Assembly (NCBI GenBank): GCA_018433865.1
Contig: JAHDQJ010000013.1
Location: 1 to 64,000 of the forward strand
Origin: Spirochaetales bacterium
Lineage (GTDB): Bacteria; Spirochaetota; Spirochaetia; Sphaerochaetales; Sphaerochaetaceae
DNA: 64,000 nucleotides
Direction: 5' to 3'
Part shown: piece after piece, positions 1-64,000 of the stretch
Numbering within the stretch: position 1 is the stretch's first letter
Layout of the letters: each line of letters starts with the position of its first letter
Made by a program: the position numbers and the translations under genes
The notes under the pieces: generated by a model
The model's database searches: none
What the model was told of the DNA's origin: nothing
Seen by the model: the letters and a program-made list of their open reading frames with translations, nothing else

Positions 1-158
1 AAATTGAACTGAACTTCCTTAAGTTTCGACAAAGTCATCAATCCAGGCGGATTTGGTTGTTTACTCTGACTCTGGTTGCGACCGACCCTGATTGGTTCCT
101 TCTTCCTGACTCCTAATGGTTATTTCTACCCGACCCTAACACATATTAATATTATCGC

Positions 159-1163
159 CTAGAACCGTCTCACAGGACGGATATAAGCTGAACTTTTATT
201 ATGTTCAGTCAGATAAGCCATTTCTTTGGTTTCACTATTTTCTCGAAATAATCCCACCCAGTTGGTACCACTTGAAATCTCGGTAGAAGTGTGATAATTC
301 GCAGTTCCAAAATTACGCTGCAGACCTAAAGGGTTTTCTGGATATTTGCTAGTATAGAAGAGGATTAATTTATTCATTTCCTCTTCTGAAGGAAGAAAAA
401 AGTCGTCAAACCCATTTGCCTCGAAATCTTTGCAAGCGTGTGCAGCGTGGTAACTATAGGGATATTTTAGAACAATCACATCCGTATTGTGTACTCCTCC
501 TCCGATATCGCTTACCGTATTGGCTAGATAATCACCTACTGCACCCCATGAGAAATTATTTGAGATGTCCTTAGGAGATGCTTCAAGATATCTCCATTTT
601 TCAGAGGGGTAATAATCATAGTAATAAGGCGTATACGCACCCTTGTCGTAAAATATATACCCACCGGCAGGGCCGATGTCCCCAACGCTGTATCCTGATT
701 TTGTCGGTATCACAATTGCTCCGGTATTTTGATATGCAGGGTCGATGGTGATTTGTGTGCTTCCCGAATAAAGATGTCCCAATGTTGAGCTTTCTGCCCA
801 AATCACAAATGTGATTTTACCGCTTGCCGGACTTGACAACTTGACGGTTGCAGACCATTTTCCGTCTGAATAGGTCATCTCCGTAGCTCCTGGAATACCT
901 ACAATTGGTTCCTGGACCTGCAGATAATTGCCTGAATCGTTGAACACTTTTACATATACATGCTCAACCAAAGAGTCTTTAGGATCATCATTGATAGTCG
1001 TGCGAGTGGTACTTTGATCTTTGAATCCCGTTACTAAAGCGAACGTATCGTTCTGAACCTCGACAAACGAATTTTGTGTATCACACGCTATACATAATGA
1101 TAATTGTACTGTCAGTATGAGCAATGCCATAAGTTTCAAAGTCGGAACGGCTTTTCTTTTCAT
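159..1163 (-). CDS. Predicted lipoprotein with a spirochaete-type C-terminal domain
   Basis: This encodes a 334-residue exported protein of unknown role. The start at 1163 was chosen because the translation then opens with a lipoprotein signal (MKRK, a hydrophobic stretch, then LCIAC with the lipid-bearing Cys near residue 27) and because GGGGA lies just upstream. The open frame continues 31 codons further upstream, but that extension has no signal peptide. The C-terminal half, from about residue 160, begins VGDIGPAGGYIFYDKG and has scattered W, Y and G. That module recurs in spirochaete surface lipoproteins and resembles DUF1566/Lcl-type domains. It stands alone, with no operon partner. Export and lipidation are well supported; the function is not known. 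Confidence 0.75.
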   Translation of the reverse strand: MKRKAVPTLKLMALLILTVQLSLCIACDTQNSFVEVQNDTFALVTGFKDQSTTRTTINDDPKDSLVEHVYVKVFNDSGNYLQVQEPIVGIPGATEMTYSDGKWSATVKLSSPASGKITFVIWAESSTLGHLYSGSTQITIDPAYQNTGAIVIPTKSGYSVGDIGPAGGYIFYDKGAYTPYYYDYYPSEKWRYLEASPKDISNNFSWGAVGDYLANTVSDIGGGVHNTDVIVLKYPYSYHAAHACKDFEANGFDDFFLPSEEEMNKLILFYTSKYPENPLGLQRNFGTANYHTSTEISSGTNWVGLFRENSETKEMAYLTEHNKSSAYIRPVRRF

Positions 1164-1497
1164 TGTCGTATCCCCATGTTCATGTCGAAAAAAAATAAAC
1201 TCAGCAACTTTTTCGGCCTCCATGAAAAAATCGTTATGATTAATTACATGGGACATTGATTAGTATTTCATAATCGTTTTGGCATCCAAACAACAGAGGT
1301 ACTTGTATAATACCATGTATACTTTTTGAATCAATAAAAAATTGATAATTCATCATATAAAATGCCAAAAAAGATAAAAATCATTGTATGTGAAGTATTT
1401 ATCAATGAATGTAAGGGATAATGAAGGTGAGCTTCATGCCATTTCCTTCTTCCAAACGGTCCCGAACCATGGTTGACTCTTCCACCCGGAGGCGACC

Positions 1498-1815
1498 ATG
1501 TCAGAAAACTTGAAACTTCAGGCAAGAACCATTACCAGTTATCGTAGGAAAGTGCTTCAGGCTTACAATAGCCACCCGGATGGAGAGACCGACGCCCAGT
1601 TCTGCAAGCACTTCCGGATCAAAGTGGAGGAATTGCGCATCTGGCAGGAACTCGCCGGCCAGGAGCTGGCGAAGGAATTGGAGACCCTGGCGAGGAAAGG
1701 CCGTGACCGGATTGCCACCAAGGCAAACAGGGATCATGGGTATACGGGCAAGGATTTCCGCCAGGAATGTGCCGAAGTCTGTGAATGTCAAGGAGTTCTT
1801 TCCCCGGGGGGGTGA
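1498..1815 (+). CDS. Small hypothetical protein, possibly frameshifted at its 3' end
   Basis: The 105-residue frame begins MSENLKLQARTITSYRRK and has a good ribosome site (CCGGAGGCGACC before the ATG). It is rich in charged helix-forming residues between about 15 and 85, with no signal peptide or membrane segment, and I recognise no family. The frame ends inside a CCCCGGGGGGG run at 1802-1812 (GGG GGG TGA). Gaining one G would add about 12 residues (VKPKILTYMEILL), and losing one would add about 20. The natural C-terminus is therefore uncertain. The gene sits between unrelated genes in an accessory region, so horizontal origin is plausible but unproven. Confidence 0.45.
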   Translation: MSENLKLQARTITSYRRKVLQAYNSHPDGETDAQFCKHFRIKVEELRIWQELAGQELAKELETLARKGRDRIATKANRDHGYTGKDFRQECAEVCECQGVLSPGG

Positions 1816-1938
1816 AGCCGAAGATCCTGACGTACATGGAGATTCTGCTATGATTACTAGCAACCCCATACAGCTGTGAGTCTACTCGCGTAAGATTTCC
1901 TGAGGCTGTAGTTCGCGGACTATCAGCATTACGTCGGA

Positions 1939-3216
1939 TCAATCCTTCAAGCATCCGATCGGTACCACCAGCACACCGTCATCACGGCGGTATGCAAACT
2001 CTGTGCCTGTAAGAATCATAAGAAACGAGGGTTCCTTCATTTTCTTGGTATCTACCTTGGCCTTCAGCTCCAGCAGGTGTTCAGCCGCTTCCTCGATCTC
2101 CTTGGCGCCGAGTTTCACCTCTACCGGCGCCCACCTGCCGTCGTTGAGACAGACGACGGTATCTGATTCCAGGCCGCTCGCATCACGATAGTGGAAGACC
2201 TGCCCATCGATGGCTTCTGCGTAGACCCGTAGGTCCCTGGTGCAGAGGGATTCAAAGAGGAATCCAAAGTATTGGAAATCCTCGAGCAATCGGGAAGGGG
2301 TGAGCCGCATCACGGCTGTCGCGATGGAAGGATCCACGAAATGGCGTTTCACTGAAGTCCTGATTGCCGTCTTGGAGCGCAGCACAGGGTTCCAGGCAGG
2401 AAGATTCTCCGTGACGAAGATCCGGTCCAATGCTGTAAGATACTGGCTGATCGTCTTTTCTGAAATGCTTGCATCGGCATCGCCTAGGGCAATATCGTCA
2501 CGGATCGTCCTGATCGTGGCCATCGTCGAGATATTCCTGGCATAGGAGCGCATCAGCGCCCGAACCCGGGCGGGATTCTTATCCACGCCATCCACCCGGG
2601 AAATATCCGCATTGATGACCGCTTCCACATAATCCACTGCATGGCGCAACGCGATGCTCTCTTCATCGCCGATGGAAGCCGGCCATCCTCCCCGGACAAT
2701 GACGGAGGCTATGCTTTCGATGGATACATCTGAGAATCCCTCGGGATTGGTCTTCCCATCGAACAACGATTTGAGAGAAACCATCCCATTCGACTCCAGG
2801 GATTCGAACAGACTCATGGGTCGCATCATCAACCGTGAGATTCGCCCGGTCCCCGTATGTTGTACCGTATCATCCTGTGGCACCGCCGATCCTGTCAGAA
2901 TGAACTGCCCCGGCTTTCCTCCCCGTTGGTCGACCATGAACCGTACGGCGTCCCACAGAACAGGTGCGCTTTGCCACTCATCGAGCAAGCGGGGCGTGTC
3001 TCCCTGCAAGAGAAGGGAAGGTTTTGTATCAGCTGCCATGAGGTACGAGGCTGCCTTGTCAGGATCCTGCATGAACAGCTGACTTTTTGATGCTCTCGTT
3101 GCTGTTGCTGTCTTCCCACACCATTTAGGCCCTTCGATCAGAACAGCACCGCTGGAGCGGAGTCTCTCCTGTAAGAGCCCGTCAGCAATACGCTTGAGAT
3201 AGGTTTGTCTTCCCAT
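1939..3216 (-). CDS. AAA-type ATPase with DUF4143 C-terminal domain
   Basis: This 425-residue protein has the architecture of the stand-alone AAA_14/DUF4143 ATPases that are scattered through bacterial genomes and often found in accessory regions. A Walker A motif, GPKWCGKT, lies at residues 29-36. A Walker B-like segment (PRLLDEWQ) is near residue 80, followed by a sensor-like segment, FILTGSA. The C-terminal DUF4143 part includes the WAPVEVKLG motif, a nuclease-like fold signature. No membrane segments are visible. The gene is monocistronic, and its upstream region carries three phased direct repeats (3254-3315) that could be operators. Domain identity is firm; the cellular role of this family is poorly defined. 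Confidence 0.9.
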   Translation of the reverse strand: MGRQTYLKRIADGLLQERLRSSGAVLIEGPKWCGKTATATRASKSQLFMQDPDKAASYLMAADTKPSLLLQGDTPRLLDEWQSAPVLWDAVRFMVDQRGGKPGQFILTGSAVPQDDTVQHTGTGRISRLMMRPMSLFESLESNGMVSLKSLFDGKTNPEGFSDVSIESIASVIVRGGWPASIGDEESIALRHAVDYVEAVINADISRVDGVDKNPARVRALMRSYARNISTMATIRTIRDDIALGDADASISEKTISQYLTALDRIFVTENLPAWNPVLRSKTAIRTSVKRHFVDPSIATAVMRLTPSRLLEDFQYFGFLFESLCTRDLRVYAEAIDGQVFHYRDASGLESDTVVCLNDGRWAPVEVKLGAKEIEEAAEHLLELKAKVDTKKMKEPSFLMILTGTEFAYRRDDGVLVVPIGCLKD

Positions 3217-3253
3217 GTGGGAATCCTCCTTCCCTGAGAACGTATTATACCCT

Positions 3254-3315
3254 TTGCTTCCGATAATATCAATGTTTTGCTTCCGAAAATATTGGTATTC
3301 TACTTCCGAAAATAT
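3254..3315. repeat. Three direct repeats with exact 23-bp period upstream of the ATPase gene
   Basis: The core (G/A)CTTCCGA(A/T)AATAT occurs starting at 3256, 3279 and 3302, exactly 23 bp apart. Copies two and three read CTTCCGAAAATAT, and copy one has a single T for A. They lie 40-100 bp upstream of the DUF4143 ATPase start, on the promoter side. Phased copies like this suggest a protein-binding array, perhaps autoregulatory. There are only three units and no spacers of CRISPR type. Confidence 0.75.
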
Positions 3316-3466
3316 TATCTTTTCACTTCTCGTCTTGCACTTGTCAATAAAAGTAGATCCAGCCGCCCTGAACGCAAGTGCTAATTCTGCATTGTTCGTC
3401 TGTTCGTAGAGCTCCTCATCCTGTTACCCGAGCATGATGTCCCTGAAATAGAAGTCGCGAAGATTA

Positions 3467-4004
3467 TTATTTTCCTTTACGTTTGTCATGCGAACATAGC
3501 GGTTTGTCTTCAAATTGCACATGAGTTTCCGATTCCAGATAAGCTTGCGCGTCCTTGATCATGGCGATCAACTGGAGATCAATACGTTTTTCGCTCCCTG
3601 TCGCCCGCAAAGCAAAACTGTTGAGGCTGTGGAAATATTTTTCCCATTCCGTATTTGACCGGGGGAATACCGGCATGAGAAGCGGCATGTTCAGATTCTC
3701 CGCGATGTCCCGCTCCCTACTTCTTGTCGACAACAGATCGAACGCATACGAGTCATGGAACTGCAGGCTGTCATGCTCGCGGCCCGTGTTGTTGGGAACG
3801 ACCCATGAGTCTGTTCGTTCCCACATCAATCAGCGCTTCGGGGATCCAGAGGTAAGCGTCATAGGAGTAGATCCGTCTTGGGCTTCTGTTGAGTTTGAAT
3901 ATCCGCGGATGTTCGGTCGCGCTCACTCGGATATCAGGAATTTCTCTGTTCATGGATACACAGGAAGGCAAACATGCCATGAGGAAGAGTGACAGGATCA
4001 GCAT
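3467..4004 (-). pseudogene. Broken alpha/beta-hydrolase-type lipoprotein gene (frameshifted, 3' truncated)
   Basis: Two reading frames together resemble the N-terminal half of a secreted esterase-like alpha/beta hydrolase. The first frame gives a lipoprotein leader (MLILSLFLMACLPSC) and the segment YSYDAYLWIPEAL. After a shift near 3815-3840 the second frame gives DSWVVPNNTGREHDS, then LNMPLLMPVFPRSNTEW and RIDLQLIAMIKDAQ. From my knowledge of the family, intact members continue to a nucleophile elbow (GFSASG). Here the sequence ends in an unrelated tail, CSHDKRKGK, before that motif. AGGAG lies too far upstream of the only ATG, so the original start may also be lost. Function is surely abolished if this is the whole locus. 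Confidence 0.65.
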
Positions 4005-4091
4005 GAATGCCGTCTTTGTTCTCCTAGTCGTACCTGATTCATGAAGTCCTCGCATCCCACGCTCCTCCCGGTTCTGCCGAAACAGCTCCAA

Positions 4092-4471
4092 GTTGCAGGA
4101 TAGGCGATGGTTGCAATCCGGGCAACCAATTGGAGGGACTGATTTCCAAGCTGTAGGGAAGCGATAACCTTCGGGGGTATCGAGTGGTTCGATAATCCAT
4201 CGCCGTGCCCCGTCAAGCTCGCCGACCGGAGGGTCTCAAGCCGTAGCCAGTGGATATTTGGCAAGCTTGGGGTTGTTGCCGAAGCACCCGGCACCATGGC
4301 ATTGGACAGATTCTGGAGGTCCTGGCGATCGATTGAGGAATTCGACTCCGACACTTTGGTGAACTCGGTCGAAAGAGTAGTCATCAAGCAAGATGGCATC
4401 GATGTGGCGATGAAGTATCGACAGATGGCGAATTCATGAACCACTTCAAGGCTGTGGTCGTGGTTAGGTAG
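4092..4471 (+). pseudogene. Coding debris including a possible serine-recombinase C-terminal remnant (4296-4439)
   Basis: No intact gene is present in this 380-base gap. On the plus strand, 4296-4439 reads MALDRFWRSWRSIEEFDS followed by LVNSVERVVIKQDGIDVAMKYR and a stop. This resembles the tail of large serine recombinases, where an EFDxxL..VxxVxV..DG.xVxFK pattern precedes the stop. Nothing recognisable as the catalytic domain lies upstream. I read it as a decayed fragment of a mobile element next to the toxin-antitoxin pair. The similarity is by eye only. Confidence 0.35.
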
Positions 4472-5302
4472 TCAGATAGACGATAGCAACGCCTGGACTT
4501 GTTCGAAGGCATCCCGGCGGATCATATCGACCTCCTGTTCATCCGATAGATCCATGAAGTTTGCAACATCAACCGGGCCGACATGATTAACTGAGGCAAA
4601 TTTCTCCGACAGTTTGGCTTTCATTTCACTAACTGTAGGTGTTTTGGAAACACTTGAGAATTCACGTGCCAGCTGTTTGGCACCACCTGGATACTGCTTG
4701 ATCAAGAAATAGAGATCGTAGGCATCCTTTGCCTTGCCTCTCCCCATAGCGGCAGTTTTCATGACAAAATACGGGACGAGAGCGACAACATTGACCCGTG
4801 CAACATCGATTGCTCCATCAGGTCGTGATGCTTCCAATGTGACTTGGCGCGGTTCAAACTTGAAAGCAAAATCCCCGCCACTAGCCTTCATGGCCTTTAG
4901 TCCTTGGACATGTTGGCTGCGTTTTCCCTTTCTTGTCCCACCATAGATGCCGGCAAGGATATCCACATCGACATCAAATGGAACACCGTTTATCACCACC
5001 TGCTTGATGAAAGAGAAGTATTTGTCAGGATGTTCCACATATCCGTTACTCAAAAGGATTCTTTCCATGGTCTGGTAGCCTTCGTCCTGCAGTGTGAGAT
5101 GGTTGATCAACATATCGACATCGACACTTCCCATATGTCCCCGGTCTGGGTACAACAAATCGGGGACCCATCCACCGATGATACGGATGTCGTCCTGGTA
5201 TTGTGCAAAAAGAGAACAGAGTTCGACCAATATCCTATGGGCGGCTTCCCGTTGACCTCCAGAATAATCAATACTGCTGTGCAGATCCTCATCCTTGATC
5301 AT
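4472..5302 (-). CDS. Nucleotidyltransferase toxin, AbiEii/AbiGii-like (type IV TA)
   Basis: This 276-residue cytoplasmic protein belongs to the nucleotidyltransferase group used as toxins in AbiE-type systems. The nucleotide-binding GG is at residues 43-44 (RIIGGWVPDLL). The metal-binding pair follows in SVDVDM (D61, D63). A further acidic strand, GVPFDVDVDI, lies near residue 110. The helical C-terminal half contains KAKDAYDLYFLI, the KxxDxxDlyfL signature common to AbiEii proteins. The gene overlaps the upstream antitoxin gene by four bases (ATGA), which implies translational coupling. AbiEii enzymes are thought to transfer nucleotides to RNA targets; the target here cannot be read from sequence. 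Confidence 0.8.
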   Translation of the reverse strand: MIKDEDLHSSIDYSGGQREAAHRILVELCSLFAQYQDDIRIIGGWVPDLLYPDRGHMGSVDVDMLINHLTLQDEGYQTMERILLSNGYVEHPDKYFSFIKQVVINGVPFDVDVDILAGIYGGTRKGKRSQHVQGLKAMKASGGDFAFKFEPRQVTLEASRPDGAIDVARVNVVALVPYFVMKTAAMGRGKAKDAYDLYFLIKQYPGGAKQLAREFSSVSKTPTVSEMKAKLSEKFASVNHVGPVDVANFMDLSDEQEVDMIRRDAFEQVQALLSSI

Positions 5303-6354
5303 TTATCTATCTCCTTTGCCAAGATGGCCTCGGCTAGCTCCTCTCCACGACCCTTCAATTGCATACAGTCCAGATACACTTGCACAGGAGAGGCTACCTG
5401 CTGGTTCTTGATCAGCCTTGCGTCGTGAAGTATCTCATCGCTGGGAAGCACTTGGATCTGTACGTTTGCACCGGAGTCAACCTGCTTGCATTCAGCGACC
5501 TCCAGAAAAGCATTGAGATCCCTTTCCCTTACCATCAGATGGATCTTGTTGTACCGAACCACAGGCGCATACCTGACCCCACCCGCGAAACCGGTGAGAT
5601 AACAGTCGATTCCTGAATCGGTTTTGATCTGGCGTATCTTGTCCTCAAATTCCGGAACCGGAAGAAGGGTATGGAAATCCCTCATCTCGAATAATTCCGA
5701 CTTCTGCGCATATGCTTCACTCCAAGCCAACATGATCGCGTTTGCCTCCAGGACGTGCAATCCATCCGGAGACATCCGGGCCCAAAGTTGCTCGCAGAGA
5801 TAGTCCTTCACCTTGGAAACCTGCCCGATGCTGCATTGCAGTGTGTCTGCCAGGAAGCTCAGCTTCCACCGATGTGTTACATCGCGCATGATTTCTCTTA
5901 GGATCAGCGACGATACTTTCGAGGAAGGATCGAATATGGTTTTGGCCGTGCGTTTCTCAGCAAACTTATTCGGGTGTCCTTGATTGTTGATATAGATGGA
6001 GCGGACCTGCAACCTGCAGTTCCCCGACATGTCCAGGTACCCGATGCCAAGGTTCTCACATTGTTTGGCCGATTCAGCGGATATGTAGGGAGCCATGATT
6101 ATGGAATACCTGTTTTCAAGGTTGATATTATCATGTTTCTGTCGGTTGACGACTTCAGTGATAATAGAGGGAAACGCCCTGCTCAGGATGGTCACATCAA
6201 GGTTCACCGTCGAAGCATCCTTGAAGACGATATATGCGAGGAAACCCTCTTTCTTGTCGCGCAGATGGTCGCATCGGTCGATTACAGGGATTTTTAACAA
6301 GCTGGTTCGGAGTAATTCATACTCCTTCACATAATTTTTGGAAGTAACTTTCAT
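5299..6354 (-). CDS. AbiEi-like antitoxin / transcriptional regulator (type IV TA)
   Basis: The 351-residue protein precedes and overlaps the nucleotidyltransferase gene, the usual antitoxin-toxin order. I chose the ATG at 6354 because AAAGGGGGCTTTTTA precedes it. The frame runs 35 codons further upstream but crosses the operator repeats. Residues around 100-150 (YISAESAKQCENLGIGYLDMSGNCRLQV) match a segment common in proteins annotated as AbiEi regulators. A winged-helix segment follows (LILREIMRDVTHRWKLSFLADTLQCSIGQVSKV, residues about 165-200). AbiEi antitoxins typically repress their own promoter, which fits the two inverted repeats immediately upstream. Confidence 0.7.
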   Translation of the reverse strand: MKVTSKNYVKEYELLRTSLLKIPVIDRCDHLRDKKEGFLAYIVFKDASTVNLDVTILSRAFPSIITEVVNRQKHDNINLENRYSIIMAPYISAESAKQCENLGIGYLDMSGNCRLQVRSIYINNQGHPNKFAEKRTAKTIFDPSSKVSSLILREIMRDVTHRWKLSFLADTLQCSIGQVSKVKDYLCEQLWARMSPDGLHVLEANAIMLAWSEAYAQKSELFEMRDFHTLLPVPEFEDKIRQIKTDSGIDCYLTGFAGGVRYAPVVRYNKIHLMVRERDLNAFLEVAECKQVDSGANVQIQVLPSDEILHDARLIKNQQVASPVQVYLDCMQLKGRGEELAEAILAKEIDK

Positions 6355-6366
6355 TAAAAAGCCCCC

Positions 6367-6385
6367 TTTCACCACGGTGGTGAAA
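6367..6385. promoter_or_regulatory. Operator-like inverted repeat, proximal copy
   Basis: TTTCACCACGGTGGTGAAA has perfect 9-bp arms around one central base. It lies 13 bp upstream of the antitoxin start and is identical to a second copy at 6451-6469. A promoter-proximal pair like this is what negative autoregulation of an AbiE system would use. Confidence 0.8.
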
Positions 6386-6450
6386 CCAGTATACATAGTG
6401 AAACTGGAACATTCAATACTACCAGAGGGTATTTTCACTAAATATAGCAC

Positions 6451-6469
6451 TTTCACCACGGTGGTGAAA
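6451..6469. promoter_or_regulatory. Operator-like inverted repeat, distal copy
   Basis: This is an exact second copy of the 19-bp inverted repeat, centred 84 bp (about eight helical turns) from the first. Looser half-sites surround the pair: TAGTGAAA near 6396, TTTTCACTA at 6432-6440 and TAGTGAAAA near 6479. The intervening DNA is AT-rich and should hold the promoter of the toxin-antitoxin operon. Confidence 0.8.
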
Positions 6470-6489
6470 GTTGTAATAATAGTGAAAAT

Positions 6490-6967
6490 AGTAGATTGTC
6501 AAACCAAAGTTCGTTCACTTGTAGTACATACGGGGTGGAGCAAAGCCATTCAATCGCTGACAATTCGATGTTTTGTAACAAGTCGATGCAGTTGACATAA
6601 GGATGGATGGATGATGCATCGTAGAGGGATCAGGGCTACAATAAGACAGCAAGCCCTTCGGAACGATTTTTATAGTCGGATACCCAATTCCCTGATCATG
6701 TGGAATAAGTCGGTTGTTCTCACTTGGAATTTTTCTGCAACGTTCGGAATCTTTGCTTTTCCGCAAGGGTTGCCTGCCTGCGAATGATCACTGAAAGGAG
6801 AATGGAACGAATCCATGGCAATTGCCAGCTCCCGCCATGATGTACGTGAAAGCGGCTACCAAGGTATGGGACATGGCGATTGTAGCTGCTTCTACATCAT
6901 AGGAAAAGAATTCACCGGAATCTCGCCATCAGACGCTATCGGATGAATCTGATGAGTCTCGGTCCGT
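6490..6967 (-). pseudogene. Intergenic stretch with a possible regulator or transposase C-terminal remnant (6670-6790)
   Basis: No complete gene is visible. On the minus strand, 6670 to about 6790 encodes AKIPNVAEKFQVRTTDLF and then HMIRELGIRL before a stop. That pattern looks like the recognition-helix end of a DNA-binding protein. No start codon, ribosome site or longer frame supports a working gene. The remainder shows nothing I can support. Confidence 0.25.
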
Positions 6968-8263
6968 TCAGGATTCGACCAGCTGCATGGCCATCTCGGA
7001 CCACTCCCAGAGTAGTTGCGGCCTGTAGCGTACGGTGGAAATATCCTTCATGATGAACTCGATGTGGCTTTTCCCTCCTCCGGCCTCCAATGCGCTCCGG
7101 AGCAACCGGCGCGCCTGGTCCGGATTCCACCCCGATTCGGCGAAGATCGCGGGATTCGGCTTGATGCTGGCCACGTAGTCGCCACCCAGCTCAGGGAGGA
7201 TCTTCCCGTAGTCGTTCCAGGGACTCACTGATACCTTCCTCAGGTTCGGGATGCGCTTGAGCAGGTGAATCTTGTTCTGCAACGGCTCACAGCACCCGTA
7301 GTAGGTGAGACCCCATCGCTGCATCCACCGCGCATCATGTCGCATCGCGAATTCCCAGTGCATGTCGGGACTCACCTCACTGAAGATCTGGGCGTTGGAA
7401 CATCCCCACATGTTGTGCGGCTTCACCTGATTCGGATCAAACGGGACACCCGGAAGTTGCGATGTGTAGCCATACCCGCCGGAACCGATACGCGTGTTGT
7501 TGTTGTCCAGGGAAAGGAGATTCTGCTCGACGAACTGGTCCAGCTCGACCATCCATGCATCCACCATCCGCTCCACGGCCGCATTCACCATGTCAGGATC
7601 ATCGAAGAGGGCGATGAATGCCTCTTCGACACCGGTCCAACGGATGAGGTAGTCCCAAGGGGTGAACCAGATGTGGGTCTGCCCCTCCTTTCTCACCCCG
7701 ATGATATCGGAGAAGAGCTCCTGCATCATCGCGAAGGAGGCTTTGGTCGCCTCTTCATGATGGATGACCTTCGGCATCTTGATCTTCTCGATATCCTCGA
7801 TCGAGGCAATCTGGATGTGGAAGTGACGCGATACGATCTCATTGTCCTCATCGGTCTTCACCACATCGACATCCTCATGGATCCCGAAGTCGGTGGAGTG
7901 GATCACCAAGGGACATGCGATATGATCGCTCACCACCATGTCGGCAGGCATGTGGTTCCACTGATAGATCGTCCTGCGCAGCGTGGTCTCCAGATCCCTT
8001 GCCCACGGATGTTCGCATTGTACGGTAAGCTCGTCGTTCACGTTCATCTCGTGCCAGGGGATCTCATTGATCCAGACCATGGGCCGCTTCGACTCGAGAT
8101 CGTTGAGAGAGCGCCACAGTTCGGCCTTCTGTGCATGCACCCCGAGTGCCGCGATGGCAGCAATCCGCTCTCCCAACCTGCGCAGCACGGTCTTCTCACG
8201 CTCAGTCAAGCTGATGGATGTGTAGATCTTCGGCTCACTGTAACTTCCCGGATCGTGCAACAT
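6968..8263 (-). CDS. Uroporphyrinogen-decarboxylase-like protein (URO-D superfamily, divergent)
   Basis: A 431-residue cytoplasmic protein, most likely a TIM barrel of the URO-D/corrinoid methyltransferase superfamily. AGGAGGAACGCC precedes the ATG at 8263 exactly; the longer frame upstream has no ribosome site. The region around residues 220-330 (THIWFTPWDYLIRWTG, then LPGVPFDPNQVKPHNMWG) and the segment LTYYGCCEPLQNKIHLLKRIPNLRKVSVSPW match this divergent subgroup. The usual HxCG metal motif is YGCCE here. It lies downstream of a LacI gene in the same direction, separated by about 127 bases, and opposite the importer operon. The substrate is unknown. It is not the heme-pathway enzyme, given its divergence and context. 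Confidence 0.7.
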   Translation of the reverse strand: MLHDPGSYSEPKIYTSISLTEREKTVLRRLGERIAAIAALGVHAQKAELWRSLNDLESKRPMVWINEIPWHEMNVNDELTVQCEHPWARDLETTLRRTIYQWNHMPADMVVSDHIACPLVIHSTDFGIHEDVDVVKTDEDNEIVSRHFHIQIASIEDIEKIKMPKVIHHEEATKASFAMMQELFSDIIGVRKEGQTHIWFTPWDYLIRWTGVEEAFIALFDDPDMVNAAVERMVDAWMVELDQFVEQNLLSLDNNNTRIGSGGYGYTSQLPGVPFDPNQVKPHNMWGCSNAQIFSEVSPDMHWEFAMRHDARWMQRWGLTYYGCCEPLQNKIHLLKRIPNLRKVSVSPWNDYGKILPELGGDYVASIKPNPAIFAESGWNPDQARRLLRSALEAGGGKSHIEFIMKDISTVRYRPQLLWEWSEMAMQLVES

Positions 8264-8390
8264 GGCGTTCCTCCTGCACCAGAACGTTCTCAATTTTTCG
8301 GGGTGGCGCCGCAAGAGTCGGAAAGGACGGAAAAGCGCGCATCCCATCGTGAACATCAAGACTGCCGTACATTCCGTTGAGCCGTGGCGG

Positions 8391-9437
8391 CTACAGTACC
8401 TCAAGACTCCCGGGGAACGGAATGCACGACCCCCGGTCTACCATCTGCTGACGGACCTTCACGACCATGACCTCGCTGTCGGTGTCGGTAAGACGGCCGA
8501 GCATCATGGAGGCGGCGGCACGTCCCATCTGCGTGGTATTGATCCGCATGGTCGTGATCTGCGGATTGTAGGGAACCTCATAATCCAACACATCCCCAGG
8601 GGCCATGACCGAGATATCCTGGGGAATCTTCTTGCCCAGCTTGCCCAGCTGCACGATCGCGTGTGCCGCCAGCTCATCATCAAGGCAGAACAGCGCGGTC
8701 GGCGGATCGTCGGATGAGAGGATCTCCTTCAGGTCATGGAGCAGCCTTTCCTCGTCGTGGCTGTGGTAGCGGACGTTCAGTTGCCTCGAGAAGGAGATGT
8801 CATACTCAGCGAGGGCTTTGCGGAACCCGAAGTGACGGTCGTGCAGCAACCTCGGCAGGTTGGGACGTTCGGTATCGAGGTAGGCGAACCGCTTGTGACC
8901 GAGCTCGATCAAGTGCCGCGTTCCCTCGTAGGCACCCTGGAAGTCATCCGAACAGATGCTGTGGAAACGATCCTGCAAGTCATTGTTCATCACCAGGACG
9001 ACAGGGGTGTTCCCCTTTTCGATGATCGTGAACAGCGGCGCGTCGCCGAGGTGGATCGCGAAGACCCCGACCGCCCCCGACTCATTGATCTTCTGGAGGA
9101 TCACATCATCCGACATGTAGTTGGTGATCGGTATGATCACCACGGTATAGCCTGCATTGCGCATCGCCAGCTCGATCTCCTGCACGATCGGGCGGATGAA
9201 CACCCAGATGAACGCCCACTCGGGATCGATGTTCTGGAGGATCGCCACCGTTGCCGCCTGTGCCGTCCTCTCCACCTGCTTGCGCCGCAGATGGATGGGG
9301 TAGCCGATCTCGATGGCACAGTCGAGGATCTTCTGTCGGGTCTCAGGGGTAAGACGTCCTTTTCCGTGAATGGCCATCGATACGGTAGGGACCGAAACCC
9401 CCGCCATCTCGGCAATCTGCTTCAGTGTAGGCTTCAT
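8391..9437 (-). CDS. LacI-family transcriptional regulator
   Basis: This 348-residue repressor has an N-terminal helix-turn-helix (LKQIAEMAGVSVPTVSMAIH, residues about 4-23) and a periplasmic-binding-protein-like effector domain ending with INTTQMGRAAASMMLGRL. The start at 9437 follows GGAGAACAGCG. A ten-codon upstream extension was rejected because the helix-turn-helix would then begin unusually late. The gene is divergent from the mutarotase/URO-D/ABC operon and co-directional with the divergent URO-D-like gene, so it probably controls both through the 9438-9596 intergenic region. The ligand is presumably the imported sugar or a derivative. Confidence 0.92.
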   Translation of the reverse strand: MKPTLKQIAEMAGVSVPTVSMAIHGKGRLTPETRQKILDCAIEIGYPIHLRRKQVERTAQAATVAILQNIDPEWAFIWVFIRPIVQEIELAMRNAGYTVVIIPITNYMSDDVILQKINESGAVGVFAIHLGDAPLFTIIEKGNTPVVLVMNNDLQDRFHSICSDDFQGAYEGTRHLIELGHKRFAYLDTERPNLPRLLHDRHFGFRKALAEYDISFSRQLNVRYHSHDEERLLHDLKEILSSDDPPTALFCLDDELAAHAIVQLGKLGKKIPQDISVMAPGDVLDYEVPYNPQITTMRINTTQMGRAAASMMLGRLTDTDSEVMVVKVRQQMVDRGSCIPFPGSLEVL

Positions 9438-9540
9438 CGCTGTTCTCCGCTTTCCATGATACACCATTATAATATTTTTACCTAGTGATAAAATTATTCA
9501 AATCTGCATAAATTAGTCACAAATTTATAGTAAAATTTTG

Positions 9541-9568
9541 TTGACAGGGCGAAACTCTGTGATAGGCT
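9541..9568 (+). promoter_or_regulatory. Predicted sigma-70 promoter of the CUT2 operon
   Basis: TTGACA at 9541-9546 and TAGGCT at 9563-9568 are separated by 16 bp, followed about 28 bp later by the first gene. An AT-rich inverted repeat (ATAAATT, 7 bp, AATTTAT; 9508-9528) lies just upstream and could be the LacI operator, although it lacks the usual central CG. Confidence 0.55.
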
Positions 9569-9596
9569 GGAATGAGAAGATCAGTGGGGGGTGCAT

Positions 9597-9920
9597 ATGC
9601 AACGCTTCGGCCAGTTGATACGGATCAAGCCAGAGAACCTCGAGACCTACAAAGCCTACCACAAGGCAATCTGGCCTGAAGTCGCCAAGACCATCAGTGC
9701 CTGCAACATCAGAAACTACTCGATATACCACCATGACGGATTGCTCTTCGCCTACTTCGAGTACGTCGGAACCGACTTCGAGGCCGACATGGCCAAGATG
9801 GCGGCCGATCCGATGACCCAGAAGTGGTGGGCCGTGCAGAAGCCCCTGCAGCAGCCCTATGAGAAGCGCAGGGAAGGCGAGTGGTGGGCCGACATGGAAG
9901 AAGTCTTCCACCAAGCATAG
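9597..9920 (+). CDS. L-rhamnose mutarotase family protein
   Basis: The 107-residue protein matches RhaM/YiiL-type mutarotases, which interconvert alpha and beta anomers of L-rhamnose-like sugars in the cytoplasm. The catalytic pair is in place: Tyr18 and His22 in TYKAYHKAIWPE. The later signature KWWAVQKPL corresponds to the RWW region, and the total length is typical of the family. The ATG at 9597 is preceded by GGGGGG; a GTG six bases upstream is less likely. The gene leads an operon with two URO-D-like genes and a CUT2 importer, so the substrate is probably a 6-deoxyhexose or related pyranose. The exact sugar is not proven. Confidence 0.85.
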   Translation: MQRFGQLIRIKPENLETYKAYHKAIWPEVAKTISACNIRNYSIYHHDGLLFAYFEYVGTDFEADMAKMAADPMTQKWWAVQKPLQQPYEKRREGEWWADMEEVFHQA

Positions 9921-9929
9921 GAGTCGATC

Positions 9930-11099
9930 ATGGAGAGGACACGCGGTTGCCTGGAGAAATTGGATCGGATGCTCAAGACATTGCATCACCAGGAGGCCGA
10001 TAGGGTCCCGGTGAGCGACTTCTATTGGGGCGGCTTCCTCAGCCGTTGGAAGGAGGAGCTCGGACTTCCCGACGATACCGACATCTACGATTACTACGAT
10101 CTTGATTGGCAGTGCACGACACCCAACATGGATCCCCATATCAAGAACTTCGAGATCATCAAGGAGAACGACGAGGAGGTGCTCGTCCGGACCGGCTACG
10201 AGGCGGTCATCCGCAAGAAGTTCGCCGATCCGATGCCCGCCTTCCTTTCGTTCAGCATCGAAGAGATCGAGCAGCTCGATGACTTTTCCTTCGATGATCC
10301 GTGGGATGACCGGCGCTACTTCTCCGCCGGAGACAACCAGATCGCCGGGGTAGGCGACGGATTCACCCGCGATATCCCCGCGTGGATCGATACCGTGCGG
10401 TCCATCTATCCCAAGAGACCGGTCTTCGGAAGCATTTGCGAAGGACATGAGCAGCTGTGGCGCATCATCGGCAGCGAGAACGTCATGATGTGGATCGGCC
10501 TCTATCCCGAACAGCTGGGCAAGTTCATCGAGCGCCTGGGTGACTTCCTCGTCGAGATGACCAAGGCACAGATCCACGCCGCAGGCGGCATGCTCGACGG
10601 CATGGTCATCTGGGGAGACGTCGCCTATGTCAACGGCATGCTCTTCTCTCCCGTCTACTGGAGGCGCTGGTTCAAGCCGATCGTCAAGCGGATGATCGAA
10701 GTCTGCCATGGTGCGAACATCCCGGTGATCTACCATGGGTGCGGCAACGCCTCGAGCCTCTACGAGGATTTCATCGGGATGGAGCTGGATGCCTACAATC
10801 CGCTCGAGGCGAAAGCGGGACTCGACGTGGTCGAGCTGCGCAAGCAGTACGGACATCGGATGGGATTCTGCGGGAACATGGACGCCCTCGCATGGGCAGA
10901 GGCTCCGATGGATGAGCTCGAGCGCTACATCATGCGCAAGCTGAATGCGGCCAAGGGTGGCGGCTACATCTTCCAGTCCGATCATTCGGTCCCAAGCAAT
11001 GTCACCGCCGAACGCTACGAGTTCGCTGTCAACCTGGTAAGGAAGTACGGAGTCTATCCTCTGAAGCTCGGTGTGCATGACATTCCCGAGCTGGGGTAA
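9930..11099 (+). CDS. Uroporphyrinogen-decarboxylase family protein (possible methyltransferase-like)
   Basis: The 389-residue barrel of the COG0407 group contains IPVIYHGCGNAS, an HxCG motif (H269, C271). In MtaA-type methylcobamide:coenzyme M methyltransferases this motif supplies zinc ligands. The final ligand position, Cys in MtaA, appears as QSDHSVPSNV near H352. A short intergenic gap links it to the mutarotase gene, and six bases separate it from the next URO-D-like gene. No corrinoid-binding protein is encoded nearby. Membership of the superfamily is firm; the reaction is unknown. Methyl transfer from a methylated sugar and a lyase or decarboxylase role are both open. Confidence 0.8.
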   Translation: MERTRGCLEKLDRMLKTLHHQEADRVPVSDFYWGGFLSRWKEELGLPDDTDIYDYYDLDWQCTTPNMDPHIKNFEIIKENDEEVLVRTGYEAVIRKKFADPMPAFLSFSIEEIEQLDDFSFDDPWDDRRYFSAGDNQIAGVGDGFTRDIPAWIDTVRSIYPKRPVFGSICEGHEQLWRIIGSENVMMWIGLYPEQLGKFIERLGDFLVEMTKAQIHAAGGMLDGMVIWGDVAYVNGMLFSPVYWRRWFKPIVKRMIEVCHGANIPVIYHGCGNASSLYEDFIGMELDAYNPLEAKAGLDVVELRKQYGHRMGFCGNMDALAWAEAPMDELERYIMRKLNAAKGGGYIFQSDHSVPSNVTAERYEFAVNLVRKYGVYPLKLGVHDIPELG

Positions 11100-11105
11100 C
11101 GGATC

Positions 11106-12371
11106 ATGACGAAAAGGGAACGGGTACTGACAAGCATCGCGCACAAGGAACCGGATGCGATTCCGATCGACCTCGGCTCGACTCCGAGCTCAGGTATCTC
11201 CGCGATCGCCTACAACGCGCTCAAGCGGCACCTGGGCATCGCAGAGCCTGGGACGAAGGTCTATGATGTCGTGCAACAGCTTGCGGAACCATCCGATCTT
11301 CTCATCGATCGTTTCGGCGTGTGCTCACTCGATATCGGACGGACGTTCAACACCGATCCGTCCCGGTGGTACGACATCACCCTCGCCGACGGCAGTCCGG
11401 CGCAGTACCCGACGTGGTTCAGGCCCGATCGTGATGCCGATAACTCGTGGCGTGCGAAGAACAAAAAGGGGATGGAGATCGCACGGATGCCCGAGGGAGC
11501 GACCTTCTTCGACCAGACCCGCTTCCCTTATATCGACGGGTACCCCGACACTTTCGACAACTTGCCGGAAGTGATGGACCAGGTCCTCTGGTCAGCATTC
11601 GTCCACAGTCCGTGGGACCAGGCCGGCAGACCCGATTTCTGGCAGGAATTGCGCAACAACGCGATCCGACTCCGTGAGCAGACCGACAAGGCTCTGGTCA
11701 TCGTCGCCGGATGCAACCTCTTCGAGTGGGGGACCTTCCTCAGGAGGATGGACAATTTCCTGATGGACATCTATCTCGAACCCGATACGGTCGGACGGTT
11801 GCTCGACGCATTGCTGGAGATCCATCTGGAGACGCTTCGCCATGTGTGCGAGGCGGTCGGCGATGTCGCCGACATCCTGCGGTTCGGTGACGACCTGGGG
11901 ATGGACAGCGGTCCGTTCATGGCCCCCGACATCTATCGGAAGCTGTTCTACCCGCGACACAAGAAGCTTTGCGACTATGTGCATGCGCACAGTTCGATGC
12001 ATACGTTCCTGCACAGCTGCGGCAGCATTGCCGATGTGCTGCCGCACCTGATCGATGCGGGGTTCGAGATCATCAACCCCGTGCAGACCAACGTGCGTCA
12101 TATGGAACCCGAGTACCTGAAGCGTGAGTTTGGCAAGGATGTGGTCTTCTGGGGCGGCGGTGCCGATACCCGCCACATCCTCAACAACGGCGACGTCGTG
12201 CAGGTCACCGAGCACGTGAAGCGGAACATCGACATCCTGGGAAAGGACGGAGGATTCGTCTTCGCGGCAATCCACAACATCATGCCCGACGTTCCGCCGG
12301 AGAATGTGGTGGCGATGTTCGATACGGTCATGCAGTACGGTCGTACCGACCGAAAAGGGGATAACGTGTGA
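11106..12371 (+). CDS. Uroporphyrinogen-decarboxylase family protein
   Basis: This is a second, clearly distinct URO-D-like protein of 421 residues. It starts MTKRERVLTSIAHKEPDAIPID, the RERVLxxlxhkxPDxxPxd opening typical of the COG0407 group. The metal-type motif is THTFLHSCGS-like (H303, C305) and the distal element is FVFAAIHNIMPDVPPENV. It overlaps the downstream ABC ATPase gene by four bases (GTGA), so it is translationally coupled to the importer. Together with the preceding gene it makes a tandem pair, which may form a heterodimer or act sequentially. No experimental role is known to me for this subgroup. Confidence 0.82.
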   Translation: MTKRERVLTSIAHKEPDAIPIDLGSTPSSGISAIAYNALKRHLGIAEPGTKVYDVVQQLAEPSDLLIDRFGVCSLDIGRTFNTDPSRWYDITLADGSPAQYPTWFRPDRDADNSWRAKNKKGMEIARMPEGATFFDQTRFPYIDGYPDTFDNLPEVMDQVLWSAFVHSPWDQAGRPDFWQELRNNAIRLREQTDKALVIVAGCNLFEWGTFLRRMDNFLMDIYLEPDTVGRLLDALLEIHLETLRHVCEAVGDVADILRFGDDLGMDSGPFMAPDIYRKLFYPRHKKLCDYVHAHSSMHTFLHSCGSIADVLPHLIDAGFEIINPVQTNVRHMEPEYLKREFGKDVVFWGGGADTRHILNNGDVVQVTEHVKRNIDILGKDGGFVFAAIHNIMPDVPPENVVAMFDTVMQYGRTDRKGDNV

Positions 12372-13873
12372 GTAGCGAGAATCTTGGCCTGGCACTGCGG
12401 ATGGTGGGTGTCGGCAAGCGATACCCGGCGACCATCGCCGTGGACAATGTCGATTTCGAAGTCTATGCGGGAGAGGTGCACGCCCTCGTCGGTGAGAACG
12501 GAGCGGGCAAGTCCACGCTCATGAAGATGCTCGCCGGTTCCTTCAACGACTACACCGGCACGATCTATGTGAATGACAAGGAAGTCAGGCTCAGTTCCCC
12601 CTCGATTGCCAAATCCTACGGGATCGGCATGATCTACCAGGAACTCAGCTTGGCCCAACCGATCAGCATCGCGGAGAACCTTCTGGCCGGCCGCTTGCCG
12701 CGCAAGGGACTGTTCATCGACCGCGACAAGATGGTCGCGCAGGCCAAGCGTTTGCTGAAGACCGTCGGGTTGGAACTCGATCCGTTGCTTCCGGTCGAGG
12801 ATATCAGCCAGCATGAAGCCCAATTGGTCGAGATCGCGAAGGTCGTCGGAACCCACCCGTGCATCCTCGTCATGGACGAGCCTACCAGTGCGCTTTCGAA
12901 GGAGGAGGTCGAACGCTTGTTCGATATCATCCACAAGCTGCGCAATACCGGCATGGCAATCATCTACATCTCACACCACTTGCCTGAGATCTTCCGCATC
13001 GCCGACCGCGTGACGGTCATGCGCGATGCCAAGCGCGTGGCAACCAAGAACATCGAGGAGATCACCCGCGAGGAGATCGTCCAGATGATGGTGGGCAAGT
13101 CGATCAAGGAGTTCTACAAGAAGGAATCCCATCCGATCGGCAAGGCGCTGCTGGAGGTGAAGGACCTCTCCCGTTACGGATTCTTCCACGGGATCGACAT
13201 GCAGGTACATGCGGGGGAGATCGTCGGCATCTGCGGACTCTCTGGTGCCGGACGATCTGAGCTCGCACAGGTGATCTGCGGGATCGAGAAGGCCGACGAG
13301 GGGACCATCGTCCTCGACGGCAAGCCGATCGATCGCCTCACGATGGCCCAACGTGTCATGCTCGGTCTTGGATACCTCACCGAGGATCGGAAGCTCGAGG
13401 GTCTAGCGCTGCGCATCGAGATGGACGAGAACATCCTTTCCGCCGTGATCCCGCGGATGAAGCGGGGCATCGTCTACAACAAGCGTTACGGAAGGAAAAT
13501 GGCAAAGGAGTTGGTCGAGGAGCTGACCATCTACCCGACGGACCTGAACAGGACCGCGGGGAACCTCTCCGGAGGAAACCAGCAGAAGCTCCTCTTGGCA
13601 AAGTGGATGGCGATCAACCCCAAGGTACTGATCCTCGACGAACCGAGCCGGGGTGTCGATGTCGGGGCGAAGATGACGATCCACGAGACCATCGAGCGCC
13701 TCGCCCGCGAAGGAAGCGCGGTGATCGTCATCTCCAGCGACCTTCCCGAGCTCGTGCGTCTGTCCGATCGGGTCATCATCATGCGCAAGGGCCATTTCAC
13801 CAAGATCATGGATCAGCATGAGTGCTCGGAGGAATCGTTGCTCCTGGCTGCAAATACCGAGGTGGAAGTATGA
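12368..13873 (+). CDS. Sugar ABC transporter ATP-binding protein (CUT2, RbsA/MglA-like)
   Basis: The 501-residue protein contains two nucleotide-binding domains in tandem, the CUT2 hallmark. Domain 1 has Walker A GENGAGKST at residues 42-50 and Walker B LVMDEPTSALS. Domain 2 has a degenerate P-loop (GLSGAGRSEL), signature LSGGNQQK and Walker B LILDEPSRGVDVG. The GTG start at 12368 overlaps the previous stop, and the following permease gene overlaps by ATGA. It powers the two permeases that follow. RbsA-type transporters carry monosaccharides, consistent with the mutarotase in the same operon. Confidence 0.95.
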   Translation: MSSENLGLALRMVGVGKRYPATIAVDNVDFEVYAGEVHALVGENGAGKSTLMKMLAGSFNDYTGTIYVNDKEVRLSSPSIAKSYGIGMIYQELSLAQPISIAENLLAGRLPRKGLFIDRDKMVAQAKRLLKTVGLELDPLLPVEDISQHEAQLVEIAKVVGTHPCILVMDEPTSALSKEEVERLFDIIHKLRNTGMAIIYISHHLPEIFRIADRVTVMRDAKRVATKNIEEITREEIVQMMVGKSIKEFYKKESHPIGKALLEVKDLSRYGFFHGIDMQVHAGEIVGICGLSGAGRSELAQVICGIEKADEGTIVLDGKPIDRLTMAQRVMLGLGYLTEDRKLEGLALRIEMDENILSAVIPRMKRGIVYNKRYGRKMAKELVEELTIYPTDLNRTAGNLSGGNQQKLLLAKWMAINPKVLILDEPSRGVDVGAKMTIHETIERLAREGSAVIVISSDLPELVRLSDRVIIMRKGHFTKIMDQHECSEESLLLAANTEVEV

Positions 13874-14898
13874 ACCGAACGATTGACACAGATACCAGGG
13901 CACTGCGAACGAACCGCTTCTCGGCGATCATGAACAGCGTCGGCGTCTATGCGATAGCCCTCCTGTTCCTCCTGCTCGGCATGCTCTTGCAAGGCGTCGG
14001 AGTGATCAACAACTTCATGACGACCCAGAACCTGATGAACATCGTCGATGCGGTGGCGCTGTTGGGCATCGTCGCCGCGGGGATGGCGTTCATCACCTAT
14101 TCGGGACATTATGCCGACATGTCGGTTCCGACCACGATCGCCCTGACCGGAATCGTGAGCGTCGAGCTCTTGCGGTTCGGATTCTTCTTCGCGATGGCAG
14201 GCGCGATTCTCTGCGGCATCCTCATCGGGCTCATCAATGGTATCGTGGTGGGTAAGTTCAAGGCAAACCCCATCATCTGGACGTTGGCGATGAACTATGT
14301 GAGTCTCGGGATCATCCGTTTCGTATGGGTGAACAAGCAGATCTACCCCGATGTCATCACCGACAACGTCCGCGCGGTCATGCTTTTCGACAATATCTAC
14401 CGGTTCAGGCTCTTCAACGTGCTCAGCTTGCCGCTGATATTGATGCTGATCCTCGTGGCTGCCGGACAATTCATCCTCAAGCGCACCCCCTATGGGGCGC
14501 AACTGAAGCTCACCGGGTCGGCACGGAGAACCGCACGGTTCACCGGCATCAATGTCGAGATGATCGTGGCGAGCGCTTATGTGATCAGTGCTTTCACCAC
14601 CACCGTAGCAGGGTTGGCGATCACCTCCCTTTCCCGGGTGGGTGCGTGGTACAACGGTGCCGGCTACGACTTCAGGGCCGTCACCGCGATCGTCATCGGC
14701 GGAATGACACTCGCAGGAGGACGCGGCTCCATCGTGGGAGTGCTCGGCGGTACGCTGGTGATCGGACTGATGAACAACATCATGACGCTGCTGGGGATCG
14801 GAACCTTCAGCCAGGACATCATACGCGGAGCGATCTTCATCCTGGTCGTGGGAATCAACGCGAAGACTCTGCGGAGCCAAGGACGGGACGATGCATAA
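13870..14898 (+). CDS. Sugar ABC transporter permease (CUT2, RbsC-like), first
   Basis: This 342-residue inner-membrane permease has about eight to ten hydrophobic segments. It carries the RbsC-family sequence GAGYDFRAVTAIVIGGMTLAGGRGS in its C-terminal third, split here only by its position near residues 266-290. The start at 13870 overlaps the ATPase stop (ATGA). It pairs with the next permease gene, which overlaps its end by eight bases. Two different permeases, rather than an RbsC homodimer, give a heterodimeric channel as in Rha-, Ara- or Lsr-type CUT2 systems. Confidence 0.92.
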   Translation: MNRTIDTDTRALRTNRFSAIMNSVGVYAIALLFLLLGMLLQGVGVINNFMTTQNLMNIVDAVALLGIVAAGMAFITYSGHYADMSVPTTIALTGIVSVELLRFGFFFAMAGAILCGILIGLINGIVVGKFKANPIIWTLAMNYVSLGIIRFVWVNKQIYPDVITDNVRAVMLFDNIYRFRLFNVLSLPLILMLILVAAGQFILKRTPYGAQLKLTGSARRTARFTGINVEMIVASAYVISAFTTTVAGLAITSLSRVGAWYNGAGYDFRAVTAIVIGGMTLAGGRGSIVGVLGGTLVIGLMNNIMTLLGIGTFSQDIIRGAIFILVVGINAKTLRSQGRDDA

Positions 14899-15925
14899 CA
14901 AACCCATGGACAAAAGCAAACTGCTGGCTATTGGCGACCGGTTCAGGATCTACATCCTCTTCCTGGTGATCTTCATCTTCATGTCGCTCTTCGCCCCGCG
15001 CTTCTTCAACAGCTACAACCTGACCACCATCTTGCGGACCGTCTCGATGAACGCGACACTCGCGCTCGGGTTCTCGGTGGTCATGATCTGCGGACACCTG
15101 GATCTCTCGATCGGAAGGACCGCGACCTTCGCCGCGGTCATCGCACTGTTGCTGCAGAAATCGGTAGGCTACGGGCTGAGCGTTCCCATCGCGATCGCGG
15201 CGGGAGTCCTGGTAGGCCTGGTCAACGGGTTGCTGGTGGTGAAGGTGAAGATCAACTCCTTCATCGTCACGATCGGTACGATGACGATCCTGCAGGGAGC
15301 CACCTATACCATGACCGGAGGCAACTCGGTGAGTCTCTCGGGATCCAATGTCTTCGCGATCTCCGACTTCCTCAGCCGACCCTTGCTTCCCATGCTGCCT
15401 CCCCGGGTGATCCTCACGATCCTCTTCGTCCTGCTCTTCCACTTCTTCGTCACCCACACGCAGTGGGGGAGGAACTTCTACCTGTTGGGTGGAAACAAGA
15501 TGACCGCGTGGTTGGCGGGAATCCATACCGACGCGGTCACCGTGTCGGCATTCATCCTCTCTTCGACGATGGCGGCGGTCGGCGGCATCCTCTTTGCCAT
15601 GGAATCGAGCGCCGCCACGCTGAACATGGGGGAGAACTCCCTGATGTATGTCGTCTCCGCGACGATCATCGGAGGGACGGCGATGTCGGGAGGGAAGGGC
15701 GGTGTGCTCAAGTCGGTCATCGCCATCCTCTCCTTGGAGATGCTGTATACCGGCACCATCCTCTTCGGGCTCGGCAACGAGGTGAAGATCTTCATCAGCG
15801 GCCTCATCCTCGCGTTCGTCGTCCTCTACGAGGCGTATGCATCGTACAAGCATGAGCGGACCCTCGGACAACGGTCCGAACTGCTCAAGGAAGTGGCGAT
15901 GCTGAAAGCCCGTGTTCCCAAGTAA
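14891..15925 (+). CDS. Sugar ABC transporter permease (CUT2, RbsC-like), second
   Basis: This 344-residue membrane protein is homologous to the preceding permease. The first segments include MNATLALGFSVVMICGHLDLSIG, where the family motif GHLDLSIG replaces the common GGIDLSVG. The C-terminal part has YVVSATIIGGTAMSGGKG. It overlaps the previous gene by eight bases. The product completes the heterodimeric transmembrane channel of the importer. About 75 bases separate it from the binding-protein gene, which has its own strong ribosome site. Confidence 0.92.
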   Translation: MHNKPMDKSKLLAIGDRFRIYILFLVIFIFMSLFAPRFFNSYNLTTILRTVSMNATLALGFSVVMICGHLDLSIGRTATFAAVIALLLQKSVGYGLSVPIAIAAGVLVGLVNGLLVVKVKINSFIVTIGTMTILQGATYTMTGGNSVSLSGSNVFAISDFLSRPLLPMLPPRVILTILFVLLFHFFVTHTQWGRNFYLLGGNKMTAWLAGIHTDAVTVSAFILSSTMAAVGGILFAMESSAATLNMGENSLMYVVSATIIGGTAMSGGKGGVLKSVIAILSLEMLYTGTILFGLGNEVKIFISGLILAFVVLYEAYASYKHERTLGQRSELLKEVAMLKARVPK

Positions 15926-15999
15926 CCGTACCGATGCGATCGGTCTGTACCGACGCTCGGATGTGTCATGCATTGATAGCCAACAAAGGAGGCATCACA

Positions 16000-17214
16000 A
16001 TGAAAAGACAGGTAAGGATGTTGTTCCTGGTCATGGTCCTGCTGGTATCCACCGCAGTACTGTTCGCCCAGGGAGGGAAGGCCACGGGTCCTTCAGCTGC
16101 GGATGCGGCGGCAAACCTCGAAGCGTCGTTGAAGGTAGATACCTCGGTGCTCAAGGCTGCTGATGGTCAACCGTTGCTGAAGCTCTCCGCTGACGTACCG
16201 AAGATTCCGACACGGCCGGCCAACCCGGAAGCGCTCCCCGACACGAATCCCCTGCGCTGGTTCGACATGGAGTATGCCGGTTGGGATGCACAGAAGACCA
16301 ACATTCCCGCATCCCCCAAGAGCGGAGCGATCGGCAAGCGGATCACCTTCATCGTGCATGGGGACCATCCGTGGACGACTGCCTGTTCCCTCGGTGCACA
16401 GAAGGTGGCCGATGCGTATGGCATCCAACTGAAGGTGCTTTCGCCGAACTGGGACCTTGCGGTGCAGAACCAGATGATCGACCAGGCGATCAACGAACGC
16501 CCCGATATGCTGCTCTTGATCCCGCTCGATGCGACCACCGCGGTCCAGCAGGCCCGCAGGGTCAACCAGGCCGGTATTCCTTTGATCCTGTTCAATACCC
16601 TGCCGACAGCTGAAGCGATGAATTATGCGATCACTTGGACCGGTCCCGATGACTTCGGCCAGATGCGCAAGCTCGCCAGGGTCTTCGCCGATGAGTTGCG
16701 CGCACGCAACCCCGGTGCGAAGGAACTCGGAATCGCCTATGTGCAGCACGCACCCGGCGGATCTCCCTATTTCGCCCGCTCCTACGGACCCGTCTCCGAG
16801 CTTGCAGGCTATGCTCCTGAAGTCGTGACACTCGACATGCAGGCTCCCGGATTCGAAGCCGACCGCACCATGCAGCTGGTCTCCGACTGGCTGACCCGGT
16901 TCGGACCTCGCCTGAAGGGAATCTTCGCTGCTGACGACTCTGCACAGGCTTTGGGTATCGCCGAGGCACTGAAGAAGGCCGGACGGGCCGATGTCGTGGT
17001 CGTAGCTGCCGGAAACTCGAAGATCGGCATGGACATGGTGACCGACGGCTCGCTGTTCGCCATCACCTACCAGACTGCTGAAGGTGACGGAGCCCTCGCA
17101 GTGCAGACCGCTGCGGATTGGTTCAACGGCAAGGAACTTCCGAACCGCCGCAACCTACCCCAGCACATCATCACGAAGAAGGATGTAGCCGATTTCTATC
17201 CGCCGCAGTGGTAA
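16000..17214 (+). CDS. Sugar ABC transporter substrate-binding protein (CUT2-type)
   Basis: The 404-residue exported receptor starts at 16000 behind a consensus AAAGGAGG; the frame opens 22 codons earlier without a ribosome site. A signal peptide is followed by VLFAQGGKA, typical of spirochaete binding proteins. The mature part has an unusually long lead of about 85 residues before the type-1 periplasmic-binding fold begins at ITFIVHGDHPWT. QNQMIDQAINERPDMLLLIP and AARDDS-like hinge strands follow (IFAADDSAQALGIAEALKKAG). Placed last in the operon and before a terminator, it delivers the sugar to the two permeases. Confidence 0.92.
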   Translation: MKRQVRMLFLVMVLLVSTAVLFAQGGKATGPSAADAAANLEASLKVDTSVLKAADGQPLLKLSADVPKIPTRPANPEALPDTNPLRWFDMEYAGWDAQKTNIPASPKSGAIGKRITFIVHGDHPWTTACSLGAQKVADAYGIQLKVLSPNWDLAVQNQMIDQAINERPDMLLLIPLDATTAVQQARRVNQAGIPLILFNTLPTAEAMNYAITWTGPDDFGQMRKLARVFADELRARNPGAKELGIAYVQHAPGGSPYFARSYGPVSELAGYAPEVVTLDMQAPGFEADRTMQLVSDWLTRFGPRLKGIFAADDSAQALGIAEALKKAGRADVVVVAAGNSKIGMDMVTDGSLFAITYQTAEGDGALAVQTAADWFNGKELPNRRNLPQHIITKKDVADFYPPQW

Positions 17215-17270
17215 GAACCCTGTAGTGGCAGGTCGCTGACTTGCCACCAAGCGGGACCTCTCGCTCGCAC

Positions 17271-17315
17271 GGGAGTTTCTCCACCCATGACACGGGTGGA
17301 GGGGCTCCCTTTTTT
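17271..17315 (+). terminator. Rho-independent terminator of the CUT2 operon
   Basis: GGGAG and TCCACCC pair with GGGTGGA and CTCCC around a short loop, giving an interrupted stem that is immediately followed by a run of T. A second hairpin (GTGGCAGGTC, GCT, GACTTGCCAC; 17225-17247) lies just upstream, so the operon end is doubly structured. Confidence 0.85.
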
Positions 17316-17457
17316 ATTTCATGAACGCATGAATCATGATACGCACACCATGATTCCAACTTTTGCACACATGATCGGAAAGGGCGTTCATGTTTCCGCA
17401 GGAGACCCAAGCGAGGAGTGATGTGTTCCTGCTGAATCAAAAGGGATGGGACAGACC

Positions 17458-18549
17458 TCAATCCTCGTCGATCACACCTTGCACAAACCAGTTCATCGTG
17501 CGCAGGGCGGTATCGGACATCTTCCCTTCTGCCGATTGTATGATCGTGCCGTCAGTGTCTTTCAGCTCACCCCAGAACACATCGAATGTCTGGTTCTCCA
17601 TCGCACTCTGCTTCTCCTCCACCAATTGCTTGACCGCAAGGGGAACCAGTGGTGAGACTGTGGACAACCTGATCATGTCGTCTTCGAATCCACCCCAGTA
17701 GTCCTGGGACTCCCAGGTTCCGTCGAGTACAGCCTGGACAGCGGGGATCATGTAACGCTCCCAACACCACAAGGATGAAACCAAGACTTTATCGTCTTCA
17801 AGCATTGCACGGAAGTCGGCATTGTAACCGATCGCATACTTTCCTGCAGAGATTGTCGCGGATGCCACGGCACTCGTATCCTGATGTTGTGCAAGCACAT
17901 CACAACCAAGGGAAATGAGGGCCTGGGCCTTCTGGCCTTCTATGGTGGCATTGAACCACGTACCACTCCATTGTACGGTCACCGTGGCATCAGGATTTGC
18001 TGAACGGACCCCAAGGGTGAACGCATTGATCCCCCGCACGATGTCGGGTGTGGCAAAGGGGGCCACATACCCGATCTTGTCACTCTCTGTCATCGAACCC
18101 GCAATGATTCCGGTGAGATAGCGTGCCTGATACATCCGCCCGTAGTAGGAACTCATGTTCTCCTCTCTCAGATATCCCGAACAATGTTCGAAATGAACCT
18201 CAGGGTGCTCTTGGGCAACGTCTTGCATAAATTCCTGGTAGTTGTAACTGGTACCGAAGATAATACTGCATCCTTCATCGACCAGGAAATCGAAGGCTAG
18301 CGCACTTGTCCCATTCTCAGGAATGTTCTCCATACGCGTCACGTGTATGCGTTCTCCGAAATGGGATTCCAACCCTTGGGTTCCCATCTCATGCATGTAC
18401 GATTAACCCATGGCACCTGGTGTCGAAACATACACGATGCCGACTTGCAATGGGGGAGTTGTGTTTCCGGTTGCGTCGCTGCAGCCGAATGACAAGATGA
18501 TGGCAAAGCATACCAACAGACAAGCAATCATGATTCTTGATGGTTTCAT
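17458..18549 (-). pseudogene. BMP-family lipoprotein (basic membrane protein / nucleoside-binding type) with one in-frame stop
   Basis: From ATG 18549, behind GGGAGG, the sequence encodes a lipoprotein signal (LSFGC, Cys23) and then LQVGIVYVSTPGAMG. A TAA follows at 18403-18405, and SYMHEMGTQGLESHFG then continues in the same frame for over 300 residues. The rest is a well-preserved BMP/Med-type receptor: IIFGTSYNYQEF, YLTGIIAGSMTESDKIGYV, DVLAQHQDTSA and SSLWCWERYMIPAVQAVL. In BMP proteins the residue after this glycine is usually Trp (GxxGWxYaHxxG), so a single Trp codon has become a stop. There are no transporter genes beside it. It may be a fresh pseudogene, a sequencing error or a readthrough case. 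Confidence 0.8.
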
Positions 18550-19181
18550 GCGAACCTCCCGTGAATATCAAGGTGAAGGGTGCATATTCCAGATTGCTTT
18601 TTGCCGTGTGTGACAAGATGTCTTGCTATCTCATGTTAAGTAAAGCACATGACAAAAGAACAGTTGCTGTGCATATACTAAGTCTGCATGAAGTGACGTG
18701 TCAAGGAAAACCATTTCCAGCAGATCTTCCCAAAGATGGAAGACAGTCATGTGATCAGCATGCGTGAACCTGAGGCTCGATCATGACAAACTCATCCCCG
18801 GCATGTGCCCCGATGAAATGACCGTGCCCACCCGAATTCCAAGCATCTCTCCTTCATCCAGGGAAACGCACATGATTGTCATGATCATCGTATCGGTTGC
18901 CTTTCTGAAGTAACTCCTTCGGATTCAGCTTGATGATCATGGCTTTACAGTATTCCGTATGTTTTTCCAGAACTCTCTTCTGTGCTTATCTGCTCCATGT
19001 TCCTCAATCCCACGGATCTGAAAAGAGAGCACGAATCCATGCATGCGAGACGTTCGGGATGCTCTGCGCATGCAGGATCCCGTAGAGTATCCATGTATTG
19101 ATAACATGATGCAATTCAGATGTTTATTTATACACGGGAATGCTTTATATTGTGATATGACATAGCAAAGGAGGGCAACAA
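18550..19181. other. Gene-poor stretch with weak coding debris
   Basis: No intact gene is visible in this 630-base interval. On the minus strand around 18781-18960 there is a short frame reading MTIMCVSLDEGEMLGIRVGT and another, partly overlapping, reading AMIIKLNPKELLQKGNRYDD. Both look protein-like, but they lack starts and are in different frames. I take this as possible remnant sequence. No tRNA or structured RNA was recognised. Confidence 0.3.
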
Positions 19182-19579
19182 GTGAAAAAGATTGTCGGAG
19201 CAATTCTTTTTCTCATGATAGCGATACTTGCTAGCGGGTGTGATCCGAATCCATCCGGTTCTGGCCAAAACGAGTTCTCGCCACCCGAATGGATGCACGG
19301 GACATGGTGAATGGAGATACCATAGTCACTTTCACAAGCGACAATATCATCTATGCGACTCCTACCATGATCCAGAATTTCTCGGAAGATTTTGGAAATC
19401 CTGCAGTCTCCCGAATCACCGAAACGATCTCAACCACCTTCTATCAGGTTACCGTCGCAGACACAGAGTCTCCCTCCTTCGGTACGTACCGTTTTGTATA
19501 TGATACAGAGGATACCATCAACTGTACGCTCACGATTCCCGAAGTGACCCTCGGTCCATGGGAACTGGTCCGACACTAA
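19182..19579 (+). pseudogene. Small lipoprotein gene with a frameshift
   Basis: A GTG start at 19182 follows AAAGGAGGGCAACA, an excellent ribosome site. The frame gives a lipoprotein leader (MKKIVGAILFLMIAILASGC) and then PPEWMHGTW before a TGA. A second frame immediately continues with VNGDTIVTFTSDNIIYATP and ends FGTYRFVYDTEDTINCTL...LVRH at 19579. PxWxxGTWxxxxxxxtFTsDNI is a pattern I know from short spirochaete lipoproteins, so the two pieces were one protein of about 130 residues. The shift lies near 19300-19315. The downstream frame looks intact, so this is either recent decay or a sequencing slip. Confidence 0.7.
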
Positions 19580-19693
19580 TTGATGAGAGACTGTCGCACA
19601 TGATTTTCATCTCTTTCTCGACCCCTGCATGACAGAGCATCATTCTTGATCTATAATAACAATATTGATAATGATGATTGAGAGGGTGATGCC

Positions 19694-19927
19694 GTGGATG
19701 ATGTGAACACATTACTGCAGGAAGCGATCAAGGAACTGGGGAGCTTGGAGGAAGGGGAGTCCTTCCTGGTCAGGGACCTCTTCAAGGGCTACCTGTGGAA
19801 CAGGATTCCACGGGGTGAGCGATTGTTGCTCGGTTCACTGTTCCTCAGCTATGTGGGAAGCCACGCCATCGGTGTGCAGGTGATCGACAAAGGCGTGTCG
19901 GGCCAACAGCGGTACCGGAGAGTTTGA
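19694..19927 (+). CDS. DUF1413 domain-containing small protein
   Basis: A 77-residue soluble protein starting at a GTG behind GAGAGGGTG. ELGSLEEGESFLVRDLFKGY and the following WNRIPRGERLLLGSLFLSYV match the DUF1413 pattern (L..GE.F.V.DLF.G..W..I....R..LG..F...V). These proteins are short, of unknown function, and in my knowledge appear in accessory regions or near small regulatory genes. The gene stands alone between a broken lipoprotein gene and a DeoR operon. No partner can be assigned. Confidence 0.7.
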   Translation: MDDVNTLLQEAIKELGSLEEGESFLVRDLFKGYLWNRIPRGERLLLGSLFLSYVGSHAIGVQVIDKGVSGQQRYRRV

Positions 19928-20229
19928 ATTTGTCAGGTAATTGAACTCTCATGATCAACATCATGTGTCTCATGGTGATGAAAGTTGATCTTTTCCGGAA
20001 TTCTTGCAGTCGTGTACACATGGGTACCGGCAAGATGCATTCCTTGGTTCCCTGGCGAACCCACGGACTGAACTTGTCGGTTGTGGCGAGGAGTTCCTCG
20101 ACAAGTGTCTGCCTGTCGGCAAAGAGACAATCTGATAAACTTTCTTTTTCTTATTATTTATTTGCTTTTTCTTATTTACTATTGCATAATACCCGTAACA
20201 GATAATAAAAGATCAATCTGGAGGGTGTC
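19928..20229. other. Upstream region of the DeoR/TTT operon
   Basis: No gene is supported here. The last 90 bases are strongly AT-rich (repeated TTTCTTTTTCTTATT-type runs, 20135-20170) and end in GGAGGGTGTC, the ribosome site of the DeoR gene. They presumably contain its promoter and operators, but I cannot pick out a convincing -35/-10 pair or an inverted repeat. The earlier part (19960-20120) may hold protein-like debris on the minus strand. Confidence 0.4.
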
Positions 20230-20994
20230 ATGCATGCCACGCAACGCAAAAACCTGATCATGCAAGAGCTGCAGCAAAACGACTCCGTGGACGTGTTGTC
20301 TCTTGCAAGGCGCCTTGCCATCTCGAAGGTCACCGTACGCAAGGATCTTGATGAACTGGCCGATAAAGGCCTCGTGGTCCGCACCCATGGTGGTGCAGTG
20401 CTCGCAGAGAAACAGAATCTCGTACGCTTGATCAGCAACACCATCACCGAACATACCGAAGATAAGAAAAACATCTGTGCCCACGCGCTCCGATTTGTCG
20501 AACAGGGAAAAAGCATCATCATCGACAGTGGAAGTACCACCGTCCATCTTGCCCCGCTCGTGGCCAAGATGAACCTGAGCGTCATTACCAACAGTATCCT
20601 GGTCATCCAGGAGCTTGCAGCCGCCGAGGCTGTGGAGCTGCTGATCGTGGGAGGCTTGTTGCGTCGGCCATCTTTGGCGGCAATCGGATCCCCAGCCCGT
20701 TCCTATCTCAATCAAATCCATGTCGATACCCTGTTCCTCGGAGCCAGCGGATTCTCGGTGGAGCAGGGTATCACCTGCACGAACCTCATTGAAGCCGATA
20801 CGAAACAGGCGATGATCGCCAGTGCGACCAAGGTGATCCTGCTGGCCGACTCATCCAAGTTCGGTACCGTCTCCCTGGCGAAAGTGTGCAATTGGGAGGA
20901 TATCGATCTCCTCATCACCGATGATGGCCTCTCCGACGAGGGGCGACTCACCTTGGAAGCCCAAGGTGTTCATGTGCAAACAGCCCGTTCATAG
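20230..20994 (+). CDS. DeoR-family transcriptional regulator
   Basis: This 254-residue repressor begins with a DeoR-type winged helix (RKNLIMQELQQNDSVDVLSLARRLAISKVTVRKDLDEL, residues about 6-43) and the HGGAVL element. A DeoRC sugar-phosphate sensor domain follows, with IDSGSTTVHLA, TLFLGASGF and KVILLADSSKFG. It is the first gene of the operon, 30 bases before the TTT binding protein, and is probably autoregulatory and responsive to a phosphorylated intermediate. A phosphosugar-sensing regulator over a carboxylate transporter suggests that the imported acid enters sugar-phosphate metabolism. Confidence 0.92.
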   Translation: MHATQRKNLIMQELQQNDSVDVLSLARRLAISKVTVRKDLDELADKGLVVRTHGGAVLAEKQNLVRLISNTITEHTEDKKNICAHALRFVEQGKSIIIDSGSTTVHLAPLVAKMNLSVITNSILVIQELAAAEAVELLIVGGLLRRPSLAAIGSPARSYLNQIHVDTLFLGASGFSVEQGITCTNLIEADTKQAMIASATKVILLADSSKFGTVSLAKVCNWEDIDLLITDDGLSDEGRLTLEAQGVHVQTARS

Positions 20995-21024
20995 TACCGG
21001 GAAAACAAGTATTTGGAGGAAGGT

Positions 21025-22014
21025 ATGAAACGTAACAGAATCATTATTTCGATGTTGGTCGTCCTGCTCGCCGCAGGAATGCTCTTCGCTGGTGGAGCGG
21101 CGGAATCAGTCTATCCCGATCCGGAGAAGAACATCACCATCGTGGTGCCCCACGCTGCCGGTGGAAGTACCGACCTGATCTTCCGTACGCTGGCAGAGGA
21201 GATGAAGAAAGTTTCCGGAGTCAATTTCCTGGTGACCAATATCACCGGTGCGGGGAGTGCGACGGGAACCAATGAAGTCATCAACAGCCCCGCCGACGGT
21301 TACATGTTCCTCGGAGCCGGTACTCACACCACCGCTGCTACGATGCAAGGATTGACGAACGGCTACAAGGAACTCGATTACATCGCAGCGTTGAACTGGG
21401 ACCCGTTCATCATCGCAGTCAGGAATGACAAGCCTTGGAAGACACTTGAGGATCTGGTCAATGATGCCAAGAGCCGTCCCGGCAAGATCACTTTGGGTAA
21501 TGCTGGCATGGGCGGTGCGACCGGAGTCGCATCTGTAGGCCTGAATCTCGCGATGAACAAGGCGTTCAACGTGACCCCGTTCAACGGTGGAGCCGATCTG
21601 ATCGCCTCTGTGTTGGGTGGACACTGCGATGTGGGAATCTTCTCACAGTCGGAGGTCGTGGCAAACAGCGCTTCCTTCCGCCCCCTGGCAATCCTGACAG
21701 AAGGGCACAGCTCGCTTCCCTCGCTCGCATCGGTGCCGAACCTCGCCGAAGCAGGGTATCCCACGATCACCGTTCCCGGTGGATCATTCCGCTCGATCAT
21801 GGTGAAGAAGGGCACTCCCGAAACTGCCAAGAAATGGCTTGCGGACACTGCAGAGAAGGCTTTCAACAGTGCTTCTTTCCAGAAGTTCATGAAAGACAAT
21901 GGTCTGATTCCCGTGTTCTCCAAGTTGGATGCCTTTGCGGAGTATGACAAGGGGATCATTGCCGATTATGAGGTGATTCTCAAGGAAGCCAATCTCTACA
22001 AGATGACAAACTAG
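21025..22014 (+). CDS. Tripartite tricarboxylate transporter substrate-binding protein (TctC family)
   Basis: The 329-residue exported receptor has a signal peptide ending LFAGGAAES, the style common in spirochaetes. ITIVVPHAAGGSTDLIFRTLA and ATGTNEVINSPADGYMFLG are the two ligand-contact regions of TctC/Bug proteins, followed by GNAGMGGATGVA and VPNLAEAGYP. ATG 21025 has GGAGGAAGGT upstream. It captures a carboxylate in the periplasm for the TctAB membrane pair encoded next. Bug-type receptors bind diverse acids, so the ligand cannot be read from sequence. Confidence 0.93.
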   Translation: MKRNRIIISMLVVLLAAGMLFAGGAAESVYPDPEKNITIVVPHAAGGSTDLIFRTLAEEMKKVSGVNFLVTNITGAGSATGTNEVINSPADGYMFLGAGTHTTAATMQGLTNGYKELDYIAALNWDPFIIAVRNDKPWKTLEDLVNDAKSRPGKITLGNAGMGGATGVASVGLNLAMNKAFNVTPFNGGADLIASVLGGHCDVGIFSQSEVVANSASFRPLAILTEGHSSLPSLASVPNLAEAGYPTITVPGGSFRSIMVKKGTPETAKKWLADTAEKAFNSASFQKFMKDNGLIPVFSKLDAFAEYDKGIIADYEVILKEANLYKMTN

Positions 22015-22023
22015 GAGTCGAGC

Positions 22024-22758
22024 ATGACGCTGTTCCGAACCCGAAAACCCATGCCTTTTGTATTCATGATGGTATCGCTCCTCTATTTCATCTACGTCAT
22101 CAGCCTCGGATCGTCCACCATGATCGGAGATGAGATCGGAGGAGACCCGGGCGGGAGATTGCTCCCGCTCGCCCTCTCGATCTTCATGTTCATCGCCTCC
22201 ACTGTGCTGTTCCTTACGGACAGAAAAGGCGAGGCGGCCAAGGATGAGAGACTCGGGTCCTCGGAGCGTCGTCTTTTCCTGCTTACTGTCATCGTAGCAA
22301 TCCTCTACGTGGTCGCCATGCGGCCAGTGGGATTTCTCCTGACGACCGCCACGTTGGTCTTTACCCTCACGTTCTATTATCTACAGGGAAATGTCGAGCG
22401 AAAGAGCCTGAAGCCATGGGTAGTGGGGATCCTCGCTACCCTGGCCTTTCTGGTGGCACTCTACTCCATCGGGAGGACGATCACACGGTTCCTTTTGCTC
22501 AACGCACGTCAGGGACGCATCCCGCAATGGTTGGGGACTACCGGATTTGTGGTCGGTATCGTACTTGTGGTCGTGCTTGCGATCTATCTGATCGTACTCA
22601 AGCTGACCCGTGCTCGCTTTCACGCCGAACAGGTTTCACCCGCAATTCGCAACGCGTTCGATGCCTGCATGCTCTCGGTAGTGACCACCGAGCTGATCTA
22701 TCTTGTGTTTCGCCAGATGTTCCTGGTCGAACTCGTTCGCGGCCTCATCACCTGGTAG
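22024..22758 (+). CDS. TctB-family small membrane subunit of a TTT transporter
   Basis: This is a 244-residue membrane protein with about four to six hydrophobic segments (FVFMMVSLLYFIYVI, LALSIFMFIASTVLFL, LLTVIVAILYVV, FLLTTATLVFTLTFYY and later ones). It carries the TctB-like GDEIGGDPGGRLLPLALSIF element near the N-terminus. It lies between TctC and TctA homologues in canonical order. At 244 residues it is longer than the typical TctB of about 150, with an added C-terminal pair of membrane segments of unknown purpose. It is required with TctA for carboxylate/sodium symport in characterised systems. Confidence 0.85.
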   Translation: MTLFRTRKPMPFVFMMVSLLYFIYVISLGSSTMIGDEIGGDPGGRLLPLALSIFMFIASTVLFLTDRKGEAAKDERLGSSERRLFLLTVIVAILYVVAMRPVGFLLTTATLVFTLTFYYLQGNVERKSLKPWVVGILATLAFLVALYSIGRTITRFLLLNARQGRIPQWLGTTGFVVGIVLVVVLAIYLIVLKLTRARFHAEQVSPAIRNAFDACMLSVVTTELIYLVFRQMFLVELVRGLITW

Positions 22759-22770
22759 GAGAAGATCATC

Positions 22771-24288
22771 ATGGATGTGTTTTTGCAAGGTTTTTCTCAG
22801 ATTGCCAATGTCTCCACCATCATTTGGATGGCCATCGGTTCGGTCGTGGGTATCATCCTCGGCGCATTGCCCGGGTTATCCGCCACCATGGGAATCGCAT
22901 TGATGATGCCCATAAGCTTCCAACTTCCTACCGCAACGGGAATAGGATTGCTCCTGGCAGTGTACTGTGGAGCCGTCTCCGGAGCGTCCATTCCCGCCAT
23001 CCTGCTGGGAATTCCTGGTAACCCCAATGCGATTGCGACCGTGGAGGACGGGTTGCTGATGACGCAGAAGGGAAAGGCCGGCTCAGCGTTGGGTGGAGCG
23101 GTCGTCGCTTCTTTCATCGGTGGCATCGGGAGTCTCTTGGCACTGGTGTTGTTCTCTCCGCTCATCGCACGGCTTACCCTCGCATTCGGTCCTGCAGAGA
23201 AAACGACACTCGCGCTCGTCGGTCTGGTCATCATCGCATCGGTTTCTGGAAACAACATCTGGAAAGGGCTGCTGATGGGAGCATTCGGCATGGCCCTCGC
23301 GTTCTTGGGAACCGACCCGTTCAGCAACCAACTACGGATCCCGTTTTCCAAGTTCCTGGCGACCACACCACTTTCGAAGGGATTGGACCTGACCTCAACC
23401 TTGATCGGTCTGTTCGGCATCTCCCAAGTCTTCTTTGAACTGCGCAAACCATTGCTGGTTGGTCAACATATCGAACCGGTGAAGATTGAGAATATCTTTC
23501 CTCCCCTTAGGAAGATTCTCTCCATGTGGAAGATCATCCTCAGTTCCTTGGGTATCGGCACCGTAGTCGGTGCGATTCCAGGGACCGGAGCTTCGATCGC
23601 CGTATTCATGGCACACAATTCGGCCAAGAACATCACCATGAATTCAAAGGGGAAGCTGGACCAGGTGGGTTCCGGAAGCTTGGAAGGGGTGTTCGCTCCC
23701 GAGGTAGCCAACAATGCGGTCACCGGCGGAGCGTTGATCCCCGCACTGGCACTCGGAATCCCCGGGGATGCTGCCACTGCAGTGCTCATCGGAGCGTTGA
23801 TGATCAAGGGAGTGACTCCCGGGTTCCACCTGTTTGCCACGAACATGTCATTGGTATATGCAATTTTCATTACCATGCTGCTGGCCAACATCTTCATGGC
23901 ATCCTTCCAGCTGTTCGGGGTGCGACTGTATCCCAAGATTCTCAGTGTCCCCCAGCAGATCCTTTTACCATTGATCCTCATTCTCTCATTCATCGGAGCC
24001 TATGCGATCGCCGGACAAGCGACAGCAGTAGGAATCTATAACCTTGGCATTGCATTGGTGATGGGCATGATAGGCTACTTCCTGAAACGTGACGGGTATC
24101 CTATCGCACCCATTGTATTGGGGCTGATCCTCGGCGGGATGTTCGAAGAGAATTTCCGACGCGCGGTGAAACTGGCAGGTGGCGATTACCTCACATTCTT
24201 CACCAAACCGATCTGCCTGCTGTTCATGGCCTTGTCAATCCTCTCCATCGTACTTCCGATCATTGCGAAAAAACGGGGGAAACGCTGA
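22771..24288 (+). CDS. TctA-family large membrane subunit of a TTT transporter
   Basis: The 505-residue polytopic protein has the two TctA repeats. Repeat one carries GALPGLSATMGIALMMPISF and GIPGNPNAIATVEDG. Repeat two carries GAIPGTGASIAVFMAHNSAK and GIPGDAATAVLIGALMIKGV. About 12 membrane segments are visible. The gene starts 12 bases after tctB, behind GGTAGGAGAAG, and its stop touches the next start (TGATG). It forms the sodium-coupled translocation channel for the carboxylate bound by the TctC homologue. Confidence 0.95.
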   Translation: MDVFLQGFSQIANVSTIIWMAIGSVVGIILGALPGLSATMGIALMMPISFQLPTATGIGLLLAVYCGAVSGASIPAILLGIPGNPNAIATVEDGLLMTQKGKAGSALGGAVVASFIGGIGSLLALVLFSPLIARLTLAFGPAEKTTLALVGLVIIASVSGNNIWKGLLMGAFGMALAFLGTDPFSNQLRIPFSKFLATTPLSKGLDLTSTLIGLFGISQVFFELRKPLLVGQHIEPVKIENIFPPLRKILSMWKIILSSLGIGTVVGAIPGTGASIAVFMAHNSAKNITMNSKGKLDQVGSGSLEGVFAPEVANNAVTGGALIPALALGIPGDAATAVLIGALMIKGVTPGFHLFATNMSLVYAIFITMLLANIFMASFQLFGVRLYPKILSVPQQILLPLILILSFIGAYAIAGQATAVGIYNLGIALVMGMIGYFLKRDGYPIAPIVLGLILGGMFEENFRRAVKLAGGDYLTFFTKPICLLFMALSILSIVLPIIAKKRGKR

Positions 24289-25049
24289 TGCACATACACC
24301 TCCTCGGGTATACGGGAAGCATCCAACACCAAGAGGCGGGAAATGTCTCCTTGGCGGTGACCGATGGCAATACCTCCATCCTGATCGATGTATCGGGAGC
24401 TCCGGTTATGGCATTGAAGCAAGCTGGTATCGATGCGCGTGATCTTTCGCTGGTAATGCTTACCCATTCCCATATCGACCATATATACGCGCTCCCTTCA
24501 CTGTTGCATCAGCTTTGGTTGTTGGGAAGGACCGATGCGTTGGTGATAGTGGGAAACGGGTCGACTCTCAGCAAGGCAAAAGAACTGTGTGCAGTGTTTG
24601 CCCTTGAGCATAAAAGCGGGATGTTCCCGCTGGTGTGGGAGGTTCTGGAAGAAGGTCCCTATCTCGGTCCGTTGGGAAGGTTGCGCCTCTCTGTATTCCC
24701 TGTACCGCACGGAGTCCCGACTCTCGGAGTTTCTGTCGTGACTGGCGACAGCAAATTTGTGTACTTGGCCGATTGTACTGCCGATTTTGCGTATCCCGCT
24801 CTTGCATATGATGCAGCTTTGTTGATACATGAAGCAGGGGGAACAAAAGAGGAAGAATCGGTGTTGACCGGAAAAGGCCATAGCAGTGCACGTCAAGCCG
24901 CAATGGATGCCCGCACGTTACGTTCCGGTCGCTTGGTACTCTGTCATCTTCCTCCCGATCCCAGTCTGTATCAGAAGATGCTGGATGAGGCCAAATCCGT
25001 GTTTGAGCGGACCGAGCTTCCTGTACTGCATGAAACGTATGAGGTGTAA
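24288..25049 (+). CDS. Metallo-beta-lactamase-fold hydrolase (RNase Z-like branch)
   Basis: This 253-residue cytoplasmic enzyme has the di-metal motif THSHIDH (H60, H62, D64, H65). Later ligand strands are PVPHGVPTLGVSVVTGDSKFVYLADCT and a C-terminal GHSSARQAAMDARTLRSGRLVLCHL. The fold is that of AtsA/RNase Z-like hydrolases acting on esters, lactones or phosphodiesters. One-base overlaps with tctA (TGATG) and with the following isomerase gene (TAATG) show tight coupling to uptake. A lactonase or esterase acting on the imported acid is a reasonable inference; tRNA processing is unlikely in this context. Confidence 0.85.
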   Translation: MHIHLLGYTGSIQHQEAGNVSLAVTDGNTSILIDVSGAPVMALKQAGIDARDLSLVMLTHSHIDHIYALPSLLHQLWLLGRTDALVIVGNGSTLSKAKELCAVFALEHKSGMFPLVWEVLEEGPYLGPLGRLRLSVFPVPHGVPTLGVSVVTGDSKFVYLADCTADFAYPALAYDAALLIHEAGGTKEEESVLTGKGHSSARQAAMDARTLRSGRLVLCHLPPDPSLYQKMLDEAKSVFERTELPVLHETYEV

Positions 25050-25996
25050 TGATCATGGTGCATGAATCCAAGGGCATCCCCGCCATTTCCCTGGTTTCCC
25101 TGAAGACCGTAGAGAGCCTTCGACTTGTCATGGAGGCTTCTCCATATCCGTTGCATTTCGAACTCTCCTATGAAATGACCCGACCGTTGCTCGATTCCAT
25201 GCGGGAGATGATCCTCGGTTCAGTCGTATCGATACATGCGGCATGCCCGAATACCGAATACTTTCCGAATCTCGCCAGCAATGACCCGCACGTACTGCAG
25301 CAGAGCCTCATAGACCTTCATGCTAGTCTTGATACCGCCAATTCGTTCGAAGCCCAAGTAATGGTACTTCACCCGGGATATGCAACGAACCAAGCGGTCC
25401 CTTCCCATAACGGAAGAAGACAGGAGCTGTTGACGGGAAAAGAGTTCCATCCTTATATCTGGAGGGAATCGGGTTCCATCTGCATCCCCTCGTACACACG
25501 GACAGGACATTACCTGCAGTATCGTGACAACGCCATGGCCCATCTCAAACAATTCGCCATCGAATGCCGGGACAGGGGCGTCACACTTGCCATCGAGAAC
25601 CTCAATCCGAGAGTAGGGTATCTGTTCCAGACTCCCGAGGAGATGGTAGAATTGGTCACCGAGGTCCCAGAATGCTCGCTCTGCCTTGATGTCGGACACC
25701 TATGGATTTCTTCGTGCCTCTACGGATTCGACTTCCACCAAGGAGTACGTGATATCCTGGATACCCAAAAGGTTGTCACTACCCACCTGCACAGCAATTC
25801 CTCTCACCCCGGATCCGATGTGCAAAGCATCCAGCTTGAAGATGATCATACATCGTTGGATAAACATGGATTCCCCTATGAGTGGGTCATCAGCCAGATA
25901 GCAGCCTCGGGAGCACACATGGTCCTCGAGGTCAAGGAACATCCCCTGGATAACTTCATCCTCCTGATGGGTGAGCTTGAGAAATTGCGATCGTAA
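25049..25996 (+). CDS. Sugar phosphate isomerase/epimerase-like TIM-barrel protein
   Basis: The 315-residue protein belongs to the xylose-isomerase-like / AP-endonuclease-2 TIM-barrel group. Visible metal-site strands are VSIHAACPN, VMVLHPGYAT, VTLAIENLNPR (catalytic Glu), CLDVGHLWI and VTTHLHSNSSH, with a final HMVLEVKE (Glu). It overlaps the hydrolase stop by one base and ends the operon, with six bases to the convergent dehydrogenase stop. The fold covers isomerases, epimerases, dehydratases and lyases, so the reaction cannot be specified. Its place suggests it follows the hydrolase in converting the imported acid. Confidence 0.85.
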   Translation: MIMVHESKGIPAISLVSLKTVESLRLVMEASPYPLHFELSYEMTRPLLDSMREMILGSVVSIHAACPNTEYFPNLASNDPHVLQQSLIDLHASLDTANSFEAQVMVLHPGYATNQAVPSHNGRRQELLTGKEFHPYIWRESGSICIPSYTRTGHYLQYRDNAMAHLKQFAIECRDRGVTLAIENLNPRVGYLFQTPEEMVELVTEVPECSLCLDVGHLWISSCLYGFDFHQGVRDILDTQKVVTTHLHSNSSHPGSDVQSIQLEDDHTSLDKHGFPYEWVISQIAASGAHMVLEVKEHPLDNFILLMGELEKLRS

Positions 25997-26002
25997 CAGT
26001 GC

Positions 26003-27121
26003 CTATCGGTTATGCAACTCCCACGTGATGACCACTTTGCCACTGGTGGCAAGTGCAGCGGTCCGGAAAGCTTCTGGCCCCTGTTCCAAGGGGAAACGAT
26101 GCGTGATCATCGGCGAGAAGGAAACTCGGTTGTTGATCATGAAATGGACCATCCGATCATACAGGTGCAGGGGGAAGACATTGCTGCCGAACACCTGCAG
26201 CTCCTTGAAGATGAGCTTGTCAGGCTCCAGGCTCTTTTGGAAATCGAAGTGATCCCTGAACTGATTGCTGATGCCAAGCAGCACCATCCTTCCGTACTGC
26301 GCGAGCGCATCGACACCGTTGATCCTCGCTTGGGCAGACGAAGAACATTCCACCACACAATCGACACCGTTCCCTCCGGTCATTTCGCGTAGTTTCCTAA
26401 CGGTCTTGGATGCGGGAATCGTGAAGCCGTGGATCAGATCGTACACATCATCTTCCTTCACATCCTTCGAGCTGTCGAAGACCTGGTTCGCGCCAACTCT
26501 TTTAGCCATCTCTAGGCGAGCCTCTGAAATATCGACGGCGAACACATGGGCCCCCATGGCTCTTGCAAGTATGATCGTCGCCAGTCCTACCGGACCGCAC
26601 CCGAATACGGCTACCGATTCACCCGAGGTCACACGTGCCTTGAGCAGTCCGCTATACGCCGTTCCTCCGGCACACATCATGATCGCTCCGTCCTCGAAAC
26701 CCAGATCGTCGGGGAGGGGGAGGCAATTCTCCTTCGGAACCAGCAGAAGGTCTGCTGCAGCACCGTCGTACTCACTGCTCAGTGCTCCGCCGTGCCCGCA
26801 CATGACCAGATTCCCTGCCCTGCAGGATTCACAGGTCATGCATCCGACCTTGTGGTAGACCGCCACACGATCCCCTACCTTCACATTCTGCACTCCTGTT
26901 CCGACGGCCGAGACGATTCCAGCCGGTTCATGACTCGGTGTCCTGGCCACATGGTTGGGATGGTGAGCGAATTCCACATCATGTTGTTCCTTGATGTGCA
27001 GGTCACTTCCACAGAGGGCAGCGACCCGCATGCTCACGACCACTTCATTCGGTCCGGGTATCGGATCCGCAACTGTTTCGATGATGAATTTCTCATTTCC
27101 CAGGTACCTGAGCCTTCTCAT
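26003..27121 (-). CDS. Zinc-dependent alcohol/polyol dehydrogenase (MDR family)
   Basis: A 372-residue medium-chain dehydrogenase. Catalytic-zinc ligands appear in ALCGSDLH and the HE of PSHEPAG. The structural zinc Cys set is GCMTCESCRAGNLVMC, and the NAD(P)-binding turn is VFGCGPVGLA. The start at 27121 follows CGAGGAGGTGTGGC. It probably oxidises a sugar alcohol or a sugar hydroxyl in the manner of threonine or sorbitol dehydrogenases. It is convergent with the TTT operon and divergent from a LacI gene (145 bases between starts), so it may answer to either. Confidence 0.9.
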   Translation of the reverse strand: MRRLRYLGNEKFIIETVADPIPGPNEVVVSMRVAALCGSDLHIKEQHDVEFAHHPNHVARTPSHEPAGIVSAVGTGVQNVKVGDRVAVYHKVGCMTCESCRAGNLVMCGHGGALSSEYDGAAADLLLVPKENCLPLPDDLGFEDGAIMMCAGGTAYSGLLKARVTSGESVAVFGCGPVGLATIILARAMGAHVFAVDISEARLEMAKRVGANQVFDSSKDVKEDDVYDLIHGFTIPASKTVRKLREMTGGNGVDCVVECSSSAQARINGVDALAQYGRMVLLGISNQFRDHFDFQKSLEPDKLIFKELQVFGSNVFPLHLYDRMVHFMINNRVSFSPMITHRFPLEQGPEAFRTAALATSGKVVITWELHNR

Positions 27122-27221
27122 GCCACACCTCCTCGTTATCGCATCACCCGTCACAGTCTAGCATGAAAGTTAATTCTTGTTAAAATAAATCGGAATTTTC
27201 ATGGTTACTTGTAAATTGAAT

Positions 27222-27249
27222 TTGCAGTGCCGATAAAATGGTGTATGAT
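27222..27249 (+). promoter_or_regulatory. Predicted promoter of the LacI gene at 27267
   Basis: TTGCAG (27222-27227) and TATGAT (27244-27249) have a 16-bp spacer, followed by AAAGGAG and the GTG start. GTTAAAATA at 27179-27187 matches the half-site of the larger inverted repeat at 28331-28354. Confidence 0.5.
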
Positions 27250-27266
27250 GAACAAAGGAGTGACAC

Positions 27267-28292
27267 GTGAAGAAGCATTCTACACTTGAAGATATTGCCA
27301 TCGCAGCAGGCGTTTCCCGTGCTACCGTCTCCTATGTACTGACTGGGAAAAAAAAGGTCAGCAGGGAGACCACTGAGAAGATCCTGGGTATCGCAACCAA
27401 TCTGGGCTACCTGGATACCCGTTCTTCAAAGAATACGAAAGAGAAGGCAAAGACCCCCTTCATAGGATTCCTGGTTCTCCCCAACAGGGTCCGCCCTGAT
27501 GAGGATTACTTCGTGTTCTCCATCCAGGAAGGGATCCACGATACCCTCAGGTCGAGCGGCCAATGCCTCGTGTACAACCGTCTTCAGCAGTTCAACGATG
27601 CACAGGACCCTGCCCTGGTGCGGTTTGTCGATTCGGTCAAGGGGCTCATCATCCTCAACCCTGGGGATGATGCGATCTATGAACGATTCATGGAAAACCT
27701 TCGGTCCCGCTCCGTCCCCCATGTGTTGATCGGGTCTCCGAACTCAGAGAATACCTACTATGTGGACATGGATGTCGTAAGTAGTGCCTACCAAAGCTCT
27801 TCCATGTTGCTTTCCAAAGGCTGCAGGCACATCATCTACATCGACAGCCACAAAGGAATGAAACAATCGTCCCAGATTCTCAAGGGATATCACCTTGCTC
27901 ATGAGGAACGTGATATCCCCTGGAACGAAGAGCATCTGATACATGCCGAGGGGACAAGCATTGAGGAGGGGATGAGGATCGCCCGCTCTGCCGTCACATC
28001 GGGAAAAAAGGTCGACGGCTTCATCACCCCCAACGATATCCTTGCACGGGGTGTGATCATCGCATTGCAGCAATTGCAGGTCAAGGTTCCCCAAGACTGC
28101 AAGGTCATCAGCTTGGGCGGAGGGGTGATCAGCAGCCAGATATCCTTCCCCCGCATCTCCGCGGTGGACTACAATCCGTTCCAGATGGGAACCGAAGCTG
28201 CCGTGATGTTGCTGGAGATCATCTCGAAGAAACGCATGCGTCCTACCCACAGTGTGTTCCCTGCCATCCTGATCGAACGAGAAACCTCCTGA
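27267..28292 (+). CDS. LacI-family transcriptional regulator
   Basis: This 341-residue repressor has the helix-turn-helix STLEDIAIAAGVSRATVSYVLTG near the N-terminus and a sugar-binding effector domain. FITPNDILARGVIIALQQL and VDYNPFQMGTEAAVMLLEII are its typical hinge and dimer segments. The GTG start at 27267 lies seven bases after AAAGGAG. It precedes the CUT1 operon by about 170 bases and probably controls it. The inverted repeat at 28331-28354 and the matching half-site in its own promoter region are candidate binding sites. Confidence 0.93.
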   Translation: MKKHSTLEDIAIAAGVSRATVSYVLTGKKKVSRETTEKILGIATNLGYLDTRSSKNTKEKAKTPFIGFLVLPNRVRPDEDYFVFSIQEGIHDTLRSSGQCLVYNRLQQFNDAQDPALVRFVDSVKGLIILNPGDDAIYERFMENLRSRSVPHVLIGSPNSENTYYVDMDVVSSAYQSSSMLLSKGCRHIIYIDSHKGMKQSSQILKGYHLAHEERDIPWNEEHLIHAEGTSIEEGMRIARSAVTSGKKVDGFITPNDILARGVIIALQQLQVKVPQDCKVISLGGGVISSQISFPRISAVDYNPFQMGTEAAVMLLEIISKKRMRPTHSVFPAILIERETS

Positions 28293-28330
28293 ACCGGAGG
28301 GGCATGCAGGGGATACTTGGTGCACTAAAA

Positions 28331-28354
28331 GGTTAAAATATTTCAATTTTAACC
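28331..28354. promoter_or_regulatory. Inverted repeat upstream of the first CUT1 operon
   Basis: Arms GGTTAAAAT and ATTTTAACC are perfect over 9 bp with a 6-bp spacer. The repeat is 52 bp upstream of a TTGACA box. It is a candidate operator for the adjacent LacI regulator, which also has a matching half-site in its own upstream region. Confidence 0.6.
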
Positions 28355-28405
28355 AAAGAGAAAATAATTTAAAGTGAAATATTAAATCGATACATCATTA
28401 TTTTG

Positions 28406-28433
28406 TTGACATCTGGTGAATATGGGATAGTAT
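28406..28433 (+). promoter_or_regulatory. Predicted promoter of the first CUT1 operon
   Basis: A consensus TTGACA (28406-28411) is followed after 16 bp by TAGTAT (28428-28433), then AATTGGAGGGACC and the ATG of the binding-protein gene at 28463. Confidence 0.7.
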
Positions 28434-28462
28434 GGACCTATCAATACAAAATTGGAGGGACC

Positions 28463-29743
28463 ATGAAAAAAGTAGGATTGGTACTGTTTCTGATCTTGGC
28501 GCTCGCAAGCCCTGTCTTCGCAGCAGGAAACGCGGAAGCGGTGAAACCGGCTGAGGGTGTGGAGATCGACTTCCAGATCTGGGTTACTCCTAACCTCACC
28601 GTGGAGTACTGGGAGGACTTGGTTGCAGACTTCAGCAAGAAGCATCCCGACATCAAGGTGAACATCGTACAAGCGATCACCGGAGAATCGACTGCGGACA
28701 ATTTCCTCAGAACCCGGCTTGCAGCAGGCAATTTTCCCGATGTCAGCCACGTCTTCACCGAAGACATGTTCATCGAGGCGAAAGCATTCATGCCATTGCC
28801 GATTGATGATGACGTGAAGCAACTGAGAAACCTCGAGGGGATGATCAAGGCCGATGGCAATCTCTACACCTATGATTCGATCACATTGGTACATGGGTTG
28901 ATCTACTACAACAAAGCCCTGTTCGAGAAGGCCGGCATCACCGAGCTTCCCAAGACCCAGGCACAATTCGATGCAGCATGTGAGAAGCTCCTGGCCGCCG
29001 GGATCGTCCCGATTTCCGTGGCAGGCGCAGACTGGACGAGCGGATTCGTACTCTCGATCATGGCAGCTCCCCAGGTCTTCTACAACAATACCGTCTGGTA
29101 CCGTGACCGCAATGACAAGAAGGTTTCCTTTTTCGATACCGATTGGCGTGAAAGTGCAACCCGTTTCAAGACCATGTACGAGAAAGGCTACATCTACAAG
29201 GGAGCTCCCGCGATGGACTATACCGCCTCCCAGCAGTTCTTCCTCGATGGCAAGGCAGCGATGTACCCCATGGGCAGTTGGTTCAGCGGAGCTCCGGAAG
29301 CGCTCGCGGCCAATTTCAAGATCGGCGTGATCGCACCCCCGACCAAGGATGGCGGAGCCTATATGGCGGCCATTGCCAACCGCAACGGCTACGCAGTCAG
29401 CGCTACGTCCAAGAATCCTGAAGCGGCGATCGCATTGGCCAAGTACATGGGACTCGATCCCTATCCCGTATCGAAACGGCTCGCATTGGAAGGCGGTTTC
29501 TCCGATATGAAGAACCCGGATGCCTATGCGTACGACATGACCTACATCCAAGAGGGGATCAACGAACTCTACAAGGCTGCCACGGTCATGACGAACAACT
29601 ACAACCACCCGGTCGGCGCGAATCCTCCCGACGGATTCACCGACGCGATGACACGTGCTGCACAGATGCTCCTTACCGGTGGAACGGTCGACGCGGCGCT
29701 CGGCGAACTTGAGAGTTATTGGGACGCCAACCAGACCAAGTAA
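28463..29743 (+). CDS. Sugar ABC transporter substrate-binding protein (CUT1, family 1 SBP)
   Basis: The 426-residue exported receptor begins MKKVGLVLFLILALASPVFA, followed by AGNAEAVKP. The mature fold is that of MalE-like family 1 binding proteins, with FQIWVTPNLTVEYWEDLVADFSKKHPDIKV, QQFFLDGKAAMYPMGSWFSG and a C-terminal helical lobe. ATG 28463 follows TTGGAGGGACC. It is the first gene of a long operon with two permeases and several catabolic enzymes. It probably binds an oligosaccharide, possibly one with alpha-galactosyl or mannosyl units given the GH36 and GH38 proteins downstream. Confidence 0.93.
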   Translation: MKKVGLVLFLILALASPVFAAGNAEAVKPAEGVEIDFQIWVTPNLTVEYWEDLVADFSKKHPDIKVNIVQAITGESTADNFLRTRLAAGNFPDVSHVFTEDMFIEAKAFMPLPIDDDVKQLRNLEGMIKADGNLYTYDSITLVHGLIYYNKALFEKAGITELPKTQAQFDAACEKLLAAGIVPISVAGADWTSGFVLSIMAAPQVFYNNTVWYRDRNDKKVSFFDTDWRESATRFKTMYEKGYIYKGAPAMDYTASQQFFLDGKAAMYPMGSWFSGAPEALAANFKIGVIAPPTKDGGAYMAAIANRNGYAVSATSKNPEAAIALAKYMGLDPYPVSKRLALEGGFSDMKNPDAYAYDMTYIQEGINELYKAATVMTNNYNHPVGANPPDGFTDAMTRAAQMLLTGGTVDAALGELESYWDANQTK

Positions 29744-29824
29744 TCGCACGTTATTGTTAACATTGTGGAGGTGGACCCTGATGCCAGGATCCACCTCCGA
29801 TTACCCCACACGCGGAGAGAGAGG

Positions 29825-30703
29825 ATGGATCAGAAACGACTGGACCTGCAGAAAAGCCTGATGGTATGTCCGAGCATGCTCATATACCTCACCTTCATGG
29901 CCCTGCCGATTGCCCTGACCGTGTATTACGGATTCACCAATTGGAACGGCGTCGCCCCAAGTTGGCAATTCGTCGGATTGAAGAACTACCTGCGGGCATT
30001 CACCGACAAACAGTTCCTCTACTCAGTACGTTTTACTCTCGTATTCTCCATCGTCATCACACTTCTCAGCAATGCATTGGGACTGTTGTTCGCTGTGCTG
30101 GTCAATGGCAAGCAACGTAGCATGAACTTTTTTCGTTCCATGATCTTCATCCCGCTCTTGATCAGTCCTATCGCAGCCGGTTTCGTCTGGAAAGCGTTGT
30201 TCAGCTACTCAGGCATCATTAACCAATTTCTCGAACGATGGTTCGGGCTTGAGGCCATCATGTTCCTCGGCAAGCCGGACATGGCGAAACTGATACTCAT
30301 CCTCTTCACACTCTGGCAGAACATCGGATTCTGCATGGTGATCTATCTTGCAGGGCTGCAGACCATTCCGCCCGATTTCTTTGATGCCGCGGCAATCGAC
30401 GGTGCGAATCCTTGGCAACGGTTCAAGAGCATCATCTTCCCGTATCTGGCACCATCGACCACCTCGGCAGTCCTGGTGATGTTCACCAGTGCGATGCGGG
30501 AATACCCGCGGCCATTGGTCCTCACCGCCGGCGGTCCGGTCGGACAGACCGAGACGCTCGCGTTCAGGATCTTCAAGGTCGGCTTCGACGCGAACCAGCT
30601 GGGATATGGTTCCGCGATGGCTGCATGGGTGCTTCTGCTCACCTCCTTGCTCTCGATTGCCATCTCAAGGCTTCTCAGGAGAAGGGAGGAGTTCCTGAAA
30701 TGA
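29825..30703 (+). CDS. Sugar ABC transporter permease (CUT1, MalF/UgpA-like)
   Basis: A 292-residue inner-membrane protein with six membrane segments. The cytoplasmic EAA loop is visible as DFFDAAAIDGANPWQRFKSIIFP. ATG 29825 is preceded by GAGAGAGG; the longer open frame has no ribosome site. It overlaps the second permease gene by ATGA. With that partner it forms the channel. No ATP-binding subunit is encoded in this operon, so a shared MsmX-like ATPase encoded elsewhere must supply energy. Confidence 0.93.
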   Translation: MDQKRLDLQKSLMVCPSMLIYLTFMALPIALTVYYGFTNWNGVAPSWQFVGLKNYLRAFTDKQFLYSVRFTLVFSIVITLLSNALGLLFAVLVNGKQRSMNFFRSMIFIPLLISPIAAGFVWKALFSYSGIINQFLERWFGLEAIMFLGKPDMAKLILILFTLWQNIGFCMVIYLAGLQTIPPDFFDAAAIDGANPWQRFKSIIFPYLAPSTTSAVLVMFTSAMREYPRPLVLTAGGPVGQTETLAFRIFKVGFDANQLGYGSAMAAWVLLLTSLLSIAISRLLRRREEFLK

Positions 30704-31530
30704 AAACAAGACATACCCCTGTTTCATTCGTCATCCTCTCTTTCACCAGTTTGGTCTTCTTCGTACCCATCTACATCACGATCATCAATGCGTTCAAGAC
30801 GAAAGCCGACATCATGCAGAATCCCTTCGGATTCTCCTTGGGTTCGCTGACGTTCGAAAACCTGAAGACCCACGGATTCTCCTCATACTTCAACATCTTC
30901 CAGGCATACTTCAATACGATCATCATCGTCGGCTTCTCCATCGTGGGGATCATCGTGCTTACCAGCATGCTCAGCTACGTCATGGATCGCAATCGTGAGA
31001 ACAAGGTCCTCAAGATATTCTACGTGCTCATGCTCGCAGGCTTGATCATCCCTCCCGAATCGATACTCCTCTCCATCGTGCAGATCCTGAGGAACCTCGG
31101 CCTCATGTTCACCTTCCCGGGCTTGGTCCTGAGAAATATCGGCTGGTATGTGCCGTTCAGCTGCTTTGTCTTCGTCGGATATGTGAAGACCATTTCACGG
31201 GAACTTGACGAGTCGGCCTATCTCGATGGTGCGGGTGCGTTCAGCATCTATGCGCGGATCATCTTCCCCTTGATGAAACCGGCGATCGCGAGCGTGTTCA
31301 TCTTCTGTTTCCTCTGGATATGGAACGATTTCCTCAATCCCCTGATACTCTTGGGAGACAAGACCTACACCGTGACCATCGGTATCTATCGTGCGATCGG
31401 ACAATACAGTACCGCGTGGGACCAGATATTCGCGTTGGTCTTCCTAGTCTCCATACCGGTGCTGCTCATGTACATATTCATGCAAAAATATTTCATCGAA
31501 GGACTGACCGCTGGTGCGATCAAAGGGTAG
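30700..31530 (+). CDS. Sugar ABC transporter permease (CUT1, MalG/UgpE-like)
   Basis: A 276-residue membrane protein with six predicted segments. The EAA loop is ELDESAYLDGAGAFSIYARIIFPLMKPA, and the C-terminus ends YFIEGLTAGAIKG, the usual MalG-like tail. The start at 30700 overlaps the previous stop by ATGA, and GAAGGGAGG lies upstream within the first permease gene. It pairs with the preceding permease. Confidence 0.93.
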   Translation: MKTRHTPVSFVILSFTSLVFFVPIYITIINAFKTKADIMQNPFGFSLGSLTFENLKTHGFSSYFNIFQAYFNTIIIVGFSIVGIIVLTSMLSYVMDRNRENKVLKIFYVLMLAGLIIPPESILLSIVQILRNLGLMFTFPGLVLRNIGWYVPFSCFVFVGYVKTISRELDESAYLDGAGAFSIYARIIFPLMKPAIASVFIFCFLWIWNDFLNPLILLGDKTYTVTIGIYRAIGQYSTAWDQIFALVFLVSIPVLLMYIFMQKYFIEGLTAGAIKG

Positions 31531-31540
31531 GAGGCAGCAT

Positions 31541-32542
31541 ATGTTGGCAGCATTCAGAAGCAAGGACACCATCGAACTGCGCGAGGTCGCCTCAAGCGAA
31601 CCGCAAGAGAACCAAGTGCACATCCGCATCGATGCCTGCGGAGTATGCGGTACCGATATCCATGATGACGAACCGTCCTCCCACCGGTTCGGACATGAGA
31701 TCGCCGGTGTGGTCACGGAAGTGGGACCCGGAGTCACCCATGTACAGGTCGGTCAGACCGTGGTGCTCGACTCTGCCACCCCGTGCGGACGCTGCGCGAT
31801 GTGCAAGAACGGCATGCAGGAATTGTGTACCGATATCCAGAGCTTCTATTATCTCGACCAATTCGGCTTCGCCGAGGAGATGAACGTTCCGGCAATCTGT
31901 GTCATCCCGTATGAGGGGCTTGATCCTGCGGTTGCCACGTTGCAGGAACCGCTTGGGGTTGCCATAGATCTGTGCCGGCTGAGCGACATCACGACCACCA
32001 GCAATGTACTGGTGATCGGCCAGGGACCTATCGGTCTGATGGCGAGCGCATTGGTCAGGATGCATGGCGCCAGGCGCCTGTTCGTGAGTGATTTTGCGAG
32101 CAAACATGCCCGCAAGGAGATGGCCCAGTCACTCAACATCGACCGGTTCATCGACGCAGAACATGAAGACTTGAGTGAAGTCTTGCGCGATGAGCGCATC
32201 GATCGGATCCTCGTGACCGCTCCCCCGCCGGCGATCGTAACCGCAATCGACATCGCGGCCAAGGGAGCGATCCTCAGCTTCATCGGGATCGGACATGGAG
32301 GAACGGAGAAACTCACCTTCGATGCCAATGAGTTCCACTTCAAGAAACTCCAGCTGCGCGCCTCGTTCGCCTCCCCGGCGATGTTCGGACCATTGGCACT
32401 CTCCTATCTCCGGGAAGGACGGATCGATGGGAATCGGATGGTCAGCCACCGGTTCCCCCTGTCGCGGATATCCGATGCACTCAAGGTTGCCACCGATGAT
32501 CCAGAAGCTTTGAAAGTGGTGGTCGGGAGGAATTTCGCGTGA
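31541..32542 (+). CDS. Zinc-dependent sugar/polyol dehydrogenase (MDR family)
   Basis: The 333-residue enzyme carries the catalytic-zinc motif CGVCGTDIH with GHE in RFGHEIAGVV, the structural Cys set CGRCAMCKNGMQELC and the nucleotide-binding turn VIGQGPIGLMA. ATG 31541 is preceded by TAGGAGG. It lies between the permeases and the first URO-D-like gene of this operon. With the Gfo/Idh/MocA protein two genes on, it makes a pair of oxidoreductases. A pairing of this kind could oxidise and later re-reduce a sugar to allow elimination or epimerisation, but that is inference. Confidence 0.9.
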   Translation: MLAAFRSKDTIELREVASSEPQENQVHIRIDACGVCGTDIHDDEPSSHRFGHEIAGVVTEVGPGVTHVQVGQTVVLDSATPCGRCAMCKNGMQELCTDIQSFYYLDQFGFAEEMNVPAICVIPYEGLDPAVATLQEPLGVAIDLCRLSDITTTSNVLVIGQGPIGLMASALVRMHGARRLFVSDFASKHARKEMAQSLNIDRFIDAEHEDLSEVLRDERIDRILVTAPPPAIVTAIDIAAKGAILSFIGIGHGGTEKLTFDANEFHFKKLQLRASFASPAMFGPLALSYLREGRIDGNRMVSHRFPLSRISDALKVATDDPEALKVVVGRNFA

Positions 32543-33501
32543 TGGACAGCCGCCAGCGGATGATCCGTACCCTCCGGTTTGAGCCTGTGGACCGGATCGC
32601 CCACTTCGAGAGCATGTTCGAGCTCGAATGCGAAGCTTTTTCCCTGCAATTTCCCTCCCAGTCGGATTGGGAACACCTGAAGGGGAAGGAGCGCGAGGAC
32701 GCACTCAACTGCTGCATGGATATCTACGAAAGGATCATCGATACCTACGGGTGGGACGCCTTGGCTGTCTACAACCCCTGGGAAGATCCCGAGGCGGTAG
32801 CTCTCGCCGTCAAGCGTTTCGGACATCGGATTCTTGTGGGTGGCATGTGCGGACACAGCATCCTCTCCATCGAGAGTGTGGAAGATTGGGAACAATTCGC
32901 GATCGATCTTTACGAGGATCGGGAGAAGCTGCATCGTCGTGCCAAGATGATGCATGAGCGTGCGTGTGCACTGATCCGTTCCTATGCCTCGTGTGGTGCC
33001 GATTTTGTGTTCATCCCCAATGATATCGCATTCAATGCCGGGCCATTCATCAATCCCGAGCTGATGGACGAATTGTTGTTCCCCTATCTGAAACGGCAAG
33101 TGGATCTCGCCAAGGATCTCGGTCTGTTCGTCTTCCTCCATACCGACGGCTTCATCATGCCGATCCTCGATCGCCTGATCTCCATGGGTGCCCATTGCCT
33201 GCAGTCGATCGATCCCATGGCAGGAGTCGACATCGCCGAGGTGAAGGTGAGGACGCACGGCAAGCTGGCGTTGATGGGGAATGTACAATGCTCACTGCTG
33301 CAGGACGGACCTGAACAGGATATCCGGTCTGCCGCCTCATACTGTCTCGTACATGCCTCTTCGGGGGGCGGGTACATATTCGGAACCTCGAACACCATCT
33401 TCCCGGGCATGCCGTTGCGGCACTACCGGACGATGCTCGAAGTCCTGCACTGTTTCAACGAAGGGTATGCATATACCCCCTACATCCTACATCAGACATA
33501 A
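32542..33501 (+). CDS. Uroporphyrinogen-decarboxylase family protein
   Basis: This 319-residue URO-D-like protein begins MDSRQRMIRTLRFEPVDRIAHFE. A GTG three bases upstream could also start it, overlapping the previous stop. The barrel elements DFVFIPNDIAFNAGPFINPELMDELLFPYLK and LFVFLHTDGFIMPIL are clear. Where other paralogues have HxCG, this one has HTDG, so the zinc-type Cys is missing. It is shorter than the paralogues of 390-430 residues because its N-terminal part is reduced. It is coupled to the dehydrogenase gene and followed 15 bases later by a Gfo/Idh/MocA gene. Its reaction is unknown. Confidence 0.8.
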   Translation: MDSRQRMIRTLRFEPVDRIAHFESMFELECEAFSLQFPSQSDWEHLKGKEREDALNCCMDIYERIIDTYGWDALAVYNPWEDPEAVALAVKRFGHRILVGGMCGHSILSIESVEDWEQFAIDLYEDREKLHRRAKMMHERACALIRSYASCGADFVFIPNDIAFNAGPFINPELMDELLFPYLKRQVDLAKDLGLFVFLHTDGFIMPILDRLISMGAHCLQSIDPMAGVDIAEVKVRTHGKLALMGNVQCSLLQDGPEQDIRSAASYCLVHASSGGGYIFGTSNTIFPGMPLRHYRTMLEVLHCFNEGYAYTPYILHQT

Positions 33502-33516
33502 AAAGGAGCCGACATC

Positions 33517-34569
33517 ATGAGCATTCTGCAGGCGGCAATCATCGGTTGTGGAAACATCAGCAAGTACCACGTGGAAGGCATCAGGATGGCCGGCTCCAAC
33601 GTCAGCCATGTGTGCGATACCAATCTGGCGGCTGCCGAGGCCGTCTCCAAGCAGACAGGGGCTAGGTTCACCGATGATCACCGGAAGGTTTTGGATGACC
33701 AGACGATCGATGTGGTCCATATCGTGGTCAACTCGAACCTCCACCGCAAGTTTTGCATCGAAGCACTTGAAGCGGGCAAGCATGTGATTTGTGAGAAAAC
33801 GCTCAGTGAATCGGCTGCCGACTCCCAGGCAATCATCGCATCTGCCCGCGAGAACGGAAGGATGCTCTTCACCTCATACATGAAACGTTACATTCCCTCC
33901 GTAGTGCAGGCCAAGAAGCTCCTCGAAGGGACAGGACGCGTGATCAGTGCTCGGTTTTTCACCCGGCAGATGTGGGGGAATCTCTGGAACGGCGTACCGA
34001 AGGATGATTTTTTCAAGGTGGGAAAAGATGGCAAGAGCGAGGTGGTGAAACGGTATGGCGGTGGTATCCTCCATTGCGGAGGCAGTCATATCCTCGATCT
34101 GGTCTGCTATCTCCTCGGGCTTCCCGAATCAGTACGGGCGTACCAGGTTCGTCCAGACTACCTGGATTATGATGTGAAGACGAGTGCGACCCTCACACTC
34201 GGTGCATTGGACATCCAATTCGAAGCCTTGGCACATCCGCTTCCGTACAGCGGATTGCTTGGTGACGGATGGGACGAAGGATTCGAGATCATCGGGACCA
34301 AGGGGCGGCTGCTTTGGAAGAGTTCCCTGTGGGATGATGTGGTTTCCAAGAGTTCCGTATTGGTGCATGAACGGAACAACGGTGAGACCAACACCTATCA
34401 GTATCATCCTGTTTCACCCTTTGCGCTTGCGATCAAGGCCTTCCACGAGGATATCCGCAACGGTGTCCAGAGCGTCCAGGGTCCCGATACCGGCTACCAT
34501 GTCGATCGTCTCATCGAAACCATGATCGCAAGCGCCACAGCCGGCAGGACGGAGACTCTTGCATGGTAG
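33517..34569 (+). CDS. Gfo/Idh/MocA-family oxidoreductase
   Basis: The 350-residue protein has the Rossmann motif AAIIGCGNISKYHVEG at its N-terminus, followed by VNSNLHRKFCIEALEAGKHVICEKTL, where EKTL stands for the family's EKP catalytic Lys region. A C-terminal beta-sheet dimer domain follows. AAAAGGAG precedes the start. It probably oxidises or reduces a sugar or cyclitol using NAD(P). It overlaps the next URO-D-like gene by seven bases, implying coupled translation. Confidence 0.9.
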   Translation: MSILQAAIIGCGNISKYHVEGIRMAGSNVSHVCDTNLAAAEAVSKQTGARFTDDHRKVLDDQTIDVVHIVVNSNLHRKFCIEALEAGKHVICEKTLSESAADSQAIIASARENGRMLFTSYMKRYIPSVVQAKKLLEGTGRVISARFFTRQMWGNLWNGVPKDDFFKVGKDGKSEVVKRYGGGILHCGGSHILDLVCYLLGLPESVRAYQVRPDYLDYDVKTSATLTLGALDIQFEALAHPLPYSGLLGDGWDEGFEIIGTKGRLLWKSSLWDDVVSKSSVLVHERNNGETNTYQYHPVSPFALAIKAFHEDIRNGVQSVQGPDTGYHVDRLIETMIASATAGRTETLAW

Positions 34570-35723
34570 AAACGTTTCTGACGCCGAAGCAGCGGATGTT
34601 CGATGCATACCGTGGAATCGCACATGAACGGCCACCTGTCGCTCCGGAGTTCTGGATCTACTACCCGGCTAGATTCCTGGGGACCGATCTGGTCACTTTC
34701 GAACGGGAGGTTCCGTTCCACCTCGCACTCAAGGATGTCTTCACTGCATACGCCTGCGAAGGGTGGGGAGCCCTGTTCTTGGAGCTTTCCCATCCGGAGG
34801 GTGTGGTCGATACCCGCATGAAGCGTCTTGACGACGACACCTTCGAGGAACGGACGGTGATCACCTATCATGGCAGAGAGTTCTCCAAGGCTACACGCTA
34901 CCACACACAGAATCCCTCCTGGTCAGTGGAAGCTCCGGTGAAGGACGTTGAAGCGGACCTGCTCCCTTGGATGGACTATCTGCTCGGACAGCCAGTGCAG
35001 TCCCTCGATACCCGCAAAGCCCGTACAGCCCTTGCCGAGGTCGGAAATTCCTACCTGCTCGAAGGATGGCTCGGATTCCCCTTCTTCGACTTCTATGCGA
35101 TCAACCGTCACGGATCGTTCGAGGCGGCGGTCTATGACTTCCTCGATCCTGCGTTGGAACCGGTCCTGCTCGATCTCAGGCAACGGCACAAGGAACAGAT
35201 GATCGCCCTCGCCAAGCACGCGGCAAGCACCTGCGGTATCGAGAGCTTCGTCATCGGTTGTTCATACAGTTGCGTATCCCTCCTCGGCTCACATCTGTGG
35301 CGAACATGGGACAAGCCGATGCTGATCGATGTGGTCCGTGCGATCCACGAAATGGGCAAACTCGTGCACATACACTTCCACGGAAGGACCACGGATGTAT
35401 TGGATGACCTGAGGGAGATCGGGGCTGACTGCGTCTGTCCGTTCGAACGGCCTATCGGTGGGGACATCGAAGGGTTCGATGGACTCGTCGAAGCGATGGC
35501 CCGCTTGGACGGGAAGGTTACCTTCAACGGAAACGTGCATACGGTCGATACGCTGATCAGGGGAACCGAAACGCAGGTTCGCACGGAAGTCTCACAGATC
35601 AAGGAAGCCGCGCACGCAACCGGATCTGCCCATCGCCTGATCATCGGCAGTGGCGATCAAGTCGGAAAAGAGACACCGCAAGAGAACATCATCGCGATGA
35701 TTGAAGAGGGAATGCGCGTATGA
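34563..35723 (+). CDS. Uroporphyrinogen-decarboxylase family protein
   Basis: A 386-residue URO-D-like protein, the second in this operon. It starts MVETFLTPKQRMFDAYRG and contains the barrel strands ESFVIGCSYSCVSLLGSHLWRTWDKPMLIDVV and KLVHIHFHGRTTDVLDDL. The metal-type motif is HFHG rather than HxCG. The last part, SAHRLIIGSGDQVGKETPQENIIAM, matches the family's P..TP.ENI end. It overlaps both neighbours (seven bases before, ATGA after). Subgroup differences from its paralogue argue for distinct, perhaps sequential or complexed, functions. Confidence 0.8.
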   Translation: MVETFLTPKQRMFDAYRGIAHERPPVAPEFWIYYPARFLGTDLVTFEREVPFHLALKDVFTAYACEGWGALFLELSHPEGVVDTRMKRLDDDTFEERTVITYHGREFSKATRYHTQNPSWSVEAPVKDVEADLLPWMDYLLGQPVQSLDTRKARTALAEVGNSYLLEGWLGFPFFDFYAINRHGSFEAAVYDFLDPALEPVLLDLRQRHKEQMIALAKHAASTCGIESFVIGCSYSCVSLLGSHLWRTWDKPMLIDVVRAIHEMGKLVHIHFHGRTTDVLDDLREIGADCVCPFERPIGGDIEGFDGLVEAMARLDGKVTFNGNVHTVDTLIRGTETQVRTEVSQIKEAAHATGSAHRLIIGSGDQVGKETPQENIIAMIEEGMRV

Positions 35724-38548
35724 ACGACAACACGGATCATCAGGAGAAGATCGGCATCGTGGTCTCCCATACCCATTGGGACAGGGAATGGCGGAATCCT
35801 ATCTGGACCAGTCGCTACCATCTGATGCACTTCATGGACTCTCTGATGGATCTTATTGAGCAGAATGTCGATTTCCACCATATGGTGCTCGATGGACAGA
35901 CCGTGATGATCCAAGACTACCTCGAGATGGCTCCCCAGCAGCGACCGCGCTTGGTGAGCCTCATCAAGAAGGGGAAGATCGCAATCGGTCCGTGGTACAC
36001 CTTGCCAGACCTCTTTCCCGTCGGGGGAGAGTCCCTCATCCGCAACCTGGGCAAAGGCATGGTACTGTGCAGGGAGTTGGGGTACAACCCGACGATCGCC
36101 TACACCACCTTCGGGTGGGGACAGAGTGCGCAGATGCCGCAGATCTACAAAGGATTCGGACTCGATTTCATCATCACTGCCAAATATGTGTCGCCTGAAC
36201 GGGTAGCCGACAGCGAGTTCCTCTGGAGTGCCCCCGACGGTACCACAGTGCTCGCTTCACGATTGGGAGAGGACGCCCGCGCCAACTTCTTCTTCAATGC
36301 CTATATCCCCATCAGGCATGGTATCGGGTACAAGAGCGATGCATATCGCTATCATTGGGGGAAGTCCACCGTATTCAGATCTGCATGCAGCGAGAGAGCG
36401 GATGAGGATTTCCGAACCTTGGTCGGGTCGGGTTCCTACCATGCCGATCAAGTCACCGATGGCATCATGTCTGCATGGAATGCCTATGATGCGACTACCG
36501 TCGATGATGTCAGGCTCCTGCTCTGCGGATCGGATGCTACCGAGGCATCACAGATACTCCCGCGTATCATCAAGGAAGGGCAAGAGAGCGGTATCCGTCT
36601 TGTCCACGGCTCCTTGGAAACCTATGTGGCGTTGTTGCGGGAGCGATTGGTTGCCAAGGACCTGCAGGTTGTCGAGGGAGAGCTTCGTGACGGACCGGCT
36701 GCCGCGGTCACGGGGAATGCACTCGCGGTCCGGGTTCGCAACAAACAGCTGAATGCCCTCGTGGAAATGCAGCTCACCCGATACGCCGAACCGTTGCTTG
36801 CATGGGCTGCGCAGATCGGGAGCCCTGTGGCACATGCCGATACGTTCACCCAACGTGCCTGGGAATACCTCTTGAAGGCTCACAGCCACGACTCCATCAA
36901 TGGGGTCGGACAGGACAAGAATTCCGAAGATACCGCCTACCGTCTTCGCCAAGCGAAGGAACTGGCTTCCGTGTTGACCGACAGTGCTGTCGGTGAGATC
37001 CTGAAGAGGATCGATACTGCTCCCTTCAAGCGTGATGAGACCCTCCTGTTTGTCTATAATCCGCTCAGCATGGGGCGCAGGTCGACCCTCTCCATCTCAA
37101 TGGACATTCCTCTGGCGGAACATGCCTGGACCGTATCACTGGTCGATTCGACAGGAACCAGGTATCCTGTGCAGGTTCTGGACAGGAACGAGCGACTGGT
37201 AGCGATCGATGATCCCGATGCACGACCGTGGACCTATGATTGCCAACGGATCGAAGGCCTGTTCACCACCGGTTCGCTCCCTCCTTGCGGGTGGGAAATC
37301 TACGCAGTAAGGATCGATGAGCGCTTTGAGCGCAATCGCATCTGGCCCCCTGCACGGGTGACCGAGGAAGCTTCCATCGGATACGCCGATTCCTTGGAGA
37401 ATAGATTTGTCAAGGCAACCGTACTGCCTGACGGGACGGTCCGCCTTGAGGACAAGCTCCGCGGCAAGGTCTATTCGGGGCTGCTCTCCCTTGAAGATAC
37501 CGGGGATGTCGGTGATTACTGGGTGCACAGCCCTGCCTATCATGGAAAGACAATACTCTCCACCGCCATCCAGGCACGGGTGATGCTAGGTCCGAACGGA
37601 CCGGAGGAAGGTCAACTCATCGTCGAGCTCGAGATCGATGTTCCCGCAGGTGCCGATATGGTTCACCAAGGACTGACTAACGAGGGATACCGAAGCGATC
37701 ACCTCACCAAGCTCTCAGTCACACACTCCCTCTCGCTCAGAAAGACCGAACCCTTCCTTCGGGTACGTACGAAGATCGAGAACCGTGCGAAGGACCATCG
37801 CCTCAGGTTTCGGTTGCCTTTGGGATTCCAAGCAGTGAAATCGGCTTCGATGAGTCATTTCCACCTTGATACCAGAGCCGTGGAACCTTCGGTGATTCCC
37901 GGAAGGTCGAACGGGTATTGGCCTGACATGCAGACCCATCCGATGCGCCGGTGTGTCGATGTCTCTGACGGCGTTTCAAGCCTTGCCGTACTCACCGAGA
38001 GCTTCTTCGAGTATGAGGTGGAGCGTACAGGCATGGAAAGCACCTTGGTTTTGACAGCATTCCGTTCGGTGCGGAACAAGATCTGTACCGAATACCGGAC
38101 GTACACCGACCACACCGGACAGGAGGGGGGACAATCACTCGGAACGCTTGCGTACGAGTATGCGCTGTATCCTCACGGTAACGATCCCGATGAAGTACCT
38201 GTGTTGCAGGTGGCCGACGAGTATCTGCTGGATCCGTTGGCGTATCAGTTCAGCGCTTCGGCAGAAGGCACACTTTCAGGTACACAGGGCATGCTCAGCA
38301 TCGACAATCCGCAGGTCCAGCTTTCGGCAATCATTGCTGCTGATGAAGAATCGGATATGGTCGTCCGCCTCTGGAATGCCTCCGACCAGTCGCAATCATG
38401 TACCTTGACCACATACCATCCCATTGCATTCGCAGCGTATGCTTCGCTTGATGGCACCAGCCTGAAAGATTCCATACCTGCACATGACCATTCGATACGT
38501 GTCCGTCTAGGACCTTGTGAAATCGTAACACTAGTGATTGGAGCTTGA
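35720..38548 (+). CDS. Glycoside hydrolase family 38-like protein (alpha-mannosidase fold), atypical active site
   Basis: This 942-residue cytoplasmic protein has GH38 architecture. The N-terminal metal motif is SHTHWDREW (H17, H19, D21), a middle three-helix region carries LLKAHSHDSINGVGQDKN (metal His), and large C-terminal beta domains follow. Where classical GH38 enzymes have the nucleophile in PDSFGQxxxMPQI, this protein reads AYTTFGWGQSAQMPQIY (residues about 127-141), placing F131 at the usual Asp. Either another acidic residue serves or the subgroup acts differently. No signal peptide is present. It overlaps the previous gene by ATGA. Intracellular trimming of imported mannosides is the family expectation. 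Confidence 0.85.
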   Translation: MNDNTDHQEKIGIVVSHTHWDREWRNPIWTSRYHLMHFMDSLMDLIEQNVDFHHMVLDGQTVMIQDYLEMAPQQRPRLVSLIKKGKIAIGPWYTLPDLFPVGGESLIRNLGKGMVLCRELGYNPTIAYTTFGWGQSAQMPQIYKGFGLDFIITAKYVSPERVADSEFLWSAPDGTTVLASRLGEDARANFFFNAYIPIRHGIGYKSDAYRYHWGKSTVFRSACSERADEDFRTLVGSGSYHADQVTDGIMSAWNAYDATTVDDVRLLLCGSDATEASQILPRIIKEGQESGIRLVHGSLETYVALLRERLVAKDLQVVEGELRDGPAAAVTGNALAVRVRNKQLNALVEMQLTRYAEPLLAWAAQIGSPVAHADTFTQRAWEYLLKAHSHDSINGVGQDKNSEDTAYRLRQAKELASVLTDSAVGEILKRIDTAPFKRDETLLFVYNPLSMGRRSTLSISMDIPLAEHAWTVSLVDSTGTRYPVQVLDRNERLVAIDDPDARPWTYDCQRIEGLFTTGSLPPCGWEIYAVRIDERFERNRIWPPARVTEEASIGYADSLENRFVKATVLPDGTVRLEDKLRGKVYSGLLSLEDTGDVGDYWVHSPAYHGKTILSTAIQARVMLGPNGPEEGQLIVELEIDVPAGADMVHQGLTNEGYRSDHLTKLSVTHSLSLRKTEPFLRVRTKIENRAKDHRLRFRLPLGFQAVKSASMSHFHLDTRAVEPSVIPGRSNGYWPDMQTHPMRRCVDVSDGVSSLAVLTESFFEYEVERTGMESTLVLTAFRSVRNKICTEYRTYTDHTGQEGGQSLGTLAYEYALYPHGNDPDEVPVLQVADEYLLDPLAYQFSASAEGTLSGTQGMLSIDNPQVQLSAIIAADEESDMVVRLWNASDQSQSCTLTTYHPIAFAAYASLDGTSLKDSIPAHDHSIRVRLGPCEIVTLVIGA

Positions 38549-38551
38549 ATC

Positions 38552-39754
38552 ATGACACACACACCGACCGTAGTCGTCGCAGGCCATCTGTGCCTCGACC
38601 TGACCCCGCAGTTTCCCCCGGATACCCCGACTGACATGGGAAAACTCTTCATTCCGGGCAAGCTGATCAACATGGGAAGCATGACCATCGCGACCGGGGG
38701 CCCGGTTTCGAACACAGGTATCGCGCTCTCGATCCTCGGTATCGATACCGCGCTCATGGCGAAGATCGGACAGGATTTCGTGGGGAAAGGAGTGCTCGAG
38801 CAGTTCTCCCGTCATCACGTGACTTCCTATCTGCAAGAAGTCCCTGGTGCAGATACCAGCTACACCGTGGCGTTGGTACCGAAGGGGATGGACCGCATCT
38901 TCTTGCACTGCACCGGGGCGAACGACACCTTCGATTCCGGCGACCTCGACTACGATCTGATTGCACAGGCAGATCTGTTCCACTTCGGCTATCCTCCCCT
39001 GATGAGACAAATGTACGTGGACAACGGGAAGGAATTGGTTGCCATCTTCAAGCGGGTGAAGGAGAGCGGAGTCACCACCAGCTTGGACCTTTCGTTGCCC
39101 GATCCGAACAGTGAGTCGGGTAAAGCCGATTGGCAGCGGATCTTGGAAAAGGTCCTGCCTTATGTCGACCTGTTCTTGCCCAGCATCGAAGAGTCCTCAT
39201 TCATGGTGGATAGCCAACTGTATCAATCACTGCGCTCATCAGCTACCACCACAGACATGCTGGAGCACCTGGACATCAACGACCTGCCACGGATCAGCGA
39301 ACGGTTCCTCAAGATGGGTGCGAAGATCGTGGTGGTGAAATGCGGCGTGAAGGGTTTCTCGATCCGCACCTCTTCCGCGGAAGTCCTTTCGCACATGGGG
39401 AGACTGAAACCTGCAGATATGGGCAATTGGGCCGATCGCGAGCTCCATGAAGAGAGCTTCAATGCGGAGCCGGTCGTGTCGGCTACCGGTTCGGGGGATT
39501 CCAGTATCGCAGGATTCCTCTCCTCCCTCGTGCGGGGATTCCCGATCGAGGATTCGATCAGGATGGCCTGTGCAGTCGGCGGATTGAACGTACGGGCCTA
39601 TGATGCGATCAGCGGAATCAAGAATTGGGATGAGACCCGTGCATTGGTAGCCGCAGGGTGGGAAAAGAACTGCTTGCAAGTGAGCGGTGACTACTGGACC
39701 TACGATGCCGCTAGACAGGTCTGGATCGGTCGGCACGATTCCCAAAGGAGCTGA
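38552..39754 (+). CDS. PfkB-family carbohydrate kinase
   Basis: The 400-residue kinase opens with TVVVAGHLCLDLTPQFPP and a GGPVSNTGIALSILG segment (PfkB signature 1). It ends with SATGSGDSSIAGFLSSLVRG, where D316 is the catalytic base in the anion hole. A long insert of about 60 residues (MVDSQLYQSLRSS...) enlarges it beyond the usual 300-330. It starts three bases after the GH38 stop. It likely phosphorylates a monosaccharide released by the neighbouring glycosidases or formed by the oxidoreductases; the substrate is not predictable. Confidence 0.9.
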   Translation: MTHTPTVVVAGHLCLDLTPQFPPDTPTDMGKLFIPGKLINMGSMTIATGGPVSNTGIALSILGIDTALMAKIGQDFVGKGVLEQFSRHHVTSYLQEVPGADTSYTVALVPKGMDRIFLHCTGANDTFDSGDLDYDLIAQADLFHFGYPPLMRQMYVDNGKELVAIFKRVKESGVTTSLDLSLPDPNSESGKADWQRILEKVLPYVDLFLPSIEESSFMVDSQLYQSLRSSATTTDMLEHLDINDLPRISERFLKMGAKIVVVKCGVKGFSIRTSSAEVLSHMGRLKPADMGNWADRELHEESFNAEPVVSATGSGDSSIAGFLSSLVRGFPIEDSIRMACAVGGLNVRAYDAISGIKNWDETRALVAAGWEKNCLQVSGDYWTYDAARQVWIGRHDSQRS

Positions 39755-39760
39755 ACCTCC

Positions 39761-42040
39761 ATGCACGGTATCGAGCGCTATTCGACATTCACGTTCGGGG
39801 ACATGACCGTCTCCTATCTGCTCGATACCGCAAATGGACGAATCGGTTTCTTGCTGCATCCACGATCAAAGCCCGATCGGTTGGATCAACATCGCATGGA
39901 CCTATCCGAAGTTTGTGAGGTGAGCCGCTATATCAATGGGATAGGAGCAAAAAGTCCTGCTTCCTTCCGCCTGGAACCGCTGGTTGTCTACGCTGTGGCA
40001 GGCTCGGTCCGTCAGGGCGGACTTACTGCCGGAGTGTCGCAACGTAACGATTCGAGCAGCGACAGGTGCAAGTTTGTCAGCCAGGAGGCGAAGACTGAGG
40101 GAGGCAGGACGACAGTCATCACCATTTCTCGTGATGAGACCTCGGGGATAGAATACCTGCATGCATTGACGTACTGCCAAGATGAGCGGCATGTGACCAT
40201 GCGGTCACGTTTGAGAAACCGCAGTACAGAAAACCGCATGATCACCATGGCCCACGGGGGGGCACTGGGATGCATCTCTCCGTATGCGACGTCGACCCAA
40301 GGAAATCGGTTGACGATCCATCGCATCAGGGGAGGGTGGTCGAACGAGGGGAGACGTAAAAGCGAAACGCTCGAGTCGTTGGGGTTGGAACAGTCCTGGT
40401 CGAATCACGCACTTCGGTGTGAACGGTTCGGACAAGCCGGTTCGCTCGCAAATCTCCGTTGGTTCCCTGTCGTCGCAGTGGAGGACGAGCAGGAACACGT
40501 GTTCTGGGGGTTCAAGCTCGCATGTCCGGCATCATGGCAGATCGAGATCGCCGCACAGGATGATTTCCTCAGTATCTCAGGAGGATATGCCGATCAGGAG
40601 ATGGGACACTGGTGCAAATGGTTGGACCCGAACGAGGAATTGGTCTTGCCTGAGCTCTTGGTCAGTACGGCCTACACACAGGATTTCCTTGCATTCGCCC
40701 AAAGGATTCCGCTGGCATCAAGACCACTGTCTAACGTTTCACGTCTAAGTGATCCGGTGGTGTTCAATGATTGGTGTACCGTGTGGGGTGCGACATCAGA
40801 CGCATCGGTGAGAAGATTGCTTCCTCTCTGCAAGGAAGTCGGGGCACATTACTTCGTCATCGATGCGGGATGGTATGCTGATGCACAGGGGTCTTGGGCG
40901 GAAGGACAGGGAGATTGGATACCCTCTCTGGCACGCTATCCCGAGGGGTTGGCACACACCTGTGCGATGATCCGGCAACAGGGAATCGTCCCCGGCCTCT
41001 GGTGCGAACCTGAGGCAGTCGGGCCCAAATCAAGTCTGTGGGAATGCCACGATTGGTTGCTTCACAAGGATGGGGTTCCGATCCAGGTGGGTTGTCGTCG
41101 TTTCCTTGACCTGAGAAACCATGAGGTCCTGGACTACCTTGAGCGGAAGCTGGGCACACTCATCTCTTCATGCACCTTGGGATACCTGAAACTCGATGCA
41201 AATGAGTCGGTCGGCATCGGTTGTGATGGAGTGGAATCGGCCGGTGAGGAGCTGCGGCTCCATATGGAAGGGTTGAGCAGTCTCCTCAGGCGTCTCGGGG
41301 AAAGATTCCCCGATCTGGTAATTGAAAATTGTGCGGCCGGAGGCTTGCGATTGGAACCGCACATGGTCGGACTCGCCACGATCACCTCGGCAACCGATGC
41401 GCATGAGATCATCAGCATCCCCATCATCGTGGCCAATGAGTACCATATGGCCCGACCGGATCAATTGCTGGTCTGGACCGTACTGCGCCAGGAGGACGAT
41501 CCTAGGAGGTTTCACTATACGCTCGCCTCCTCATTCCTTGGCATCATGTGTCTCAGCGGTGACCTCCCACTCCTGCATGGATGGCAGAAAGATCGTCTCA
41601 AGGAGGCCATCCGATTGCATGAAGCCTCCCGTATTCTGCGACAGGATGCCTCGATCAGGATATGGGGAGAGCCGGTACGTTCCTACCTGGAACCAAAAGG
41701 ATACCAAGCGGTGTTGTTCGTTCGCGAACACACCTTGCTCATCGTCATGCACACATTCGCCAGTGAAACGACTACATGCACCCTTCCGCTTGCACAGTAT
41801 CGTCCACAATCCATCGCATGGCAGTTCAGCGAAAGTTCACTCACGTTCGACTTGCAGTCCTCGGGAGATCTCGTCTTCTCGCATGTCCCTCCCTTCAGTG
41901 GGATGGTGGTGAGTCTTGCGCGCCGGGCAGATATGTGCGCAACACCATCGGATACGTGTACACCAGCTCATAGCCCTACATATGATCCATCTGACCAAAG
42001 TGCCCATGGAAGCAAGAATACCGTCTCCAATCCCACATGA
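39761..42040 (+). CDS. Alpha-galactosidase (GH36)
   Basis: The 759-residue enzyme has the GH36 layout of an N-terminal beta-sandwich, central barrel and C-terminal beta domain. Catalytic residues are readable: nucleophile D479 in YLKLDANES and acid/base D546 in TSATDAHEI, close to positions 478 and 548 of characterised Geobacillus AgaA. Other family features are YFVIDAGWYAD, PGLWCEPEAVG and ENCAAGG. No signal peptide is seen, so it acts on imported alpha-galactosides in the cytoplasm. It starts behind AAAGGAG six bases after the kinase stop and is the last gene of the operon. Confidence 0.93.
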   Translation: MHGIERYSTFTFGDMTVSYLLDTANGRIGFLLHPRSKPDRLDQHRMDLSEVCEVSRYINGIGAKSPASFRLEPLVVYAVAGSVRQGGLTAGVSQRNDSSSDRCKFVSQEAKTEGGRTTVITISRDETSGIEYLHALTYCQDERHVTMRSRLRNRSTENRMITMAHGGALGCISPYATSTQGNRLTIHRIRGGWSNEGRRKSETLESLGLEQSWSNHALRCERFGQAGSLANLRWFPVVAVEDEQEHVFWGFKLACPASWQIEIAAQDDFLSISGGYADQEMGHWCKWLDPNEELVLPELLVSTAYTQDFLAFAQRIPLASRPLSNVSRLSDPVVFNDWCTVWGATSDASVRRLLPLCKEVGAHYFVIDAGWYADAQGSWAEGQGDWIPSLARYPEGLAHTCAMIRQQGIVPGLWCEPEAVGPKSSLWECHDWLLHKDGVPIQVGCRRFLDLRNHEVLDYLERKLGTLISSCTLGYLKLDANESVGIGCDGVESAGEELRLHMEGLSSLLRRLGERFPDLVIENCAAGGLRLEPHMVGLATITSATDAHEIISIPIIVANEYHMARPDQLLVWTVLRQEDDPRRFHYTLASSFLGIMCLSGDLPLLHGWQKDRLKEAIRLHEASRILRQDASIRIWGEPVRSYLEPKGYQAVLFVREHTLLIVMHTFASETTTCTLPLAQYRPQSIAWQFSESSLTFDLQSSGDLVFSHVPPFSGMVVSLARRADMCATPSDTCTPAHSPTYDPSDQSAHGSKNTVSNPT

Positions 42041-42201
42041 TGCTGCATGGGGTTCTCCTCTTCTGATTCCTTCAAAACGTCTTTGTTGCTGCATACATGC
42101 TGAGCATGACCCTACGGGAACTCAGAAAAAAACCTGCTTTGGGATGATCAATTCCCATCGGTACGGAACCTTTGAGATTGCGTAGATACAAGCCTGTTGC
42201 A

Positions 42202-42213
42202 TATACTCTATCC
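42202..42213 (+). promoter_or_regulatory. Promoter-like sequence abutting the SGNH lipoprotein start (possible leaderless mRNA)
   Basis: TTGCGT (42178-42183), an 18-bp spacer and TATACT (42202-42207) lie only six bases before the ATG at 42214. No Shine-Dalgarno sequence is visible. Transcription from this box would begin at or next to the start codon, giving a leaderless message. Confidence 0.4.
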
Positions 42214-42891
42214 ATGAAGAAGAATCTGCTTGTTTTGCTGCTCGCAGTCATGCTCCTCGCTCTGCTTGGTTGTGCACAGGAGCCGACGGTGACCATGTTC
42301 AATGACCATGTGATCGCCATGTGGGCTCAAACACTCGAGCCCTATGCTGTCGATATCGCATTCCTGGGCGACTCCCGGGTTGCCTTGGCCAACTGGCAGG
42401 AAGCATATCCTGACAGAGAAGTGGTCAATCTCGGCATCGGGGGTGATATCATCGAAGGGAACATCCAGAGACTTCCGCTGCTGGAGGCTCTTGATGTGAC
42501 CCATTGCTTTCTCGCGATCGGCATCAACAACTGCAACCGGGACAATTTCTCCGCCGCATCATTCAGGACACAATACGATATCCTGCTGTCAGAACTTGAA
42601 GAGCTCGGCATCACCGTCTATGTGCATACTGCTGCCGGCCTCACCACGGAGAATTCCACGTTGAATGCCACGTTGGTCAACAGGATCAATGCCAACATGC
42701 TCGTGGCGAATGAGATCATCCGGGATCTGGCTGATGATCATGATATGGAACTCATCGACATGGCAGCACTCATGAACAACGATGACGGGACGCTCAAGAC
42801 GGAATACAGTTCGGATGGAATCCACTTTTCTGTTGCGGGGAACCAGTTGTGGTTCGAAACGCTACGACCGTACGTTGATGCGATTCCTTGA
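42214..42891 (+). CDS. SGNH/GDSL-type hydrolase lipoprotein
   Basis: The 225-residue protein begins with a lipoprotein signal (MKKNLLVLLLAVMLLALLGC, Cys20). All SGNH blocks are present: IAFLGDSRVA (nucleophile Ser), NLGIGGD, LAIGINNC (Asn) and a C-terminal SSDGIHFS (Asp-His). It is therefore probably an esterase or deacetylase anchored outside the inner membrane, perhaps removing acyl groups from glycans before import. It is followed by a structured sequence and T-run (42893-42935). The start was set by the signal peptide, because no ribosome site is evident. Confidence 0.85.
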   Translation: MKKNLLVLLLAVMLLALLGCAQEPTVTMFNDHVIAMWAQTLEPYAVDIAFLGDSRVALANWQEAYPDREVVNLGIGGDIIEGNIQRLPLLEALDVTHCFLAIGINNCNRDNFSAASFRTQYDILLSELEELGITVYVHTAAGLTTENSTLNATLVNRINANMLVANEIIRDLADDHDMELIDMAALMNNDDGTLKTEYSSDGIHFSVAGNQLWFETLRPYVDAIP

Positions 42892-42892
42892 T

Positions 42893-42935
42893 TATCAGCG
42901 AGTGAACACTCAAGATCACGTCTGATACTTTTTTT
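42893..42935 (+). terminator. Possible terminator after the SGNH gene
   Basis: TATCAG pairs with CTGATA around an internal hairpin (GAGTG, AA, CACTC), and seven T follow. The outer stem is only six bases, so the call is moderate. Confidence 0.45.
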
Positions 42936-43076
42936 AACAGTTGGACTGTCATTTCTTGGTTGGAATGGAATGTCTGTTGGTCATAATCCAGTCACATTGG
43001 TGCCGGGCATCTCTCCTCCATGAGGGCGAAGATGCTACCATACCGGAGGGATAGGAGAACAAGGTATCAAGTATGT

Positions 43077-44063
43077 TCAATAGCTCTCCCTGAGAATCAA
43101 GCGGGGAGTGACCAGATGGTGGAGTTTCTGTTCCTGATTCTTTAGGAGGGAGAGCAGTCCCTTCGCCGCGATCTCACCTGTCTCAGTGATCGATTGGGAA
43201 ATGGTACTCAAGGGAATCCTGCTCAACGCGCTTATTCTGATGTTATCATAGCCCAGGATCGATACCTGCTCAGGTATCTTGATGCCCTCTTCGACCAATC
43301 TGTTGATGATACCGATCGCAACGTTGTCGTTGGTGAGGAACAGTGATGTCGGAATCCGGTCTATATGCTCCTGCTCGATCAGACGGGGTGCAAGCTTGTA
43401 TCCGTCCTCTTGGGTCTTCACATGCGCATAGCGTTTGACCGATTGCGCATCCTCGATCTCTTCGAAGAATCCTTCCAGCCGATGCTCCACCGATTGATGT
43501 CCGAATCCAGTGATCACTAATGTCTGCTCACGCCTGTGGGTGTTCACATACCGTGCGGCAATCCTTCCTCCTTCACGATTATCGCAACAGACGAAGGAGA
43601 TATCTGGATTCTTCGGGATGCAATTAACCACAACAAAAGGGATGCCCGCATCTTGAAGCATGCGCATCGCGACGCTTTCCTCCTTGATCGGAGCGAGGAG
43701 CACTCCCTCCACACGGCTGCTGATCAGCGACCTGACCAGCTTGATCTCACGATCCTCGATCCAACGCGAACTGCTCAGCAGCATCGAGTATCCGCTGGGA
43801 GAGAGGATACGGTCGATTCCCTCCGCGATCTCGATGAAAAAGAAGTTGGAAAGCTCGTCGATGATCACCCCGATTGTCTTCGTAGGTGTTCCGGCAAGGC
43901 CTTGGGCCAGGAGACTCGGTGTGTACGAGTATTTGTCCATTATCTCATGGACTCTGTCCTGCGTCTTCTTCGACACGAGCTCAGGATGTGAAATGACCCG
44001 TGAGACCGTGGCCTTGCTCACACCCGCTTCCCTGGCGATGTCATCGATTGTCTTGAGCTTCAT
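43077..44063 (-). CDS. LacI-family transcriptional regulator
   Basis: A 328-residue repressor with a canonical helix-turn-helix (TIDDIAREAGVSKATVSRVISH) and hinge, then an effector domain (ALFLTND-like SLFLTNDNVAIGIINRL; ISQSITETGEIAAKGLLSLL). It is divergent from the second CUT1 operon. The intergenic region has two TGAAAGCGGTT(T/A)CA operators of the kind this HTH sequence class recognises. A promoter pointing at this gene (TTGACA, 17 bp, TAAGGT; 44101 down to 44073) would start transcription a few bases before the ATG, so the message may be nearly leaderless. Confidence 0.93.
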   Translation of the reverse strand: MKLKTIDDIAREAGVSKATVSRVISHPELVSKKTQDRVHEIMDKYSYTPSLLAQGLAGTPTKTIGVIIDELSNFFFIEIAEGIDRILSPSGYSMLLSSSRWIEDREIKLVRSLISSRVEGVLLAPIKEESVAMRMLQDAGIPFVVVNCIPKNPDISFVCCDNREGGRIAARYVNTHRREQTLVITGFGHQSVEHRLEGFFEEIEDAQSVKRYAHVKTQEDGYKLAPRLIEQEHIDRIPTSLFLTNDNVAIGIINRLVEEGIKIPEQVSILGYDNIRISALSRIPLSTISQSITETGEIAAKGLLSLLKNQEQKLHHLVTPRLILRESY

Positions 44064-44116
44064 GTTAAGGAAACCTTAGTCATTACCCGAAGCACTGTCA
44101 ACAAGAAAAGTTTTCA

Positions 44117-44145
44117 TTGACAAGTGGAGGAACCTGCTTTACCCT
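44117..44145 (+). promoter_or_regulatory. Predicted promoter of the second CUT1 operon
   Basis: TTGACA (44117-44122) and TACCCT (44140-44145) are spaced by 17 bp. The predicted start of transcription falls on the first base or two of the operator at 44151-44164. Confidence 0.7.
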
Positions 44146-44150
44146 ACAAA

Positions 44151-44164
44151 TGAAAGCGGTTTCA
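44151..44164. promoter_or_regulatory. LacI/cre-type operator O1
   Basis: TGAAAGCGGTTTCA is a near-perfect palindrome around a central CG, the classical LacI/GalR-family site. It overlaps the predicted +1 of the operon, so occupancy would block transcription. Confidence 0.8.
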
Positions 44165-44228
44165 TTCATCATCCAACAGTAGTACTTTTCAAACGCTTCT
44201 GGTGTATGGAGTACTTGGTGGAAAATAA

Positions 44229-44242
44229 TGAAAGCGGTTACA
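44229..44242. promoter_or_regulatory. LacI/cre-type operator O2
   Basis: TGAAAGCGGTTACA differs from O1 by one base and lies 78 bp downstream, just before the GGGGAGAG ribosome site of the first structural gene. Repressor bound at O1 and O2 could form a loop. A weaker match (TTCAAACGCTTCT, 44188-44200) lies between them. Confidence 0.75.
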
Positions 44243-44259
44243 TAGATGGGGAGAGACAG

Positions 44260-46137
44260 ATGGACATCGCACGGTTCCTTCGATCACAAAAGAACATAGC
44301 TGTTGCAGTCATCGGAGATGTGTGCCTGGATCTCGCCTATCAGATAACCACGGAGGGGGCCGAGGTTTCAGTTGAAACGGGACTGCAGACATTCTCCGTG
44401 CTCAGCAGCAAGCCCGAACTCGGCGGGGCGTGTAATGTAGCAGTGAATTGCATGACACTCGGAGCTGATACGGTGGATCTGTATGGCATCATCGGTAACG
44501 ATTTTTTCGGGGACCTTATCCTCTCCATGCTTTCACGCAAGAGGATCGGTATCGAATCTGTGGTGCGTCAAGATGAGCAGTGGTCGAGCCACGTATACCA
44601 TAAGGTGTTCGAAAAAGGAAAAGAACATCCACGCTTCGACAGTGGCAATTTCAACGTTCCCCAAAGACATACCCTCGATACCTTGCTCGATCGATTCCGA
44701 TCGAAACTCTACACCTATGATGTCATCATCATCAACGAACAGGTCCCAAAGGGCTTGCACTCACCAGAGTTCCAGCAGTTGCTGAACCAGCTCATTGCCG
44801 AATGTGATCCTTCGATACTCTGGTTCGCCGATTGCCGTAAGCTCAATGACAGTTACAAGCGGACGATCCACAAGTTGAACGAGCAGGAGGGCAGGGCGTT
44901 GTTCGGCTGCCCCTGTACGTTGGAGCGAGACGAACTAGCCCGCTGGTTGCTCCGCTATTTTCAGAAACCGGTGATCCTGACCCTCGGTCCGGATGGTGCG
45001 ATCGCGGTCGACGAACAGGCTATCACCGAAATCCCCGGTATCCACTTCACCGGGCAGATCGACTCTGTCGGAGCGGGGGATGCCTTCCTCGCCGGTCTCG
45101 CGATCGCCTCCTGTCGTGGTGCAAACACCGCCCAAGCTGCCTATATCGGCAACCTCTGCGCGGGGGTTTCCCTTACGGTTCTCTATGAATGCGGGCATCC
45201 CACGGTCGAGGAAGTGGAACGCTTGGCGAGGAATGCCGATTGGCGTTACCACCCCCAGATTGCTGAAGACAGTCGTCGCGCCACCTATTGGGATAATTCT
45301 CCCATCGAGATTATTGCACCACGTCACATGGCCGCCTTCCCTGCCATCGCCATATTCGATCACGACGGCACCATCTCCACCCTCCGGCAAGGCTGGGAAG
45401 CGGTGATGGAGTCGAGCATGATGTGTGCGATCGCAGGGGATGCATATTCCCGCCTATCCCCCCATCATCTCGATATGCTTACCGAGGAGATCCGGCAGTT
45501 CATCGATCGTACCACCGGCATCCAGACGATCGAGCAGATGCATCATCTCGTGCAGATGGTACGGCGGCACGGTTTGGTCAACGATTCTCAAATCCTCACC
45601 CCTCAAGAGTACAAGGCCCTCTACAACGAAGAATTGCTGAAGATGGTCTCCCGTAAGGTGAAGGAAATCAAGGAAGGCCGGTTGGATACCAGCGATGTCA
45701 CGCTCAAAGGATCGGTTGCATTCCTCCGGTACCTCGCTGAACGTAAGGTAAAACTTTTCCTGGCCAGTGGGACCGATACCGCCGATGTGCGTGCGGAAGC
45801 CGAGCTGCTTGGCTATGCGGACTGCTTCGAAGGAAGGATATTCGGTTCGGTTGGGGATGTTGCCAATGATCCCAAGCGGGTGGTAATCAAGCAAATCATC
45901 GAGAATGAGGTAGGTGGGGATCCGAGCCGTTGCATTGTTTTCGGTGATGGACCGGTGGAGATGCGGGAGGCGAAGCGGCACGGTCTCATTGCGATCGGGC
46001 TGGCCAGTGATGAGGTTCGTCGCTATGGAGACAATCCAAAGAAACGTAAACGACTGATCCTTGGTGGAGCCGACCTGCTCCTGCCCGATTTTTCCTACGC
46101 CGATGAATTGGCACGTTGCCTAGGATGGGAGGGTTGA
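44260..46137 (+). CDS. Bifunctional fusion: PfkB/HldE-like sugar kinase and HAD-family phosphatase
   Basis: The 625-residue protein joins two enzymes. Residues about 1-330 are a ribokinase-fold kinase of the RfaE/HldE type (AVIGDVCLDLAY, PELGGACNVAVN, QIDSVGAGDAFLAG with catalytic D274). Residues about 360-620 are a HAD hydrolase with motif I FDHDGT (D367, D369), a helical cap, motif II LASGTD (S503) and motif IV FGDGPVEM (D563). The start at 44260 follows GGGGAGAGACAG; an earlier ATG at 44206 would read through operator O2 and lacks a ribosome site. It would phosphorylate a sugar and dephosphorylate a phosphosugar, reminiscent of consecutive heptose-pathway steps. Confidence 0.88.
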   Translation: MDIARFLRSQKNIAVAVIGDVCLDLAYQITTEGAEVSVETGLQTFSVLSSKPELGGACNVAVNCMTLGADTVDLYGIIGNDFFGDLILSMLSRKRIGIESVVRQDEQWSSHVYHKVFEKGKEHPRFDSGNFNVPQRHTLDTLLDRFRSKLYTYDVIIINEQVPKGLHSPEFQQLLNQLIAECDPSILWFADCRKLNDSYKRTIHKLNEQEGRALFGCPCTLERDELARWLLRYFQKPVILTLGPDGAIAVDEQAITEIPGIHFTGQIDSVGAGDAFLAGLAIASCRGANTAQAAYIGNLCAGVSLTVLYECGHPTVEEVERLARNADWRYHPQIAEDSRRATYWDNSPIEIIAPRHMAAFPAIAIFDHDGTISTLRQGWEAVMESSMMCAIAGDAYSRLSPHHLDMLTEEIRQFIDRTTGIQTIEQMHHLVQMVRRHGLVNDSQILTPQEYKALYNEELLKMVSRKVKEIKEGRLDTSDVTLKGSVAFLRYLAERKVKLFLASGTDTADVRAEAELLGYADCFEGRIFGSVGDVANDPKRVVIKQIIENEVGGDPSRCIVFGDGPVEMREAKRHGLIAIGLASDEVRRYGDNPKKRKRLILGGADLLLPDFSYADELARCLGWEG

Positions 46138-46139
46138 AA

Positions 46140-47231
46140 GTGCACAGGCAATTCGACCGGAACATAATGACCTACTATCCGCTAGCCATGCGGAAGAACA
46201 AGGTGGATATCACCCGCTCTTGTGTGGATCCGGTCAATGATCCGGTCTTCCTCAGTGAATCGTTGCAAAAAAGTACTTCGGATATCGCCGAACAGATCCT
46301 CCGTTCCCGTGACAAAGGAGCGTCGGTCATCTGTGCGTTCGGTGCCCACGCCATCAAGAATGGTCTTGGTCGCTTGCTCGGTTCCATGGTCAAGCGGGGG
46401 TGGGTCACACACCTTGCGACCAATGGCGCGGCAGTCATTCATGACTGGGAATTCTCCTACATCGGCCAAAGCAGCGAGGATGTCAGGACAAATATTCAGG
46501 AAGGCAAGTTCGGCACTTGGGAGGAGACGGGGTTCTTTATCAACGTTGCGCTCGCGATTGGGGCCTTCGAAGGTTTGGGCTATGGAGAATCGGTCGGTTC
46601 CCTGATAGTGAATGGCGGGCTGGATATTCCCTCCATTTCCGATCTTGAAGCAGTCGCTACCTCAACTGCACATGTGAGCACCAAGCGAGCTGCTGCCCTG
46701 GATCTGAAGGATCTTATTGAGCGATTGCAGCTTGAGCCGGGATTTCTGCAGGTGATGCATCCCTACGCCTCCTACAGCGCACAAGCGGCCGCCTACGAAT
46801 CACGCATACCATTCACCAGCCATCCGATGTTCGGCCACGATATCATCTATACGCATAAGGCCAACTTGGGTGCAGCAATCGGGAGAACCGCCGAACGGGA
46901 TTTCCTCTCCTATGTACAGAGTGTCGGCGCATTGGAAGGAGGGGTCTACCTTTCGGTAGGGTCCGCGGTGATGTCTCCCATGATCTTTGAAAAATCACTC
47001 TCGATGGTTCGCAATGCAGGCAAGCATATCTCCGATTGTGCAATCCACGTGGTGGATTTGCAGGAGGATGGGTGGGATTGGTCTCATGGGGAACCACCGA
47101 TGGACAATCCTGCTTATTACCTGCGGTTCATGAAGACTTTCAATCGGATGGGGTGCCATGCCTCTTATCACTGTGCAGATAACAAGGCGTTCTTCGTCAG
47201 CCTTCATCGCGAGCTTGAGAAAAGGAGTTGA
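46140..47231 (+). CDS. Conserved protein of unknown function (possible Rossmann-like enzyme)
   Basis: This 363-residue protein starts at a GTG behind GGGAGGG, three bases after the fusion gene. Notable segments are ASVICAFGAHAIKNGLGRL, WVTHLATNGAAVIHDWEFSY and GKFGTWEETGFFINVALAIG. The central part looks like a nucleotide-binding alpha/beta fold and faintly recalls deoxyhypusine-synthase-type proteins, but the GGGxxKHH lysine motif of that family is absent. There is no signal or membrane segment. Its fixed place between the kinase-phosphatase and an epimerase implies a catalytic step on a sugar phosphate. I do not recognise a characterised homologue. Confidence 0.75.
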   Translation: MHRQFDRNIMTYYPLAMRKNKVDITRSCVDPVNDPVFLSESLQKSTSDIAEQILRSRDKGASVICAFGAHAIKNGLGRLLGSMVKRGWVTHLATNGAAVIHDWEFSYIGQSSEDVRTNIQEGKFGTWEETGFFINVALAIGAFEGLGYGESVGSLIVNGGLDIPSISDLEAVATSTAHVSTKRAAALDLKDLIERLQLEPGFLQVMHPYASYSAQAAAYESRIPFTSHPMFGHDIIYTHKANLGAAIGRTAERDFLSYVQSVGALEGGVYLSVGSAVMSPMIFEKSLSMVRNAGKHISDCAIHVVDLQEDGWDWSHGEPPMDNPAYYLRFMKTFNRMGCHASYHCADNKAFFVSLHRELEKRS

Positions 47232-47236
47232 TTGTC

Positions 47237-48523
47237 ATGGATATACGGGAATCGGTATTGTCCTGGAAAGCCGAGATGGAACATCATCTCCATCACGAGC
47301 TGCTTCCATTCTGGTTGGACCGTCTATGGGACGAGAAGTGGGGAGGTTTCCTTACCCAATGGGATGCCGAGGGGAAAGATTCGCAAGTGGACGAGAAATC
47401 GTTGCTCGCCCATATGCGAACCGTCTACTCACTGAGTATCGCGAGTGCCCACGGACATGACCTGGACGGACGATGCGCTGACTTGGCGAGACGGGGAGTT
47501 CTCTTCGCGATCGACCATTATTGGGATTCCGTGCACGGCGGATTTTACTGGCTTTTCAACCGTAAGAACGAAGTGATCATCGATAAGAAGATTGTCTACG
47601 GACTTTCGTTTGCGATATACGCGCTCAGCACCTATGCGAAGACCTTCGGCGATCCGATCGGATTGTACTATGCTGAACGCTGCTTCGATCTTTTGCAGAA
47701 ATATGCAACCGAGACCTCCTATGGAGGGTATTGGGAAATGTTCGAGCGCGACTGGAAACTATGCGCAGGTGATAGTGGCGGCGGTGACCGCAAGACACTT
47801 GATGTTCACATGCACCTGATGGAGGCCTTCACCGCGCTCTATGGAGCCAGCGGGAAGGATATCCACAGGAGGAAACTGATTGAGATAATCAACCTGATCA
47901 ATGCCAATATCCTTCATCCGGAACATAAGACGGGCATTCCCCAATTCTTCTGTGATTGGAGCGTAGCACCTCAGATCAAATTCGATATCATCTGGGGATG
48001 GGACCGGTTTTCTGCAGAATCGGGTGCAAAGCCGAACGCATTGGACAATACCTCATATGGGCACAATGTCGAGTTCTTCTGGCTGCTCAGCGATGCGTTG
48101 CGTGTGCTGGGAGTGTCAAAAGAGCCTTATGAGGCGATGTTTTCCAAAATCCTCGAACACGCGATCACCTATGGAGTGGATCGCGAACATGGCGGAATCT
48201 ATGTAGAGGGTTCGTTGGATGGCTCGGCGGTGTTCGATGCGTACAAGGAATTCTGGCAACAGGCTGAGTTCCTCATCGGTATGCTCGATGCTTATCTGGC
48301 CTATGATGACGAACGGTATCTCGAGGTATACCAAAATGTGCACCGCTTTGTCTTCGACAAAATGATCAACCACAAGGTGGGTGAGTGGCTCGCTCTTCTG
48401 GAGAGGGAGGGGAAGCCGATTTGGAGCCACATGAGCCACTCGTGGAAGGTGAACTACCATACGATCCGAGCTGCGACACTGAGCTTGGATCGGATGGAAA
48501 AGATACTATTGCGTGTGAAATGA
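47237..48523 (+). CDS. AGE-family 2-epimerase (cellobiose/mannobiose or N-acylglucosamine epimerase-like)
   Basis: The 428-residue (alpha/alpha)6-barrel enzyme shows DEKWGGFLTQWD near the N-terminus, then WDSVHGGFYWLFNRK, TLDVHMHLMEAFTALY and LDNTSYGHNVEFFWLLSDAL. The SYGHxxE motif favours the cellobiose/mannobiose 2-epimerase branch over GlcNAc epimerases. HSWKVNYHTIRA supplies the late catalytic His. AAAAGGAG precedes the ATG at 47237. In beta-mannan catabolism, such enzymes convert Man-containing disaccharides to glucosyl forms. No mannoside phosphorylase is present here, so the link is by family only. Confidence 0.88.
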   Translation: MDIRESVLSWKAEMEHHLHHELLPFWLDRLWDEKWGGFLTQWDAEGKDSQVDEKSLLAHMRTVYSLSIASAHGHDLDGRCADLARRGVLFAIDHYWDSVHGGFYWLFNRKNEVIIDKKIVYGLSFAIYALSTYAKTFGDPIGLYYAERCFDLLQKYATETSYGGYWEMFERDWKLCAGDSGGGDRKTLDVHMHLMEAFTALYGASGKDIHRRKLIEIINLINANILHPEHKTGIPQFFCDWSVAPQIKFDIIWGWDRFSAESGAKPNALDNTSYGHNVEFFWLLSDALRVLGVSKEPYEAMFSKILEHAITYGVDREHGGIYVEGSLDGSAVFDAYKEFWQQAEFLIGMLDAYLAYDDERYLEVYQNVHRFVFDKMINHKVGEWLALLEREGKPIWSHMSHSWKVNYHTIRAATLSLDRMEKILLRVK

Positions 48524-48562
48524 CTTCGTTGAAGTCTTGATCATAGAAAAAAGGAGAAGACT

Positions 48563-49834
48563 ATGAGAAAAAGAATCATGGTTGGACTGTTGGTAGCTCT
48601 GGTTGCCACCACGATGCTCTTTGCGCAGGGTGCGCAGGAACGTAAGGGTCCCAGCAAGACGCTGGAGATCTTCAGTTGGTGGACCGCCGGTGGGGAGGCG
48701 GATGGCTTGCAGGCGATGATCAATGAGTTCAATCGTCAGTATCCCGACATTGAGATCATCAACGCTACGGTGGCAGGTGGAGCCGGAACTAACGCCAAGG
48801 CAGTGCTTGCAACCCGGATGCAGGGTGGAAATCCCCCCGATACATTCCAGGTTCACGCAGGGCATGAACTGATCGACACGTGGGTTGTCTCCGGATTCAT
48901 GGAGCCCGTCACCTTCATTCTGAAGGACGCCGGATTCATGGACAAGTACCCCGCTGATGTCATCGACATCATTTCCTACAACGGAGAGGTCTACAGCATC
49001 CCTGTGAACATCCACCGTTCGAACGTCATGTGGTACAGCCCGAAGCTGTTCGCGCAGTTCAATCTTACTCCTCCGAAGACAATCGAGGATTTCTTCAAGG
49101 TCGCTGAAGTCTTCAAGGCGAACGGAATCCCCGCACTCGCCCTGGGTGACAATGAGATCTGGGCAGCGACCCACCTTCTGGAGAGTGTCATCCTCGCCAA
49201 CGTCGGTCCCGATAAATATCGTGACTTGTGGCAGGGAAAGGTAAAGTGGAATGATCCGCAGGTCCGCAAGGGATTGACCGACTACACCAAGATGATGGGC
49301 TATATCAACCGCGACCACGCAGCACTGGCCAATATGGATGCAGCCGGATATGTTGCAGAGGGCAAGGCGGCGATGAACGTAATGGGCGACTGGGCTGCAG
49401 GATACTACTACTCCCAAGGCTTCAAGCAGGGCGTGGATTGGGATTGGGCTCCCGCTCCCGGCACCACCGGCAGCTTCATCATGCTCAGCGACTCTTTCGG
49501 CCTGCCGAAGAATGCTCCTAACCGTGACAACGTCATCAAGTGGCTGACTCTCTGTGCTTCCCAAGCCGGCCAGGATGCGTTCAACCCGATCAAGGGATCG
49601 ATTCCTTCACGGATAGATGGCGACCGCTCCAAGTATGACAAGTACCTGAACGCGGCGATGGATGACTTCGCCTCCAATGCGATCGTTGCCAGTGTCGCAC
49701 ACGGAGCAGCAGTTTCCGAACCATGGTTGACCCGGGTCAATGACATCATGAGCGTGTTCACCACTGATCTGAATGTTGACAAGGCAATCGCCGAATTCCA
49801 GGCGGCAGCCGACAGGTATGCACCTAAAAACTGA
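48563..49834 (+). CDS. Sugar ABC transporter substrate-binding protein (CUT1, family 1 SBP)
   Basis: A 423-residue exported receptor with signal MRKRIMVGLLVALVATTMLFAQGAQE. The mature part carries LEIFSWWTAGGEADGLQAMINEFNRQYPDIEI, NPPDTFQVHAGHELID, EGKAAMNVMGDWAAGYY and KGSIPSRID, which are features of glucose/oligosaccharide family 1 binding proteins. AAAAAGGAGAAGACT precedes the ATG. It is followed by a 30-bp perfect palindrome before the permease genes, which would favour higher receptor than permease yield. Confidence 0.94.
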   Translation: MRKRIMVGLLVALVATTMLFAQGAQERKGPSKTLEIFSWWTAGGEADGLQAMINEFNRQYPDIEIINATVAGGAGTNAKAVLATRMQGGNPPDTFQVHAGHELIDTWVVSGFMEPVTFILKDAGFMDKYPADVIDIISYNGEVYSIPVNIHRSNVMWYSPKLFAQFNLTPPKTIEDFFKVAEVFKANGIPALALGDNEIWAATHLLESVILANVGPDKYRDLWQGKVKWNDPQVRKGLTDYTKMMGYINRDHAALANMDAAGYVAEGKAAMNVMGDWAAGYYYSQGFKQGVDWDWAPAPGTTGSFIMLSDSFGLPKNAPNRDNVIKWLTLCASQAGQDAFNPIKGSIPSRIDGDRSKYDKYLNAAMDDFASNAIVASVAHGAAVSEPWLTRVNDIMSVFTTDLNVDKAIAEFQAAADRYAPKN

Positions 49835-49857
49835 GGGTGTATACTGTAGTCTGATTC

Positions 49858-49887
49858 GCATGGTTGCAGGATATCCTGCAACCATGC
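49858..49887. repeat. Perfect 30-bp palindrome between receptor and permease genes
   Basis: The arm GCATGGTTGCAGGAT is followed directly by its reverse complement, giving a 15-bp hairpin in RNA with no T-run after it. Placed between a binding-protein gene and its permeases, it resembles mRNA-stabilising or attenuating structures that raise receptor levels, as in malE-malF. Confidence 0.9.
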
Positions 49888-49902
49888 ACTGAAAGAGGTA
49901 GT

Positions 49903-50796
49903 ATGTACTGTGCAAAGAAAGACCGCAGGTTGGCGATCATCATCCTGATTCCGATGCTTTCGGTGTTGTTCCTTTTTGTCTACGGATTCATCGCATGGTC
50001 GCTGAGGATATCGTTCACCGATTGGAACAGCATTCTTCCAGACATGACATGGGTAGGACTCGACAACTACCGCATGCTGTTCTCCTCCCAGCGGTTCCAG
50101 ACCGATATACGCAATACCCTCTACTTCACCGTTTTCTTCATGGCAATCTGTATCGTCGGTGGATTCTTCCTCAGTTACCTGCTTTACTCGAAATTGAAAG
50201 GAGAGTCCCTGCTCAGGACGATCTACCTCTTTCCCCTTTCCCTTTCGTTCGTGGTGACCGGCGTTCTTTGGCGTTGGATCTTCAGCCCCGAGGTCGGGAT
50301 CAATGCGCTGTTCAGGATGATGGGATTCAAGGCGACCTTCGGATGGTTCACCAGCACCCATAGCGTGGCGGGTTTCAATGTCGCGCTCATCGCACTGATC
50401 ATCGCGGCTTCTTGGCAATACATGGGATATACCATGGCCATGTTCCTTGCAGGATTGCGCGGCATACCCGACCAGCTGATCGAATCAGCACAAATGGACG
50501 GGGCAGGGGAAGCCGCCATCATCTGGTACATCATCCTCCCTATCATCAAACCCATCACCTTCTCCGCGATGATCGTGCTCGGGCACATTTCCTTGAAGAT
50601 TTTCGACCTCGCGTACGCGATGACCGGTAAAGGGCCTGCGTTTGTCACCGATTTTCCAGGATTGTTCATGTTCGAGACGACTTTTCGGGGCAACCATTAT
50701 GCCGAGGGTGCTGCCATCTCCATCATCATGCTCTTCTTGGTCGCACTGGTGATCGTTCCCTATCTCTACTCCACGTTGAAGGGGGATGCCCAATGA
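49903..50796 (+). CDS. Sugar ABC transporter permease (CUT1, MalF/UgpA-like)
   Basis: The 297-residue membrane protein has six segments and the EAA loop QLIESAQMDGAGEAAIIWYIILPIIKP. ATG 49903 follows GAAAGAGGTAGT; the longer frame upstream runs through the palindrome and is not a plausible protein. It overlaps the next permease gene by ATGA. It forms the channel with that partner; as in the first CUT1 operon, no ATPase gene is present. Confidence 0.93.
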   Translation: MYCAKKDRRLAIIILIPMLSVLFLFVYGFIAWSLRISFTDWNSILPDMTWVGLDNYRMLFSSQRFQTDIRNTLYFTVFFMAICIVGGFFLSYLLYSKLKGESLLRTIYLFPLSLSFVVTGVLWRWIFSPEVGINALFRMMGFKATFGWFTSTHSVAGFNVALIALIIAASWQYMGYTMAMFLAGLRGIPDQLIESAQMDGAGEAAIIWYIILPIIKPITFSAMIVLGHISLKIFDLAYAMTGKGPAFVTDFPGLFMFETTFRGNHYAEGAAISIIMLFLVALVIVPYLYSTLKGDAQ

Positions 50797-51617
50797 CCAT
50801 GAACCGTTCGAGCAAGGCGATTAAGTATGCCTTGGCTATCATAGGCGTGCTGCTATTCCTCTTTCCTCTCTATATCATCTTCAATAACAGTCTTAAACCG
50901 TTCAGCGACGTCCGTATCAGTGAGATGTGGATCCCTGCACGGAATGTCTCTCTCGAAGGATATGGTGAAGCTATCGTAAAGCTTGCACAGAATATCCAGA
51001 ACAGCTTCATCCTCGTCATTCCCGTGAGTCTCCTCTCGGTGCTCTTCGGCTCGGTGATCGGTTTCATCTTTGCCAAGGTGAAATTCCGCTTTTCCAACGT
51101 CCTTTTCGCTCTGGTGATCTTCGGAATGTTCATTCCATACCAAAGCATCCTCATCCCATTGGTGCGGAGCATGAACAAAATCGGACTCTACGGGAAATTG
51201 TCTGGTTTGATCGTGACCCATATCATCTACGGTCTTCCCATCTCATCGCTTATGTTCCGCAACTACTATGCGAAGATCCCTGACGAGCTGGTTGAGGCCG
51301 GCATGATCGACGGATTGCGTCTTTGGGGAGTATTTACCCAAGTTGTGGTGCCCATCTCACTTCCTACAATGGTAGTCGTATTGATCTGGCAATTCACCAG
51401 CGTCTGGAACGACTTCCTGTTCGCAGTTGTCCTCACCCAAAGACCTTCAATCCAGCCGATCACTGTTGCATTGCAGAATCTCGCGGGTACGCAGGTCATT
51501 GAGTGGAATGTACAGATGGCCGGTGCACTCATCGCGGCCATTCCTACCTTGCTCGTCTATATTTTCCTCGGCAAGTATTTCATACAGGGACTCTTATCTG
51601 GATCAGTGAAAGGGTAG
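50793..51617 (+). CDS. Sugar ABC transporter permease (CUT1, MalG/UgpE-like)
   Basis: The 274-residue membrane protein has six segments, the EAA loop ELVEAGMIDGLRLWGVFTQVVVPISLP and the tail YFIQGLLSGSVKG. Its start overlaps the preceding permease stop. It completes the importer, and the ROK kinase gene follows after six bases. Confidence 0.93.
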   Translation: MTMNRSSKAIKYALAIIGVLLFLFPLYIIFNNSLKPFSDVRISEMWIPARNVSLEGYGEAIVKLAQNIQNSFILVIPVSLLSVLFGSVIGFIFAKVKFRFSNVLFALVIFGMFIPYQSILIPLVRSMNKIGLYGKLSGLIVTHIIYGLPISSLMFRNYYAKIPDELVEAGMIDGLRLWGVFTQVVVPISLPTMVVVLIWQFTSVWNDFLFAVVLTQRPSIQPITVALQNLAGTQVIEWNVQMAGALIAAIPTLLVYIFLGKYFIQGLLSGSVKG

Positions 51618-51623
51618 GTCGCA

Positions 51624-52532
51624 ATGGATTCACATATATTCCTTGGTATCGACATTGGTGGTACCAAGACCTCCATCAGCATTGGTGATGATTCGGGAAG
51701 ACTCTTGGGAAAACGCAAGTTTTCCACGCGATCGGGGGTGGATTCGGTAGTCTCAGACTGTCACCGTGAGATATCACTGCTTCTTCAGGAAGTCAATCTC
51801 GCATGCTTTGATGCGATCGGCATCTCCTGCGGCGGACCTCTTGACAGCAAGCTGGGAATCATCCAATCCCCGCCGAACCTCCCCGGCTGGGATGACATCC
51901 CGATTGTCAAGATATTCGAGGAATGCTACCACGTTCCGGTGTATCTTGAGAATGATGCGAACGCATGCGCGCTTGCCGAGTGGTATTGGGGCAATGGAAG
52001 GGGAAGCGATTCAATCATCTTCCTCACCTTTGGTACCGGCTTGGGAGCCGGTCTCATACTCGATGGCAAGTTGTATCGTGGAACTAGCGGGCTCGCCGGC
52101 GAAATCGGTCATTGGCGGATGGCGGATGATGGTCCCTACTGTTACTACAAGAGAGGTTCGTGGGAGAGTTTTTGCAGCGGTTCGGGCATTGCAGGATTAT
52201 ATGAACAGGTCACAGGCAAACGGTTGAGCGCCAAGGATGTGTGTGAAGCAGCGAAGTCCGGGGAGGTACATGCCGTGCAAGTCATCGATGAGAGCGCACG
52301 CATGCTCGGTGTAGGTCTTGCGCTCCTAGTCGACCTGCTCAATCCTCAGACGATCATCATCGGCAGTATTTATACGCGGGATGAAGAGCTGTTCAAGCCC
52401 CTGATGGACCGAGTGATGCTCGAGGAGACGTTGTCCATTGCCTACCGTGATTGCACAGTGCTTCCGTCATTGCTTGGAGAGCAGCTGGGAGACATGGCCG
52501 CGCTTGGAATCGCGATGGAACGGTATGCATGA
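51624..52532 (+). CDS. ROK-family sugar kinase
   Basis: A 302-residue kinase with the phosphate-binding motif GIDIGGTKTS at residues 8-17, substrate-binding ENDANACALAEW, and the second phosphate loop TFGTGLGAGLILDG. The conserved zinc-site His is H163 (EIGHWRM). The Cys cluster that normally follows (CxCGxxGCxE) is replaced by CYYKRGSWESFCSGSG, so structural zinc binding is doubtful. It probably phosphorylates a hexose such as glucose or an N-acylhexosamine released after epimerisation. It is tightly placed after the permeases. Confidence 0.9.
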   Translation: MDSHIFLGIDIGGTKTSISIGDDSGRLLGKRKFSTRSGVDSVVSDCHREISLLLQEVNLACFDAIGISCGGPLDSKLGIIQSPPNLPGWDDIPIVKIFEECYHVPVYLENDANACALAEWYWGNGRGSDSIIFLTFGTGLGAGLILDGKLYRGTSGLAGEIGHWRMADDGPYCYYKRGSWESFCSGSGIAGLYEQVTGKRLSAKDVCEAAKSGEVHAVQVIDESARMLGVGLALLVDLLNPQTIIIGSIYTRDEELFKPLMDRVMLEETLSIAYRDCTVLPSLLGEQLGDMAALGIAMERYA

Positions 52533-52546
52533 AGGAGAGAATAGCC

Positions 52547-53197
52547 ATGAATACATTGCATGAAGACATACGATTCTCACTTGCAGATCTGTTGAATCGG
52601 TATCCTGCACTCGTGTGTATCGAATCAACCCTGCAGGACGCCTATCGATTACTACTGGACGCAGCCTATTCCCGGCACAAGTTCTTGGTCGCAGGAAACG
52701 GTGGAAGCGCTTCTGATGCTGAGCATATCGTTGGTGAGTTGATGAAATCGTTCGTGCGTAGCCGGCCGATCGACAAGACAGTGCAAGAGAATCTAGTCAT
52801 GTTCGACCCTGACCTTGGAAGCGTGATCGCCTCCCGGTTGCAAGGGGCTCTTCCAGCGATCTGCCTCTCCAGTCATCAGGCACTCAACACGGCATTTGCA
52901 AATGATGTAGATCCCTCGTTGGCTTATGCACAGCAAGTATATGGATACGGGGAGGCCGGTGATCTTTTTTGGGGTATCTCCACCTCTGGGAATGCAAAAA
53001 ATGTCCTGCAAGCCGCGTTGGTGGCGAAGGCCATGGGGATGCGGGTATTTGGCATGACCGGTGAGCATGGAGGTGCATTGAAAGCGCTCTGCGATGTATG
53101 CCTCCAGGTACCCGAGCGAGAGACCTATAAAATTCAGGAATTGCACCTTCCCATCTACCATTGGCTCTGTATCGCTCTTGAACAATCGTTCTGGTAG
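52547..53197 (+). CDS. SIS-domain sugar-phosphate isomerase, GmhA-like
   Basis: The 216-residue protein matches sedoheptulose-7-phosphate isomerase (GmhA/LpcA) in length and motif: FLVAGNGGSASDAEHIVGEL (residues 46-65), FANDVDPSLAYAQQVYGYGEAGDLFWGISTSGNAKNV and a C-terminal HLPIYHWLCIALEQ. GGAGAGAATAGCC precedes the ATG at 52547; an earlier in-frame ATG lies before that ribosome site. GmhA feeds heptose biosynthesis, and the kinase-phosphatase fusion six genes upstream resembles the next steps. Placement in a LacI-controlled uptake operon instead argues for a catabolic isomerase of the same fold. Confidence 0.88.
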   Translation: MNTLHEDIRFSLADLLNRYPALVCIESTLQDAYRLLLDAAYSRHKFLVAGNGGSASDAEHIVGELMKSFVRSRPIDKTVQENLVMFDPDLGSVIASRLQGALPAICLSSHQALNTAFANDVDPSLAYAQQVYGYGEAGDLFWGISTSGNAKNVLQAALVAKAMGMRVFGMTGEHGGALKALCDVCLQVPERETYKIQELHLPIYHWLCIALEQSFW

Positions 53198-53207
53198 GAG
53201 GATCGCC

Positions 53208-53924
53208 ATGCAATTGCTTCCCGGCTTATATCAAGTGGGCTCAAGTCTCTCTGGTCTCACCTCCGATCAAGTGGCTGGTCCCTTCGACGACTGCAATGTC
53301 TATGCGCTGGACCTCGTGTCGGAGATCGTCCTGATCGATTGCGGGAATGGGGATTCATGGCCTGAGATTGAACGGAACATGCGCATGTGGAGTCTCGATT
53401 CGTCAAGGATATCTACAGTTTTGCTCACTCATCCGCACTATGACCATGCCAATGCAGCTCATCTGTTGAAGGCACGTAATGTACAGATAATTGCACACTC
53501 CTATACCGCTGATGCACTGCGCACAGGGGATGAGCGGTGTTGCGGCTTCCTCTATCATCGGTCGTTTGTTCCGGTGGAAGCGGATTGTATGGTAGAAGAT
53601 GGTGACACGCTTACCTTTGGTACCATAACGGTACAATGTCTTCACCTTCCGGGGCATACCCTCGGATGCACCGCGTTTTTGGTATCTTGGAACGATAATC
53701 GGGTACTTTTCAGTGGAGATGTGATTGGAACGTTGGGCTATGGACACTTCGGGTGGAGCGGTTCGATTGATTTCGACCGGAAGGCATATCTTCAGTCACT
53801 ACGCAGGCTCGCGAAGCTCGATTTCGATGTCATGTTGCCCGGTCATGGTCTTTGTTCATTTAAGAATCCACGTGCTCGTGTCGAAACCAGCCTCAACGAG
53901 GCACTGATGCAATGGAGGTATTGA
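53208..53924 (+). CDS. Metallo-beta-lactamase-fold hydrolase (glyoxalase II-like branch)
   Basis: The 238-residue enzyme has the motif THPHYDH (H75, H77, D79, H80), a third-ligand strand LHLPGHTLGCTAFLV, the bridging Asp in VLFSGDVIG, and a final MLPGHGLC. This complete set binds two metals. GGTAGGAGGATCGCC precedes the start. It has no clear relation to the RNase Z-like MBL protein of the TTT operon. A role hydrolysing a lactone, ester or thioester intermediate is plausible; no specific substrate can be named. Confidence 0.88.
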   Translation: MQLLPGLYQVGSSLSGLTSDQVAGPFDDCNVYALDLVSEIVLIDCGNGDSWPEIERNMRMWSLDSSRISTVLLTHPHYDHANAAHLLKARNVQIIAHSYTADALRTGDERCCGFLYHRSFVPVEADCMVEDGDTLTFGTITVQCLHLPGHTLGCTAFLVSWNDNRVLFSGDVIGTLGYGHFGWSGSIDFDRKAYLQSLRRLAKLDFDVMLPGHGLCSFKNPRARVETSLNEALMQWRY

Positions 53925-53925
53925 G

Positions 53926-54960
53926 GTGCTGACTTCAAAGGAACGGGTAAAGCTTGCGCTGCAGAAAAGACCGGTGGACCGTATCCCGGTAAGCCTCTGG
54001 ATGCATCCGCAGACTTCGCAGGCTCTTATGGAACACTTTGGTGTCGATAAGGATGCACTCGATGATATCTTGCTGCAGGATGTGCGCCAGATTTGGGTGA
54101 ACAACAACTTTGCCATGGAAGGAATCGTTCATGAGCATGATGGAGAGGGGCATATCGACGAGTGGGGAGTACACTGGGAGAGGCAGCATGGATTCAACCA
54201 GATCAAGGAATCTCCATTCTCTTTGAGTAGTGCCCGAGAGATCGATGGAAGTGCATTCCCTTACGACAAGCTGGAACACCTGATGCAACCGATGGCTACT
54301 CTTGCTTCAAAGAGTTCACGATACTTCCTTGGCTGTGACGTTTCTCCCTGTGGGTTCGAACTCTTCTCACGCATGCGCGGGATGGAGGAGGCCCTTCTCG
54401 ATCTTGCGCTTGATTCCGAAGGTGCAGCCAGTGCAATAGGCGAGTGCTTGGAATTCTCCATTTTCCTGGCCAAAGAAGCGGTGAAACGGTTCGAGTTGGA
54501 TTGGCTATGGACCGGCGATGATGTGGCGGGACAACAAGGGATGCTCATGAGTCCAGAAATGTGGCGACGTTTGATCAAGCCCGGGCTTGCGAAGCTCTTC
54601 GCTGTTGGGAAGGAACGAGGATTGCCTGTCGCTTATCATTGTTGTGGAGCATTGCGACCGATCATCGGCGATTTGATCGATATCGGGCTCGACGTGTTGC
54701 ATCCGATCCAACCGAACTGTCCGGGGATGGATCCGGCATCGTTGAAACAGGAGTTCGGCAAGGATCTCGCGTTCATCGGAGGTCTCGATACTCAAAACCT
54801 GATCCCAAATGCCAGTGCACATGAAGTAAGGGAAGAGACCAAGCGCTTGATCGATATCATGACAAGTGACGGGGGAGGTTACATACTAGCTGCCTCACAT
54901 ACCGTCCCCCCAGAAACTCCGCTTGAGAACATCCTGGCGATCTATGATGCAATAGGGTGA
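53926..54960 (+). CDS. Uroporphyrinogen-decarboxylase family protein
   Basis: The 344-residue protein starts at a GTG (MLTSKERVKLALQKRPVDRIPV) with GGAGG nearby. It shows the full metal-type motif LPVAYHCCGALRP (H238, C240) and the distal ILAASHTVPPETPLENILAI, where His occupies the position of the third Cys ligand of MtaA. WLWTGDDVAGQQGMLMSPEMWRRLIKP is typical of the COG0407 group. It begins one base after the MBL gene's stop and ends the operon. This is the sixth URO-D-like gene in the window and the third sugar locus to contain one. Confidence 0.83.
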   Translation: MLTSKERVKLALQKRPVDRIPVSLWMHPQTSQALMEHFGVDKDALDDILLQDVRQIWVNNNFAMEGIVHEHDGEGHIDEWGVHWERQHGFNQIKESPFSLSSAREIDGSAFPYDKLEHLMQPMATLASKSSRYFLGCDVSPCGFELFSRMRGMEEALLDLALDSEGAASAIGECLEFSIFLAKEAVKRFELDWLWTGDDVAGQQGMLMSPEMWRRLIKPGLAKLFAVGKERGLPVAYHCCGALRPIIGDLIDIGLDVLHPIQPNCPGMDPASLKQEFGKDLAFIGGLDTQNLIPNASAHEVREETKRLIDIMTSDGGGYILAASHTVPPETPLENILAIYDAIG

Positions 54961-55039
54961 GAAACGATTATTCCAAGTTGTGCACATGATCACAAGATGA
55001 CGACGAATCTGGAAGATTCGATCAACAAATGAATTGGCT

Positions 55040-55768
55040 TTATTCGTAACTTCTGATGTTTCTTCTTTCGTAGTAGTCCTTCAGAACGATTTCGATGCTC
55101 CCGATATGATCAGACATGCTCTGAACAGCTTCTCTGTGCTCATGCTTGATCAGATGTTCGAAAATTTGTTCATGGTAATGCATGGAATCGGGGAGCAGTG
55201 CAGGAATTTCGCTGAACGCTTCCATCATGAATTGTTCAAGCAAAGCCTGGATATCCTTGAGCATACGAAGCAGATAACGGTTGTGGGAGGCGTTTGCAAG
55301 GTGAAAGTGGAAGGCCATGTCACTCTTCAGATAAGCTGTCCGGTCCTGTCTCTTCAAGGCTCTCTCCATGGTCGCGATGTCTTTTTTCAATTTCTCGATA
55401 TCTTCCTTGGTGATCCGATTCACACTTGCCTTCACGATTGTTATTTCAAGACACCGTCGTGCTTCGATCAGTTCCAGTGTTGCCTTTGCATCAGATAGCA
55501 GGGGGGCTTCAACCTTCATGTCCCACAGTGACGGATCTCCTGCGATGATGTGTGTCCCGACACCAGGTTTTTCTACAATTACACCCATCTGTGACAATCT
55601 CTGCATCGCCTCTCGCAAGGGTAACCTACTGACACCTAACTGCGTGGCAAAATCATTTTGGTTAGGTAACTTACTCCCTTCCTGTAATTCTCCGGAGATA
55701 AGCATTCGTTTGATCTCATCGATTACATAGTCCGAGAGCTTTTTCTTCGCGGATGAAATTTTAGCCAT
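55040..55768 (-). CDS. GntR-family regulator, FadR/FCD subfamily
   Basis: This 242-residue regulator has a winged helix (VIDEIKRMLISGELQEGSKLPNQNDFATQLGVSRLPLREAMQRL) and a C-terminal helical FCD effector domain. The metal-binding FCD residues are visible in DMAFHFHLANASHN and in later His residues (SMSDHIGSIE). The start at 55768 was chosen over an upstream ATG because it begins just before the winged helix and follows GGAGAGAAAAG. It is divergent from the TRAP operon and probably binds the ATATCA-CA-TGATAT element inside that operon's promoter. FCD regulators commonly sense organic or sugar acids. Confidence 0.92.
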   Translation of the reverse strand: MAKISSAKKKLSDYVIDEIKRMLISGELQEGSKLPNQNDFATQLGVSRLPLREAMQRLSQMGVIVEKPGVGTHIIAGDPSLWDMKVEAPLLSDAKATLELIEARRCLEITIVKASVNRITKEDIEKLKKDIATMERALKRQDRTAYLKSDMAFHFHLANASHNRYLLRMLKDIQALLEQFMMEAFSEIPALLPDSMHYHEQIFEHLIKHEHREAVQSMSDHIGSIEIVLKDYYERRNIRSYE

Positions 55769-56195
55769 GGTACTCTTTTCTCTCCTATTTTCTCCATTAA
55801 TCATACAAATAGACAAACTGTACGTCAATGAAAATAATGACCAAGTTGTTTTGACTTTCACATGAACCAAGCAATTTGGACTGACTCATCATAAAAGTCT
55901 GTAAACGAGTAAGATGGAAATATTGATCATGCGAGAAGCATGTATAACTGCAAGTATTATCATAATAAAGAATAAGATTGTTAATATTAGCCTGATGAAT
56001 CATTGAATATGCACTTTGGTTGTTCGATGGAAAACCAATGCTCACGTATATTCAGTGCCCTTTTCGATACTGCACAAAAATTTAGCGGCAAAGCATGAAA
56101 TAGTTGAAAATATGATGTCTAAATAACTATTAAATAAGGAATAATAGAAATCTATCCTTATTTTAAATTCATTTGAAAATTCATGTAAATTGTTT
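55769..56195. other. AT-rich divergent intergenic region
   Basis: This stretch of more than 400 bases separates the GntR gene from the TRAP operon. It is markedly AT-rich and contains no supported gene. It should carry the promoter of the regulator gene, and the operon's promoter lies at its right edge. I see no riboswitch-like structure or tRNA. Confidence 0.6.
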
Positions 56196-56224
56196 TTGAC
56201 GGTTCATATATCACATGATATGAT
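56196..56224 (+). promoter_or_regulatory. Promoter of the TRAP operon with embedded inverted repeat
   Basis: TTGACG (56196-56201), a 17-bp spacer and TATGAT (56219-56224) form a good sigma-70 promoter. ATATCA-CA-TGATAT (56208-56221) lies between and over the -10 box. A repressor on this repeat would exclude RNA polymerase, and the adjacent GntR protein is the obvious candidate. Confidence 0.75.
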
Positions 56225-56267
56225 GATAATACAAATGGAGTCATGACACTCAAAGGAGGCTTTTGTA

Positions 56268-57614
56268 ATGAACCTATACACACTCTTGCAAGCGAAGAAG
56301 GAGGCTGGAACACCCGTTAGAGTCGGTTTGATCGGAACCGGGAAATTTTCTACGATGTATCTCGCCCAAGTTCGGAAAGTTCCCGGTATCCACCTGGTCG
56401 GGGTTGCCGATCTTTCAAGGGAGCGAGCCCTTCAAGCGTTCGCCCGTACTTCATGGCCTGCAGAGTCGATTGCAGCCAAGACACTTGAGGAGGCTGCAAA
56501 GTACGGCACGACCTGTATCCTTCAAGACTCCATGGAACTCATCAAATCTCCTGTAGTGGATATTCTCATTGAAGCGACAGGAAATCCGGAAATAGGTATC
56601 TATCATGCGATGAATTGTTTTGCAAACAAGAAACATATCATCATGGTTAACGTCGAAGCTGATGTGGTTGCCGGGCCACTGCTGGCTGCAAAGGCTAAGG
56701 AAGCAGGCGTAGTCTACTCGCTCGCCTATGGCGACCAGCCTGCTGAGATCTGTGAGATGGTGGATTGGGCTCGTGCCTCGGGATTTGAAGTTGTGGCTGC
56801 CGGTAAAGGGACCAAATATCTGCCGGCGTATCACAAGTCGACACCCGATACGATTTGGAACTACTACGGACTTACAAAAGAGCAAGCTGAGAAGGGTGGC
56901 ATGAATCCCAAGATGTTCAACTCCTTTCTCGACGGAACGAAGTCTGCGATCGAAATGGCTGCAGTTTCAAATGCCACAGGTCTACAGTGCGATCCCGATG
57001 GCCTGAAGTTTCCTCCTTGTGGAGCGGATGATCTACCAAAGATTCTTAAGCCAAAAAGTGAGGGAGGTCAGCTCCACCACTCAGGACAAGTCGAAGTCAT
57101 CTCCAGTGTAGAACGTGATGGACGTCCTGTATATCGTGATCTCCGTTGGGGTGTCTATGTTGTGATCAAAGGGGATTCTCAGTACATGATGAATTGTTAC
57201 AAAGAGTATGGCATGCTGACCGACGATTCCGGACAATATATTTGCCTCTACCGCCCATATCACATGATTGGTCTTGAATTGGGAATTTCAGTTGCATCAA
57301 TCGGTGTTCGTAATGAACCGACCGGTTGTCCAAAGGCGTTCCACTCTGATGTGGTGGCGACAGCAAAACGTGATCTTGCCGCAGGAGAGACTCTTGATGG
57401 TGAAGGCGGGTACACGGTCTACGGAAAACTGATGCGGGCAAGCAACAGCTTGCGGCTTGGAGGAGTCCCGTTAGGGTTGTGTAGCAACGTGAAACTGATC
57501 AAGCCAGTGAAAGAGGGTGCTCCGGTGTGTTGGAGTGACATAGAATACGACAGTACGAATTATGCGATCAAAGTGCGCAAGGAAATGGAAGCACTGTACG
57601 CATATACCGTATGA
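56268..57614 (+). CDS. COG4091-type NAD(P)-dependent dehydrogenase with SAF domain
   Basis: The 448-residue protein has a Rossmann domain with VRVGLIGTGKFSTMYLAQV near residues 17-36 and a homoserine-dehydrogenase-like middle. SAF-type elements follow in its last 80 residues (RDLAAGETLDGEGGYTVYGKL, GLCSNVKLIKPVKEGAPV). This architecture is the predicted homoserine dehydrogenase COG4091. In a TRAP operon with a transaldolase it more likely acts on a hydroxy or sugar acid than on homoserine. CAAAGGAGGC precedes the start. It is the first gene of the operon. Confidence 0.82.
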   Translation: MNLYTLLQAKKEAGTPVRVGLIGTGKFSTMYLAQVRKVPGIHLVGVADLSRERALQAFARTSWPAESIAAKTLEEAAKYGTTCILQDSMELIKSPVVDILIEATGNPEIGIYHAMNCFANKKHIIMVNVEADVVAGPLLAAKAKEAGVVYSLAYGDQPAEICEMVDWARASGFEVVAAGKGTKYLPAYHKSTPDTIWNYYGLTKEQAEKGGMNPKMFNSFLDGTKSAIEMAAVSNATGLQCDPDGLKFPPCGADDLPKILKPKSEGGQLHHSGQVEVISSVERDGRPVYRDLRWGVYVVIKGDSQYMMNCYKEYGMLTDDSGQYICLYRPYHMIGLELGISVASIGVRNEPTGCPKAFHSDVVATAKRDLAAGETLDGEGGYTVYGKLMRASNSLRLGGVPLGLCSNVKLIKPVKEGAPVCWSDIEYDSTNYAIKVRKEMEALYAYTV

Positions 57615-57625
57615 GAGGAGAGAGT

Positions 57626-58651
57626 ATGAACTATTTGCAACGTGTCCATGCCGAGACGAAGACGAGGTATTGGGTGAATAACCCGACAATCGCCGAATGT
57701 GACGATGCCGTCGCACAGGGTGCGTATGCGTGTACCACCAACCCTGCATATTGTTCCAAATTGTTCCAGACTGATCCTGAATATATAGGAAAGGTCATCA
57801 CAACAGTGCTCAAGAAGGAACGAAATGTGAGCATGGCTGCTGAAAAGGTGTACCACCTGATTGCGAAGGATCTTATGGATCGGTTTCTCCCCGTAAACGC
57901 GAATTCCGGTGGTAAAGCGGGTTTTGTAACTATTCAAGAGGATCCCAGGCGAGAGGAGGATCATGCATATATCCTTGAAGCCTCGCTTCGGGCCAAGGCA
58001 CTTGGGCCCAACTACATGGCTAAGATTCCTGTGACCGAACAAGGATTGAAAGTGATTGCCGAGATGGTAAAGCATGACATCCCTATCTGTGCAACAGAGG
58101 TGTTTTCCCTTTCCCAAGCAGTTGTTGTTTATGAGCTGTATCAAGAGAGTGTGAAGAAATATGGTAAAAAACCACCTATCTACATCACCCACATCACTGG
58201 GATCATGGATCAATACTTCAAGGAATTGGTGGCCAAGGAATCGGTAAAGATCTCAAAGGAAGCTCTTGAGCTGGCCGGTACGGTGATAGGTCTACGTGAA
58301 TATCGTATGTTCCGCGAGAGAGGATATGATACGACAATGCTCGGCGGAGGTGCACGAGGACTGCATCACTTCACCAATTTCGTGGGCGGGGATATGCACG
58401 TGACGATCAACTGGAGCACCGCGCTCGAGTTGAATGCCTCGCTATCCGCTGCGGTGCCGATGATCGATCGTCAGATTCCCGATTCGATCGTCGACGAGTT
58501 GCTCGAGAAATTGCCTAACTTCAAGCGGGCTTATGAGCTTGACGGCATGGAGGTTGAAGAGTTTGCCGACTATGGTCCGGTCATGCTCTTCAGGACCCAA
58601 TTCATGAACGGTTATTCACGGTTGATCGATGGTATCCATCTCGCAAAATAA
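57626..58651 (+). CDS. Transaldolase-family protein
   Basis: The 341-residue TIM barrel carries the Schiff-base lysine K133 in NYMAKIPVTEQGLKVI and the following strand PICATEVFSLSQAVVVYEL, both diagnostic of class I transaldolases. DAVAQGAYACTTNP is the N-terminal catalytic-Asp region. ATG 57626 follows GAGAGGAGAGAGT. It would transfer or cleave a three-carbon (dihydroxyacetone) unit. Its position between a dehydrogenase and a TRAP importer suggests aldol cleavage or condensation of the oxidised substrate rather than a housekeeping pentose-phosphate role. Confidence 0.88.
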   Translation: MNYLQRVHAETKTRYWVNNPTIAECDDAVAQGAYACTTNPAYCSKLFQTDPEYIGKVITTVLKKERNVSMAAEKVYHLIAKDLMDRFLPVNANSGGKAGFVTIQEDPRREEDHAYILEASLRAKALGPNYMAKIPVTEQGLKVIAEMVKHDIPICATEVFSLSQAVVVYELYQESVKKYGKKPPIYITHITGIMDQYFKELVAKESVKISKEALELAGTVIGLREYRMFRERGYDTTMLGGGARGLHHFTNFVGGDMHVTINWSTALELNASLSAAVPMIDRQIPDSIVDELLEKLPNFKRAYELDGMEVEEFADYGPVMLFRTQFMNGYSRLIDGIHLAK

Positions 58652-58665
58652 TTGGAGGAAAGGTT

Positions 58666-59709
58666 ATGAGAACTAGTGGTGTAAGGAATGTATTGCTCGT
58701 ATTATTGATTGCCATTGTCATGGTATTTGCTGTATCGTGCAGCAAGAAAGCGGAACCTCAGGCAGCTGCCGGAACTGCAACACAGGCAAAGTCAGTGGAA
58801 AAGATCGTGCTGAAGTTCGGAGGGGTGAACAACTCTACTCACCCTGCAATAAGGGCGATGAACGAAGTGTTCAAGCCGCGTGTAGAAGAGCTTACCGGAG
58901 GCAGGGTCGAAGTTCAGGTTTTCGACAACGCACAGCTCGGTGGTGAGCGTGACATGATGGAACAACTCCAGGCAGGCGTTCTCCATATGGCATACATCAG
59001 CCCGATCTTTGCAACGGTTGACCCGGCAATCAACGTAATGGACTTGCCGTTCCTTTTCGCTGATGCCGCTCACGTTGACAAGGTCATTGATGGCGGAATC
59101 GGCATGGATCTTCTGAAGGACCTCCCCGCGAAGGGCTTGGTTCCTCTTGCCTATTATGAGAACGGATTCCGTGTAGTAACCAACTCTCGAAAACCGATCG
59201 TTTCCCTCGCAGATCTGAAGGGCATGAAGATCAGAACTCCCGAAGCTCCCATTTCCGTGGCAATTTTCAGTGCACTCGGAGCAAATGTTACTCCGCTCTC
59301 ATTTGGTGAACTCTACAGTGCCTTGCAACAAAAGGTTGTCGATGGACAGGAAAATGCGTACAACACCGTCGCTTCTTCCCGTTTTTTCGAAGTCCAGAAG
59401 TATGTTACCGAGACCAACCATATGTGGGGAGCCTATGTTGTCATGGCTAGCGGCAAGTGGTGGAATACCATCGATAAAGAAGCACAGGAAGCAATCCGTT
59501 CGGCAGCACTTGAATCCAGCAAATATCAACGTGAATTGTTCCGTTCTCAAACTGCTGATAGCAAGAAAATGGCTGTTGACGGTGGCATGGAAGTCTCGCT
59601 TCCGAACATTGAAGAATTCAGGGCAGCCGTATCCACAGTGTATGATAATTTCTACAAGCAGTACCCTCAATACAAGCAGATTGTCGAACAGATTCAGGCA
59701 CTCCGCTGA
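58666..59709 (+). CDS. TRAP transporter substrate-binding protein (DctP family)
   Basis: A 347-residue lipoprotein receptor (signal MRTSGVRNVLLVLLIAIVM, then FAVSC with Cys25). The DctP fold shows LKFGGVNNSTHPAIRAMNEVFKPRVEELTGGRVEVQVF, GGERDMMEQLQAGVLHMAYIS and LADLKGMKIRTPEAP, where the last Arg binds the ligand carboxylate. LQQKVVDGQENAYNTVASSRFFEVQKYV is also typical. It binds an organic or sugar acid and delivers it to the DctQM pair encoded next. Confidence 0.94.
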   Translation: MRTSGVRNVLLVLLIAIVMVFAVSCSKKAEPQAAAGTATQAKSVEKIVLKFGGVNNSTHPAIRAMNEVFKPRVEELTGGRVEVQVFDNAQLGGERDMMEQLQAGVLHMAYISPIFATVDPAINVMDLPFLFADAAHVDKVIDGGIGMDLLKDLPAKGLVPLAYYENGFRVVTNSRKPIVSLADLKGMKIRTPEAPISVAIFSALGANVTPLSFGELYSALQQKVVDGQENAYNTVASSRFFEVQKYVTETNHMWGAYVVMASGKWWNTIDKEAQEAIRSAALESSKYQRELFRSQTADSKKMAVDGGMEVSLPNIEEFRAAVSTVYDNFYKQYPQYKQIVEQIQALR

Positions 59710-59758
59710 TATACTGGGGAATAGGCACAAGTATATCTAAGTAAGGAGGTAAGGGAAG

Positions 59759-60280
59759 ATGAAGGTAGGATTACTATATGAACGGGTGGCGATGGTATTG
59801 AAACGGATGCTTGAGGCCTTGGTCATCCTCTCATTTGCCATGATGGTTATCTTGGTTTTCGCGCAAGTGGTAACACGGTATCTTACCGACAATTCCCTTA
59901 CCTGGAGTGAAGAATTGTCTCGATTCATCATGGTATGGATGGTCTACTTGGCTTCAGTGCTCACCTATAATGCACAGCAGCATATTGTGGTTGATGCACT
60001 GATCTCGCAATTGCGAGGACTTGCCAAGACAATTGTCCTCTTGATCAACAAGCTGGCTGTCATGGTTTTCATTGTCTTTGTCATCATAGGTGCTTCACAG
60101 TTCCTGCCGACGACAGCGATCCAGAAATCTCCAGCCAATAGTATCGTGATGGCTCACGTCTATATTGTGATTCCCATCAGTCTTTTCTGTATCGGCATCC
60201 TGAATCTCCGCGATATCGTAATGTTGGTCTGTTCAATTTTCAAAAAGGAAACACCGGTAGGTGAGGAGGTAACCGCATGA
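59759..60280 (+). CDS. TRAP transporter small membrane subunit (DctQ family)
   Basis: The 173-residue membrane protein has four hydrophobic segments (LVILSFAMMVILVFAQVV, FIMVWMVYLASVLTY, IVLLINKLAVMVFIVFVII and VYIVIPISLFCIGIL). The conserved TWSEELSRFIMVW motif sits between the first and second. GTAAGGAGGTAAGG precedes the start. It overlaps DctM by four bases (ATGA). DctQ is required with DctM for sodium-coupled uptake. Confidence 0.94.
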   Translation: MKVGLLYERVAMVLKRMLEALVILSFAMMVILVFAQVVTRYLTDNSLTWSEELSRFIMVWMVYLASVLTYNAQQHIVVDALISQLRGLAKTIVLLINKLAVMVFIVFVIIGASQFLPTTAIQKSPANSIVMAHVYIVIPISLFCIGILNLRDIVMLVCSIFKKETPVGEEVTA

Positions 60281-61539
60281 CGTTCTTCTTGATTACACTC
60301 CTGGCCCTTCTCGCCATCGGAGTTCCCATATTCATTTCACTTGGGCTTGCAGCAACCGTGCTCTGGTTTACCGAGTATCATACCCTTGAGTTTATCATGA
60401 TGTTTCAAAAGATGTTCACTGGAATGGATGTGTTCACATTGATGGCGATTCCTTTCTTCATGCTTGCTGGCGAGCTCATGAATACAGGAGGACTGAGCAA
60501 ACGGCTGGTGAATTTCGCGCAGAAATCGATCGGTTGGGTGCACGGTGGCTTAGGATTCGCTACCGTCCTCTCGAGCATGCTCATTGCAGCGATCCTTGGA
60601 TCGGCATCGGCAAGTGCTGCGATGATCGGTATGATCATGATTCCTGAGATGGTGGACCGTGGGTACAAGGATGATTATTCCGCTGCACTGGTCGCTGCAT
60701 CAGGCGCGATCGGACCGATCATTCCTCCCAGTATCCCGTTGATCATCTACGGAGTGATCGCTCAGTTATCCATATCCAAACTTTTTGCCAGCGGCTACAT
60801 CCCGGGAGTCATGATTGGTGCGTTTTTCATGATCTATAACTATAGATTCGCAAAGAAAAACAAGTATCCTGCTGAGAGCAAACCGACTTTCAAGGAATTC
60901 CTTATCTCTTTCAAGCAAGCATTGTTAACACTATTTCTTCCTGTGATCATCATGGGAGGTATCCTTGGTGGAATTTTCACACCAACCGAAGCTGGTGTCG
61001 TGGCTGTCGTGTATGCCCTGATCATTGGAATGGTGGTGTATCGAGAAATATCTATCAAGGATCTGTTCAAGATTTTCCTGAAGGCAGCGAACAGCAGTGC
61101 CATGATCCTCATGGTGATGGCTGTTGCCTCCTTCCTTTCATGGATATTCACAATGCAACGGATTCCATTCCTGATTTCTGAGTTGATTTTTTCAATCACA
61201 CAGAATCCGTTGGTATTCCTTTTGATAATCAACCTCCTGATGATTGTCGTTGGCATGTTTCTTGATGCAGTTTCTGCGCTGACCGTCATGACTCCCGTGT
61301 TGCTTCCTGTCAGCTTGGCACTGGGTATTGATCCGATTCTCTTCGGAGTCATGATGACAGTAAACTTGAGCATCGGTGTCTTGACACCTCCGGTCGGCTT
61401 GAATCTCTTTGTAACTTCAAGCATCTCAAAGGTAGGAGTACTTCGTATAAGCAAGGCGATCATACCGTTTGCCCTGCTGATTCTTTTGGTACTCTTGCTG
61501 ATGATGTTCGTGCCAAGTATTTTCCTGATCTTCGCTTGA
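60277..61539 (+). CDS. TRAP transporter large membrane subunit (DctM family)
   Basis: The 420-residue protein has about eleven membrane segments. DctM motifs are IPFFMLAGELMNTGGLSKRLVNFA, ASGAIGPIIPPSIPLIIYG, GGIFTPTEAGVVAVVYALIIG and GVLTPPVGLNLFVTSSIS. It overlaps dctQ and ends the operon 20 bases before a terminator-like hairpin. It is the translocation channel for the acid captured by the DctP homologue. Confidence 0.95.
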   Translation: MTFFLITLLALLAIGVPIFISLGLAATVLWFTEYHTLEFIMMFQKMFTGMDVFTLMAIPFFMLAGELMNTGGLSKRLVNFAQKSIGWVHGGLGFATVLSSMLIAAILGSASASAAMIGMIMIPEMVDRGYKDDYSAALVAASGAIGPIIPPSIPLIIYGVIAQLSISKLFASGYIPGVMIGAFFMIYNYRFAKKNKYPAESKPTFKEFLISFKQALLTLFLPVIIMGGILGGIFTPTEAGVVAVVYALIIGMVVYREISIKDLFKIFLKAANSSAMILMVMAVASFLSWIFTMQRIPFLISELIFSITQNPLVFLLIINLLMIVVGMFLDAVSALTVMTPVLLPVSLALGIDPILFGVMMTVNLSIGVLTPPVGLNLFVTSSISKVGVLRISKAIIPFALLILLVLLLMMFVPSIFLIFA

Positions 61540-61559
61540 TCAAGATAATGAATTTCAAA

Positions 61560-61586
61560 CCCCAAGCATAAAATTCGTGCTTGGGG
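61560..61586 (+). terminator. Hairpin at the end of the TRAP operon
   Basis: A perfect 9-bp stem (CCCCAAGCA / TGCTTGGGG) with a 9-base loop lies 20 bases after the DctM stop. No T-run follows, so it may act with Rho or only protect the 3' end. Confidence 0.55.
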
Positions 61587-61840
61587 TATCAGGATATATG
61601 ACAGCCAGGGTATCGTTCTGGTATACAATTCGATGAGTTGTTGTCGCCAACCAACACAATTGCGACATGATAATTTCACATGACGACGTCTGCAGGAGAA
61701 GAATCAACGGAAAAAATGTTGGCCACGAACAAGAACTTGATACGAAGTATATAAAGCGGACACGCTTCCTATCGATTCGATGAGTACGCTGTTCTTACGG
61801 GAAGACATCACGGAACACTGCGAATTTTCCTACATAGTTG
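61587..61840. other. Intergenic, nothing recognised
   Basis: About 250 bases separate the TRAP operon hairpin from the convergent diguanylate cyclase stop. No gene, repeat or structured element could be supported. Confidence 0.5.
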
Positions 61841-63037
61841 TCAGGAATCCCGTTCCACGCTCGGCTCATATACGGATATCTTTCCCTTTCCTGCCGCTTT
61901 CGCCTGATACAGCGCCTTGTCAGTGCACTCGATGAGCATCATCTCATCCATCTCCGGTTCCCATTGTGCGAGGCCGATGCTCAGCGAAGCTTTTCTGGAG
62001 GGAGTCGCATCGATCAACGTGACGGCATGTTGGATCCTTCTTGCGATGGTGAGTCCTTGCGAAATGGAACACTCGGGAAGGATCACGGCGAATTCATCCC
62101 CGCCGTAGCGGGCGATGCTGTCTATCGATCGGGTTTCCTTTCGAATCACCCCGGAAATATTCACCAACAGACGATCTCCCTCCGTATGACCCAAGGTATC
62201 ATTGACCATCTTGAACCAATCGACATCCATGAGCATCAGGCAGAAACTCCGGTTTCCTCCCTTTACTGTACGGATCTCATCGCGCAGTTTCCTGAAAAAG
62301 TACCTTCTGCTCGGGAGCTTCGTAAGGTAGTCTTCCATCGAAGCCCGTGCCATGAGGATGAATGCGATGAATATGCCGATGGAGATCAGGAGGATGAGAA
62401 AGAAGAAGCTCGCACCGATCATCAAGTCCATCGTTCTCGTATGTTCCCGTACGGAATTGGCTGAATAGTCCACGCCTACGATACCCAGGACCGTATCGTC
62501 CTGTGGGTCCACGATCGGTGCATATCCGGTGATGTAGCTCCCCCAATTCGTTACATAGATAAGGTCGGTGGATCCGACGGTCCTGTTGAGGAACACGGAC
62601 CGTTCCACGACTCCCATGACATCAAGATCCCCGAGATCGGAGAAGAGGGGAGTGCCCGGTTCGGTCCCATCAAGCACATAGGCGATCGTATCGGAATCGA
62701 TCCACTTCTCCGTGTAGATGAAATCGGCTTTCGCATACGTTTGGATATGATGCAGTGTTGCATTCAGTCTCAAGTACTCAGCCAGCTCCTCATCATCCAC
62801 CTCCTCGATCGCACGCACTTCGTGCAATCTTCGGTAGATTTCCAGCTCCCCTTCGATAAGTGCAGAGACACTTACCGCAAGTCCCTCCGCTCGCATTCGC
62901 ATCTCATCGATGATCAGCCTGTGATACTGGTTTCTCAACACATATGCGGGGATGACCATGAGGGCCGTGATGACCAAGAGAATCGAGGCCAATACAAGAA
63001 TGCGCGGATTCACCCTGAAACGATGGAATCGAATCAT
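61841..63037 (-). CDS. Membrane-bound diguanylate cyclase (GGDEF) with extracellular sensor domain
   Basis: The 398-residue protein has a membrane segment near residues 12-33, an external sensor domain (about 34-200, dCache-like, with a GYAPIVDPQDDTVLGIVGVDYS end), a second membrane segment near 205-230 and a GGDEF domain. The active site RYGGDEFAVILPE (GGDEF at 312-316) is intact, so it should make cyclic di-GMP. RSID, exactly five residues before GGDEF, is the RxxD inhibitory product site. It is monocistronic. The sensor ligand is unknown, but small carboxylates are typical for this fold. Confidence 0.93.
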   Translation of the reverse strand: MIRFHRFRVNPRILVLASILLVITALMVIPAYVLRNQYHRLIIDEMRMRAEGLAVSVSALIEGELEIYRRLHEVRAIEEVDDEELAEYLRLNATLHHIQTYAKADFIYTEKWIDSDTIAYVLDGTEPGTPLFSDLGDLDVMGVVERSVFLNRTVGSTDLIYVTNWGSYITGYAPIVDPQDDTVLGIVGVDYSANSVREHTRTMDLMIGASFFFLILLISIGIFIAFILMARASMEDYLTKLPSRRYFFRKLRDEIRTVKGGNRSFCLMLMDVDWFKMVNDTLGHTEGDRLLVNISGVIRKETRSIDSIARYGGDEFAVILPECSISQGLTIARRIQHAVTLIDATPSRKASLSIGLAQWEPEMDEMMLIECTDKALYQAKAAGKGKISVYEPSVERDS

Positions 63038-63169
63038 GATAGTCTTTGATCCTCTCTCGTCATATCCTGTATAGTTTGGATAACCCTATCATCATCCATA
63101 GGATTCGTAAAGCGTCCATGAACAGCCCAGTCGCACTTTTCGTGTAACCTCAATGGGATCCATACAGAA

Positions 63170-63198
63170 CGGGTGACCCGGAATCGATGGGTCACCCG
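63170..63198 (-). terminator. Perfect hairpin downstream of the DUF4832-like gene
   Basis: CGGGTGACCC and GGGTCACCCG form a 10-bp stem with a 9-base loop, about 40 bases past the stop of the minus-strand gene. No strong U-tract follows, so it is a likely but unproven transcription end. Confidence 0.55.
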
Positions 63199-63237
63199 CA
63201 ACATGGTGCTCTGGATCAGCGTTTCCGATGGCCGGTG

Positions 63238-64000
63238 CTATGGCAAATAGAACAATGACCGATCATCAGCAAGATCGTCGAACCCGCGTACCTCAAATCG
63301 GGATGGTCTTTCGCCAATACCGACAATTCCCAGTGGCGTGTACCCGCCACTGAAGTAGTTGGTGTTCGCAAACCGTACTGACGGAACCATTCCTGCCGGA
63401 TCGAGTAACGTGATCGCGACAATGTACTGGCCGGCTGGGATGTCATAGGTTCTGAAGGTGTGTGCAAGCAGCTGTGTCTCACCAGGCAACCAGGTCCGGG
63501 TATCGATATCAGGCCACGTTGCACTCCACACCGGTCTCCGTGTGTGCGTATCCAGCAATGCTACTTGCAACGGCCAATCGTAATAGAGCGGGGTGGTGCC
63601 GGTATTGCTGATCTTCACAGAAAGGGAAAGTTCTCCTTGCCATATCTGTGCAGGAATCTCTGCCTCCTCGACGATGAACGTGTAGCCCAGGGCGTTCTGG
63701 ATCGCCTTGGATTGTTGCAATACCTGAATATCCTGGAAATTCACCCTATCAAGAACAGACAGATGGTTCCAATGCAGGTCCTCGATGATACTGACCAATC
63801 GCTCGCCATGGTCTCTCACCAATGCGTAGAAATTGGCGTCCGACCACCCAGGGTATCCAAGGAATAGCGGATCGATCTCTCCTCCGCGGACGGTGGTCTT
63901 CCATGCTTCGGCATGCTCGGGTTTCTTCAATTCCTTTGCCATCAATTCGGAATCGTTCGCCCAATAGTCGCTGCCAAAGTGCCCGAATACATCCCAATGG
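63238..64000 (-). CDS. DUF4832-type glycosidase-like protein, partial (5' end outside the window)
   Basis: The frame is open to the right edge, where it reads HWDVFGHFGSDYWANDSELMAKEL, so an internal ATG near 63942 is not the start. What is visible (about 254 residues) has GYPGWSDANFYALVRDHGERLVSIIEDLHWNHLSVL, then a C-terminal beta-sandwich with LSVKISNTGTTPLYYDWPLQVALLD and WLPGE. DUF4832 proteins combine a barrel like those of glycoside hydrolases with such a sandwich. The catalytic part is mostly outside the window. A role in extracellular polysaccharide turnover is plausible. Whether a signal peptide exists cannot be seen. Confidence 0.65.
   Translation of the reverse strand, partial: HWDVFGHFGSDYWANDSELMAKELKKPEHAEAWKTTVRGGEIDPLFLGYPGWSDANFYALVRDHGERLVSIIEDLHWNHLSVLDRVNFQDIQVLQQSKAIQNALGYTFIVEEAEIPAQIWQGELSLSVKISNTGTTPLYYDWPLQVALLDTHTRRPVWSATWPDIDTRTWLPGETQLLAHTFRTYDIPAGQYIVAITLLDPAGMVPSVRFANTNYFSGGYTPLGIVGIGERPSRFEVRGFDDLADDRSLFYLP

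Follow-up and report, generated by a model that had tools for sequence, protein, structure and literature searches.

Gene content and regulation of the locus

The window, by which we mean the whole stretch of 64,000 nucleotides analysed here, contains an open reading frame of 363 codons on the + strand, which starts with GTG at position 46140, stops with TGA at positions 47229-47231 and encodes a protein here called DHSL. A Shine-Dalgarno-like run, GGGAGGG, is located about 6 bases 5' of the GTG codon, and the purely mechanical open reading frame starts at TTG 46116. The gene immediately upstream encodes a fusion of a sugar kinase and a HAD phosphatase, and its stop codon (TGA, 46135-46137) is separated from the start of the DHSL gene by a gap of 2 bases. 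The features of the locus are given below, where counts out of 80 refer to the best 80 of 358 loci with relatives of DHSL.

43077-44063, - strand: LacI-family repressor, transcribed divergently from the kinase-HAD gene (PF00356, 70.8 bits; PF13377, 84 bits)
44149-44166, no strand: LacI-type operator AATGAAAGCGGTTTCATT, a palindrome with perfect 7-base arms
44206-46137, + strand: fusion of a PfkB sugar kinase (residues ~26-337) and a HAD phosphatase (residues ~373-643) (PfkB, 88.8 bits; Hydrolase, 49.7 bits)
44227-44244, + strand: second operator copy with 2 mismatches, within the called start of the fusion gene
46140-47231, + strand: DHSL, long form of the GSU2086 family, 363 amino acids (open reading frame, NF052581 at 310 bits, fold model, conservation)
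47228-48523, + strand: AGE-family (GlcNAc 2-epimerase/cellobiose 2-epimerase-like) epimerase, likely start ATG 47237 (PF07221, 127.9 bits; EpiA, 130 bits against a cut-off of 800)
48563-49834, + strand: binding protein of a sugar ABC transporter (assigned by reading; position kept in L031, L033, L052, and L056)
49864-50796, + strand: first permease of the sugar ABC transporter (assigned by reading; kept in the same 4 loci)
50793-51617, + strand: second permease of the sugar ABC transporter (assigned by reading; matched in 13 of 80 loci)
51624-52532, + strand: ROK-family sugar kinase (PF00480, 190.4 bits)
52547-53197, + strand: GmhA-like SIS isomerase that has an insertion when compared with GmhA (TIGR00441, 123.2 bits, below the cut-off of 209.45; E 2e-30 to the phosphoheptose isomerase 2xbl in PDB)
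53208-53924, + strand: metallo-beta-lactamase-fold hydrolase, with which the conserved set ends (PF00753, 87.1 bits; 5 of 80 loci)

The operator pattern, with up to 3 mismatches allowed, is expected 0.03 times in the window, and palindromes centred on ACCGGTT or AGCGGTT were found in 9 of 14 LacI/kinase intergenic regions, including that of the window. Since the fusion gene as called would contain the second operator copy, its true start is probably ATG 44260 (MDIARFL) rather than 44206. A scan for promoters and terminators upstream of the fusion gene identified none.

The order of the genes for the kinase-HAD fusion, DHSL, the AGE epimerase, the ABC transporter, the ROK kinase, the SIS isomerase, and the metallo-beta-lactamase-fold hydrolase was the same in L031 (the Sphaerochaeta halotolerans homologue), L033, L052, and L056. 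Among the best 80 of the 358 loci, 31 contained a gene for a GmhA-like SIS isomerase, 29 for a ROK kinase, 26 for a LacI repressor, and 11 for an AGE epimerase. Because of the LacI operators, the sugar transporters, and the genes for ROK, GmhA-like, and AGE proteins, the setting of DHSL is an inducible, LacI-controlled sugar-catabolic operon. As a genome-wide marker, the GmhA-like isomerase proved uninformative, since 71 of the 247 genomes gave a match (E ≤ 1e-20).

Further genes were found in other loci. A Bacteroidota locus, L077, contained an SSF transporter with relatives in L098, L104, L106, and L109. A class II aldolase adjoins DHSL in L100, a DHDPS-type aldolase was found in L074, L104 contained both an FGGY kinase and a DHDPS-type aldolase, and L081 contained AP_endonuc_2 and MocA proteins. 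TPR, PKD, CHAD, and DUF4340 proteins were also present among the 26 neighbours scanned.

It was also noted that a separate sugar cluster is located upstream in the window, at positions 35720-42040, where open reading frames that by reading are alpha-mannosidase-like and alpha-galactosidase-like surround a PfkB kinase (PF00294); a cluster with GH38-like matches was located near DHSL in 7 related loci. Genes for URO-D/MtaA-like methyltransferases were observed near the sugar operons, at positions 53926-54960 of the window and in L034, L037, L038, L047, and L099, and 2 more such open reading frames were seen by eye at positions ~11100-12368 and ~32500-33498 of the window.

DHSL is a long form of the GSU2086 family

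To collect relatives, we searched one genome per species with degenerate back-translated patterns, which gave 363 matching stretches, 358 of them encoding a relative of DHSL (tblastn, E ≤ 1e-3). This bears out the earlier view of 46140-47231 as a real and conserved gene, and the conservation is far above chance. The alignment comprised 86 long forms, namely the window sequence, the 80 loci, and 6 further loci, minus one sequence with a stop codon in its translation, and contained 69 invariant columns. The preliminary description had singled out 3 segments as catalytic in appearance, which correspond to residues 67-81, 91-104, and 124-136, and conservation mapping agrees with it: H70, K73, N74, H91, N95, H101, D102, W103, and E104 in these segments are invariant in all 86 sequences.

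The preliminary description had also placed DHSL in no recognised family, which does not hold. By sequence, DHSL is a member of the NCBIfam family NF052581, "GSU2086 family protein", for which it scores 310 bits (cut-off 250), with residues 4-356 aligned to positions 1-299 of the 301 positions in the profile. The family is itself one to which no function has been assigned. The matches in Pfam were below threshold. These were ArgZ-like_C_2nd (22.8 against 27 bits) and the deoxyhypusine synthase (DHS) family PF01916 (15.9 against 27 bits), and the scores to TIGR00321 (deoxyhypusine synthase; 11.7 against 304.25) and TIGR00300 (ornithine cyclodeaminase; 19.6 bits against 410.8) were far below the values for membership.

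The family contains 2 forms. The long form, represented by DHSL and about 360 amino acids in length, contains an extra segment around residues 161-205 and a loop with the pattern WDWxxGEPPxDNPAYY. The short forms in L110-L113 consist of about 300 amino acids and lack the insert at residues 161-205, the loop, and the lysine corresponding to K332. Long and fully supported branches separate the short from the long forms in the tree. No match to a kinase, HAD, or SIS protein was found within the available flanks of the short-form loci L110 and L111. An open reading frame of 444 amino acids, ATP-grasp ligase-like by eye, was located 5' of the short-form gene in L111, and an open frame of 876 codons was located 5' of that in L110. 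Relatives of the window genome encode yet another related group of proteins, the third, with lengths of about 403-417 amino acids (L021, L025, and L028); one of these, L025, was scanned and gave only weak matches to NF052581 and TIGR00300.

In the literature searched, GSU2086 turned up only in a Geobacter insertion study (PMC5585712). Searches for DHS-like, DHS-family, DHS-homolog, and DHS-fold proteins gave no sugar-operon protein among the matches listed, and nothing on the long form was apparent from further searches. We thus found no description, in the literature searched, of the long form as a sugar-operon partner of a kinase-phosphatase fusion.

The kinase-HAD protein is coupled to the family in one direction

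The best NCBIfam match of the fusion protein was to TIGR02198 (HldE), with a score of 96.6 bits that is below the cut-off of 345. The HAD motif residues were conserved in the alignment, and 2 rows were left out of a further alignment. We examined the neighbours of DHSL by tblastn (E ≤ 1e-5) in flanks of up to 8 kb, some contigs being shorter. In 54 of the best 80 of the 358 loci, a kinase or HAD match on the strand of DHSL ended no more than 300 bases upstream; one locus had a match downstream, and the available flank of the remaining 25 contained none. In the same set, the order was kinase-HAD-DHSL in 41 loci and HAD-kinase-DHSL, with separate open reading frames, in 7 loci that formed one supported clade. 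The 25 unlinked loci contained 2 genes for GmhA-like isomerases, 3 for ROK kinases, one for a LacI repressor, and none for an AGE epimerase.

Linked loci were found in records from Spirochaetota, Verrucomicrobiota, Lentisphaerota, Kiritimatiellota, Bacteroidota, Bacillota, and Actinomycetota, and linkage has changed at least 6 times in the tree, as judged by the starred branches; the pattern is therefore not one frozen inheritance. The co-occurrence of the proteins in whole genomes was also assessed. Among 247 genomes from the phylum of the window, 13 contained a protein above the family cut-off (9 long forms, as judged by match length, and 4 short forms). The HAD half was identified in 7 of the 247 genomes (E ≤ 1e-20), all of which belonged to the 9 long-form genomes, in one case (G200) on a separate contig. 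Similarly, in the phylum of G316, the genome that contains L100 (a Verrucomicrobia record), the family was present in 35 of 288 genomes, and all 18 genomes with a match to the HAD profile (E ≤ 1e-25) were among these 35. The hypergeometric probabilities were 4e-12 for the 247 genomes and 3e-19 for the 288 genomes, with the caveat that genomes are not independent of each other.

The reverse was not the case. A kinase-HAD match was present elsewhere (E ≤ 1e-20) in 15 of the 25 unlinked genomes, of which 11 reached the HAD half and 4 covered only the kinase as judged by the query range, and the other 10 genomes contained no match. The coupling is thus strict but one-way: the kinase-HAD protein was not found without the family in 2 phyla, and the family often occurs without the kinase-HAD protein. 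It follows that the kinase-HAD protein depends on the GSU2086 family and not the other way around, and it probably makes or uses up something that only the DHSL enzyme uses. The functional tie to the fusion gene proposed earlier is hence upheld, and the description of DHSL as an obligate pathway component is half right, in that it applies from the side of the fusion protein but not from that of DHSL. A strict two-way obligation can be rejected.

Gene adjacency and one-way co-occurrence could also be accounted for if DHSL were a non-enzymatic scaffold or regulator of the fusion protein. We consider this very unlikely, because a scaffold would hardly explain 69 invariant columns, many of them with His, Asp, Glu, Lys, and Trp residues, or the presence of the family where no kinase-HAD match was found.

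Predicted fold and a candidate active-site lysine

A model of DHSL was inferred with AlphaFold2 from an input of 32 sequences, namely that of the window and 31 of the 80 loci, and had a pLDDT of 91.3 and a pTM of 0.90. The top match in PDB was the C-terminal domain of AgrE (Z 19.0, rmsd 3.4, 218 aligned residues in the VIA-align structure comparison), with a Foldseek E-value of 2e-7 to the AgrE structure 6lrg. It was followed by a Methanococcus relative, 3c2q (Z 18.2), and by deoxyhypusine synthases with Z-scores of 17-18 over about 250 residues, including 7cmc (Z 18.0, rmsd 3.8, 254 aligned) and entries for human DHS (Z ~17). DHSL is thus strongly predicted to adopt the NAD-binding fold of DHS and ornithine cyclodeaminase, and the earlier guess of a DHS-like fold was right.

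In profile comparisons, the long form was aligned over the NAD-motif region with ten cyclodeaminases (E 4e-6; 2 rows were left out of the cyclodeaminase alignment). The E-values to DHS were 0.3 for the long form against 2 sequences and, against 11 sequences, 7e-4 for the long and short forms together and 1.2e-7 for the short form alone, with an unreliable alignment in the C-terminal part.

The active-site lysine had been thought to be missing from DHSL, which is probably wrong. The lysine K332 was present in all 86 long forms and in none of the 4 short forms. In the structure alignment (VIA-align), residue 363 of the model was paired with residue 695 of AgrE and residue 359 of human DHS. The invariant cyclodeaminase lysine (K381 in L023) corresponds to index 664 in AgrE, 31 residues before 695, and K332 is likewise located 31 residues before 363; this mapping takes the PDB numbering as equal to the sequence index and rests on the pairing at the end of the chains. 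We take the catalytic lysine of human DHS to be K329, 30 residues before 359, and one of the structural matches, 8a0f, carries K329A in its title. Furthermore, K332, R336, D347, F351, L352, L355, and L359 matched the cyclodeaminase consensus in a gapless alignment of the tails. On the other side, the K332 diagonal ranked only ~497th among all 30-column windows in a blind gapless scan, residue 363 was paired with residue 696 in ArgZ (6juy), which gives an offset of about 2 residues, the direct profile alignment with DHS was weak in the C-terminal part, where K332 sits, and the short forms have no lysine at this position. Taken together, K332 is likely equivalent to the DHS/cyclodeaminase lysine and located at or near its position.

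The fold and the probable position of the lysine, along with the alignment of PFTSHPMFGHD in DHSL to the PxFxPAxxDxSxG motif of DHS, could be taken to mean that DHSL, like DHS and cyclodeaminase, acts on an amine, either a polyamine or an amino sugar, and forms an imine at K332. This is improbable in our view, since DHSL scored far under the DHS and cyclodeaminase cut-offs and no genes for polyamine or amino acid metabolism stood out nearby, the scanned neighbours including sugar kinases, epimerases, isomerases, and transporters. In a relative at L122, positions 612-1631, a PF01916 protein was observed that passes NF002699, "1,9-bis(guanidino)-5-aza-nonane synthase" (537 bits), and adjoins an open reading frame that by reading is ureohydrolase-like.

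The NAD-domain fold would also be compatible with a sugar dehydrogenase or reductase with net redox chemistry, with NAD as a dissociable co-substrate and plain oxidation of a sugar as the task of the operon. Oxidoreductases are indeed encoded near family members, namely GFO/IDH/MocA proteins in L073 and L081 and an aldo/keto reductase in L071. Yet loci with a MocA or aldo-keto oxidoreductase of their own still contain DHSL, which would make plain oxidation redundant, and the fold relatives DHS and cyclodeaminase are redox-neutral and retain NAD. We therefore regard a dehydrogenase as an unlikely alternative.

Cofactor and the Geobacter namesake

The nearest family, TIGR00300, is named "nickel-pincer nucleotide-dependent" in NCBIfam. 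According to PMC12393405, LarB, LarE, and LarC make the nickel-pincer nucleotide (NPN), which in LarA is attached to a lysine. We used the presence of LarC (PF01969) in genomes as a sign of NPN dependence. All 4 short-form genomes and 22 of the 25 other genomes tested had LarC, but among the 15 long-form genomes in the phylum it was absent from 9, including the window genome, which is 99.91% complete. Because the window genome lacks LarC, we take DHSL to use NAD rather than NPN, and note that the AgrE structure 6lrg is titled with NAD and ornithine. It was also observed that the window genome encodes a full-length TIGR00300 ornithine cyclodeaminase (L023, G000:C47:272159-272437; 501.5 bits) without LarC, which sits badly with the name of that family. 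A literature search identified nothing that joins the nickel-pincer with ornithine cyclodeaminase.

The namesake of the family, GSU2086, is located between hldE and gmhA in Geobacter, as judged by locus numbers. Since the family model has 301 positions, GSU2086 is presumably a short form in a biosynthetic setting, so the Geobacter phenotype may not transfer to DHSL. We take nikMN to be for nickel uptake, and the descriptions of GSU0140 and GSU0536 would presumably fit LarB and LarE. The log2 ratios of insertions in Geobacter sulfurreducens on electrodes were -3.1 for hldE, -3.2 for GSU2086, and -3.7 for gmhA, and the same table also contained nikMN (-2.0), the AIR-carboxylase-like GSU0140 (-2.2), its neighbour GSU0141 (-2.3), and the adenosine nucleotide alpha-hydrolase GSU0536 (-2.6) (PMC5585712). 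The electrode defect common to all of these genes may reflect a link between NPN and heptose, and the Geobacter short form may use NPN.

That the whole GSU2086 family, DHSL included, uses NPN instead of NAD is a further alternative, for which the name of TIGR00300, the presence of LarC in all short-form genomes, and the joint occurrence of GSU2085-2087 with nikMN, GSU0140, GSU0141, and GSU0536 in the Geobacter table (PMC5585712) could be cited. We give it little credence, given the long-form genomes without a LarC match and the ligands named in the AgrE entry.

Proposed role in sugar catabolism

Our preferred reading, which we put forward tentatively, is that DHSL is a redox-neutral, NAD-dependent epimerase or isomerase of a sugar or sugar phosphate in the LacI-controlled operon, with phosphate put on and taken off by the kinase-HAD protein. 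This reading builds on the fold, coupling, and context of DHSL, as obtained by prediction and comparison. DHS and cyclodeaminase are redox-neutral and retain NAD. By analogy, DHSL would keep NAD(H) in its site and move a hydride out and back in a redox-neutral shuttle. The substrate would probably be a sugar or sugar phosphate imported by way of the operon, and the PfkB/HAD fusion would probably add and remove a phosphate around the DHSL step. An anomeric phosphate would keep the ring locked while DHSL oxidises one carbinol, the oxidised centre or its neighbour would epimerise or isomerise, and DHSL would reduce it back. The transient keto sugar might be held by K332 as an imine, which is the weakest step. 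Support for the steps, all of which we infer, falls in the order NAD retention, redox-neutral shuttle, sugar-phosphate substrate, and K332 imine. Since 10 of the 25 unlinked genomes contained no kinase-HAD match, the phosphate steps cannot be general.

A wider and more speculative reading, which we think is rather unlikely as a whole, is that the GSU2086 family consists of hidden-redox sugar-phosphate epimerases on the DHS fold, with NAD and a lysine imine in the long form and NPN in the Geobacter form. We know of no hidden-redox sugar-phosphate epimerisation on this fold. The long form would invert a carbinol of a ring-locked aldose-1-phosphate that the kinase-phosphatase fusion both provides and releases, with manno-heptose catabolism via a GmhA-like isomerase and sedoheptulose 7-phosphate as one possible outcome. 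In Geobacter, the protein would perform a related step in LPS heptose assembly with NPN, and nickel uptake and the apparent LarB- and LarE-like genes would therefore show the same insertion phenotype.

A fold of polyamine and amino acid chemistry appears to have been put to use in the breakdown of sugars in at least 7 phyla. Once assigned, the DHSL reaction would annotate several hundred genes, reveal a sugar pathway without a description in the literature searched, test the lysine-plus-NAD mechanism of DHS and cyclodeaminase on carbinols, and explain a "hypothetical" gene of the Geobacter heptose operon.

Comparison with known systems

The operon resembles the GmhA-HldE-GmhB pathway in that it encodes a GmhA-like isomerase, a PfkB kinase similar to the kinase part of HldE (HldE-I), and a phosphatase. 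In the heptose pathway, an anomeric kinase and a phosphatase act after the GmhA isomerase, and this may serve as a model for the role of the fusion protein. The best NCBIfam matches and the Geobacter data suggest heptose or a similar aldose phosphate as the substrate. However, the scores of the kinase and the isomerase do not reach the HldE and GmhA cut-offs, the phosphatase matches generic HAD models (PF00702/PF13419), and no nucleotidyltransferase was seen in the operon. The kinase half was closer in PDB to the "fructokinase" 3hj6 (E 4e-11) than to the heptose-7-phosphate kinase 4e84 (E 6e-7), and for this reason, together with the low score to HldE, heptose is no more than a candidate. A literature search for heptose catabolism gave no description of such a pathway.

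The closest structural counterpart of DHSL is ornithine cyclodeaminase (TIGR00300, the C-terminal domain of AgrE and ArgZ). The NAD motifs are alike, with GAHxIKxG...NGA..HDxE aligned to GPVVVHTGG...GNAVAVHDLE, and the K...R...D tail is probably common to both. However, SIRDDGPLPE, which is invariant in the cyclodeaminase alignment, is absent from DHSL, where the corresponding region is HPMFGHDIIYTH.

DHS (PF01916), which in humans forms hypusine on a translation factor, is likewise similar to DHSL in its fold and probably has its lysine at or near the position of K332. DHSL differs from DHS in that no DHS-type substrate gene was seen and in its sugar context; to our knowledge, all characterised members of the DHS/cyclodeaminase fold act on amines and not on sugars.

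Follow-up and report, generated by a model that had tools for sequence, protein, structure and literature searches.

A TRAP transporter operon pairing a DLO2-type oxidoreductase with a non-canonical transaldolase-fold protein: a possible kinase-free variant of tetronate breakdown in a spirochaete

L-Threonate and D-erythronate are broken down by the LtnD-OtnI-OtnK-OtnC pathway, in which aldolase-family enzymes carry out decarboxylation (PMC12540250, PMC10580937). Among NAD(P) oxidoreductases, DXR-II couples a redox step with a skeletal rearrangement, and the DXR-II-like oxidoreductase clade 2 (DLO2) has been described as uncharacterised (Carretero-Paulet 2013, PMC3847144). This family paper was the only relevant work found on DLO2 or on a DLO2-transaldolase pair; its main text leaves transaldolase unmentioned, and the parts of it consulted contain no mention of TRAP or of OtnK/OtnC (PMC3847144). 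The literature thus gave no characterised pathway for the pair, in agreement with the original prediction for this DNA, which did not recognise it from known pathways. In the transaldolase TalB, R181 is important in phosphoryl binding (PMC3962226).

The window, a stretch of 64,000 nucleotides from a Spirochaetales bacterium of the family Sphaerochaetaceae, contains between positions 55043 and 61539 a GntR-family regulator with an FCD domain (55043–55768, minus strand; Pfam GntR 63 bits, FCD 85 bits) and, divergent to it, genes for a dehydrogenase, a transaldolase (TAL)-like protein, DctP, DctQ and DctM, in that order on the plus strand. The plus-strand genes are closely spaced, either overlapping or separated by no more than about 50 nt, and Shine-Dalgarno-like sequences are present. 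The operon is real, its genes all lie where the original prediction had placed them, and no kinase, dehydratase or aldolase of the usual types occurs in it, as had also been claimed. The control elements fared unevenly. A consensus scan recovers the promoter, a sigma-70-like TTGACG-17-TATGAT with a 10/12 match (56196–56224, plus strand), and there is a hairpin 3' of the last gene (61559–61588, plus strand; -18.9 kcal/mol, z -3.8), but the hairpin is not followed by a U tract and is absent from the terminator scan output. The supposed embedded operator, a palindrome overlapping the promoter (56204–56223), is symmetric at 12/20 positions, which shuffled AT-rich sequence equals or betters, and no relative of it was found upstream of the homologous operons L047, L102 and L008. 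An Rfam search gave zero matches near the operon.

The dehydrogenase (56268–57614, plus strand) had been named as a COG4091 enzyme, and it is indeed COG4091-like, with a C-terminal SAF domain in addition to DRL_cat (PF21135, 213 bits), a Rossmann domain and matches to GFO_IDH_MocA and NAD_binding_3, but its membership of the DXR-II-like (DRL) family had been missed. Its nearest solved structure is Brucella DXR-II (3UPL, 3UPY; E 2.4e-66), to which it shows 34% aligned identity and with which it shares the fold family, the GKG lysine K191 and R320. In a DRL tree that took in no DLO1 sequence, it groups with DLO2 of C. necator N-1, and the DXR-II references from Brucella, S. fredii and Listeria fall on the opposite side with support of 100/99; the DRL protein of locus L021 (28%, long branch) was omitted from the second of the trees. 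The tree and the diagnostic residues assign the protein to DLO2, a clade sister to that of DXR-II, an enzyme of isoprenoid synthesis. It differs from Brucella DXR-II at the diagnostic sites, with E168 replaced by Q, F178 by W, T229 by S and H250 by K, and it carries a one-residue insertion after GKG, at the position of K193, which aligns to T or K depending on the alignment. T229 and H250 are both conserved in DXR-II; the change at T229 is the one given for DLO2 (PMC3847144), and the H250 position is variable across DLO2.

The adjoining gene (57626–58651, plus strand) reaches only 69 bits against TAL_FSA (PF00923). The AF2 model of its product (pLDDT 95) nevertheless aligns with N. gonorrhoeae transaldolase at a VIA-align Z of 35, in a register in which model residue 13 corresponds to residue 1 of fructose-6-phosphate aldolase (FSA) and of T. 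acidophilum TAL. In common with the TalB/FSA family it has the fold and the Schiff-base lysine, K133 (58022–58024), which is invariant among the aligned relatives, and it also retains T37, N39, T157 and the equivalent of R228 (R244). In contrast to that family, the catalytic Asp (Asp17/Asp6, the former in TalB, at the end of strand 1) is replaced by N18 (57677–57679) and the phosphate-binding Arg181 by I193 (58202–58204), with Asn and Ile, respectively, in all 38 aligned relatives; TalB Phe178 has become the invariant I190, and E158 (58097–58099), invariant in the subfamily, has been gained. In addition, Glu96 corresponds to Q104, and the Tyr of FSA is not present at I190, in a stretch where FSA aligned poorly. 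Because Asp17 and Arg181 are replaced across the subfamily, a phosphosugar transaldolase reaction is unlikely, and the C3 transfer that the original prediction ascribed to this protein would probably not take place between sugar phosphates. Plasmid matches from Shinella and Clavibacter were rejected as members of other TAL subfamilies in which the GR/SR motif is retained. The sulfofructose transaldolase BmSF-TAL (8BC2), whose substrate bears an acid group instead of a phosphate, is also a fold match, but only a core of ~200 residues aligns (Z 21.5, 19% identity) and the window operon lacks sulfoglycolysis genes.

The pair recurs in other settings, although the compared MAGs may include contaminating contigs. 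A second DctPMQ-DLO2-TAL cluster, overlooked in the original prediction, lies in the same genome and is also present in a same-genus genome, and a Christensenella MAG has a DLO2-TAL pair (61%/61%). The planctomycete MAG G346 carries GntR-DLO2-DctP-DctQ-DctM, its DLO2, DctP, DctQ and DctM being 71/63/51/74% identical to those of the window, and its TAL (60%) is unlinked to this cluster. Of 294 planctomycete genomes, two have the DLO2, and both are among the four that have this TAL. The TAL-linked DLO2s fall into two distinct clades in the tree, so that the pairing does not go back to a single fixed arrangement. Other neighbours of TAL include Iso_dh dehydrogenases and acid transporters of the TRAP, TTT, GntP and MFS types; many TAL relatives are encoded beside TRAP, a racemase-like protein and a split transketolase, a setting that hints at substrates of more than four carbons in their case.

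A separate DLO2 in G346 stands with TRAP, OtnK (3-oxo-tetronate kinase NF043035, 527 bits; cut-off 350) and OtnC (NF043034, 295 bits; cut-off 250), in an order repeated in G347; LtnD and OtnI may lie upstream, beyond the start of the G346 contig. In the tree, the nearest sister of this DLO2 is the one linked to TAL in the second cluster, with support of 97/97. The original prediction had set the operon apart from known tetronate pathways. OtnK (DUF1537) has no match in the operon or in the window genome (99.9% complete), but a related DLO2 accompanies OtnK and OtnC elsewhere, so the comparison with tetronate pathways is closer than was thought. Where the described pathway has LtnD, an isomerase, a kinase and OtnC, the window operon has none of these and a TAL-fold protein instead. 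In L021 TAL adjoins both OtnK and OtnC, and hence TAL is not always their replacement. D-Apionate oxidoisomerase, considered as another candidate function of DLO2, was rejected, as the kinases linked to DLO2 are much better matches to OtnK than to OiaK.

The TRAP set is whole, comprising DctP with a lipobox-like N-terminus (VSC) (58666–59709; PF03480, 300 bits), the small permease DctQ (59759–60280; PF04290, 82 bits) and the large permease DctM (60277–61539; PF06808, 410 bits), all on the plus strand. Together with the dehydrogenase, these Pfam domains support the predicted acid uptake by TRAP and oxidation by a SAF-domain enzyme. The nearest solved solute-binding proteins (SBPs) of DctP are 4P47, 7BBR, 4X8R, 4NQ8, 4N8Y, 4PDD and 4P9K, some of which are presumably uronate or aldonate binders, and those named C4-dicarboxylate-binding DctP (9DTL, 9HT3) rank below them. 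The DctPs of the Agrobacterium and Chelatococcus DLO2 clusters match the same mixed set, which is not decisive for the substrate. Since the window DctP is 25–39% identical to those of the other compared DLO2 clusters, G346 excepted, its substrate need not be the same as theirs.

With a probability of roughly 0.4, we propose that the operon serves the catabolism of a small polyhydroxy-monocarboxylate, most likely C4, with the tetronates erythronate and threonate as candidates, or a near analogue, through oxidation by DLO2 and kinase-free cleavage by the TAL-fold protein, the chemistry being a prediction. DctPQM, of an established transporter family, would import the presumed acid, which DLO2 with NAD(P)+ would convert into a beta-keto acid such as 3-oxotetronate. 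K133 of the TAL-fold protein would then form a Schiff base with the keto group, and the unphosphorylated keto acid would be cleaved, most likely with loss of CO2; we infer this step from the residue losses and the enzyme swapping. Decarboxylation of 3-oxotetronate would lead to the same dihydroxyacetone-enamine as in transaldolase, with no need for an Asp17-dependent retro-aldol step or a phosphate site. The dihydroxyacetone released could be phosphorylated by one of the two DhaK proteins encoded in the genome. In net terms, the job of OtnK and OtnC would be done without early phosphorylation, making this a version of the tetronate pathway that dispenses with the kinase. A bolder and more doubtful proposal is that the TAL-fold subfamily constitutes a new Schiff-base beta-keto-acid decarboxylase, which with DLO2 as a direct 3-dehydrogenase would take tetronates to dihydroxyacetone in two kinase-free steps, replacing LtnD, OtnI, OtnK and OtnC.

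Any unphosphorylated substrate would be consistent with the missing phosphate-site Arg, and it is conceivable, if rather doubtful, that DLO2 oxidises a C5/C6 aldonate-type sugar acid to a keto acid and that the TAL-fold protein acts as an aldolase of unphosphorylated dihydroxyacetone, releasing it together with glyoxylate or tartronate semialdehyde. In alphaproteobacteria, DLO2 clusters also encode a tartronate-semialdehyde-reductase-like enzyme, an ABM-domain protein and in some cases gluconokinase, a set that agrees with a C5/C6 acid no less well than with C4; the presumed uronate and aldonate binders among the solved SBPs closest to DctP point the same way, as do the two GarR-family (PF14833) proteins encoded in the genome beside the two of DhaK. 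Against this, the acid/base Asp of retro-aldol cleavage is Asn in 38/38 relatives, so that E158 would need to substitute for it, and the closest DLO2 enzyme swap involves OtnK/OtnC, which decarboxylate. A true transaldolase, which would take three carbons from the oxidised acid and join them to glyceraldehyde 3-phosphate to yield fructose 6-phosphate, would account for the TAL fold, the Schiff-base lysine and R244, but is very unlikely with both Asp17 and Arg181 missing throughout the subfamily and with a different gene (C29; 122 bits, GR motif retained) as the better Pfam transaldolase match of the genome.

The remaining alternatives concern the ancestry of the dehydrogenase. DLO2 is homologous to DXR-II, with its coupled redox and rearrangement (PMC3847144), and might likewise oxidise and rearrange a branched sugar acid into a linear keto acid for cleavage by the TAL-fold protein; this is unlikely, as DLO2 departs from DXR-II at the diagnostic sites and the association of a DLO2 with OtnK suggests that the tetronate is linear. 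That the enzyme is itself a DXR-II making MEP, beside unrelated TRAP and TAL genes, would agree with its DRL_cat domain and its identity to the Brucella enzyme, but is close to refuted by its fully supported position outside the DXR-II clade, by its residues, by the canonical DXR already present in the genome and by the repeated linkage of DLO2 to TRAP and catabolic enzymes.

The kinase-free catabolic reading gives a first testable role to DLO2, a branch with members in proteobacteria, haloarchaea, spirochaetes, Christensenella and planctomycetes. It also draws attention to a protein group that is likely annotated as transaldolases yet lacks the transaldolase residues. If the decarboxylase reading is true, tetronate breakdown would include a third aldolase-type fold that has become a decarboxylase, and ATP would be spent on dihydroxyacetone instead of on the sugar acid.

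Five genes on the plus strand form an operon that begins with a DXR-II-like (DRL) oxidoreductase gene (56,268–57,614), continues with a gene for a transaldolase-family protein of a non-canonical subfamily, hereafter TAL (57,626–58,651), and ends with the TRAP transporter genes dctP, dctQ and dctM (58,666–61,539), while a divergent GntR/FCD regulator gene faces it on the minus strand (55,043–55,768). The gene content of the original prediction, a regulator, a dehydrogenase, a transaldolase-family protein and a TRAP transporter, is borne out, and a promoter-like match of the sigma-70 type (10/12) lies ahead of the DRL gene at 56,196–56,224 on the plus strand. The terminal hairpin was found and is strong, but lacks a U tract, and the embedded operator could not be upheld, since its palindrome symmetry is no better than that of shuffled sequence of equal composition. 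Just upstream (52,451–54,960), consecutive genes for a SIS-domain-like protein, a metallo-beta-lactamase-fold hydrolase and a URO-D-type methyltransferase apparently form a separate operon.

The window DRL matches Pfam DRL_cat (213 bits), and its sole sequence relatives in the PDB are 3UPL and 3UPY, Brucella DXR-II (E 2.4e-66). A published analysis recognises DXR-II within the DRL family alongside DLO1 and DLO2, two clades that it describes as uncharacterised (PMC3847144); our tree joins the window protein to the DLO2 from C. necator N-1 used in that study and sets the DXR-II of Brucella, S. fredii and Listeria on the opposite side (support 100/99). Its sequence places the window dehydrogenase in DLO2. 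At DXR-II sites, T229 is replaced by S, H250 by K, E168 by Q and F178 by W, and the K193 position meets a one-residue insertion in the alignment. The genome encodes a canonical DXR and four DRL proteins, two DXR-II-like and adjoining FGGY kinases, and two DLO2 and adjoining TAL. One DXR-II-type gene shares a single operon with an ABC sugar transporter, an FGGY kinase and a zinc alcohol dehydrogenase, in apparent polyol or sugar catabolism, and this operon (locus L007, 1460–10124; C31:80459–89123) lies some 16 kb beyond the downstream end of the window; the other (L006, contig C40), present despite DXR already being encoded, clusters with a zinc alcohol dehydrogenase, two FGGY kinases, a split transketolase, RpiR and an AP2-type isomerase.

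The second DLO2 cluster of the genome (L008, 7766–13295; C18:87765–93294) has the order DctP-DctM-DctQ-DLO2-TAL with an AraC-type regulator, is common to a same-genus relative, and shows only 50% (DLO2) and 35% (TAL) identity to the window proteins. A Christensenella MAG carries GntR-DLO2-TAL (61% identity for both enzymes), and the planctomycete MAG G346 carries GntR-DLO2-DctP-DctQ-DctM (71, 63, 51 and 74% for DLO2, DctP, DctQ and DctM), with its TAL (60%) on a different contig. Among 294 planctomycete genomes, DLO2 (E <= 1e-100) occurs in two and TAL (E <= 1e-50) in four, including both DLO2 genomes (~1.4e-4 by hypergeometric count, the two being related to each other); among 345 spirochaete genomes, both with DLO2 are within the nine with TAL. 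TAL-linked proteins form two separate clades in the DLO2 tree and DRL-linked proteins fall in three places in the TAL tree, a scatter implying that the pairing arose repeatedly, or survived where other lineages lost it.

The AlphaFold model of the window TAL (pLDDT 95) adopts the TAL fold, with a VIA-align Z of 35.5 against N. gonorrhoeae transaldolase. Across 38 relatives the Schiff-base lysine, K133, is invariant, whereas Asp17, Arg181 and Phe178 of TalB are missing: an invariant Asn (N18) takes the place of the catalytic aspartate where strand 1 ends, an invariant Ile (I193) occupies the position of Arg181, and Phe178 is likewise exchanged for Ile. E158, also invariant, is absent from TalB, FSA and the outgroups. 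The structural alignment backs the register of N18: it matches residue 1 of both FSA and T. acidophilum TAL to residue 13 of the model, which, provided that strand 1 contains no gap, puts residue 18 opposite Asp6. TalB engineering showed that R181 is important for phosphoryl group binding (PMC3962226), which, together with the N18 and I193 replacements, argues that a phosphosugar transaldolase reaction, and hence the C3 transfer originally proposed, is unlikely; with an unphosphorylated keto acid as substrate, Schiff-base chemistry would not be unlikely.

In the known tetronate pathway, LtnD and OtnI make 3-oxotetronate, OtnK and OtnC then yield DHAP by phosphorylation and decarboxylation, and an FBP-aldolase-like 2-OtnC serves a bypass (PMC12540250). 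Both planctomycete MAGs have a DLO2 (55–56%) in the order OtnK-OtnC-DLO2-DctP-DctQ-DctM; no LtnD or OtnI homologues were seen at this cluster, just upstream of which the G346 contig begins. The OtnK/OtnC-linked DLO2 is sister to the TAL-linked DLO2 of the second cluster (97/97). The window genome has no OtnK match and encodes two dihydroxyacetone kinases. On the simplest reading, DLO2 would make the 3-oxo acid directly and TAL would take the place of OtnK and OtnC: chemically, decarboxylation of lysine-bound 3-oxotetronate would pass through the dihydroxyacetone enamine that transaldolases form, requiring neither Asp17 nor a phosphate site. TAL relatives are also paired with Iso_dh dehydrogenases, whose known reactions yield keto acids that lose CO2, and adjoin four types of acid transporter (TRAP, TTT, GntP and MFS). 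One operon of the genome (L013; C11:4000–20000) combines a TTT (tricarboxylate-type) transporter, an Iso_dh-family dehydrogenase and TAL, with a dihydroxyacetone kinase gene 11 kb away on that contig.

The DLO2 clusters of Alphaproteobacteria fit the proposed route poorly: they lack TAL and encode an ABM-domain protein together with one resembling tartronate-semialdehyde reductase, in some cases also gluconokinase, and other DLO2 clusters carry IlvD/EDD dehydratases. A C5 or C6 acid undergoing a retro-aldol split is a possible alternative. Ill-fitting with TAL as a substitute for OtnK and OtnC is a cluster with all three (L021), and ill-fitting with the proposed route are the many TAL clusters with a split transketolase and a racemase-like protein. 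The closest solved relatives of the window DctP include entries that we take to be uronate, aldonate, erythronate and pantoate binders. Conserved DLO2-ABM-GarR-like-DctPQM clusters lie on alphaproteobacterial plasmids (L063, L069, L070 and L075; gluconokinase in two). The split transketolase, Asp/Glu-racemase-like protein and non-canonical TAL recur in spirochaetes, Anaerolineae and Bacillota (L022, L026, L028, L031, L032, L034, L036 and others), in most cases accompanied by TRAP, a cupin and an FCD regulator, and we know of no described pathway for this combination.

The pathway idea of the original prediction finds partial support. Decarboxylation of a 3-oxotetronate specifically is possible but less likely than not, and the somewhat looser best explanation, in which a C4 or comparable acid gives a beta-keto acid that is split chiefly by decarboxylation, is tentative, at somewhat under even odds. 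The broad reading, oxidation of an unphosphorylated sugar acid by DLO2 and Schiff-base C–C cleavage by the TAL-fold protein, is probable (roughly 65%; these likelihoods are judgements, not computed). The two enzymes and the transporter probably form a short route by which a small sugar acid is used; the transporter is of a known type and both enzymes belong to uncharacterised subfamilies of known superfamilies.
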